A stretch of 64,000 nt of DNA, from positions 11,222,501-11,286,500 of the forward strand of contig NC_134035.1 of the NCBI RefSeq assembly GCF_964204645.1, in the 5' to 3' direction. This DNA comes from Tubulanus polymorphus. Its lineage: Eukaryota > Nemertea > Palaeonemertea > Tubulaniformes > Tubulanidae. Position numbers and translations under genes: made by a program. Shown here piece after piece: positions 1 through 64,000 of this stretch. The notes beneath the pieces were generated by a model that saw only the letters and a list, made by a program, of their open reading frames with translations, had not been told where the DNA came from and did no database searches. Each line of letters begins with the position of its first letter. The stretch's first letter is position 1.

Positions 1-438
1 GTACAATAAATGGTTTCCTTACGCATCAATGCTGGTCAACTGGAAAAACCAGTCTGTTAAGTCGGGGATTAAGTCACATTCTACTGTATTGTAATTTCCA
101 TCTTGGAAACTGTTTCTGTCAAAATCTGACTACAAAAGGTTGGAAATATTGGTCCGGGGTAATAAAGTTCTAGAAGAAATCAGGGAAATCTCAAGGAATT
201 TGACAAATTTTAACAAAAACCTCGAAAGCTCAGGGAATTCGGAAATTAGTGTATTGACCACTCATTTCTTTATCAATGAAAAATGAAACAATAGTAACAT
301 TTTAAACAACAAAATTTCTCTGATTTACTCAAAGGGAGAATTTGTGTAATCACATGCAAAAATCAGGGAAAACTCATGGGATTTGTAAATGGGCGGAAAG
401 TGACGTGTATAAGAATTTATTGATATTGTCTATTTCAG

Positions 439-1421
439 GATATTATATTCGTTCTATGTCGGAGGCGTCCTGTCGATACCTCGTCAAGTGTTCCGTAAAG
501 TCAATGGATTTTCAAACCGATACTGGGGTTGGGGTAGAGAGGATGATGACTTCTCAGCAAGGTATATTATTACGCTTTCAAATAGCTGATAGCAGGGTCC
601 CTTGATTCCTTAAAAACTCCTATACAGAAAATGCCTTTAAGCTGCTCGAAATTCCTTTAATTTGAGCAAAATGCCTGAAAATCCTTCAATTTTCATTTTG
701 AGAAGTAGGCAATTAGAGGTGTTTTTAGTTGTAAAGTAAACTATGCCTCAATCAGTACAGTTGGATTTTAACCACAGAATTAACGGTTTACCGAGGTAAG
801 CAGTACCCATTAAGGAGTCTATAGTAATTATCATGGTATGAAAGTGATACAGACGCTTCCACAAAATTTGAAATTTTCTACTTTAGAATTCTTCACCTTG
901 AAATTCTTTATTGTAGCCAGGAATGACTGTTCTGTAGGGACCCTGTATAGGCCAACCTCTGGAAATACAGTTGTTGAACCGCAATGCCCCCGGGGTCTAC
1001 CCTGCAATGAATCGAGTGGAGATGAAATTATTGCGTTATTTGCGTTATTTTTGTTGTAGAATTCGCGCCAAGAATTTAAAAGTATCGTTTCTAAACGGTC
1101 AGAGAATCGCATCGTATCTCATTTTATCACACATCGATGATCGGACGGAGAATAAAATGAAGTGAGTCGTCGTATGATCTTCTATGCGGGTTCGCGAAAT
1201 TGAATTCTAGCCTTTTGATCGATGTAAAAACCGACTTGGTTTTAATTCACTCCGATTTTGGTTCCTTTCGATTTTGTAGATGGCCTTTTATAAATGAGGT
1301 GAAGAAAGTAATGGATAAAGATGGTTTGAATGATGCGAAATACAAAGTGATCTCGATTAAAGACGAACGACTTTTCATTCGTATATCGGTTGATCTGATG
1401 AAAAATGCTTCAGCTGTGTGA
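439..1421 (+). CDS. Beta-1,4-galactosyltransferase (GT7 family), 3' exons only
   Basis: Three exons join in phase: 439-561, 1060-1161 and 1281-1421 (TGA). The upstream exons lie before the window. The first exon encodes GGVLSIPRQVF, then NGFSNRYWGWGREDDDF, the conserved GT7 catalytic and donor-binding block (W-G-W-G-x-E-D-D). The last exon encodes KDGLNDAKYKV and ends ...IRISVDL plus a few residues. This matches the DGLNSLxYxV...ITVDI tail of B4GALT1-6 better than the Cys-rich tail of B4GALT7, although WGWGRED is B4GALT7-like. Family enzymes are Golgi type II membrane proteins that transfer galactose from UDP-Gal to GlcNAc, glucose or xylose acceptors. Splice sites: acceptors tatttcag, ttgttgtag and gattttgtag; donors gtatat and gtgagt. 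The family is certain; the subfamily is not resolved from 121 residues. Confidence 0.88.
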
Positions 1422-3488
1422 ACTGTTTCTCCTCATTTTGCCCTCTTTCGCAGTGCCTTAGATTCTTTCACTGTTATATCATTGAGGTTGAGACAAACCA
1501 GGGTAGAAGACTCCACCTTATTCAGCGAGGTTTGATTTGAAACGTTTACTAGAGGGAAAGATTCGGGCATGGAAGCTACCTCGGTCATTGACATTGGGAT
1601 GTATCAATTACAGTCGACCAAATACAGAGTATAAAAGTTATGGGATGACCTTATTCAGCACGGTTTGAACTGTTTTTAAAGGTTTACCAAAAACAGGGTA
1701 AAGGATTTGGGTAGAGTTCACCTGGTTCAGAACGGTTTGGACTTTTCGTTTTAAAAAGTTTACCAAATTCTGAGTAGAAGATTGATGCTCCACGTTTAAT
1801 CCTTGAGGGCAAACTGGTTATTGATTGACAGTTGACCAAATTAAAAGTCTAAAAGATTTCGGTTTACTTAAAGTTGTATTCATTATTCCAATATTATAAA
1901 AGTTAGAGCGCATACCCACCGAAAATAATATTGGCAGTAACTTTCTGGTTACAAGTCGAATTTTTGTCTCATACTTCAAGAATCTCTTCTAAAATCTAGG
2001 CAATCTAGCTTGGCATTTTGTCCGTCCTTTATTATGCAGTTGGTATTATATTATAAGTTATTGAATTTTTGGCTACATTTCATCGATTCTAAGAAAATCG
2101 TGGTATTGGTATATAGAATATAGAGTCTGGGCTCAGTATTGAGCAACATGCCTCGAAAATATAGTGTGGGCTCACTTTCGAGTAACATGCCTCAAATGAA
2201 ATTGATTGAGCGAATTTGCCTCACAAATTACCCTAGATAGATTTCTTAAGTTTCCCTGTGATGGAAATATTTTAAACGAGAGTTTGCAAATTTCTTACCT
2301 TTTACCTTAGGACTTCCACTGTACCGATACTGTAAGTGTAATCAATCCTCTCCCCCCATAACAAATATATTGAGATGTCTCAGATATTCTGCGGTACGTC
2401 TCTGATATCGGGATGTCTCTAAACTTAGTGACACCACCTCTGAGTATTGAAGCATTTATCATTTCACTTTTGAATCGCTAAGCACTTTTTACTTGAATCT
2501 GTGACGAGAGATTACATTTCTGGAACTTCCCCTAAAAAAAACCGGTACTTACTATTCAAAATGATACTTCCGTCTTAAACTTCTTTTCATTTGTCAACCC
2601 AGTTTATAAGAGTAATGCAAGGTACATACGTATTAAATAGTACGAGAAAGATTTCATATACGTAAAAGTTAAAAATGTTCTTTTTAAATGTGATCCAAAT
2701 GCTTAAACGTGTATGAACTATTCATTCTCCAACAACCCACCTAGAATATATTTATTGTTCATTTGATGTGATAAACGATTTGTTGTAATATTCTTTGTCT
2801 GTTGTAAACATTTTGAAATACATTATCAAAGTATTAGGTTATGATATTCTGCTGGTGATAGCGAGTCATGTGACTAGACCAATCTTTGCCCACTTTGGCC
2901 CCGGTATAAACCACCCTAAACCAGGCTAATGATTTGGTCAGCAGATTGCTCAGCAATGCAGCCTAGTAGCACCCAGCCTTCATGAGGGATTCACTATTTG
3001 TTGTGTAAAGTCTGGACAATCACTTTCTGAAAGGTTGGTGATAAAAATGTTTAGTTCCTTATTTGTCTGGGATGAGTATAGGCTTCACATGTTCAAGATC
3101 AAAATTGAAAAAAAAAAAATTTTAAATGTCTTGAGAAGTAGTGTTAAATACCTGCATTATTTAGCATCACTGTCAATCATTTTATGATGTTGTTTGATTA
3201 ATTGCATTATTAATGTACAGTATTAATGTTTTACAGACTATCATTGAGGTTTAATCAAATTATGCTCTAGATTTTAATGTATCGTTCGTCAATATTTCTG
3301 AGATCGACTCCACATTCCACCTATTCGCTAATGCGTTAATTATCGTTTATATATGAATACATTTACGTACATGTATCATGTTCTTCGACGTGTTTTTGAG
3401 CAGTAAAGTTTCAGGTTTTTATGTTGTAACTCGTGTCTTATTGTTCTCTTCATGACGAAATGTTTAAAATCTTTCAAAAGAAATTCAC
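1422..3488. other. Noncoding stretch after the galactosyltransferase stop
   Basis: No convincing coding exon seen. The first part must be 3'UTR of the galactosyltransferase, but I cannot place its polyadenylation site. One short open segment after an AG at 1452 (about 1454-1502, followed by gtagaa) is too short to support. Confidence 0.5.
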
Positions 3489-4408
3489 ATGACGACGACC
3501 CATCGATGCTCGGAATATTCTGCAGATTTGAGTCAAGCCGAGCCTCATGTGTTACGAAAATGGATCGAAAGAGTTAGTCCAGTAGGCCTTGGGGTACTCA
3601 ATCCTGTTGTTGGGTTACAGAATCTGTTCTATGACTTGTCTTCCAGTGATTTCATTGATCGTCTAGGCAGCATCATGCTCATCTACAGTTCGGTATTTAG
3701 TCCTCATCGCTTAGAAACGACGACAGAAGCAAAATCGACTTAACATTGAAAGGGTTCTTTATATTTTCATCACAAACTCATCATGAACAATATTACAAAA
3801 GTACAATTCACCATTCCGAGAAGAAATCATAAATCACTTTCGATAACTGGGCAGAAATTAATATTAAGATTACATAAGTAACTATTTGATTATTGTTATA
3901 AATATCATCATATCATTTATTGCACGTCTCGGCAATCCAAACATGTTTGTAGAATTAACAATCCATTTCTATGAAATACGTGTACAGTAGACTCTCGGGA
4001 CAAATAAATTCTTTGGGAGCAATGAGAAATTCTGGGGCAGTCGGAGCAGGTATCCGTCGATTTCACAATGAATTGGAGTAGGAAAGAAGTAATATTTTGT
4101 CCAGGGGCAAGTGATAATCTGAGGACTCCTGAACAGAGTCTACTGTAGTGCAATTAATAAGTTCATTTGATTCGTTTATATAGGATAATGAATGTACGCA
4201 CTACTGATTTCAACCATGGAATCTTTTGTTTTCTCTTTTGTTTTAGAATCCACGGTTCAACTTATTCCTGTTCATGCGTACGAAACGTGACGTTAAATTT
4301 CGACACCGAGATGGAACGATGAATACATCGGATCACGGGCGTTTGCCCGAGTTGATCCGCGACTCCTGCGCTCAAGCGATAAATAATATCTTAACCCCGC
4401 CGAATTAA
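3489..4408 (+). CDS. Hypothetical two-exon gene, unrecognised
   Basis: Exon 3489-3692 starts at an ATG and runs 68 codons to a gtattt donor. Exon 4247-4408 follows a strong pyrimidine-rich acceptor (ttgttttag) and runs in the same phase to TAA. The joined product would be 121 residues. It contains a mildly hydrophobic stretch (GSIMLIYSS then NPRFNLFLFMRTKRD) and then a basic and polar tail. The junction faintly recalls the end of a GPCR TM7 (NPxxN...F) but lacks enough context to claim this. An alternative is that 3489 lies inside an exon following a weak acceptor at 3481. The reading is supported only by frame and the second acceptor; I do not recognise the family. Confidence 0.3.
3985..4147. 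mobile_element. MITE-like inverted repeat, TIR ACAGTAGACTC family
   Basis: The left end reads tacagtagactctcgg and the right end cagagtctactgtag, an inverted repeat of about 13-14 bp. No coding potential. It shares these ends with the copies near 8273 and 15766. Here it lies in the intron of the hypothetical gene. Confidence 0.55.
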
Positions 4409-5547
4409 ATAGACAACTCGTTTATCCCTGTCCAAGATTCCGATCGTCGCGAATATTTACGAAAAATATTGTTTATTCTCTCTATACATGAGTACGGTAC
4501 CCCCGCAGCACGCGAGGGTCGACGACGACGTACGGTTTAGTTTCGATTGCTAATTTGCGCAACCGATAAGCTTTTTTTATATATATATATATATATATCT
4601 ATATACACATACACACATGTTTTTATTATTTATTGTCCGTCGCAGAAAAAACCCACGATTTCGAAGAAAAGCGAAGAAAAAATAAACACTACATCATTGA
4701 GTTGGGTATTAATTGTTTTGATCTCTGGTTTCACAGTGAATTCTAACCTAGCTATCTCCCCCCTGAACCAACTGGTCACCAGCTCCTACAGGCATCACAT
4801 AGTAAGCATGTCGCTACCCCCGTTATATAGTAACAACTGCTGTTGCATGATAATAGAGGGGCAGATTTAGAGGGGGGTGGACCGAGTGGACTGGTCCACC
4901 CCTTCAAAATTTGAATGAGCCTCTGTCTGCTTCGCTTTGCCAAATCTGCCAGTTTCAAATAAAGTGCCCATTCCGATTTTTCAGATCCAACCCTTCAGAA
5001 AATCTGAAATCTGCCCTCGAAAGTCAAGTTTCGAAAATAGGATTGAGTCGAAATGCAACCACTCAATTCTACGAGCCATTTTCAAAACTGGCTTGAAAAG
5101 TTGATTTTAAAACGGTTCGTCAAATCAAGTCGAAACGTTACTACTCTCTTTAATTTTTCTTCGCGATTGTGTTTTTTCTTCGATTGAACTACAGACGCTC
5201 ATTGAGACCCGGCTCATTCGTCGATTTGTAATATATTCAAATAAACGCAAACGAACTGAACGGTTCAGTCATTCCCTCGTCGCGATATCGAGCGACGACT
5301 CGAGATAGATATTCGACGGTTAACGCGCTCTCTAAATGTATTAATACAGATATAACTGCGGATGTTGATATGTCGCGACACGCGCGGTCGTGTAGTCGTC
5401 ACAATCAGTTATAGTATCATAGTATCCTGCACTGCAATAGAGAAATAATGAAGTATGAATATCACAGACAACACACGACACTTTTTTCGACACGGTTCTG
5501 ATTGCTCAAAAATTCCGACCGTCCTCTAAAACTGACACATATATACA
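4409..5547. other. Convergent intergenic region
   Basis: Lies between the end of the + strand hypothetical gene and the end of MINDY on the - strand. It contains a short (TA)n run near 4578-4599 and an AATAAA near 4681 that could serve the + strand gene. Nothing else coding is seen. Confidence 0.5.
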
Positions 5548-8500
5548 TCAACTAACATCGCTTTCTTTCTTAGCGCCGTCCGCCGTCTCGTTCGTCGATG
5601 CCGCCGTCGCTGGCGATCTGCCAGCAGCGGTCTGCTGTTGTTGTTGAGGTTGTTGAAGCGACATCTGTTGCTGTTGCCTGGCAGCGGCTGCCTGGCGATT
5701 CTCCTCTTCTTGTAGCTGAACGGCTAACTCGTGACTGAAAAACCAAACCAATGACATGATTATTGACAAAATGTACAAAATAATTTAACACGAGAATCCT
5801 ATTCAATACAGTTAGAATGCACTCATTCTTGTTGGTATTAGAACCCCCAGCCTATAAGGCTAAAAAGAATTGATACCTCATTTCTCATTTCGGTTGCGCT
5901 TAAAAATTGCCCCAGCCAGCCACCTAAATTTAAGGAGTTTTAAAGGAGTTTCAGGCATTTCGCTCAAATCAAAGGAGTTTCAAGCACGAGCTGTACGAGC
6001 TAATCAGCTATTCATTTAGAATTGCTGAAGTAATTTAGAAGAGAGGATGTTGTCACTAGTTATTACTCCTTTTGGCGAATTTGAACCCAGCCTCAATTTT
6101 CAACATATCAATTCTGAAATACAAATATTACATAGAATGACCTGATTAAGTATATGCTATTCAGTATACTCTGTGTACTTACTCGGATAAAGTATTTGGC
6201 AATTGCTGAATTCCGCCAGCACCACTACCACCACTACCACCACTACTAGCACTACTAGCACTACCACCAGTGGCTGCGGTAGCCTGGTATCTGTTAGCTT
6301 CATCTTGTAACGACAAAGCCACCAAATAACTACAATACAATATCGATAGGAACTTAAAAATGATCAATATAATTTTAGAAAATAATACGCTTTATCCCGA
6401 CGATGAGGCGGCCAATAGCTTCATGTACGCCTACGCTGAGTCATCCAATCGCACTCATGCAAGTATTAATCAGCAGCATGAAACCACCCTTTCACACATT
6501 CACCATTGTCTTGACAATCACTTAGAAACGACTACGGTAATGTCTGGCATTTGTAGTAATATTAGTTTGTTCATTTTCAATACGAGGAAATAAGCCTATT
6601 GAATTCACGCCAGTCTACAGATTTCGAAAAATATTCCTCTTTAAAAGCACATTTCTCATACATTTTTCATCGTATTCATAGATAGGATATTAATACCGTG
6701 GCATACCGGTACTTCTGACTGTTAGGCCAAAAAAATATATATATTCTGTTTCTGGTCAGGCCCTTCTGTACAAAACGATGCGGTGATGCGTTTTTCTTTT
6801 TTTTATGTTCCGACATTTGACTATCGAGTGTGATGGATTAGTCGACAGGAACAAGTCCGAACGGATGTATAGTAGCCAGCCCTTTCAAAATGGACATCGA
6901 TATCAACATGCTTTTGGTTTTCATTCACAATCAGACAAACAGCGATGAATAGATGGACTAAACTTCTGTTTGACAACATCGGCGACTAGTCGTGCTAGCG
7001 CGCGGTGCGCGAATTTCAGAGCCGATTTTTGTTTCGGTAAAAAAAATTTTGACGCGAGGGTTCTAGATCGACGCGCGCGCTGACCAGAAACAGAATACAT
7101 TTTTTGTTTGGCCTTAGTAAGAGGGTCAGGTGTATCCGACCAACAGTGAGATTTAAGTGATAGTTAGATGTTGTAGAATTGATGTACGTACTCTTGGTCG
7201 ATCTGTTGTTGAGGTGATACCAAACTGTCCATAGGAATGACTGGAATATTACTAGATTCGGGTTTTTGATAAGTACGGAATTCCGAATTGACAAAAAGAC
7301 CGTCGCCTTCGACGTTCGACAACGTTTCCCACACGACTTCGCTTTCGTTTAGAAATCCTTGGTCGGTGACCAGCGTAAATAATTCATTCTGAAACGGATA
7401 AAATCAGCATTCAAACTAAAATAAGATAATCAAGATTCAGCTCCACATCGACACATGATGCCTAGTCCGAAGGTTGATCCAGAGGCCAATTTTGAAGAAC
7501 TTTTCACATACTTAAAGGACACTTTAATGGTCGAAAAGGCAATATCAGGTGTACTCCTGCACTGAGATGTACCAATTATCTTTGTCGACAAACCCAGACC
7601 CACCAATTATAGAAATGAAGTGATTAGAAATTTCATTGCAGTTCATAAAATGACCCGGCCGATTAGGAGAAAGGAGGTATCAGTTTTTTTGAAAGCCTAA
7701 CTGTAAACTTACTTTATGTTTGTACAACGTGCTGAAGTGATTATTCCTGAACAGCACACACATTTCTCCTTCCTTCACCGTTATCACCAGTTCAGCCAGG
7801 CCGTGATACGTAAGTTGAGACGCGGTGCGCTCTAAGTAATTTTCCGCTATCAATGCTGCAAAAACAACAGACAAGAATTTAAAAGTCGCACCCTCCTAGA
7901 TATCCAGCAACCTCTGAGGAAGGTAGAGGGTGCATAGACACTAAATCCAACAGGGCAGCCCGGGGCAACTTAAACTTCAGAGCTTGCTCGTAGATGACTC
8001 GATCTAATTGCGAAAGAATAATCGCCGAATTACCTTCAGAGACTAAATCTTCATCGTCCGAGGTTTTTTGGTTGATTATTTTCTCTACTAGTTGATTGTA
8101 GCTACAGTTTCCGACCGCGCAGACGACCTCCGGCGATTGAGGGTCGACGAGCCAGCCGTGATACATCGGTATCGACAGCAGATCGAAGATAATGTGTTCA
8201 GACGTGTACTCAAAACTACTGATCCTACGGTAATTAAGAAAGAGAGCAAAATCATAATGGGGTCGGTTGATAAACAGTAGACTCCGCTCGAGTCGCATCC
8301 AATCAACTGAAACATTTCAAATTGAAATATTTTTTGTGAAACTATTGAAGAAATAAATAATATCGAAAATGTATTTTTTTGATAATATCGAACTCGGATA
8401 TCGCGCAAGTCAGACATATTTTACGGTCACAAAAGTCTGACTTTAGCGGAGTCTACTGGATCATGTATGTATGATTTGATTTTGAATTAATTTTTCATAG

Positions 8501-11222
8501 AACTTATTAAATGTAGCCTACACGTATTAAGTAAATGGAAAGGGTTAGGTTTAGTTAAATTGTACCCACACACTTTCCTAATCTTATTCGTAAGAATTAA
8601 TTTTCTTGAGTGATACGTATTAACAAATTAGCATTTACAAGAATAATGCCATAATGTTGGCAAAAACATTAACTTCCTAGGTCGAAATAGAGCACTATTC
8701 CTGTGTTAAATCTTTCGTTAATGACAAAATACCGATCATGAAACTGATCCGTGGTTGTTATTAAAGCATTCTATGAAACTGACTCTATTAACTACATGTA
8801 CGCGATGATTGACACATTCTTCACTCGACGCATAATTACCCGTTGAATTTCACATTGACGTCTAGTCCAGTCTGGAGCTTATGAAATACGGCCATCGCGT
8901 CGTGCATGTTCTGTTCGAAGTTTAACTGAGCGTCCTCGGAAATATTCTGAAATATAGCGAAAAATAGCTTCAATCATCAACTGACTTACACTAGGTTGGC
9001 CACGATCTTGTGGCATATTTCACAAGTCATAACCTAGATTAAAGACTTTGCCCATTTCATCATAGGCGATACCAATATCGGCCATGAGCAGGGTCTTTTT
9101 TATCAATTTTTTTTCACACCACTATCACAGCCTGATTATGTAGAAACCAGAAATGGCTTAGACTGGTCTTATGGGATCAGTCTTGATGGCTAACAAGTTC
9201 TTGGAATTGGCGATAGCATTAATATGGGCTTAGGTCAGGATTGTGATGGCTAGTAAGTGTTTTTTCGATTAACTTTAGAAGCAAAATGCCTGAGGCTGAA
9301 TGTCTTCATTGATCACAACTCACTTGCATTCACAATTCACTCCTAGAAATCCCCAGATTTGCAAATTACTCCCAGAGATCCCCTCAGATTCTATACCCAA
9401 TCGCAGATCACTCAGATTTGCAACTAACCTCCAGATTTGCTCAGATTCCCAACTCAGGGTGGCCACTTTTAATAGACTTGCTTTTACCCCGAATTTTCCC
9501 GGGTACTGTACGTTATTTGCACTGACTTTAGAGCACTGTACTAAGAATTCAATCAATTAATGTTACATTCAAATATGTAACGTAGAAGGAAACTGTTTGA
9601 TTTTATGCGCGATCTTGCAAATTTTCCCCGACTGTTTAGCTTATTTCTTTACAAAATTCCCTGACTTTTTTAATGGAAAGAAAATTGCCTGACTTTTTTT
9701 TTAAAGGAAAGATAATTCCCCGACTTTTCCCTGATTTCCAGGTAAGTGGCCACCCTGCAACTAAATTCACAGAAATTCACAGATTCATTCCGATACGTAC
9801 CTTCGGTATTTGCTCGAACACATAATCGCCGAGGTATTCCATCAACTGTTCCGATGTGATTATTTCCATCATCGCCGGTAGTTTGATTTTCTCTTTCAAC
9901 AGCAAAATATTCATAATCGCCAACAGCGGACACGGTCCGTTCTCATTCTGAGTGATAATCGGCAGCTTCTTCGAGTTGAATGTCATATTTTTAATATGAT
10001 ATATTCCGGGCATCGGGTACGGTTTGAAATTCGACGTTTGTTGTTGTTTTTCGTCGTTATTCCCGGCGGTGGCAGCGGCGTCTGCTATCGCCGCGACGGA
10101 GCCACCGCCTGCCATTGCCGCGACGGAGCCACCGTCTGCCATTGCCGCATCGGAGCCATCGTCTGCCATCGCGGCAACAGAGCCATCGTCTGCCATCGCG
10201 GCAACAGAGCCATCGTCTGCCGTACATGTCTTGTCGGTCGATAGTTTTTCGTTTTGAGATGGGTTTTGGGCGTCTGGTTCCGGAATCGGTTTGGCGTCGA
10301 TGCCATCGCTGACGACGCGTTCCGGAGCGGAGATTGTTTTCGTCGATTCGACGATGGTTTCGCGATCGTTTTCGACGGTCATTTCGACGTTAGACGACGA
10401 CGTCATCGTTGATACGTCGGCTTCGCTCATTGCAGCAGTCGAAAAATCAGCTGAAATTTAAGACGATGAATTAGGTAATAAATAGTAAAGATTTGAACAT
10501 GCCTATCAGAGATTAGTCTGAATGGATCGTAATCAGTTTTTTTATGAATTCTTTCTCAATATTTTTTATACGTTGTTTGACAGTTCTCTGAGTAATCCAT
10601 GAGAGTTTGGTTAGGCTAACCCATGAGTGGCAGAGAATGGGACCACAGTCTGACAGACTAAACCGCAGTCCGGTTACAGTCTACTCTAAACCAGTCCAGT
10701 TACTGACTAAACCACAGTTTGGTTATTGACAAAACCATAGTCCAGTCATTTGCTAAACCAGTCCTATTAATTATTGACTCTAATAATCAGTCCTGAAAAT
10801 GCAGACCAGTGTAGTAATGACTACGCAACAGTCTGGTTACTGACTTAGCCTATACCACAGCCAGTCCACTTCAGAGATGCAACCGGTGCCCAAGGCCCTG
10901 GCTGTGCTAGCAATCGGGGGGGGGGGGGGGGGGGGGGGTAGCGGTAGGTGCACTTAAAATAAAATGCAGCCCCTTTTTTAATGTTACCATTTCCAGCAGG
11001 TACAACATTCATTGAGCCTTCTTCGTTGTCAACCATTTCGTCAACAGCACCAACAGAATTGTTTTCAGTTTCAGCGATAATCGATTGATGACCGTCATCG
11101 GTTGTGGTTCCAGGTTCGACGAGTTGATGATTTTTGACAGCTGTCAAATCGGAACTTTCGCACTCGTTATTTTCCATCACTGGAACGTTTAACGTCGGTG
11201 CACTTTGCTCGTCCGTCTCCAT
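5548..11222 (-). CDS. MINDY: MINDY-1/2 (FAM63) ubiquitin carboxyl-terminal hydrolase, complete
   Basis: Eight exons on the minus strand: 10988-11222, 9801-10450, 8840-8946, 8034-8224, 7713-7855, 7192-7388, 6183-6329, 5548-5734. They total 1857 nt, 618 residues, with every junction in phase. MINDY enzymes cleave K48-linked polyubiquitin. The active site is visible: QNENGPCPLL (catalytic Cys near residue 252, with the conserved Gln six residues before it) and RNNHFSTL (catalytic His). Conserved blocks include YHGWLVDPQSP, SYNQLVEKII, QLTYHGLAEL and VTDQGFLNESEVVWE. The C-terminus has two ubiquitin-interacting (MIU-type) helices, DYLVALSLQDE and HELAVQLQEEE, followed by a Gln-rich tail. The N-terminus is long, acidic and low-complexity, with a tandem A-D-D-G-S-V-A-A-M repeat. 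The first ATG (11222) is chosen because its exon splices in phase; an ATG at 10430 also lies in frame in exon 2. Vertebrate MINDY1 and MINDY2 cannot be told apart here. Confidence 0.95.
8273..8458. mobile_element. MITE with TIR CAGTAGACTCCGCT in MINDY intron 3
   Basis: Left end acagtagactccgctcgag, right end agcggagtctactgg, forming terminal inverted repeats of about 14 bp. The internal sequence is AT-rich and noncoding. It begins about 50 bp from the splice acceptor of MINDY exon 4 (8224). Confidence 0.7.
9455..9765. repeat. Interspersed repeat with 'gtggccaccctg' end and 'ccctgact' runs
   Basis: A degenerate interspersed repeat in MINDY intron 2. It has repeated ttttccctgactttt-like segments bounded by agggtggccac and gtggccaccctg. 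Related sequence occurs on the other strand at about 14690-14875 and 18590-18765 (tcagggaaaactcgggaatttg ... gtggccaccctg), and in partial form at about 180-400. Class unknown. Confidence 0.5.
10080..10219 (-). repeat. 27-bp coding tandem repeat in MINDY exon 2
   Basis: About five copies of a 27-bp unit read on the minus strand as A-D-D-G-S-V-A-A-M with small changes (G-S-D, G-G-S, A-A-I). The period is nine codons, so copy-number change keeps the reading frame. It lies in the acidic N-terminal region, before the catalytic domain. Confidence 0.85.
10916..10938 (+). repeat. Run of 23 G
   Basis: An uninterrupted G tract in MINDY intron 1, about 50 bp downstream (in gene direction) of the exon 1 donor at 10987. 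The length may be affected by sequencing error. In pre-mRNA it would be a C tract. Confidence 0.9.
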
Positions 11223-12343
11223 CGTTTACTTGCTACGGTCAAAACGCTTCCCGGATAGGAGTCGACGTCTCTAAATCCAGTTATTTTACATCATATCGAA
11301 CAGATCTTTCAAACAGATCTTTCACCAGTTCGGGGAAACCCTTCCTACTATGAAATTGTGGTTGCAGCTAATTCGCGGATATCGGTTACGGTTTTATTCT
11401 TGCCCAACCGAACGGGCCACCGGCGGATAACGATAAAAGTATTGATAAAGAGACTGAATATTGCTGTGTACTGATAAATAAAGGTTAAAGTTAATTTATC
11501 AGCATTTTTCCACCAGGGAAAGATGATGTGCCATTATCGTGGAAATTTTTCGATTAATTCTTTGCGTTGTTATTATCCCATTTTCTAATGTCTTTATCAT
11601 CACGTTCTCGTTATTATTTCTTGATTTGTCTCATTCTAAACATTTATTTTTTATCATAGAAGAACTTTATGGTTTTATGACGAATAAACTTCATGATAAA
11701 CTCGGAGCAATCTGTGTTTTAAGTCCGTTGCCCATTCCGGTCCGGTTCCTATTGCATACCCGGATGCAGGAAGCTGTAGTAGTACTGAACCAGATCAACA
11801 GTGATCAACAGTATGTCACTAAATTTCAGCCTCTGCTATACGAAATTGTGAAAGGACGCGGTCAACTACCGATTAAAGACACCAGGCAGGCCGGTCTCCA
11901 GATATCCACTCAACTATTACTGCTGAACTGGCCAAGACAAGAACTACCCCGGCCTGGAAATTGAGAAAAACGAAACCTATGGTGAATATAGAGATATAGC
12001 TGATTACCAGTGTATTATTAATCGGACTGTAGGCCTATGTGGATTAGTCTGTCATTAATGATAGCAGTGGTTTTTTAGTCAATGGCTGACACTAGTACTC
12101 TATTTAAAGCCCTTTGACGTATTGATTGCTAACACCTATTTTTTTATAGATATTTTTCTATCTATCTCTGTTTTAATTTAGGGTCTTTAAAAGCTATAAC
12201 TGGTGTTCAACAGCTTAGCCGTATTCGATTAGCTAGTCGCGCTGAAATGCGATTTTACTTGATTTGAGATTATTGCCGATACGCAGCCGCACAATTAGAC
12301 CAGTGATAGATACGTATTTGAACTGTCATCCGTCTCTGTTAAT
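11223..12343. promoter_or_regulatory. Divergent intergenic region between MINDY and RUNDC1
   Basis: The start codons of MINDY (-, 11222) and RUNDC1 (+, 12344) face away from each other over 1.1 kb, so the promoters of both genes should lie here. A 141-codon open frame at 11539-11964 (+) has a hydrophobic start and an unrecognised remainder. It has no clear family and I treat it as non-gene. No core promoter motif is claimed. Confidence 0.5.
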
Positions 12344-19863
<7,520 letters not shown>

Positions 19864-22822
19864 TGACAGAACAACAGGTAAAAATCTATGATCATTTTAT
19901 AGATAATAGATAAAAGCCGTGACCACACTGAGGCGATTTGGCCGGGGCCAAATTAGCACGGATCAGGCCCGAGCTAATGGCCCATGTCTGATTAGAGTCA
20001 CTCACCTGACATTAAACAATGCATGAACAAAGGAAAGTGAGTCATTACCGGAACCAGTTGCAATTCACACGCGATCATTTAACCTGTACTAACATTTTTA
20101 AGTACAGACAGTCTGTTGGCTTGTACCGGGTCACCTGTAACCATATTAAAACATAAATTTATTAATAACCATATTACAGTCAAACTCATTTGAGTCATCT
20201 TAGCTGGGATGATCATTATGTTAATGACTAATGACGACTTACTCTTAGTAAATTTATATTTTAATGTGACAATTTATCCGATGTTGACTGAACTGAGATT
20301 GACTATACCGGTATTTATATATGAATTACACCTGTGAACGATTCCGAAATACCTGCTTTTATTTTCAGGATAAAGCGAATGTGAAGTTGTAAATACAGTT
20401 GATGTTTGTTTTACTCGACCCTGGTGATATCTTATTACGTATAAACGATGAGGAACTGGTAAATTAAACGATCTCGCTAGAAAGCGCGCGCACGAAAGAA
20501 TATTCTTCGTTCGTTACGAAGAGCCGATTTCCCAGTACGCGTCTGCAGACCAGTTGTATTTTAAGATACCGTACCTGAATATACTGATCGGCTATATTGT
20601 CTACGGTGAACCCATAGTTCGCTTATCTTTAATTTAAAATCTACACTATCATTCAGAGATCGATTTTAACTGAACTGCAGTAAACCTCGCCTGACTCGGA
20701 CGAACTGGGACCGCGGCAGATTAGCCTGAGGTCAGCGAAGTCGGCGTTAAGGATTGGAAATACGTTAGGATGTCACAAAGATGATTTCGTTTTTATCCGA
20801 GATAGTGATAAGTTTCAGTTAGCCGTGTCTGAGGAGGGCGATGTTTACCGTATAAAAGTGATGATAGAATAGGTTTATGTAGATTGGGAAGGGTATAGCT
20901 ATGCTTTGCTTGCTGTAACTGGAGACATCAGCATTGCCGGTTCCTCGTTGAATAAATTAAAATCCTTAGTTTGGCAGTTGTGTAGGAATGAAGAACGACA
21001 TTGTGCAATACACATGTAATAATAACGACGCATGTGCTGACAGGTTCATGTATTGACATGTACCAATCAATGACATGTGCATGTATACGTATGTACATTA
21101 TAGTTATACGCATGTTTGAATACTCGTTACTGTTTGTTTGTAAAGTTTATTGTAGAAATGTTATACACCACGAATAATATATTATATGTATATTATATAC
21201 GAATATGAATGAATGTCACAGAATTAAGAAGGGCATGCTCTTTGAAATTTCGACACCTTATGCAGACAGGGTATACCGGTAAAGCTATAGTTAGATACAT
21301 CGCAATAAATATGCACGGTTAAACATGGTTAAATTTGGTTTGCAATAAGCAGCAGCTGCTTATTACAAACCAAATTACAACTTTTTTTTTCTTTTCAAAT
21401 TAAGCACTTGAACACCCCCCCCCCCCATTTTCATCCCTAGATCTGTCCCTGTCTGCGGATGTCGAAATAAGTTGTGATCGCAAAGTTCGGTTGAGATATT
21501 CAATTTTTTCAAACTTTCAGTCTTAAGGATAACTTTTAGCTTTGTAGTCGTAGATAATCGGTCAGTATTTTAACGTGTGTCTTCGGTTCAGCTTTAATCA
21601 TTACCTGTCGTATCAGGACCTAAACTTAAGTATTCCATTATTACTTTAATGAAAAAGTTTCATTCCACGAAGAAAGGGAACAACAAACGTTCATCGCTTT
21701 CAAGTCATATCGCTGAACGTATTACTTTATTAATCGCCCTTATTTGGGGAATATTTTAGCTTTAATGATAATTCGTTTGAAGGTTACAACTCACTGCCAC
21801 GAATAAATGTAGATGAACAAGCGACTTTATTTATAACACAGGATCTCTGGTTCTGAAGTTGCGAGTCAGTTCTTCATTCTCAATTATTTAATTATAGACC
21901 AAGAGAACCATTCTCAATTCTAGACAAGAACTTTAAACCTGTATCTGATATGTGTTTTTTACTGCCTAAATCATTTTTTGTGATGAAAACAGCTGAATTT
22001 CTTTAGTACCGCTCGATCGATTGATTGATCACCCATTTCCACGGTTCTGGGTTAGAATATTTCCACTGTTTTTGCTCGGTGATATTTTAACCCAGAATCG
22101 TGAAACCGGGTCAAGATTGGACGCGGAAGAAGTGGTTTTACTCTTTACCTCTAATACACTTTTGTTATTGATAATTTATAGTCTATAGGTCGCTTTATGT
22201 TAATTAGCACTCGTCATATGTATCTGTTTGACTAAGTCTGACTCTTATCAGTAAGTTGAATAACTATTCCTTCTGTGGAAGATGTTCCGATCAAACTTTC
22301 TCACACATTCCTAGGACGCCTTAAATGTCTATGTATAATTTCCGCTCATTTGAATGGTAATTATGGAGCGTTTTACAACTTATTCGGCGGCTGACTAGAA
22401 AATTATCCGGTTTCCGAGATCTATTCACGATCTAGAATTCCGATGTTACTGATATTGAAAATCATTCCGCGATAAACGTTTGTGTATCGTCGTCCCGGAG
22501 ATAGATATCTGATGGGAGCATTTTTTTTTTGAAGCCATCAGGCATTTACTAAAGGTGCATGAATGAATACGAGCTTCGATGATTACCTGTGTTCGTAATT
22601 ACGTATTGATTATTGATTATTGTGTGAATTTTATTGTGTGAATGTCTTCGTCAGTTATTGATATTGTCCGTTGAACTTTAAATAAATCAAAGAGTTGAGG
22701 TGCAGTACTTAAAACGGCCAGAGCGATTAAAGTGGAAAGTTGTTTGTGTGTGTATCGGGTTCGAGACTGTTTAGCCCTTAGAATGCAAGCCTAAATACAA
22801 TAATACAAACTATATACAATTA

Positions 22823-23150
22823 TAGCCGCGATCACACGGAGATGATTTGGCCTGAGTCAAACTGACGAGAGTCAAATTTGGCCTGTGTTTGATAAGAACG
22901 CGTGTTCACATGTAAATCACATATTCGTTACTGCAGTGCTATTGAAACGATGCTCTGGCAAGCGAGGTGAGTTACCTCCACAACCAGTAAACATTTGCAT
23001 CAAATAATTAGACAAATTTTAGCACGGGCCTGGTCTGACGCATTTTGTTGGGCCGAATTCAGCCCCTGTCAACCACGCATGGACCATTTGGCACTGGTGT
23101 GAAAGATTGGCCTGAGCCTAATATGGCTACAACCTTCATGTGATCACAAC
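22823..23150. mobile_element. MITE-like element with TAGCCGCGATCACAC terminus
   Basis: The left end tagccgcgatcacacggag is the same terminus as in the better preserved copy at 59802-60043. The right end is eroded (catgtgatcacaac). The interior repeats 'ttggcctg' and 'gggcc' blocks, as in the other copies. Confidence 0.5.
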
Positions 23151-23300
23151 TTGTGTATGAATTGTGGACTGTATAGAGTATTGGTTGTAGGCTCCTGTAG
23201 ACATGATGTAAGCAGTTCTCATTCAATTTAAAACCGGCTTAACTTAGCCTAATATGGCTACAACCTTCATGTGATCACAACTTGTGTATGAATTGTGGAG
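23116..23300 (+). repeat. Direct duplication of about 53 bp
   Basis: The block beginning gcctaatatggctacaac and ending gtgtatgaattgtgga occurs at about 23116-23169 and again, essentially identical, at about 23247-23299. The near identity suggests a recent local duplication involving the right end of the neighbouring MITE. Confidence 0.8.
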
Positions 23301-23899
23301 GAATTACGCAGAAATCTGTTCTGAGCAGCGTACGATAAATTCCAGTTTGAATCCAGATGAGACGAAGGCTCGGATGAAACCGATGCAGATTAAAGAAGTT
23401 TTACTCGTATAATTGAGTGTGATACCGTGGAGACTGTGAAAAAAAAAATAGTTGTCGAATTTATATTCTGTTAACGTTGTATTTCTCTTTGCTTGTGTAA
23501 GAGCACTTTCAATTCAATGCACTGTAATTAATATATATGTAAACCTTGTAGATATATCTATATTTATCAATCAATCGCATGATTTTAATGCTGTTTCATT
23601 TGACCAAAAAAATGTTCATCCATTCATAAGAATATTGCTTTTGCTGCAAAAAGTTTTGCCGTTTTGCAGGATTAAAATGGTGATATACGTAGTTCTGTGG
23701 CTTATCAAACACGGCCGGTTTCATAGTGGGTGTGATAGTTTTATATATGAGTTATAAGCAAGTATAGCATTGGGGTATGACCACGGTAAAATGAATGTTC
23801 ACTAAGATTATATTATCACAATGCGAAACAGTGTAAAATGTTTCCTAGGGATTTGCTCGACTCCAGAACTCTATTGCAATACGTATCTCTTGAACAGGA

Positions 23900-23999
23900 T
23901 CCAGTTCCACAGTTGCGAGTTAAATATGAGTTAAAATCAGTTCATTTTCAATGAGTTAAACTCATAAGTCAATTCTTTTCTAACAACTGTGGAGCTGGA
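23900..23999. mobile_element. Short inverted-repeat element, TIR CCAGTTCCACAGTT
   Basis: Left end tccagttccacagttgcg, right end acaactgtggagctgga. About 100 bp. The interior repeats gagttaa motifs. A second copy lies at 39641-39746. Confidence 0.65.
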
Positions 24000-26713
24000 T
24001 TGTATCTATGAAACTGGTTGAAAGCTAATCGCGTATTCATAATGATTGTTTGTACCAAATGAAAAAAAATCGCTGTAAATGATGGACTTTTCAGCCTTCT
24101 TCTTGTTCATGCTACAAATATTTTTACCCTTTGAAGGTTGAACATAGATATGTGTTATTCAGTTACCGGTTTTGGTGTCCCCCTCGCGCGCACGACTCGG
24201 GTTATTTGAAATTGCACAGTTGGCTCCAATTATTTCGTTGCACATTATTTGATAGAATTATTTATTTATTTATTGATTTGCTATTTAGTTATTAACTACA
24301 AAAGTAAACAGTCTGGTGTAGATATTTGTGTAGGCAGGCATACGCGGATTTATTTTCAAAAGATCTGATTATGACTATTGATAAATGGTCTTTTGTTTTT
24401 TCTTTTAATTTTCGTTTTTAAAATCTTTACTTTATTCTTACTGAGAGCGACACCTTTTTCTGTTCTTTTCATCGAAATCTAATTTCACTATTATCGAAGT
24501 TTACGTCCGACGCAGACGCGTTCTCTTCATTTTATAAAAACGTATTCCGAATTTTCTTTATTAATCAACTACATATATACACTACTAGAAATTAGGAGCC
24601 AGTCTTCGTATATTTATTGTAAAATATATTTACTGTATGGAAAGGACGAGATGATTATATATATATATATATATATATTGTTTTAGGTTGACAGAAGATG
24701 GAAATAATTTCGCAATGATGATAAATTATTGAACGATGTATTTAAAGTCAAGTCAGACACGCATTACATTCGATTGAAAGCTTTTGTTGTATTATTATGT
24801 AATGTTATCCTAGTCAATAAAGTATCCAGTATATTTTTGAAGTTAAAAATGGTTTCATATTGTTATTTTTTTGTGGAGTTGCGTTTTGCCATGGTGCCCA
24901 CAGGTTTTAGAAAATGAGAATATGTTTCGAGGCCCTGGTAAAGCTACAGATATTTTGATTTTCTCTATGGCTGTTGAAAAGGTATGGAAAATCAGCAAAT
25001 GACCTCAAAATAAAGCCGAGTTTATCGGATCAGCGACTCGGGCGGAGTGTACAGTACCATACATTAGTCTAGTTCCCAACTGTACCATCCAGCGACCTTT
25101 CCTGTCATCTAGAGATTGTTTATAAGTCCTTGGATTTCAAATTCAGACAAACACAACAGTAGGGACTTCCGTGGTATAAAGTTGTATTTAAAAGCATGAT
25201 TTCAAATTATAATACCATTAAGATTTGATAACATAATACAAATATGTTCATGGTCCAGGGGCCAGTAGCTCAAAGGTTGGTTGAAGATAACCAACTTTGA
25301 GCAACTGGCCCCAGTTGCTTAATGTAAACCGGTGTTTATCAAATTTTCTATTTCTACCTGACCTCCAATTAGAACTATCAACGAGAATCGACATGGAGGG
25401 TGTGCGGCGTTAGAAGTACAGTAATAGATGTCTTTTTTTAAAATAGGCCGGATTTTCAGTTCACCACGGCACTGCGAATTCATTTTCATCGCCACAAAAC
25501 CCGGTGGATATTTTCCTAACTGCTCCGGCAAAACTTTTTTCTGATCCTTCAAAATAGCCCCATATTAATTTTACCCAGCTAAACCATTTCACTGGGGCCA
25601 GTTAGGCCAAACTGAAAATATGCGTAAGGTTTTGAAAAAGGCCTCTGTGTAGCATCTGAGACAATCTGAAGGGTCCATTTAATGAATAATTGATTAAACT
25701 TAACAACAAAGCAACTAGTTCATAATAGGACAGGTTAATTGTTCGATGTTCGATATCTGTACCTTATCAAATAGACATTTTACAATCGATAAATCAATGA
25801 AATTGAGACAAAAATGCTTATCATTTCTGAGACATTTGATGAAAGCTGCCATTAAACTTTAAAACCCTAAAGTAAATAAACTAACACATGGAAGTAACAC
25901 ATAAACCGGTAGACAAGAGCGGAGCAAATATATTACAAAACTATGATACAGTTAAGATAAGACTAGGCTCAGATCATGTTTGAGAACTAACTACAGCCTC
26001 GTTTACACTTGCTTCTTACACCCGGGTTCTGCATCTACACAATACTAGAAACACTGTTTCGAAGCAGAAGTTATCATAAAACCCGCCTTCTAGACACCCT
26101 TCTTGAAAAAGAAGGGTACACTCCGCATTAGATCTGCGTTCGTATCTGACTCTGCATTTTTCTAGTGTAAACCCTCGTTCAACGTGGAGCATCTGAGCTC
26201 CACATTTGACCTTGAACTTGAATTACCGAGGTGGAGTTAAATGTAGACGCTACTCGCTGCGAAGAACCCGGGTTCAATGAGCTAGTGTAGACGTAGCTCA
26301 ATGAATACAATAATGGCTTCGTTAGGATTATCAAATCAGAATATAAGTAATTCGACAGCGGGTAGCTCAAATGCTTATGATAAACAAGTCACTTCAAGGC
26401 CACTCATTTTAATATATGATTAATGATGGTCACTATTCAGGAGAGGATCCAGGATTCTATCTGGAGGGGGTTCCAAATTTCATAAGGGCACTCACTATTA
26501 TGGGAGAGGGCACTTTCTATGTCAAAATCCATGACGGGCACAGACTAATCACGACGGTATTCCAGAACCCTCAGAACCCCTCCTCACTGGATCCGCCCCT
26601 GCTATTGCAGATCTTGGTCACTATATATAAGGTCTAGGGACATTTTCATGCTATAAAGGGACAGATAAATAACCATTCTGAGCAGGTTTAACCGGTGTCG
26701 TACGAAGCGACGG

Positions 26714-27457
26714 TCATTTTTTCGGCGTAAGCTCCGTATTTTCTTTCGCCGGCAGCGGCAAAAACCATTTATCGATCGTCGTGAATTGTTGCGTAACGTT
26801 TGCAACGTTCGTCGTCGGTTTCGCGACGGCCGTAGACGTCGACGTCGAGCAGATCAAGTCCCAGCCGCTTTTCTTCAACGCGATCGCCCACTCGAGTCGC
26901 GTTTTCGAGCCCTTCTCCATGAACACCTCCTCGACGTTACCCTCGCGCCACGTGCGATAGAAACGCAACTTCGGCAACTCCTCGACGAACGGCGGCAGAT
27001 CCATCAACATGAACAACGGACCCGTTAGACTAGTATTTATATGCCATCCCTTGTAGCATTCGATGTGATCTTTAACCTCGATGAATACGCCCGCCGTCTT
27101 ATCGCGGCGTCGAACTTTCTTCGCGCGGTCCAAAACTTCGACGGCGTCGATCAACGGCGGTATCTGATAGAAATCGGCCTCGTCGAGCAGCTGATCGAGT
27201 TCGCCGAAATCGTCCGGCACGTTCAGTTTGAACGTTCGCAGGTAGTTTAACACGTAACGGAACAGTCGACCGTCGCGATCGATGAAATAGTTGCCGCGCG
27301 CGTCCAGCGTAGTCGGTATGTCGCCTTTGAACATGGCGCCGAGCATCGAATCGGGAAACGCGGTAAGCGTCGATATCGTCGTCGTGTAGATCGTACCGCC
27401 GACGTTCAGATTGACGATTCCCCCGACACCAACTTCTTTCAGCGACGAATCGCCCAT
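26714..27457 (-). CDS. KCTD-family BTB/POZ domain protein
   Basis: A 247-residue protein with an uninterrupted coding region. Residues about 14-105 form a T1-type BTB domain: IVNLNVGGTIYTTTISTL, FPDSMLGAMFKGD, GNYFIDRDGRLFRYVLNYLR and EADFYQIPPLI. These are hallmark KCTD segments, closest in wording to KCTD6/KCTD21. The C-terminal half (GWHINTSLTGPLF, KLRFYRTWREG, RLEWAIALKKSGWDLICSTS) is less conserved and I cannot assign a subfamily from it. KCTD proteins are usually oligomeric, and many act as Cullin-3 adaptors or channel or GPCR auxiliary subunits. The ATG at 27457 is preceded 12 bp upstream by an acceptor (tttaagcag), so a 5'UTR intron is likely. The coding stretch is richer in GC than its surroundings. 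Confidence 0.92.
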   Translation of the reverse strand: MGDSSLKEVGVGGIVNLNVGGTIYTTTISTLTAFPDSMLGAMFKGDIPTTLDARGNYFIDRDGRLFRYVLNYLRTFKLNVPDDFGELDQLLDEADFYQIPPLIDAVEVLDRAKKVRRRDKTAGVFIEVKDHIECYKGWHINTSLTGPLFMLMDLPPFVEELPKLRFYRTWREGNVEEVFMEKGSKTRLEWAIALKKSGWDLICSTSTSTAVAKPTTNVANVTQQFTTIDKWFLPLPAKENTELTPKK

Positions 27458-28199
27458 CGTGTGTGAACCTGCTTAAATAACGTATCATATCATATCAGTT
27501 TTCTTTCATACACCTAATTAATAAATGATAGATAAGTTATATAATAAATCATATTACCAAGGATACTGGGGTCGAAAACTTTTTGTGTCAGGCCCCTGTG
27601 GTGTGGGCCCTTGTGGATCGTGTACAATACTATAATACAAGGTCGGGCAAAGTTCGGGGTAAGTTCGGGGTGGCCTTTTTTATGAAGAAGATAGAGTAGC
27701 CTATTTTTTAGTTCAAAACAAATGATTAGTAGAGAATACTGACACTGTCACCGACCGATCTAGCGCTAGGAGGAGGAGGCTATCTCCCTTCCTTTTCTAG
27801 TTGCTGTCATTCCTTATCATTTTATCGAGAAGCCCTTGAGACGAGTTGGCATATGTCAATATTCGAAACGCGCTGCGACCTAGAGAACTAGAACTAACTT
27901 CAACTTACCGTCCCGGCCAGATCCTGGCCGTCATGTGCTGCCCCTATCGTTGTGATAAGCGGTGAATTTTCGAACTAACTGAACTGGGCAATATTCCTAC
28001 TGTGGCATGCGTGTAATGACTTAGTTCGCACATTCACCGTGAACGATATGCATAGAGGCAGCACTTTATGGTTAATTTACAAATTACAACTGTTCCGTGC
28101 AGTAGTTAGTCGGACTGCCACACGTCAACTTCCGCATCGCGATCTAAAAATTTTTCCGGCATTTTTCCAGCTTCAAATTACATATTCTCAAGTAAAATA
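27458..28199. promoter_or_regulatory. Divergent intergenic region between KCTD and ARL1
   Basis: 742 bp separate two start codons that point away from each other. The region should contain 5'UTR and promoter sequence for both genes, including a KCTD 5'UTR intron. No specific motif is claimed. Confidence 0.5.
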
Positions 28200-32341
<4,142 letters not shown>

Positions 32342-32760
32342 GTTGATTGATGATTGCCGATGAACAACGTTAAAGAACATTTCACTGCTGCAGATTTGCC
32401 TCCATTTCATTTCGAATATTCATTCTCATTTTACATAAATACGTATAACAAGTTCAGTGCTGAAGTGCTAGAAATGGATCGTCTTAGAAGTTGAAACGGT
32501 GGTCAGATTTTGATCAATTCGACAAGAGAGGCTGGTCGAGGCATTGGGACGCTTTCAAATATTTTCAGAAATTTCGTTCAGTCATGTATGGCAGTAACTT
32601 TACCACAATTTGTAAGTCGGTAGACTATAAATACCTGGTAGATGTTTAGGGAGGGAGGAACACATTTCAGTAACATTTGGTCACTTGAGAAATGTTTGTA
32701 CTGTTGATTCTTCGAAGTGGATTCTTCATCAGCTTCAGCACTGAAGTCGTTTTTAACATA

Positions 32761-32907
32761 CATTGGAACCTCGTTACAAGGAAGGAACTGGGACCAGAAA
32801 ATCTTGTTTGTTACAACCCGATCTATAGGTCTTTTACTGTATATTCGCGTTGAAACTGGAGGTTTGCGATAACGGATACCGTCGATTGTTATAACGAGGT
32901 TCCACTG
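32761..32907. mobile_element. pogo/Tc1-mariner-like MITE with TA target duplication
   Basis: TA|cattggaacctcgttacaag on the left and ttataacgaggttccactg|TA on the right. The terminus resembles the CAGTGGAACCTCG ends of pogo/Tigger elements (known family pattern). 147 bp, in the ARL1 3'UTR region. Single partial ends also occur at about 17671 and 28751. Confidence 0.75.
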
Positions 32908-33282
32908 TAAAACAAATATAAAGCCCAACGCATGCAGCGCAACAGCGAAATAACGTAGAAAAACATTTTGCTACGAAACACGTTTTTTAGCAAATCCGAA
33001 AACGTTTGGACAACCGTTCGTTCAACATAATTTGCTGTAATACATCAAAAGATAGGAGTACATGTGTATTTCTGGTTTTGCAGTGCTGCATGCATTTGGC
33101 TTCATCATCTCGTAACCTCAAGTCAGCAGCGATGTGCAGTTGGCCCGATGTGTTTATATCATTCATGAGATAACTATAAAATGTATCTATATTTCATGGT
33201 GGTTGATATATCAGTATGAATTTTTAATGTATAGTACATAACAAACATCAGAGCTTATTGAGAGTAAAATAGTCTCAGATTA

Positions 33283-33447
33283 GGGGTCATTCATTTATTA
33301 CGTACGCATCAAGGGAGGGGGAGGGGTCAGTGCAATTGTGTACCGTAATGCTTAATGTATATGAAAAAATGGCCGATTTTGCATACAGAGGGGGAGGGGG
33401 GGTTGAAAAATTCAAATTTTATGCGTACGTAATAAATGAATGATCCC
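33283..33447 (+). mobile_element. 165-bp MITE, copy 1, TSD TTA
   Basis: TTA|GGGGTCATTCATTTATTACG on the left and CGTAATAAATGAATGATCCC|TTA on the right. The TIR is about 27 bp. The interior has a G-rich block and a gtatatgaaaaaatggccgat block. The same element is at 54095 (same orientation) and 47429 (opposite, shorter). Confidence 0.9.
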
Positions 33448-33766
33448 TTATTTAATTGATTGTATCGTAAACTCCGCTTGCCTTGGATTTAGATAGCCAG
33501 TCTGAATAATTGGAGAAGGAAAAATCTGCCTGGGATATATGCATTATTGGAGGCCCCGTCGCTAGCGGAGTCAATGGTATTAGTGTACTGCGCTTGGATT
33601 TACCATCTATTCGTCAGTCATGACCAAGTGTATGTGCATGTTTTAAACTCTGTTGATGTACGCATTCCAGTTGAGGGCTCTTGTTTTGAATGAAAAACAT
33701 AGGATTACAATTTATATGCCATTCAAAAGCGATTATAGTAATATATAAGATGTATATTGCAATGTA

Positions 33767-33772
33767 AATAAA
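33767..33772 (+). promoter_or_regulatory. Candidate ARL1 polyadenylation signal
   Basis: AATAAA about 1.4 kb after the ARL1 stop. If it is used, the 3'UTR includes both the pogo-like and the 165-bp MITE. Confidence 0.45.
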
Positions 33773-34154
33773 TCTCTATTTAATTCCAATTTTCTTCTTT
33801 CGCTCTTTTCTAGTGGTTTTACTGTTCGCAATTGTAAACGCATTTGAATCCTGACTGATTTGGAGTCGCACGGTTATAGAAATATTTTGTGGCCATTGTT
33901 AACCCAAGCCTTCTACTTAACTATGACGTCTGATCGATGACCCATTTGGGGATTGTCACCTTGAATTTTTGGCAGTCCCCTTGTTAAATAGAGAAAGATC
34001 TATCAACGTCCGAAGGCCTTCGGAACGGGGAAAATTACCGACAATTACCGCGACAAAACGAGAAAGTCATTTTATCGTGCGATGAAATAGATTAACTCGT
34101 TTTATCGCGCTATTTACGTTTATCGATGATAATTTAGGTGGTAAATGGTAAAAA

Positions 34155-34235
34155 GGGAAAAATCTTTATGCTTAGCCGGACTCGAACCTGCGACCTCTCG
34201 CATGCCTGACTTCGTCAGTTCGGGCGAACTCTTTT
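34155..34235 (-). repeat. tRNA-like fragment with B-box, probable SINE or tRNA pseudogene
   Basis: On the minus strand the segment reads ggtcgcaggttcgagtccgg, a good Pol III B-box (GGTTCGANTCC) with flanking T-stem-like bases. I cannot fold a full cloverleaf or find a clear A-box, so it is not called as a tRNA gene. Confidence 0.35.
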
Positions 34236-34619
34236 ATCAGATCGGAGAATCCGTTTGCCTCCAATCGTACTCTTTTATTGGTCACGTGACTTTTTGGAGT
34301 CTCCGAAACCTCCTTTCTGTCGAAGTGGTGTGTTTTGGAATTTGTGTGGAGCCAACCGGAGATTTCGGACGGAGACTTCGGAGGTCATAAAAGAGTACGC
34401 CCTTCGTTCCGTCAGTGTGGTGACCGGTCAGTGATGGTGGCGACCAATCACGTGTGGTCCCGGCGTGTGTTGACTACTCCACTAATAATACCCACTTATC
34501 GTTCTCAACCATACTTATGACTAACTGGAAATGTCTCATATTTAAGGGCAAAAAAAGTAAAGCATAAATATAGATTTGAAAAAAGTTGCATTAAATTAAA
34601 TGAATCAGTCTTGAAATCA

Positions 34620-34797
34620 ATGGTTATTTGACTGAGTTTCTATACAGCGGATTTTCATACAGAAATATTCACGAATTTCTCGTCCCTGAAAGATATATGT
34701 AGAAATTTACCACAAAGTTACAAACATAGAATTGTGCAAAAATGTCATATAGAAAACCTCTCTGTTCCGGTGAAACTGGTAAAAATGCTGAATAAAG
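34620..34797 (-). pseudogene. GPCR remnant: TM7 and tail, related to the 36 kb receptor
   Basis: Reading the minus strand gives FLPVSPEQRGFLYDIFAQF and then CNFVVNFYIYLSG. This aligns with LPISLELRSFIYDIFIQF and NYVINFYIYLLLG of the receptor at 35967-36917. After NFYIYLSG a 2-bp deletion relative to the other copy shifts the frame; the following GREIREYFCMKIRC is still readable in the shifted frame. A run of about 38 bp (around 34648-34685) is nearly identical to 35992-36029. Upstream the homology stops at 34797, where the composite repeat begins, so TM1-TM6 are missing. Confidence 0.8.
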
Positions 34798-35333
34798 GAT
34801 GTGCAGGGGTGTCCAGACCGTACAGTGCTGCCGCTATGCTCATCGTTAGCGGGATTTTCATACACTAACTAAAGTCAACTCTGGCAATCGACGTGCTGTC
34901 CAGTTATACTCCGTGACCTTAGCTTGCCAGAGTTGACTAATGTTAGTGTATAAAATCCCGCTAACGATGAGCGTAGAGACAGCACCGTACGGTAAAATGT
35001 TGATATCTTAACAAAAGTAATTACTGATAACTGATTAAGGACACCCCTGACATCCTCTATATATTCAGCATCAGGACCACTCTGAATCAGCATCAGTAAT
35101 TACTGGGTTCGAACCCGGGACACCCCTGTACATCCTCCATTCAGCATCAGGACCACTCTGAATCAGTATCAGTAATTACTGGGTTTGAACCTGGGACACC
35201 CCTGTACATTCTCTATTCAGCATCAGGACCACTCTGAATCAGTATCAGCAATTACTGGGTTTGAACGAGTGGCCCTGATGCTTAATGGAGGATGTACCAG
35301 GGTGTCCCGGGTTCGAACCCAGTAATTACTGAG
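34798..35333. repeat. Composite foldback plus about three tandem units with a GGGTTCGAACCC core
   Basis: A palindromic part (about 34798-35056) has ends ggatgtgcaggggtgtcc and ggacacccctgacatcc. Its long inner arms (ctcatcgttagcgggatttt ... aaatcccgctaacgatgag; gtcaactctggca ... tgccagagttgac) are interrupted by mismatches. It is followed by about three tandem copies, roughly 75-80 bp each, of attcagcatcaggaccactc ... attactgggttcgaacccgg ... acacccctgtacatcctc, then an inverted copy ending near 35333. The core is a perfect palindrome resembling a tRNA T-loop or B-box. Confidence 0.8.
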
Positions 35334-35966
35334 GAGTTTGTGACGCTTGTGGTAACGTATCTGGTTGCCAATTGAATTTGCTCAAGCTATCGAAGCGTCC
35401 CGAAATCAATTTTTTATAGCGTACTGGAGATGGATTTCTTATTAAATATTTTTGTGGAGTTCTTTAGCTGTGAAAATATCTATAATGAAGCGCATGAACT
35501 ACTAATATACTAAACTACATATAACAATTTCGAATTTTACCGGTAGAATGGATCTGATGAATACCACGTACATTTTTGATGAAAGAATTAGCAAAACTTT
35601 TATTTTAGATTTATCGACTCAATATATTTGCTTATTGTGTTATGAATTAGAGCCTCGAAGAAGTTATGTAGTTACTAAAATCAATATCATTCTTACTGTT
35701 ACTGCCATATTCAGGTACACAAAAATAGATCTGAACAAATTTGTTCACTGGTCTTCAGGCTGGATTCCGAGAATCGGTAGACAAATACTAAACTACTCAA
35801 AACCAATTGAGCTTTTGGTACCAAAGGTTCGTCCGTTTGGGATGAAATGTCATAATTTTAACATCATTCTTAACGCGTCTTCTAAAAACAGGTGTATATA
35901 GATCCATTGACATTTTTCATCGACCATTTTCTTGAGTTTATATGTCGGATAAAGTTGAATCAATGC

Positions 35967-36917
35967 TTATTTCATTGAATTCCTACAACGGATTTTCATA
36001 CAGAAATATTCACGAATTTCTCGTCCCAACAAAAGATATATGTAAAAATTTATGACATAGTTAAGCATTTGAAACTGAATGAAAATATCATATATAAAAC
36101 TTCTCAGCTCCAATGATATTGGCAAATATGTAGTAATAGTGGTTGGAAGTGCAAATATTGCAAATGCGAGTTAAACTGTTACTAGCATTATTGTTGTACG
36201 TTTTGATTTTGTAGTTTTCTGATCGGACGAAACCATTTTTGAACCTCTGAATAACTGAAATATTATTACAGCATTTGATGTAATGATCAATGTTAACGGT
36301 AGAATGACATCATAGATGAGAGTTATGGTGAAAAGTCTTATTTGGTCAAATAATTTATAGTAACATCCGAAAAACTTGTTGGAAAAATATATCGACAAAA
36401 CAGGTGTGATTAATATAACCAGTAGATTCATCGCAGTGATTATCAGTATAACAAATCTAGCGAATCTCGGTGTACATATCAAACGAGATGTGAACGGGAA
36501 GAGCACAACTGCCGTACGTTCTAGAGATATTGCTACTATTAACCACGAACTTGTGCCGACAGCAATCCCCATTACACATTCATATATTTGACAACTGATC
36601 ACTGAATTCATCAAGAATATAGGACCACCTTTAACGCGCAAGAGAACAAACTGTAAAACAGGCATCAGTGTAAAATTGAAACAGAACGTGAAATCACTGA
36701 CTGACAAAATGATAAGATAGTTAGCGTAAGATAAACTGCGGAATCTGCGACTTATCATTATCAGGAAAGTAGCTGAATTTCCAAACCCTCCAAACACGAA
36801 GAAGAAAGGCAGCATGACCAGTGACACAGTACGGTAGATTCCAGACCTGTTAGCGACAGACATAAGAACAATATAACTGCTATAAGTTCGACCGATTTGC
36901 ATTCGAGTAGAATTCAT
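35967..36917 (-). pseudogene. Rhodopsin-class GPCR interrupted by one in-frame stop in TM6
   Basis: From ATG 36917 the frame runs 248 codons to TAA at 36171-36173. It then continues in the same frame for 67 codons to a natural stop at 35967-35969, 316 sense positions in all. Features: TM1 GFGNSATFLIM, TM2 LSVSDF, TM3 Cys (ISCQIYECV) with SLERTAVVLFP in place of DRY, and TM5 ending IIFQLFRG. TM6 is split as RTTIMLVTV / stop / LAFAIFALPTTITTYLP. TM7 is NYVINFYIYLLLGREIREYF, a variant of NPxxY seen in invertebrate peptide-receptor-like GPCRs. There is no other lesion, so the stop is recent, polymorphic, an assembly error, or read through. The coding region is intronless. Ligand unknown. Confidence 0.85.
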
Positions 36918-37499
36918 GATTCATCAGCATTAATTGAGAGTGTACCAACTGTCGTGAATGTCAGATAGTACTGGACTGACTGACAGTGAGATTGTACTCA
37001 TCCACTGATCGAGAGTGCACTACTGGCTGTTTGAGAATGTACTGGAACTGACCATGACATCTTTTGTATTAGAAAAATCGAACTAACTTTAATATAAACA
37101 TAAAAAAATCATTAAAGACCTTATTACAGCTACAATTCATTTGTGATATCTATTGTTAAAAGTGAATAGAAAATCAATGCTCAGATATCAAACACAATTT
37201 ACTCAGATTTTGCGAATTTTTCATTGTGTAATAAATCTAACTAAATTGAATATCAATATTCGTTACCTACAAGAATTCGTTGTAAATGGTGAAGTTATAG
37301 TAAAACGGGTTGGAAAATATCTACGGTATCAGTTCTATACAGGAAAACGCATGGTAGAAGGAGAGTAGTAAATCAGTGCATGACCTTGAACCTTGAAAAT
37401 CTAAGTGCCCAGTGAGTTCGCCTCACGTAAAACATATTTTGATATTTTGGGCAAAGATACACATTTAATTTTCTTCCTCAAATTTTTAGGGACACCAAC
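36918..37499. other. Noncoding stretch upstream of the GPCR
   Basis: AT-rich. Several 'gagagtgtac ... actgactgac' repeats lie just 5' of the receptor at about 36930-37050. No coding sequence is recognised. Confidence 0.4.
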
Positions 37500-38892
37500 A
37501 GGGGCATAGCCACCTGTGCGACAACTGCGACATAATGTCGCACCAATAATTGAAAACCCCGTTATGCTAAAACGTCAAGTTGTTGAAGTTGTCAGTGGTG
37601 CAAAAGTATTTCATTCGGAGGCGTTTCCGCCCGACTCCAGCGAGTTTTGTGATTTCAACAGTATCACATCTGGACCATGCACCTGATCTCACAGTATCAA
37701 AGTTGCCGAATTCAGCAAACCTTTTTCATATTACTTTAGAGCAACTTCTGGTTACATTTCAATGATTCTGTAGGTGTTTTATACATTTTAAAAATTGACC
37801 AAAATAAAGGATTTGACCAAGAAAATTCTGCTGAAATGCCGTAAGATGGAAACCGAGAAAATCGAGAGAGTATTGATTGTACAATAAGCTAACATCAGTT
37901 CTGCTATTTCTTTATCAATAAGTCAGTGGCCAGTGGCAGATCCGGCCTACCACTAGTGTATTGAGGGGTACTCAGTTTTGCCTTATATTTTTCTAGTTCG
38001 TGATTTTGACAGGCTCTTGTAGTAACATGAATGTTTTATTCCGGGCAAGAATTCTGGAAGTAGTATAAAATTGGTAAATTTGAATCTAAGCGAAAATAGT
38101 TATCTTCTAGGGGATAGACGGTCATGTTTTGACTAATGGTTTTTCGATGTCTATTTGCTATTGTTCAGTAGGAATTCACAAACGGGCACGTATTGGCTTA
38201 ATGATTATGTAATGTTTATTTGCTTTTGTTACTGGTTCAGTTTTTGTCTCGGATTAATAAGAAATATTTTGGATTTAGTTTTCAAGACAATAGTAAAGAT
38301 CCTAAGGGATTAGTCAAGTGTCAACGTCTACGTTTGGAAACCGAGACGACTCCGGGCTTGTTTCTTAACCAGGTTGCTAAGAACATTAATTCTTGGGGGC
38401 CTGGTGGGCGAATCAGGTCCCGAGGTTGGTCGTCGGCCCTCCCCAAATGTGGTGGCGTTGGTCACGAGAATAGTTCCTTGGAAACCAAATTTTGAAGGTA
38501 TAAAAATAAGATACATAGCTGAACTAGTCGGAGAGTACCCGGGAGAGCAGCCGGGAGAACAACGGGGAAGAACACACTCAAGAAATTAGGAAACACAGAT
38601 TTGTAAAAGGTGTCGATATACGCACGAGTCTAATAGAATAGATGTGAGTATCTAGATTTCGGAATATATATACATGAGTTGTTTATTTATTTTTGGTCTC
38701 GGGTCAAAATTCAATTTGTGTCGTCGTGCGGAGTTGAGGAAGGACACGCTCTCCCACGATATTTCGGTTTTTCTTCGGGTCACATAACAATACCTACGAG
38801 CAATTATATAACAGATAAGTGCTCGTATGATATACGCGCCTTCGGCGCTCCGGGTTGTCGCACCGATGAATTTTAGGTGGCTATACGCCCCT
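37500..38892. mobile_element. Possible 1.4-kb element bounded by AGGGGC-TAGCCACC inverted ends
   Basis: The left end aggggcatagccacctgtgc matches, inverted, the right end aggtggctatacgcccct. Both are followed inward by a gtgcgac motif. The interior has no recognisable transposase. It has a GC-richer part at 38280-38870 that may be a nested insertion, possibly a solo LTR. Bounds are tentative. Confidence 0.4.
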
Positions 38893-39640
38893 GACCAATT
38901 ACTGTGAAAATAGAGGGTTCCACTTGTGGCAGTGAGGATCCACCGTGTGTCGCTAGTGTGCAGTAGGACATCAACTACTGCGGCAATCGATTCTTGTTGC
39001 TCATAAATTAATACTCATATAGATCGCCGAGTGTTGATTAATTGCAGAAGTTTTTATCTTAAAATGATTTGAGCAATAATTGATATGTCAGTGAAAGTGC
39101 TTACGTTGCACAGTTGATAATTTGACGAAAAAAGTTTTTTTAAACACCTTTTTTAAAGCGTTGTGGATGACCGACAAACAATTTTCGATGTCATGAAATA
39201 GGTCATAACCCCATTAGGACCGGGCGCTACATGACATAGATAGATTTGGAAGTCTATTAGAAGCCTTGTTTATGGAAGCCTTGTTTATGTTTTAAGTAAA
39301 TTGGTTTTGCCGTAACCTTTGGAATTGCTAGCATCACCATCGGGCCCGCATCCGGTCACCTGTTTAAACCACCTATTTTACATCGTCACGGGCCCCTGGG
39401 ACCCTGTAGTGCCTAAAAACCCCAAAATACGATTTCGTCAATTTCGTCAATTCGTCACTCGTCAATCGAACTTCACGAACTTTTCGTGTCGACCCTCTAT
39501 GTAAATATTTATAACTGGCGTATTTTGCATATATATATAAATAAATCTGCAAGCGACAGAAAAATTTAAGTTCCACGTTTTGATTAAAATCACGCATTAA
39601 GCATATTCTAAATCCGTCACTAATATCCAACAATATTCAC

Positions 39641-39746
39641 CAAGTTCCACAGTTGTGAGTTAGAGTTAACTCTTTTGAGTTGAAGTTAGTTCATTTTCAA
39701 TGAGTTAACTCAGAGTTAAATCTTAACTCGGAACTGTGGAACTGGA
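39641..39746. mobile_element. Short inverted-repeat element, TIR CAAGTTCCACAGTT
   Basis: Left end caagttccacagttgtgag, right end ggaactgtggaactgg. The interior is made of gagttaac motifs. Same family as 23900-23999. Confidence 0.65.
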
Positions 39747-39776
39747 CCATGGTGCATAATCTATAAATCCGATAGA

Positions 39777-40254
39777 AGCGGTTGGATGACTGGGCAACTG
39801 GATGACTGGGCGACTGCATGACTGGGTGACTGGGCGACTGGGCGACTGGATGACTGTATGACTGGACCACTGGGTGACTGGGCCACTGGGTGACTGGGTG
39901 ACTGGATGACTGGGTGACTGGGCCACTGGATGCCTGGGCGACTAGATGACTGGATGACTGGGTGACTGGGCCACTGGATGCCTGGACGACTAGATGACTG
40001 GATGACTGGGTGACTGGGCCACTGGATGCCTGGGCGACTAGATGACTGGATGACTGGGTGACTGGGCCACTGGATGCCTGGACGACTAGATGACTGGATG
40101 ACTAGATGACTGGGCCACTGGATGCCTGGACGACTAGATGACTGGATGACTGGGTGACTGGGCCACTGGATGCCTGGGCGACTAGATGACTGGGCCACTG
40201 GATGCCTGGGCGACTAGATGACTGGGCCACTGGATGCCTGGACGACTAGATGAT
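39777..40254 (+). repeat. Hierarchical minisatellite, 8-bp unit in 48-bp higher-order repeat
   Basis: The base unit is gactggat / gactgggt / gactagat / gccactgg variants of 8 bp. In the central part six of these form a 48-bp unit (gactagatgactggatgact, then gggtgactgggccactggat, then gcctggac) repeated several times, with shorter versions at the right end. Long Pro-Ser-Gln-rich open frames across it are a by-product of the period. Confidence 0.95.
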
Positions 40255-40426
40255 ATAATCCGGTCTGGTGCTGGATATAATCCAGAATTTGGAAGATCCA
40301 TTGTTAAAGAAATAAAGCGTCGAGCAAAATATTCAAGTTACATTTAAACATTTTAACATTTAAATCATCTTAATTCCTGAATGAATTGAAATTCAATATT
40401 ACAGAAATAAACTAAGCGAGAGTACG

Positions 40427-41100
40427 TTAAACAATGTTCGCCATTCGTGTAATATATAATTTTGATACAACACCGACGTTACCAACAAAAGTCGGAGCTT
40501 GGATACTGAACGCAATCTCGAGAGAAGTAGTTGTGGATATGTTAGCGTTTAGATTATTCCAGAAAGAAGGCCCAGCTATCATAATAGCTTTGAACATGGC
40601 TGTGGACTTAGACACCTTACTAAACATTCGCTAGCTTTCGATGTACAATTTACTGTGTGGCGATTGTGTACGTTTTTTCTTAAGTCAGATTTTATAAGTC
40701 GGAAATTCGCTTATTTCGTAGAAATTTTCTTGGTCCCAAAATGATAAAATCACTCACCGAACGTCGGAGGGCTATTTTCTCCCCATTGCAGTTTGATTTC
40801 TCCCCTCTTCCGAATTCTGTTACTGGCTTGAAATCGACGGACGATACAAGCGGTTTGTGTATTAGAATAGAAAAATGAATCCGAAAGGGATTGCACTCCC
40901 GAGGCATAATCTATTTAATTCAAGGTTGACCAAATTTTGTTTTTTGCAACATTCTTGGGCATAGTCATCTGCAAGCAAAAGTGATTTGATTAAGGGAATT
41001 ACATCAACACAGTCGTGAATAAAAATATAAAACCGTAGAGGGCCCAATATTGAGCCTTGTGGTATACATTGCAATGTATTTGTACTAAAATAATACGATT
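40427..41100 (-). mobile_element. Degraded non-LTR retrotransposon (reverse transcriptase remnant)
   Basis: On the minus strand, 41070-40870 encodes QCIPQGSILGPLRFYIFIHD then LLLADDYAQ. This matches the RT palm motifs (PQGSxLGPLLF...FINDL and FADD). Downstream in the same direction, 40627-40430 encodes GPSFWNNLNANISTTTSLEI, resembling the C-terminal tail of LINE ORF2 (GPxLWNSL...SLxxF). The spacing is shorter than in intact elements and frames are broken, so it is a dead, internally deleted copy. A near-direct repeat (taaatccgtcactaata...) lies at 39609 and 41311, outside this and the minisatellite. Confidence 0.75.
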
Positions 41101-41611
41101 TGTATTTGAAGATTTGAGCACCCCTAAATTATGGAAGACCTCAGACGACATACGTATGAGATATAAGATATACAACATACAACTGCCTCTAAATCTATCT
41201 TTTCTATCTGAAAAAGATCGATTTACATTATAGTCTTTATCGCCTGCTGGCACATACTCAAAACTTGGAATTATCATTTTTTTACATATTATCATTTATA
41301 TTGCAAGGTTTAAATCCGTCACTAATAACCGACCATATGTTGCTTTAAAAATAATCGGCGAGCTCTGCGAAACTGCATTCTCGTGTAGCATCGCAGATAC
41401 GTAGGTAGGTTTCGACTGGTCAATAACGACCGATTCGGGAATTCTCATCTGCTGCTTTATCTCTTCACCTGATAAAGAAGCGGCCGGTAGATAGTTTGTA
41501 ATCCGTAATTGCTATTACTAAACGGGAATAGATCAAATGAAAACCTGTCTCAGATCGCGCACGTTAATATCTAACTATTTCCTTTTAGCAGACGATACTT
41601 GAAGCTCGAAG

Positions 41612-42508
41612 ATGGACGAATCAAAATACAGCGACAGTTTCCGAACATTTCGTCTAAATCACAGCGAAGAAAATAATTTCGGACCGAAGAGATTAGGTGA
41701 AGCAGTTCGTGCTGTCCGTCAGGCTGTTAGCGGCAAACTGACGACACCGGACGGCAGGCGTAGAGGTTTGAGATTGTTAGTAGTCGGTCCGGCTCACGGA
41801 TATTTGTTAGAAGACACGTTGTCTGAAGTCGGTAATGAAGTGAGTTTCGAACGCATGGACTGCGTTGAGCCAAACGAAGTTTTGGCGCGGGAGCTGGAAA
41901 CTCGAATGAATACACTCGCCAGTAAGTACGGCTTCGAGTCCAATGTGCACACACGTAAATTCACTTACGAGGAGGCGCCTACTTTCTTACCAAACGACTT
42001 CTACGATTTGATCATTTTTTCGCACGTGCTCTATTTCTTGGACGATCCAGCAGAATGTTTGGAAGTGTCGCTCTGTAAGTTAGCGAATGAGTGTGGACGA
42101 GTGTTCCTGAGTTCAACGAAGAATGAACAGTGTTTCAAGATGTGTCAAGAAATTCAAGCTCTCGCTGGTTTTTCATCCACTCCCTACGTCCATATTGACA
42201 TAGATGAAATCCTTCGCGCGAGAGCGGCTAAGATAACTTTGGTTTCGCGCTCCACCGATGAAGCCGCAATTCTGATGCACCTAGCCCTGAAACCGGCCCG
42301 ATTGTGTATCAACGAACAGGACGCGGCGATTCGTAAAATGAGCGACGAAGTACCGACGTTTATAGCGGGTCGAGATTTAGATACTTTACTGGAAACATCG
42401 CGCGCACAAGTTCAGGATATCATCCGTAAATATGTCGTCTACAGTTACGGGTTTCCGATGTTGCCTATGACACTGGAAAAGTTCATACTGGCCAGAAACG
42501 TCAGATGA
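41612..42508 (+). CDS. Histamine N-methyltransferase-like SAM methyltransferase
   Basis: A 298-residue protein in one coding exon. An acceptor (ccttttag) at 41589 just before the ATG suggests a 5'UTR exon upstream. The N-terminus KYSDSFRTFRLNHSEENNF matches the HNMT start (KYxESFxxFLNHSTEH). A class I methyltransferase core follows: LRLLVVGPAHGYLLEDTL (motif I position), then DCVEPNEVLARELE (acidic end of strand 2). Next come DFYDLIIFSHVLYFLDDPAE (motif IV region, like HMIQMLYYVKD) and GRVFLSST. In vertebrates HNMT inactivates histamine in the cytosol using SAM. The motif I loop here reads G-P-A-H-G-Y and lacks the usual G-x-G-x-G, so SAM binding may differ. HNMT-like genes are often multiplied in invertebrates with unknown substrates, so histamine should not be assumed. 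Confidence 0.82.
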   Translation: MDESKYSDSFRTFRLNHSEENNFGPKRLGEAVRAVRQAVSGKLTTPDGRRRGLRLLVVGPAHGYLLEDTLSEVGNEVSFERMDCVEPNEVLARELETRMNTLASKYGFESNVHTRKFTYEEAPTFLPNDFYDLIIFSHVLYFLDDPAECLEVSLCKLANECGRVFLSSTKNEQCFKMCQEIQALAGFSSTPYVHIDIDEILRARAAKITLVSRSTDEAAILMHLALKPARLCINEQDAAIRKMSDEVPTFIAGRDLDTLLETSRAQVQDIIRKYVVYSYGFPMLPMTLEKFILARNVR

Positions 42509-42577
42509 CCATGATATGACTATAAGTGAATTCCCAAGATTCGGAGCCGAGTAAAACCATCATAGAACTTTATATCA

Positions 42578-42583
42578 AATAAA
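42578..42583 (+). promoter_or_regulatory. Candidate polyadenylation signal of the methyltransferase
   Basis: AATAAA 70 bp after the stop codon, a usual distance for a short 3'UTR. Confidence 0.6.
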
Positions 42584-43169
42584 AGCAGATCTCATGTAAT
42601 CCCAGTGAAACTCGCTGCTGAAGTCACGATACGGTAGTTGGTATGATTATCATGTTTATTTTTGTTCAATTTATTCTATTTCATCCTATTCAACAATCTA
42701 TTACATATATTATACTAGTTTTACTCCTCAGTAGAAAAGGGAAACTGTTTAGGTGGTGGCTTCTATACAAATAATATACAATACAAATATGTTACGTGGC
42801 AATAAAAAGATGGCTAGAATAGAACATGGGGGTCTTGTTTTTTATTTAAAATATTGTTTATCTCTCTTCTAATTCTATTGTTGAAATAAATGTATTGATT
42901 TGAAGTAGGAAACGTTCCTATAAACGCCCGAGCGACGCGATTCGGAATAACGCATCTGTTCCCCATAACATCCGTTTACTAATATTAATTTTTAAGCGAA
43001 TGCAAAACCGGGTTTATATAAATTCAGATCCGTTGATGCGACGCGTATCTGAGTTTCATAAAATGTTAATCTTCTTTTCAGCTGTTTTCAGTTACACGTA
43101 CAGTAACGATTTACAACTCAACTGTTACATTATTCAGCGTATGCAAAACCTATTGCGTTCTACTAAACT

Positions 43170-43267
43170 CATCCTCCCCCGGCAGGGATTCGAACCTGAT
43201 GGCATCGAGATTGCCACGGCTGAGTGTAGCGATGCCATCAGGTTCGAGTCCCTGCAGAGGGAAGATG
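43170..43267. mobile_element. 98-bp palindromic element with 9-bp target duplication and tRNA-like B-box
   Basis: Flanked by the direct repeat TACTAAACT (43161-43169 and 43268-43276). The ends are catcctccccc and gagggaagatg. The arms ggcagggattcgaacctgat and atcaggttcgagtccctgc are almost fully complementary around a loop of about 22 nt. The right arm contains GGTTCGAGTCC, a Pol III B-box sequence. Confidence 0.8.
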
Positions 43268-46200
43268 TACTAAACTATAAACTGTCGATATCAGATTTTC
43301 AAAGTGGGTCGGAATTGATACGAGTGGAACTATACGCCATACTTTGCACCGTATCTGCCGAAACGAGCATTTCTGAATTCTCGAAATCGCGTGAATGCTT
43401 GAGACAAGGGGCGTTTTCTGGACCTGGAGAAATATTTATGAAATTTCCGGAATATGTACAAAACAAAATTTTGAATTAAAAATGCGGAACTTGAATTTAA
43501 AAGGCGATTCTTCGCCCCCCTCTGGTATTTAACAATGTGTCACTTTAATCTCGTTCCTGTCCTTGCTGGATCGATATTTTCGGTTCCATTTTTTGGAAGA
43601 TTACGATTAAACTCTCCCCGAACAACCGCTTTTAAAGAGCGTCCTACCGTTGAATCAACATCATCATCATCCGCGGAGGCGACATGCAAAACGTAAACGG
43701 TCGTTGATAACGCTTACAGGAATATAACGACGGCTCGGTCTCATGCAGCACTCACCAACAACGACTGTATCATCGTTTGTTCTGAAAAATGGGGTGCCTC
43801 GTGGTAGGAAACGCTCCTCCCGACGGGAAATGATTCCTCGCTACTTGCGAATTGAATATGCGGAAGAAAAGATTTAGAAAAAAAGTAAATGCAATATAAT
43901 GAAACAAAAACTCATCGCTTCGACTGATAGAAATCGTTAGGCGTTTTGATGCTCAGTTTTTCCACATCTATCAAATAGATTCCGAAATTCGAAACCAGAA
44001 ACACTTTTTCCATCAACGTTTTGGGACTTAATGCGAACGAAAAACTTCGTAGCGAACTTCGTGTTATTCAAAACGAAAATCCCCAATTTCTTATTTTTTA
44101 AGATCGTAGATGGTCGAGAATTGAAATCATCCATGTGTACCGGGTCAGTCTTCAATCCACCTACTGGAAATCAGGTTCGAATTCGGTATTTAGATTCGGC
44201 CCTGGAAATGTGGACCCGCAACTTAGAATTAGTTGCGATCGTGAGATCAGTTCTTGTATTTTTATATTCCCCATATTAGCGGCTCCTTCGAATCATTGTG
44301 TTCAGGCTTGGAGGTTCAGGTAAACAGGGATAGACTGAGTAGTGCTGCCACAAACGAAACAAATAAGATAAAATAATCGATTTTGTAAAAAAATAATAAT
44401 CATTATCATTCATTTTATTAATATCAATTCTTTAATAATTGATTTCGTTCATTAGAATTTTCGAAATCCAATGAAACTGAAAGCAAAAAAACACATGTAT
44501 CCCCACTAGATTTCTAATGCCTGGTTTAAACATCATTTCGCGAACACAAAATATATACACAACTAATAGTCCACAACTAATCGATGTACTTACATCATTT
44601 ACATCATTAGCGTCTAATCTGTGAAATATTCAAAATTTTAGTCCAACTGTTCATATACAAATATATAATTCATTTGGCCGATTTTTATTATTAGTCGGAT
44701 TACGGATTGAAATAATTAAACGAGGGAGGGGGAATTTAAAAAAAAAATTTTCTGAAAATATTGAATCCATTCTAATCGGGGATTTTATCCAAAAAATTGC
44801 TTTATTTTAGAGGTCATTTTGGAAAATTATACCCAAATATTGTCTACACCCATATTACTGACACATTTCCATATCTGTGTTTAGAAATGAAGGGGCGCCA
44901 GGAAAAAATGAAAAACTTTTTTTATCCCTAGAAATTGAATAGTTCATCGGCGGATCCGTAATCCGACTGATAAAAAACGGCCTTAGCAGCTTTTTTGCCG
45001 TTTTGAAAAGATTCCGTGGAGTCTCAAGAGCACGTGCTTACTTGAAACCAGCTCCTCCCTCTTCCAGTTCTATTGAGTGAGAATAACAGCCTACCTGTTA
45101 CCGTTGAAAACGATGTTTAGGTAATGAATTTTCTGTTCATTAAATTCGGAAAAAAATATTTTCTTTTTTGAAAACGCTACCTAACCGAACTGTAAAGAGA
45201 GCGAGGAGGAACTATATGTCAAGAAGCAAACTGCTCATTCATAAGCTAGAAAGCTAGAAATTCCAGACAACATACAGAGACAACAGAATCGATTTCAAAA
45301 ACTTGGCAAATATCACTGAATTAGAACACGATTAGAAGTAGTTATATTATTGACTTTTATGAAGTATATCGACAACCATTTCCACAGGCCTAATTTACAA
45401 ACCATCATCAGTAAATATACATACACACAGTTCAAGCATTTGCTTTAAAACATATATGAATCTTAACTTAGGGGCTATTAGAATTTTTACATTCGATTAT
45501 TTACATTACCAACATTTCTGTTACTTACACATAAATGCACAGTGGTCACAATTTCAAAGCCGAAGTTTGCACAAGTTTTTTTTTTCAGAAAAATCATAGA
45601 CAGTAGTCGTATCAGTTAACCGAATAAATCTTAACTCACGAAAACTTTGACGACTACACAAGTTTTGTGTGAAATGAAGTTTGGAATTCAAACATTCTCC
45701 TAAACGCAAAAGACTGCTGCACACTTTCTGGTTCTGCAAAGTTTGCTGGGTTGATGATAGCCATGGAATGCTTACAGCTTTCAGGCAAACCATGGCCGGC
45801 TGAACAGGGCCAGCAAAATATATCAAACGCATTCAATTTCATCCAGCCATAAGCATCGAAATTGGCCTGATTTTTCAATTAAAATTCTTTCCTTGACCCC
45901 GACAAATCAGCAAATCCGAGTTAGTACGAGGCTGTCAAAAATAAAATATAACCCTATCCATGCACTTGGTTGTTGCAATAATTGAAAATTGGACGTATGG
46001 GTAGAGAAAGGAATGACTTAAATAAATCAGGGAACAAATCAGGGCTTTTTGGCCTTCAAAATACTACCCGGTATATCACAATATACACAACGAAATTTTT
46101 ATGCCGACTTGTACCTGTTGTACGTAGGAAAAAATGTTCAACAAAATCCATACAAATCCATTTTATGGATGGGGATGGTCTATAAAATTTGAATTCCAAA

Positions 46201-46438
46201 GACAAGTAGTTGAGGGCAAATAATACACAAATTACTGAACATGCTTGCAATTTATCTAAAAACGTTTAAAACATTTGGTTAACCAAAAGTTAAAAGGTAT
46301 GTACCCATGCCAACTCGGCCCGAAAAGTCTAACACCCAACATGCAAAATTTCTGAAGAAACTGAAGATCAGAACCTAAGAATTCGAGAATAGCTAGAAAT
46401 CGAAAGACCAAAAAGGACTGAATTTAGTCACTTCACCA

Positions 46439-46580
46439 GGGGCCAGTTGCACAGTCGTGACTTAAGTCCAAAAGTGGTCTCAAATTTTAAGACTGGTCTT
46501 AAGTTGTTAGATTGGTTATAGAACTAAGATGGTCTTAAATTATTCTTAAGTCTAAGCCATGAATGAATACAGAACTGGGC
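46439..46580. mobile_element. Inverted-repeat element, ends GGGGCCAGTTGCACAG
   Basis: Left end ggggccagttgcacagtcg, right end acagaactgggccctgggg. The interior consists of paired 'cttaagtc' and 'gacttaag' motifs. Same family as 13108-13480 and 60704-60960. Confidence 0.6.
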
Positions 46581-47428
46581 CCTGGGGACAGTTAGTCAAA
46601 AGTTTATTTATGTGAACTGGTAGATAGATGACATAGTGGCAGTGAAGATTTCACTGTTTGGTTACCAGTTAACTGTTACAAACCTGAAGCAACTGCCCCG
46701 GATCAAAATTTAAACTAGTCCCTGGATATAACGTTATCAAATAAATGTTTTTGTCAGTTTCCATTTGGGAACCCTTCATCACTACCTTCATAATAGATTA
46801 ATGAGAAAGGCGAGCAGCCAAGATGAACAAGGGCAGATCTACCTTTTCCTAATGACTGTCCGTAAAACATAGAAAACCTACATGAACTTGAGGATCACGT
46901 ATCATTAACAACTGCTTCAGCTTTTCATAGAAAACAAATGATGAATTTCACGAACATCTTTTAGAATAGATTTTCATTTTATCTTACAAAAATGTACACA
47001 CACGCGCATATAAGTCCACAATAATATCTCCTAGATTTGGATGGACTACCGTCATGGAAAACATTTACATACAATACCTATATACATTGAAACATATCGT
47101 TACACAGCACCACATTTTACTTTTAGCACAAAGAGAAATGATTATCTTTTATCATCATTGTTAAACATCGATTCGCTTTTTAGCGCAGAAATGTCTTCAG
47201 TTTTCACGTTGATCGATAACATTAGAGTCTAGTTAAACTAGGCGTCATCATCGTTGTTGAAAATTTGGTATCAAAAACGTATCGTACCATCACAGACTAA
47301 CTGTTCATTGCACTAACTAAACGATGCAACTCGAGGGATCTAGTGTCACAGTCGTCGGCATCACGAGTTAAAATACTACCCTACTCAATAGTCAGTAAAA
47401 TCCACGTAATTCAGATTATTTGAAACTG

Positions 47429-47555
47429 GGGATCATTCATTTATTACGTACGCATGAAATTCGGCCATTTTTTCATATACATTAAGCATTACGGTACGCA
47501 ATTGCACTGACCCCCTCCCCCTCCCCTAATACGTACATAATAAATGAATGATCCC
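47429..47555 (-). mobile_element. 127-bp MITE, copy 2 of the 3-bp-TSD family, TSD CTG
   Basis: CTG|GGGATCATTCATTTATTACG on the left and AATAAATGAATGATCCC|CTG on the right. In opposite orientation to copies 1 and 3, and missing part of the interior (about 38 bp shorter). Confidence 0.9.
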
Positions 47556-48450
47556 CTGATGAAATTATAATCTGGTTTACGAAAAATCTGAATTAAACAT
47601 ATTTCACATACATTTACACGTGAGAGTAGACCATTGATGATATCCAGATTAGATTAAACCGATCTGAATTAAGCGTATTTGACTATACACCCGATGGACT
47701 GGATCTAGAATTTTCGATGATCCCCCAAACAAAATTCATCTCAATTTGACAACATACAAAGCTCGATTGCTAGAAAATTTTCGCTAGGATTTATTTTATG
47801 TAGTTATCGTAAACTTCCGATGCAGAGAGGTTTTCACCAGCTGCCCGTCCTTTGAGAATATGGTGTTCGCAGCTCTTTATGATCTTGCGCGTCGAATATT
47901 GGAAATTCCACCCCGAAATAGACGAACAGCACTTGTAGTCATCGGCGCCAAAGCAGATTCGCAACGCGGCAATTTTTGCTCAGCTCCTCGAGGGCTTTGC
48001 ATTCGAGTACAATTATTCACATCAAATTGCCTTTTAGTGAACGCGATTTCTCGATCTCTGACGCCTAAACAGTTCAAAACTTGCGTCCGTACAGAATACA
48101 TGTTTGACGTTCATATGGCTAGCATCTTATAATAATTGCATATCGCTGATCAAACGTTTGAGCATGTTTGGTATTGTTTCACCACAACTTCGTGCCTTCA
48201 AAGATCGCGCGAGTCATTTTATCTTCTTTACCATTTTGCGAAGCGCATCGCCATCATCGACATTCTTATAAGGTATGCGTCTGATTATAATGTGGCCTTC
48301 TGAATAATAATCGACATTATTATCATTTTAAACAGCACCATTTAATGATATTTTCGCGCGACGTCACGACTACCGCGCCCGGCTTTATTTCACCACCGCA
48401 CGCGATCATTTCTCGCGAACTCTGTATCTCGCGTGTATATATACGTTCAC

Positions 48451-48543
<93 letters not shown>
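48451..48543 (+). repeat. (TA)n microsatellite, about 46 units
   Basis: An uninterrupted alternating TA run of about 92 bp in the likely ephrin 3'UTR. Confidence 0.95.
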
Positions 48544-48547
<4 letters not shown>

Positions 48548-48613
48548 AATAATGATCGAAAACAATAATCACCGCTCACATCATCAACACACGGATTACT
48601 AGATAAAAACGTC

Positions 48614-51600
48614 CTATCTGTTTGTCACCAGATGGCGTTGAATTATCATTTGCGTCGTCGTTATTAAAGTCACCGACGCGCAAATTACAGTCGTTACGAT
48701 CGAAGACGAAATCGTCGCCGCTCCCTGCGACACGCGTTTCGCGTCGCTCGGATTGTTCGTTAAAACCTCGTTCGTATTTTTGTCTTTTATTATGTCTGAA
48801 AATAGAAAATAAAAAATGCGCGATGTATTAAAATCAGGTCGGAAGAACTTGATTATAAAGGGGCCTAAACCCTTTCAGTGTGGTATATAAATCGGTGAAG
48901 GACTTCGCTTATACACCGCACCACATTGTATCGATTTGATTATCAATTAGTTTTAATTTCTATTGAAAGATGGCAGCACCCATCAAACATTGTGAAATAT
49001 TGGTTTACAAAATGCACTGGGGCGGATTCCCAAAATTTTCAAATTATCCCCAGCATTTTAAGGTACGTAAGAAGACACTTGGGGGCACTGAAATAGCTAA
49101 CATGGTATGCATTTTGTACCAATTGACCTCCTAATCTACATGCCCTAATGGCACCTTCAGCGAACAATAGAAAAGCAAATTTCATCCATGGCAAAAAATT
49201 AGCATTCAAAACACGTAACTAAGTATCGTTTTCACAAGTAAGGCTTATAGAAGTTTGCTATTCAATTAGTTTCAAGGTGAACCTCCTTCAAATATATCCT
49301 AACATTGCACCTGGTTCACAAAACAAATGCAATGTTAGTTTTCATGATATATTCGACGTCCTTTCATTTTCTCAGTGACTATGATGTGAATATACGGACA
49401 GCCAGCATTCTTACCTTTTTCCTTCGTTTTAGGAGGTATATACTTTTTGGTTGTTATTTGCTGCCTACGTGTAGTAGTGGTGGTTGATTGCGTAGAAGTC
49501 GATGACACCGGACGCGGTCGAGTGACCGGCTTCACTTGACCTCCGCCGTCATATCCTCCTTCTAGAAAATCATAAATGAATCCGAATTTCAGAATTAGGC
49601 GCCTGGAAGTTTCGTTCACAGATAACTGGCATCGGTCCCCCAGAAATAAATCCGAGCGATCTGAATAAATTTTCTAGTTTTTACCAAGTCCGCACAAGAC
49701 ACCTTCTTGTACAGGGCCCAGAGTATTCTATTGTTGTATCTATATCTATTATTATTATTATCATGATTATCATTAGTTTATTTCTTTACTAAGAAGTACA
49801 ATACAAATATTGAGTCATCACTAACTATGCAGTACTCCCAAAACTATGAAGACTAACGCGCAAAAAATATATCAGACCAACTGAATTAACGACAGTAGCG
49901 AAAATGACCTGACCGAAGTCTCTGTACTTATTCTTATCATTTTCCAATTCTATCCTATATGACGACGACGGCAGACATCGCTAATTGGCCGGGGAGAGTT
50001 ATTTTTCAGTTGCGTCGTAATATTATTGATCGATACTGTCTGTTGCTATGTCGCTGATTTGACAGATGATATTCAGTCTGTTGTGCGAACGCTCTCACAA
50101 TCTATGACAACGCCGCTGAACAAATGCGTAAGAACTATTAAAAGACGTGACGTTCGAGTCTCGCGGAACGAGACCGATTACTGATCTAACTTTCTCGATG
50201 AAATTTCCCAAACTTTTTCAGTGAATCTTTTCTTTTTTCATGTTTGTTACCCGTGGCATCTGGGAATATTGTCAAATGAAAACTTAAATGAAAAATCCCT
50301 TTTTAATGAGACGTTGCACAAAATTGACTTAAATGGACAATAAAACTTTATAATATCCAAAGGCCTTTATGTTAGGTGTTCACGTTTACAAGGGGCTTTT
50401 ATGTATTGATATGAAGTAAAGACCCAGAAATGTCTCCAAATACCAACTTATAGATTATTATCTAAAATATGAATATTTTGTCCGATGAGGGGTCCTAGAA
50501 CCCGTCCAATCATTAGCCCAGTTATTGAGTAATCAGTTGTTGGTCATTAATGAATATTATTCGCATTTTCATGTTAAAGTTTTATTTTGGTACCTATAAA
50601 ACTGTTCTCATCTCAGGCTTAGGTCAGGACCGAGTAATTTAGATCCGAGTTAAGCTTGACTCAAGAGGTAAAGATTTCCAAACATTGAAACCTGTCAAAT
50701 CTTAACCATGTGTGACTGGAGCAAGTTTGATGAAAATTCTAAGCTTAAAGTGACCCAAATTGTTGCACTTAAGAACGAGTATATCAAAAATCTGAATTTA
50801 AACTTATGCCTGAAAACTGGATAAAGCGCACCATCATGAAGTAAAATGAACCAGCCAATGATATCGGGTTTGTTTTCCAAGTACTTACGTGAATTCTCAT
50901 CGCAGCACACTTTGAATATCATTTTCATGTTTAAATACTTGCACGCGCCATGGTAAGTATTTTCGAGACCATCAAGATCACCTCTCGATGTAGCTACAAG
51001 CAAAACGTTCGAAAAAACCATAAATAATGTTAGATTTGCGACAAGACTGAGATAAAAGCTTTCACTGATTTCATTATTAATGATAGATATTGATAATTAT
51101 TGTTTAAGACAAATTCTGATATTTTTTCTTCAAATCAATTTTGAATTTCAGTATTTAGAGTTTTAAACGACGTAATTTCTGTTCATCCATATAAATAGAG
51201 CGAATAGATAGATTTGAGAAAGATGACAGAAAAAGTAGATAGATATGTAATTTAGATGTCTGGCAGATCCAGTTTACAATTAGTTTACATTGACAAACTT
51301 CTCATTTTCAACGACTTCTACACAGTTAGATTTCACAAAACAACCTCCACATCTTCAATTTGAATTAGACTCGATAAGCTTCGTGAAAACTGGACTGAGA
51401 AAGTTTCAATTGTTGTTTTCTCAATTTGATCGAGAAGTTTGTCGTATTTCGAGCGAACTGGATTCACCTTATACAGTTTCAGTACAATCGGAATCATTTA
51501 AAAACATGCGATTTTTAAAATTAACATTTTCATAATGTAGACAAACTGCTTAATCCAGAACACGCATTCTATCCAATCGTGTTTAGATATTCTAATTTGA

Positions 51601-54600
51601 ATAATGCTTGAACAAATATGCCAAACAAAAACGATGGGTAATGTTTTGTTTCAATCAGTATCTCTTCAATGAGAGAAGAGAATTTGTGCATGAATTCATG
51701 CATCAAAAATCTGTCAAAATGTCTTATTTCAATTTGGATCAGTTTATTTGAAATACGTCGATCTGGATTTCACAGTGACACTGTATCGACGATCGCTGAA
51801 ATTAAATTATGTCATCATAAAACGATTAGATGAAAATGAAAAAATTAAGACATTTCTGCCATTTTGCCCGTAAGCTGATATGTACGCTGGATTTTTAGCA
51901 AACATATTTCAAGCTGGATTGATAGGAAATTAAACCCAGCTACAGTCTATTTCTCGTAAAGCATCTGCAACCCAGAACTATTATGTGACATTGTAGAAAA
52001 GCTGAATAAACATTTGGGTTCTTACACGCGTGCATATGAGTTGAGCCTATCCTTCAGGAATGCTTACAACCATCAACTATAAAGCTTTATACAAATCCCT
52101 ACACATCACTTCACGGGCAAAATGTTGAAATTCATTCATTCATTCATTTATTAGAGGGTTGTGTATAAAATCACACATTTTTTTCTCATTTTTGGAGGTC
52201 AGAAATATCAAATATTCAAACAGCAATTCGTCCTAGGTGCTTATTATTGAAATTCGACCAGAAAATGGACTGGACCACTAGTGTATATCAGAAGGGAAAT
52301 CCATCAGTTCTTGTTTGTGAATTCTTTTCAATTGTTAGATTTAGAATTAGTTCGTTTCCAATCACAGTCAAAAATGAACTTGGAATTGAGGAGAAACTTT
52401 GCAGGGTATTTATATCACTATCTAAGTTTGATAGGGCTTATAGACATAGTTGGGCATAACGCTGGTTTCAACATTGATATTTCAATCTGAATCTAATAAG
52501 AACTGAAAACGTTCGGAATTGAAGAGTTAAAGGTGGACATGTCTCGTCTAATACTGGCCATGAAAGAAAACAAAATGATAGAGTTTTCAGTTATGTTGAT
52601 CAAACCATTTTGATTTTAACCATCCAAATTTTCAAAGTTTGCAAAACACGTCAAATCCGGTTGTGGCTTATATTTGACCAGATCCGAACCAACTTCATTT
52701 AGACCAGTATACTGTCCTGTTCACCTTTCACTCTTCACGAAGCTTTATGAATATTTCGTAGGAAAAATACCGCATAAAGCTGTATTAAAAAACACTATTG
52801 TCCGGATATAAAACGAATTTATATTCAAGCAAAAACTCGCAATGTTAGAAAAATGGCATGCGATTGAATAAATGATGTTACATGTAAAACACGTATACAT
52901 ATTGTGTTTTATATTTTCACTGTAGCAATGCAGTAGGTATTAACAGCAAGGCAATTAATGAATGGAGGGAGACCATGAGGTATGTACTGAATTTCGTTCG
53001 GTAAATATTGGTACATCAAACACTGAACATATTCGCTATTAAGTGTCTCATGTGGAAAAATGCTGTGCACTTTTTTTCTGTGGAGTGAAATTAATCAAGA
53101 AAGATATACGTTTTTGTCAACTAAATCGTTTTTTGGTAAACTTTTGAAGGTGGGAAGATCGACGCATATCAATTGTCATTCAGATCGAACTTCAATTTTT
53201 ATAGTTTGTCGACTATTAGCGAAATGTCAGTCTGAACCACAGTCCAAAAATAACCAACCAAGATTGAGCATGGTTGCCGAGTTGAGAAAATGGCACGTTA
53301 AGTGGAACTACAACTGTCAAAAATGTTTGGTATATTTTCCAAGATACCAGTCCAAACAAGTAATAGAATGAAAACCTAGTCCGTACCAGTTTTCTAATAT
53401 TTTCATTTTTAATCATTAGTTGACAAAATTGAAACCTTTTTTTCATTGATTATTTCATTGAACTGGGGGTGAATCAATATGATGTTACAGTACATTTGAA
53501 ATTTAATAACACGCGGCCAGCGTTTTTCAATGCGTTATTTGTCTATTCCCGTATATTCAAATACCAGTATACATAACAGTGCTATACTTTTGAATTTTTT
53601 TGTGTTCTGAATAACAAAATTATTGTCATTAACCAATATGAATACGATTATCGCTGACTATTATTTTTGGGGAATACTCAGGTATTACAGCGGCGCAGAT
53701 CCAGGGGCCTTTTTGATGGCATTGCAGCAAATTTAGGGCAAGGAAAGGAATTTTCAAGTGACCCAGGATTAGGAAGTACAGAGCTCGGGGACACTCAGAA
53801 CTAAAACATGCCCAGAATTGTTTAACCATTATCAGAATTTGTTTCGATATTCCGTGATAAACTCAGGAGTAGCTCTAAAAATGGAATATTGCCATCTGGA
53901 ACGCTCGGTACCCTGGATCCACTGGTGTATTCACACTGATGAACACCGCTTTGAAAAACGCTGTTGTGGTTCTTGATCGTGAAGTATATGTATATAGTAA
54001 AGCCCAACGCAGAAAACATAGGGAAACAAGGAAACACAGAAATAAACATGTCTGATATTGGAAACATCGTTTCCCGAACCATGTTTATTGTTTCGGGGTC
54101 ATTCATTTATTACGTACGCATCAAGGGAGGGGGGAGGAGTCAATGCAATTGCGTACTGTAATGCTTAATGTATATGAAAAAATGGCCGATTTTGCGTACA
54201 GAGGGGGAGGGGGGATGAAAATTTCAAATTTTATGCGTACGTAATAAATGAATGATCCCTTCTCGTAAATGCAAACAGGGAATTGGTCAGAAACATATTT
54301 CTGTCTCCTTTTCTCCGGTTTCCCAATGTCGTGTGCGTTGGGCTTTCACGTACAAAGGGCTCAAGGGGCATGCACATAGCACATTCCTCAGGAATTCGTG
54401 AATATATTTTCACGGTGGTGAGGGGTACGAGTGTCAGTGATGTTACTATACGAAGCGCCGAAATGATGAATCGATCTTCGCGTTTATTTTTCCAAATGAT
54501 TTTCGATGGTTTTTGTTTTAGTTCATGATCACGCGTACAGATGGCGCAAAAACAGCGAATATTAAAACGTAACAAGATGCATAATGTGGACGAAAATGAT

Positions 54601-57600
54601 AAACTATGAAAAAAGAACACCGTACCATCGTCGTCGCACTGTTCTGGGGGCTTCGGGCGTAAATTACCGCAAATGCATTTTCATTTCATTCTATAGCATA
54701 TACTAAACATAGTATTGTTTAGTTTTTACACTCGAGGCATCGTAAAAACGTTTTCAGAATTGCCTGTGACTGTCGAACAGCAGTATTTTACATATCGATA
54801 TTGCCTTTTAAGATGAGATTTTTCGAGGCATTGTTTAACGTAGCTGATGGGTTTCTGTACCGAAATAGCTGTTCTCCACATTCGTCAGACAATCATCTGT
54901 TTCGAATTTCTTCGTGGTGAAATAGATTTTCCGTTTGAGATATCAACTCGCGGCTTTTTGAAACGTAATTCCGTTCGCGAACGCACTGCGAGGCAAATAA
55001 TTTTGTGACGAGGAGGAGTGGGAAAATTTGTCAACCCCCGCTAACCCCCTAAAGAGGTGTTATAGCGGAATTCAAGGTCGTGCAGAGAGAAGGGATGAAT
55101 TTTGATCTTAAACAAATTGGTGAACGATTTTTTCTCTCCATTTACCAGAAAATGCATAAAATTTGAACGATTTGAAGATTTTTCGATGGAAGAAAATTTG
55201 TCGGACATGTTTACTGCTGATGAAAAAGGATAAACTCAGCCCAATACACTCTGTTCACCAACAACATTAGTGATTGATATTACCACTGGTTGATACTAGG
55301 ATTGGAAACAACCACTTCCAGGACTGAGTGACCATCACTGATGCTACAATTGAAGTTTTCATCTTCATCAAGATGAGTCAATTACTTCAAAAATTTTCTA
55401 TATTAGGGTTTGGATAGAGGTTAAATCAATGCCCAGGACCCAGTTTCACAGGTATTGAACACATTGGTGAAGATGAAACATTTATCTTTCAAATGAGTTA
55501 TTGTTTGTAGGATTCTCTGCATGGATAGTTGAGTGTCATGGCCGTTAAGAAAATCAACTGATTTCCACTTGCCACACATTTCAATTCAGCCATTCATACC
55601 CATTGGAGGTCAACAAGGCATGAAAGACTGGTCACAGCTGCTTGATTTCGTATTGGGAATACTAAACCAGACTGTTAGCTGAATTTAAGCCGCTATTCGT
55701 GACTTGTTGGCTTCCAATAGGTTGGAATGGCAAAATTGAAAAGTGAGACGAGTGGAAATCAGAGGCCTTACTTTAGAAGCCATGATATTCAGCAATCCAC
55801 GAGGGAAATCTAACAAACAATAGCTCATTCCCAAGATAAAGGTCTTACCTTCAATCCGGAATGAATTAGTCTAATAAGAGATAATCATTCATGAAAACAA
55901 GTTCAGTATACTTAATGTGGGACAGGCTGTACATAATGATCCAAACATTCACTGATTGCAGATACAAGGCAATTTTTGTCATTGTGTTTTAAGTCACGAT
56001 CCGGTTCGTTCCTGGTCCAGGCCCGATTAACCCTGGCCAAATTGTCTCCCAGTGATCTGGGCTTAAGTCACAACTGCGACCTGGGCTCTTCCTTCTTTAT
56101 CATCATCAGTAAACATGTCTTAACAAAGCAGATAAAATCTCGACCGCACGGCGTCGCACGGCCCCCAGAACAGTATCTCCTTCAACCAATATACAGGCAG
56201 GAACTTACTGATATAATAATACGATTGTCCAGGCCTGAACTCGGGCGTATTTGGAATAGCGGTATACCGACTGAAGATTATCGTATACCGTCGTCTGAAC
56301 TGTGGACGACTGCAGTTGATTATGCGCATCATTTTGATCGGAGTAAAAATATTACAATCGTCGTAATTTTGTTTTGGCACCTGAAATCGCATGGAAAAAC
56401 GGAAAAATATGGATGAAGCAGAAATAAAGATATTACACGTTCGTAGAGGAAAATTTAAAAAAAAAAAAAAAGAAAAAAAAAAAAAAAGTTGTGAGACGCC
56501 GATGAGGAGGGTACGTGAGGCGAGTCCGTCTGCTACTGACGGTTGGAGCATCGGACGCGCCTCACGGTTGAGGAGCGCGCGTAGTTATGAGACCGATAGA
56601 TCTAACGGTTTCACGACGACGCGCGCTCCCAGGGGGCGCCAACTTCGGATTCGCGCTTTCATTCGTTTCGGCGAAAACTCGATCCGAATTCTCTCCTCGC
56701 GGCTACGCGCGACAGTATACATACGTGTTCGTGCGCGAGGCCATGCCGAATTCAGAAATAGAAAACTCCGCGTCGTGCGGTATTCATAAAAAGCAGAACG
56801 GTGTTTGATATATTATTACTACATAGTAATAGTGCTGCGATAATGATTTCAAAGCGAATAGAGAAGAAAATGATTTAACCCTTTCAGTGCTGACTACTCA
56901 ATACTCGAAAGTGCCGGAGATAATTTGAAAAGTTCACCCCAGTGAGTTGAATAACGAGCATACTGCTCTGATGTGCCTACACTGTGGTGCGGTGTATTGT
57001 TGTTAGTAATACGGCACTATGTTTGACAGGTGCTGCCATCTCTCCAAAGAGAAAAAACTAATTCATAACTAATTACATCAATACACCGCGGTGCGATGTA
57101 CAAGCACTATAGTTTATACACCGCACTGCCATGTAGACGAACTGAAAGGGTTAGAATTTCAAACGTTCGCACCAAAGAGTTTTTTCTATATTCTTCACCG
57201 GACCGGACCATGCACGTAAACTAATGCAGATTGTCACGCGCCTCACACACTACCCATTCAATGCATCAGCAACAGGAGCTAGGAACAGGAGGAAGCAGCA
57301 GCAGCGTCAGGATTGAGGCTCCTAAACGCGCGCGCGTACACAACTTACTTATGTAGTAATAGGCCTGGCCGGCCTTAAATTCGGCGGTGTTAGGGATCGA
57401 TGCGAAAGGGGTAACGAGCATCGTGATTCGGCGTTGGCGTTTTTTGTTATCGCACGTGAGAACGCGATTGACCCGGTTGGAAAATACGTTACAATCGTCG
57501 TAGCCTTGTTTCGTCACCTAGAGACACGTGTATCAGACAGAGCAAAAACATATCAAACAAACATGCACGCACGAAATTTTTCGAGGAAAAAGAAAAAAGA

Positions 57601-60600
57601 TTTTACGACGGACTCCGCGTCTAACTCGAATGACAATCGGGGCCGGTGATTTCCGGTTGTGACTCGGAATAGAAATTCATCTTCGTCAAAATGTTACATA
57701 ATTGTATCTGATACGGTAGAATCTATTCAATTCGGTCCAGATTTTAATCTAAACCTGATATCATTTAAGATCCATCTGTGCATAATTTATGAATTTCAAA
57801 TACGATTTTTGATCTGGATTTTTCATAAACTTCTTTGTTTCCAAATGATCCGCATTAAGCGGGTTCTACTTGTAATTAGAGTCGGACCATGGAATTTACG
57901 CGATATTCTATTGCAATATTTCTTTAAGATTTGTGTGCGAATTAAAATGCTTATTCGGCTTGAAAGTATTCGAGTTAGGAGGGGTCTGTACGGATTTTTT
58001 CCAATGAATATCTGTTGTATAGATGGCGCTATAAGCCTGCCGCTACGTTAACAATCCACCAGATGCCGTCACTTACATCGGGTTTCATTCAGTCGAAATT
58101 GATTCATTCTAAATAGACTTCAGACTTCAAATCTCCCGAATACAAACCACTAAATTAACGAACAATTTATTTTTCTACTCGTCATTGTTTGGTATAGTTT
58201 TCATGAAGGAAAGTTGGTTTTGATTTCAACGTAGAAAAAATTGAAGCGCACAAGACTGAATAACTGACAGTGATAATTGCGGACCCTCACTTGCCAGAAA
58301 TAATCTGCAGTCAAATGTTATATTATGTTAGACATAAGGATTCAGAAAATCAAACCATTTTTTTAGTGAATGTAAATACATATCGGATTCCCAGCTCCAC
58401 AAATCTCCCTACTGAAAATTTTATCAAATCATAGTTTCGTAGCGACAGGCTTCGTATAGCAAAACACAGATAATCTAGATCTAGACAGATATTTAAAAGT
58501 AGGCCGACAAAAAACCATCCATACATTATTTCCAAGTCGTTTTTTTTTACTAGTAGTCAATAAGTATCGAAACAAAAACGATATCGAATAACTTTACATG
58601 AGAATCAAGTGCTTTATGGAAACTGAATAAGCAATGATAAGACTTTAAGGAAATGCAGGGATAGTTCAAGTTTGCATGAAGTGTTTACGCTGGCTGGCTG
58701 GCGATATATACATATACAACAAGGACGGGTTTCGTGGCCCGTAATAATATAAGTGTCACTTTTAAACGGGACAAAACTTACATAAGATCTGAAGAGGAGC
58801 TAATCCCTATAAGCATATCGGGGTCATAAAAACCACAGCGGACACGCCCGGGACAATCCCAGTTCATGATATAGGGCATGAAATCTACCACAATCATATT
58901 TCAATGAATGAAATGATTATTCACTATCTTAAGGATAGGCATATGTTTTCATAGTCATGTTTATGGCGTATGTTTGCCAGATATTTCTGTATCAATCTAT
59001 GACTTTGACAGTTTAGTATCTTAACGACGCTAACATTGATATACATTTGTGCTACATTTGAAAATGCTATCTTGATCTCAGAGATTTTTCGAATTTTGCC
59101 AACATCCTTAAAATTGCAATATGATATTCTGAATTTGGCCGCTGACTTAAGTCATTTGTTCGCGAGGTTTAGAAAAAGATTTTTCAGCGGTTGGTGCACG
59201 AAACTAAAACTGTATTCAGTTTTGACGCCTACTTGATGGAGCGCAATCAATCAATTATAGGCATTTCTAATAGTAGGTTTATAGTTTCGTTAGCAGAGGG
59301 AATGGAATTGATCAGAATTTGCCTCCTGGTACAAAAAGGAAGTAGAATTGATTCTGGCAGAACGTGATGGGTGTGTCATACATTGATAATGACCGGTTAT
59401 GCGGTTGTCCTCTTAGCAAACGATACGTTTTATTCTATATCCGAGATCTTGTTCGGGAATTTTTAAAATTGTGGGGAAAAACACGCCCGATAATAAGTAG
59501 CCAGATATAATTGAGGAAAAAGACAATATATTACATTGTAATCAGTATCGAGTGAGGTTCGATTAAGTTGGAACCACTTGACATTTGACAAATAAACTTC
59601 GAGAAGAATCTGCCCCACTCTTCTCTATATAACTGTTTAAGATATGTTTAGGTCGGCCTACGTGCCATGAAAGACTCAATGAATGGTAAAGCAATCAATA
59701 TCAGCTCCTTGGATTTCGATGCGTTTCGCCAGCGAAGGATAACTGTATCTTAGATCAGTCATTAGCATCCCATGAAATAGTGTTGATGACATATACACCT
59801 AAGCCGCGATCACATGAGCATTTTTGGCCCGGGCCAAATTTGGCCCAATTTTAGCACCAGGCAAATGATTACGTTTGAATTGCAACTGGCATCGGAAATG
59901 ATACACCTCGCTTTGTTTGAGCATTGTTGAGTATCGAGTGAATGGTTTGCGTGTGAACTCTTCTCAGACACGGGCCAAATTTGGCCAGAGTCTGATCGGT
60001 GCCAATTTGGTCCAGGCCAAATCTTCTCCGTGTGATCGCGGCTATAGTCTCCAAATGACTGGATAGTGGCAGCATTTGTGTGAAAAACCAGGGGAACATT
60101 CATAAGGATCTTATCTGAGCAGCTAATACTGGGTGGCTACTTTCCGCCAGTTTAGAAATGCCCCTTGAGTTTTCCCAAAGTTGAATCCAGAAATACTGAA
60201 CCTCAGATGGGACAAAGAGACTGAAATGTAATGCTGCACATGAGAAACCGATGAACAACTGAGTAATTTGGAGTATCCTGACAAGGCCAACCCAATCATA
60301 CCTATAATCTGGGTTTACACATTCGATTTTCAGAATTAAAATATCGCTCCCGTTATCACAGGTAATAACTTTTCATGAAATGGTTTCAGATATGGACGTA
60401 GCGAAAAGATGATTAGTTTAAAACCCACTATATACAAAATTTCAAAAGATTAGAATGACGATGGTCCTTAAAGAAGGTCCGAAATATCATATCTTCTTTT
60501 TTATTTTATTTTTGAGGAATGAATTTTGCTTTGAATCTTTGTTATTGTTAACAGTAGATTTTAAAGTTTATGTGGACCGTCTTTCCCTGTTTGAATAAAG

Positions 60601-61164
60601 AATGATACTTAAAATCACAGTTTGCACTAGTATAATTTCACTGAATTAAACTTTCACTTATTTTACTTTCGAAAATCGACAGCGCAAACCCAACAAAAAA
60701 CCCAGGGGCCGGTTCCATAGTTATCGCTTAGACTATAGACAAGTCTAAGACCAATTTCTGGCATGGCATAGACTGAAGACCAGTTTTAGAGCATCTTGTC
60801 ATGGCTTAGAATTAAGACCAGTCTAACACCATCTTGTCATGGCTTATACTTATGACCATTTTAAGACCGCCTTGGTTCTATAACCAATCTAGAAATTAAT
60901 GACAAGCCTTTAGATTTAAGATCACTTTTGGACTCAAGTCTCGACTATGGGACCAGCCCCAGCATAGCATACATTATATACCGGTAATATGGATTTGAAT
61001 AGAGTTTAGATTTTATTTCATACAGGATTCTCATATATACCTGGTATATCACATAGTATTCCATGTTATTGGCGTTGTAGCCCGGATAATAAGAAGGACA
61101 GATTAGATCTATTTTATCCCCCATATTCACATGTATCACATGATCGGTGTTGTTGGACTCGAAC
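48614..61164 (-). CDS. Ephrin (Eph receptor ligand) with duplicated alternative exon; first exon outside window
   Basis: Exons on the minus strand: 61041-61164, then either 57349-57517 (A) or 56209-56380 (B), then 50889-50993, 49415-49561, 48614-48795 (TAG). With A this gives 241 residues after the missing signal-peptide exon. Ephrin-domain landmarks: [30 protein letters not shown] or [15 protein letters not shown] or [22 protein letters not shown] and [14 protein letters not shown], including the four conserved cysteines. After the domain there is a Thr/Ser/Pro/Lys-rich stalk (about 50 residues), then a hydrophobic stretch ([20 protein letters not shown]) and only about 14 residues to the stop. 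That fits a GPI-anchor signal, or a membrane segment with almost no cytoplasmic tail. The ephrin-B tyrosine and PDZ tail is absent. Ephrins are cell-surface guidance and boundary ligands. The upstream exon was sought in 61165-64000 and not found. Confidence 0.9.
48870..49096. mobile_element. piggyBac-like MITE, eroded copy in ephrin intron
   Basis: Left end CCCTTTCAGTGTGG preceded by TAAA; right end GGCACTGAAATAG followed by CTAA. Both the target sites and the TIR have decayed. The interior block tattgaaagatggcagcacc is shared with the copy at 63597. 227 bp. Confidence 0.7.
54095..54259 (+). mobile_element. 165-bp MITE, copy 3, TSD TTC
   Basis: TTC|GGGGTCATTCATTTATTACG on the left and AATAAATGAATGATCCC|TTC on the right. 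Nearly identical to the copy at 33283-33447 along its whole length, so both moved recently. It lies in the ephrin intron between exon 2B and exon 3. Confidence 0.9.
56209..56380 (-). CDS. Ephrin alternative exon 2B
   Basis: 172 nt, acceptor gatttcag, donor gtaagt. Encodes [34 protein letters not shown] and [21 protein letters not shown]. It is homologous to exon 2A over its full length, with both structural cysteines kept. It starts at phase 0 and ends after one base of a codon, exactly as 2A does. No stop or frameshift. Confidence 0.88.
56457..56487 (+). repeat. A-rich run
   Basis: About 31 bp of almost pure A interrupted by single G bases, about 75 bp upstream of the exon 2B acceptor in gene direction. 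Read on the minus strand this is a long T-rich, polypyrimidine-like tract. Confidence 0.8.
56879..57150. mobile_element. piggyBac-like MITE between ephrin exons 2A and 2B
   Basis: TTAA|CCCTTTCAGTGCTGACT on the left and GAACTGAAAGGG|TTAG on the right. 272 bp. Its whole length aligns with the copy at 29079. It sits in the 968-bp intron that separates the two alternative exons. Confidence 0.85.
57349..57517 (-). CDS. Ephrin alternative exon 2A
   Basis: 169 nt, acceptor gtgtctctag, donor gtaagt. Encodes [33 protein letters not shown] and [22 protein letters not shown]. It joins exon 61041-61164 in phase ([14 protein letters not shown]) and exon 50889-50993 in phase (YYYI|TTSRGDL). Confidence 0.9.
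59802..60043. mobile_element. MITE with AGCCGCGATCACA terminal inverted repeats
   Basis: Left end taagccgcgatcacatgagc, right end ccgtgtgatcgcggctatag. The interior is built of ggcccgggccaaatttggcc-like palindromic blocks. Copies or fragments are at 22823 and about 19914. A TA target duplication is possible but not clean. Confidence 0.75.
60704..60960. mobile_element. Inverted-repeat element, ends GGGGCCGGTTCCATAGT
   Basis: Left end ggggccggttccatagtta, right end gactatgggaccagcccc. The interior holds repeated 'taagaccagttt' and 'catggctta' motifs, as in the copies at 46439 and 13108. It ends about 80 bp from the ephrin exon at 61041-61164. Confidence 0.7.
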
Positions 61165-64000
61165 CTGAAAAATACAAGCGACAAATTCGATAAGATAATA
61201 CGCAAGCAAAGAAACAAAGAAACTAGTCGTTTTCATCTTTTGGCAAATTTTAGGAGATTTGTTGTCTGTGCTTCAATTTCATGACAAAAAAATGAAATCA
61301 ATATCCTTGCATCGGTTGCTTAAAGTCTGTTCTGGGAAAATAGCAACTTCAGCGACTGAACATGATGAAGTCATTTGTTTTTGAATACTCTGTAATATCT
61401 GATCAAAATTTCAGTGAAATACTAGCCAACCACAGGGATATATATTAGCTTAGCATGTTACCAGTACATTCAGTCACTGCGCTATATCAAGTTTTTTTTG
61501 AAAAAGGCACAAACTTTCCATTCCTGATATTGCCTCATTCGATGAGCTTAAAATGCAATCCCCTGGCCCTGATCCGGTAAAGGTCAATGCATATTTTACA
61601 TTCTCAATCGATCGGGAAAAATGAGAATAAAACTGTCTGACAAGAATATCGTAGAATCAGTGAAGATAACATAGAAACAGAAGGTAATAAGGAAGCGTTA
61701 AACCTGCGTGTTTTGTAAACTGGAGAGGAAGGATTGCCCTAACTAACAGAGAATTGATGGGCACGCTGCCATTAACTCTGAGTGGCCTTTGCTACACTGA
61801 AATAGATTCCCACCGGGAGTATAAGACAAGCCATCGTAATTAGCAGACATGTAGAATTTGATATCATCACCTGCAGCAATTAATGCTTGAATTGAGCTGG
61901 TGCGGTGTGGCGGCCGAGTATTAGACAGATGCATCGGTTTGAGTTTAATCAAAATGAAGATAGTCAGAGATGAGTTTCCTCAGTGAATTGGTCTGTAGTT
62001 TATTGTGACCTATAATCATAGAGGCCCATGCTAAAATCTACCGACAACTAAGTCCCCACCTGGGGTTAATCCCATTTTAATCCCAATTTAGAGAGAAACC
62101 CAACTGACATCTTGTTGTAGATGAAAAAAAACTTGGAAACAATTTCTCTCAATTCTTTATCCAGAAATTCGCCAAGCCCTTCACTAAAACAACAATTTTC
62201 TAAGATTTAGACATCTGCAATATGCAACAACTGTACCAATTTATTAGGCATATAGATTTGCTAGACAAACTAGACAAAAATTGAATAATTGCTTATATCT
62301 CAAAATTGATGGAGTTTTAAAGGAGTTTCAGGCATTCTGCTCGGAATTAAAGGAGTTTCGAGCACCTTTAAAAACATTTTCCGTATAGACGGCGTTTTGA
62401 AAGAATAGGGAAGTTGTAAGGACCCCGTAAAAGTGCATAGCTAATGAGGCTGATAATACATGCGAAAGAGTTTTTACGGTCAGTGTCCATGTAAAGTTCA
62501 TACGTGCTTCCGACACATTTTCCCAACGACGATAAAAACATTCGGCCATAAAAGAACTAGTATTCATTTCGTATCGAATGAAACGCCGAGCGTGATTTTT
62601 GCGCGATTCGACCACCTGAAATGTGACGCTCCGCCGAGCCGTACTAATGAATACCGAACTGCGCGGAAAAACGCCACATTTTCGATCAATAAAACTCGAT
62701 TCCGAGCAAAAATAGGTGCGAAAATACAAAGCCCGCGCATCAAAGAAGACGCGATGCGAACAAAGATAACGAGATGTATTCGAGGAGTTGTTTTGTTCGA
62801 ATGTCTTATTACTTCATTGCTCGCGAAAGAAACTCTTGACTCATTTTGTCTCAGTCCGATACCCCCGGTTCATCGAAACGACGCGCCTAGAAATGGAGAC
62901 GTAATTAACTTTTTCGGCCGCGGGCGAATCGCTGGAATTCACCTCCGTATTCGCGATCGACGACGTGACCGTCCCTTAACCGCTTGAGATCGTAAACTAA
63001 GTACTATATAATCTATAGAAAGCTCGCGTCCAGTCGACTGACCGTTGAGAATGTCGTGAACACGGGTCAGTTGAAGTCACTGCTGAAAGCGTGCGATTTG
63101 TTTGTCACTGCAAACTTTGTTTTCTATACATTGCGAAGGTGTCAAACGAACGTGTCAACAGTACAATAGCAACTATAACAAACAGTTGGAGATTTCTGTA
63201 CGGTTTTTTCTAATACAATTAGACAGGAGAGTATTTCACACTGTCTGTCGCTTTATAAGAATATGTATATTTTGACGATTGGCGCTCGGGTCACGTTCTT
63301 TATTTAAACTTTATACATGAAGACATATATGAAGGCCGTATGAAGGCCTTTCACGAGCATAAAACAACCAGTAGGGAGCAACTTCAGACAGTATAACCAG
63401 TAATTTCTAAAATAAATCTCCTGCAGATTGTTGATTTGCTTAGGAATAATTTTGTCAAATTCTATCTATATATTTTAATTGGTTTTGTAATTAAAACATC
63501 CAAAAAATAATGATGACCATAGGGAACTGCTTTTTTCAGTCAGTCAGCCCACCAGATGGTGGTGTTGGTCAAGACTAGGAGTCTATTCCTTCTAAACCTT
63601 TTCAGCGCATCTACATCCCAGGGCGGTGTATCAATCAGTGATGGACTTTGCAAGTACACTGCATCTGGCGTATCGATGTTATAACTAATTAGTTTTTATC
63701 TCTATTGAAAGATGGCAGCACCTGTCAAACATAGTGAAATATCAGTAACTAACGATACACCCGCCGTGTAGACGCACTATAGTGGTATGCCCATTATTGG
63801 AGCTTTCAAAAATATTCAAATTTGAAAAATATTCAGCAATGAAGGGTTAATTAATACACTCCAACGCTGCTGCGTTGTCACCAAATCTCGAGTGCTTCAT
63901 AAACAGCATGCATGTTCGATAGAATTGACTGAGATGAACTACAAATTAATCGAAATATAGCGAAAGAACTTCGACGAACAACGACTCCTCGATCTAAAAC
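61165..64000. other. Ephrin first intron, noncoding as far as seen
   Basis: I searched the minus strand for an ephrin exon ending with the W-N-S-x-N-P segment and found none. The missing signal-peptide exon must therefore lie beyond 64000. A 175-codon open frame at 62460-62987 (+) has no recognisable domain. A piggyBac-like MITE is at 63597-63846. Confidence 0.5.
63597..63846. mobile_element. piggyBac-like MITE, fourth copy
   Basis: Left end CCTTTTCAGCGCATC preceded by TAAA; right end CAATGAAGGG|TTAA. 250 bp, inverted relative to the 29079 copy judging by the interior (gatggcagcacctgtcaaac). Moderately diverged. Confidence 0.75.

Follow-up and report, generated by a model that had tools for sequence, protein, structure and literature searches.

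The window, the whole 64,000-nucleotide stretch of DNA analyzed here (C11:11222501-11286500), holds a single-copy ephrin gene in which a tandem-duplicated exon is likely subject to either-or splicing, with binding of one Eph receptor predicted to differ between the two products. In the explanation we favor, the exon encoding the receptor-binding face would have been duplicated in tandem and later diverged, and splicing would place either copy, designated 2A and 2B, between exons 1 and 3 of the mature message. Transcripts carrying both copies or neither would lose the reading frame and presumably be removed by RNA decay, leaving single-choice messages as the only ones that yield ephrin. Judging from the profile scores, each choice should preserve the ephrin fold together with the tip of the G-H loop, and would swap the strands and loops around that tip plus the loop shoulders. 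The isoforms would probably bind the one detected Eph with different strength or geometry, conceivably in different cells or stages.

The minus-strand gene was extended to seven exons over a span of ~57.5 kb, the first of which lies outside the window, ~45 kb upstream of exon 1. The original prediction had described two intact, diverged exons in tandem with canonical splice sites, open frames, and matching phases, preceded by an exon 1 ending at 61041 in phase 0 and followed by an exon 3 starting at 50993, and all of these features were recovered on the minus strand. Exon 1 of the window (61041-61164, minus strand, 124 nt) is common to both isoforms, covers Pfam Ephrin positions 18-58, and is delimited by a TTTTTCAG/G acceptor and a CAG/GTATAT donor. 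It is followed by the alternative exons 2A (57349-57517, minus strand, 169 nt, CTAG acceptor) and 2B (56209-56380, minus strand, 172 nt, TCAG acceptor), both of which are open throughout and end at a GTAAGT donor; the intron between them (56381-57348, minus strand, 968 nt) holds a dispersed repeat. The common exon 3 (50889-50993, minus strand, 105 nt, GTAG acceptor, and GTAAGT donor) encodes the end of the receptor-binding domain and carries on the ephrin frame from 2A or 2B alike. The frame is kept through exon 4 (49415-49561, minus strand, 147 nt, CTAG acceptor, and GTAAGA donor), which encodes a Thr/Ser/Pro-rich stalk, and exon 5 (48614-48795, minus strand, TCAG acceptor, and 182 nt to the stop TAG) adds a hydrophobic C-terminal segment. 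In silico splicing gave proteins of 277 residues with 2A and 278 residues with 2B, both open to the natural stop.

Scanning 94 kb for a first exon had earlier turned up no convincing candidate. The sequence beyond the window was searched for W-N codon pairs with a phase-2 donor behind them, which returned 41 candidate rows; among these, the first exon was picked by eye for a YWNSTN motif. This candidate ends at extended coordinate 106050 with a GTAAGT donor and, from an ATG at 106156, encodes MDMLPWLFLSLLVGYIGEFVAGIELPPIYWNSTNKM, with exon 1 completing the last codon; other possible in-frame start ATGs were found at 106450 and 106150. The assignment as first exon we infer from motif, phase, and donor.

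Several other features were observed in the window. The minus strand included two pieces of a MINDY deubiquitinase gene (7879-8316 and 9777-10457), the second with a short in-frame repeat of the AMADDGSVA/AMAGGGSVA kind, and a 252-aa open frame (26714-27472) with a BTB/POZ domain (BTB_2, 80.7 bits) that we take to be KCTD-like. A piece of a Rhodopsin-family 7TM receptor was identified in a 249-aa open frame on the same strand (36171-36920; Pfam 7tm_1, 44.4 bits), as was a minisatellite-like segment (39697-40213) open in two frames, one of them repeating SSRPGIQWPSHPVIQ. A 301-aa open frame on the plus strand (41603-42508) gave weak methyltransferase matches, none above the Pfam cut-off, and presumably resembles histamine N-methyltransferase-like proteins.

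The predicted identity of the gene as an ephrin was supported by both isoforms, which exceeded the Pfam Ephrin (PF00812) cut-off of 25 with 114.5 bits for 2A and 114.4 bits for 2B, the matched part running in either case from residue 36 to the end of exon 3. Exon 2 alone matched Pfam Ephrin positions 57-111 with 40.3 bits for 2A and 40.2 bits for 2B. For each isoform, all of the distinct PDB sequences matched at E ≤ 0.01 (24 of 24) were named ephrins, with the B type first, and both cysteines, E-F, and YY were common to 2A, 2B, and ephrin-B1/B2. The gene resembles the ephrin family PF00812 in its B-like receptor-binding domain, hydrophobic N-terminus, stalk, and hydrophobic C-terminus, and differs from it in that the middle of the domain is here encoded by two alternative exons. 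As judged by hydropathy only, the N-terminus was hydrophobic and the C-terminal region reached a moderately hydrophobic 19-residue peak of 1.82 followed by a short tail, a segment that could be either a GPI signal or a membrane anchor. Excerpts of PMC2405795 describe a predicted GPI anchor on the B-like ephrins of certain invertebrates.

The frame arithmetic claimed for the two exons also held, since at 169 and 172 nt both are 1 modulo 3, such that inclusion of both or neither leads to a premature stop and either alone to a full-length product. In silico splicing with both exons included ended the frame at codon 143, 395 nt short of the last junction; with neither exon, it ended at codon 98, 189 nt short of that junction. 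As both combinations stop early, only a single choice would yield the protein, however the splicing itself is controlled, and on these grounds we infer that 2A and 2B are very probably mutually exclusive exons.

The choice between 2A and 2B would probably be made by splicing factors and not by steric limits, given the 968-nt middle intron, the GT-AG type of every site, and the UGCAUG motifs on either side of 2A, the last point being suggestive only; with this intron length and GT-AG at the window-exon boundaries, neither steric nor U2/U12 exclusion is indicated. The motifs, which we take to be Rbfox-type sites, lie on the minus strand ~45 nt upstream (57562-57567) and ~135 nt downstream (57209-57214) of 2A. 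UGCAUG on both sides of 2A within 300 nt was reproduced in 11 of 2000 shuffles, a frequency that refers to a motif chosen after reading the introns; no UGCAUG was found within 300 nt of 2B, and the whole gene span contained 17. A 58-nt near-palindrome predicted to form a strong RNA hairpin was identified on the minus strand (56572-56629), ~190 nt upstream of the 2B acceptor, with a folding energy of -35.9 kcal/mol for a 72-nt fragment (z -6.6 vs. 200 shuffles). Among the assembly candidates scored (40 of 2404), only its own inverse was recovered, and further copies may exist. The hairpin is a candidate regulatory structure and, together with the UGCAUG sites, could regulate exon choice, these elements being suggestive leads and not evidence of mechanism.

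Competing RNA pairing between a docking site and selectors, as in Dscam, could also set the exclusion and would be compatible with either-or use of 2A and 2B, and the strong hairpin in the 2A-2B intron is in keeping with such a mechanism. Pairing calculated with the nearest 1200 nt of each outer intron gave -44.7 kcal/mol for the middle with the following intron (best of 6 shuffles -42.4 kcal/mol) and -39.3 kcal/mol for the preceding with the middle intron (best of 6 shuffles -38.5 kcal/mol). However, these margins are small (2.3 and 0.8 kcal/mol, from only 6 shuffles a pair) and the third intron pair falls inside its shuffles, and we consider RNA pairing an unlikely basis for the exclusion.

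Repeated sequences were observed in the introns on both sides of 2B. The dispersed repeat in the 2A-2B intron (57153-56875, ~280 bp) had at least 42 matches at E ≤ 0.001 including itself, and the copies elsewhere that were scored (40 of 2404 candidates scored) were 77-81% identical. The intron just after 2B contained nested inverted repeats (55204-56119), including 25-nt arms 866 nt apart; their inner part matches elsewhere in the assembly, and they therefore perhaps represent a fold-back mobile element.

Comparison of 2A with 2B gave an alignment score of 151, far outside the distribution of 2000 shuffles (mean -24, sd 10, and maximum 14). The encoded proteins were identical at 26 of 56 positions and different at 30, with one one-codon gap, and the DNA differed at 74 of 168 aligned bases. 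Differences affected 23, 15, and 36 of the 56 first, second, and third codon positions, respectively (second vs. third position, Fisher p 1.3e-4), and 14 of the 26 identical residues were encoded by different codons. Over the exon-2 segment, human ephrin-B1 and -B2 were identical at 29 of 55 positions, and the 2A and 2B isoforms were identical to human ephrin-B1, -B2, and -A5 at 13 to 17 of 55. As the isoforms are mutually closer than to the human ephrins, the duplication seems to postdate the separation from the vertebrate lineage, but it is clearly old.

These patterns bear on the reading that one copy is a relic, with only one exon normally spliced and the other a decaying or rarely used duplicate. 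The 2A isoform did score below the 2B isoform against ephrin-B2 (chain 6p7y_B; 62.4 vs. 72.5 bits), and by eye the pyrimidine tract of the 2A acceptor is less uniform, yet neither copy has lost its open frame, its GTAAGT donor, or its correct phases, and their Pfam scores are nearly equal. A long-neutral copy would moreover be expected to carry stops and to have changed similarly at second positions, in contrast to the 15 of 56 second and 36 of 56 third positions recorded, and a relic is very unlikely.

The position of the duplicated exon within the domain is central to the case for altered binding. Contacts of ephrin-A5 with EphA3 number 22 in the table and 21 in the text of PMC4439037, and 18 of the 22 aligned within exon 2, so that the exon encodes most of the Eph-binding face. 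Of the contacts that lie below the pocket, the same paper assigns most to the ephrin F-G loop (PMC4439037). For vertebrates, there is an argument that small changes here can have consequences: in excerpts of PMC2832735, two ephrin positions in this segment are offered as the reason why EphA4 binds ephrin-B2 and not ephrin-B1.

The original prediction had the exon encoding the G-H loop and the copies differing most there and in the stretch before it. The exon does encode the loop, and the least similar ten-residue windows of 2A and 2B lie just before it, the alignment of that stretch varying with gap placement; the loop itself, however, is not where the copies differ most, as 5 of 9 loop contacts are identical. 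The loop tip IPNT and E-F are kept in both copies, and the shoulders vary (F/Y, A/T, S/A, and A/P). Contact positions with residues in both isoforms were identical at 7 of 16 (5 of 9 in the G-H loop and 2 of 7 outside it) compared with 19 of 40 positions elsewhere in the exon, giving hypergeometric p values for contact divergence of 0.52 for all contacts, 0.83 for the loop, and 0.28 outside the loop. Divergence at contacts thus does not significantly exceed that elsewhere in the exon, and the sequence shows no trace of selection for new binding; what speaks for altered binding is where the exon lies and how much it has changed, not selection at contacts.

Searches of the assembly (267.8 Mb in 77 contigs) were consistent with a single ligand and a single receptor. 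The ephrin family gave three matches, all of them exons of this gene, and no second ephrin locus appeared at a threshold as loose as E ≤ 10. For the Eph ligand-binding domain, a single match exceeded the cut-off (164.8 bits; C7:5655539, minus strand), and five further matches of 16.2 bits or less fell below it. The Eph transmembrane-region family likewise gave one match above its cut-off (C7:5629439, minus strand), which lies 26 kb downstream on the same strand and therefore plausibly belongs to the same Eph gene. One group with only a single Eph receptor is mentioned in excerpts of PMC2405795.

The gene had been proposed to make two ligands with different Eph specificity; two ligand forms are still predicted, but the assembly yielded just a single Eph gene for them to bind. 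With one Eph gene detected, the isoforms would modulate how a single receptor is bound and not choose between Ephs, which would amount to two ligand forms for one Eph, barring an Eph gene missing from the assembly or from the exon-by-exon search. A difference in affinity, kinetics, clustering, or cis/trans behavior at one receptor, or binding to a non-Eph partner, is more likely than different Eph specificity.

The finding of only one Eph in the assembly, the identical G-H loop tip, and the stops that follow double inclusion or skipping (395 and 189 nt ahead of the final junction) would all suit a dose switch, in which truncated or decayed messages lower the amount of ephrin and the two proteins are equivalent. 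Dose alone, however, gives no reason for a second, diverged copy, and 30 of 56 residues differ between two intact coding exons, which makes equivalence of the proteins highly doubtful. Tandem duplication followed by either-or splicing and altered binding of the one Eph remains the preferred reading.

Homeodomain loci were also recorded in the assembly. Ten Hox-type homeodomain matches were located in C6:5318231-5634756 (~317 kb), all on the plus strand. Probing with a Lox5-like homeodomain yielded 39 matches at E ≤ 0.001, and the top nine lay on the plus strand of C6 within ~290 kb. In one of the six translated C6 loci the homeodomain is followed by KLNGP, which we take to be close to the Lox5 signature KLTGP, and two other C6 homeodomains are presumably Lox2/Lox4-like. 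These homeodomains point to a probable spiralian (lophotrochozoan) source, perhaps a mollusc or annelid; a COX1 search of the assembly returned nothing.

The duplication was confined to exon 2 and to two copies. Open AG...GTRAG stretches of 140-200 nt and a length of 1 modulo 3 numbered two in the 57.5-kb gene span, namely exons 2A and 2B, and no third exon-2 copy was found, the next best match having an E value of 0.09. A pair of overlapping ephrin genes, or a second set of exons, was rejected, as a 174-kb scan showed exons 1, 3, and 4 once each (exon 5 lies outside that scan) and the assembly held no further ephrin-domain match up to E 10. No processed retrocopy revealing the splicing was detected in the assembly, where the 8 matches comprised the gene's own exons, with 2B read into its flanks, and a match on C3 to the stalk only (E 5.95). 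The search for relatives in viral contigs gave 21 pattern matches, of which 0 were confirmed. An assembly artefact from a collapsed or repeated haplotype is practically untenable and was rejected, because 2A and 2B (26 of 56 residues identical and 74 of 168 bases different) are about as unlike as human ephrin-B1 and -B2 over the segment, and a repeat search of 50900-61200 linked the exon regions only by one 38-nt, 79% match at the exon start.

Gene number is the usual explanation of ephrin diversity. We regard it as an even call whether, with one ephrin and one Eph, splicing gives two receptor-binding faces and hence two contact signals, as gene duplication does in vertebrates. If it does, the two faces would be approximately as different as those of human ephrin-B1 and -B2 and would be chosen by the splicing state of the cell. 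Ligand diversity would then be separated from gene duplication in a one-ephrin, one-Eph animal, offering a simple system for asking how changes around a fixed G-H tip alter Eph signaling.

An ephrin with alternative receptor-binding exons was not seen in the open-access literature, supplements aside, and annotations or subscription papers may hold such isoforms. The ephrin-A5S splice form lacks exon 4, i.e., another exon is affected (excerpts of PMC3408466), and the splicing mentioned in excerpts of PMC6993872 concerns Ephs or splice variants generally; PMC2970541 deals with an Eph receptor. The main text of PMC5740500 has no occurrence of ephrin, EFNA, or EFNB.

Compared with the tandem mutually exclusive exons of the human and Drosophila catalogues and of Dscam, 2A and 2B are alike in being similar tandem neighbors with equal phases and lengths not divisible by 3, which makes joint use shift the frame. 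They differ from the catalogued exons in that exclusion is here predicted from sequence and the intron pairings give no clear signal of a competing RNA structure. Excerpts from this field indicate that exon-joining reads were accepted only where they cause a frame shift (PMC5740500) and that decay of doubly spliced transcripts is among the possible exclusion mechanisms (PMC6071210). In FGFR2 (IIIb/IIIc) and Caenorhabditis elegans egl-15 (5A/5B), the choice between mutually exclusive exons changes a portion of the extracellular surface that takes part in binding. The ephrin exons resemble both in swapping the binding surface within a signaling pair and differ in the partner that varies, which is the receptor in FGFR2 and egl-15 and the membrane-bound ligand here.
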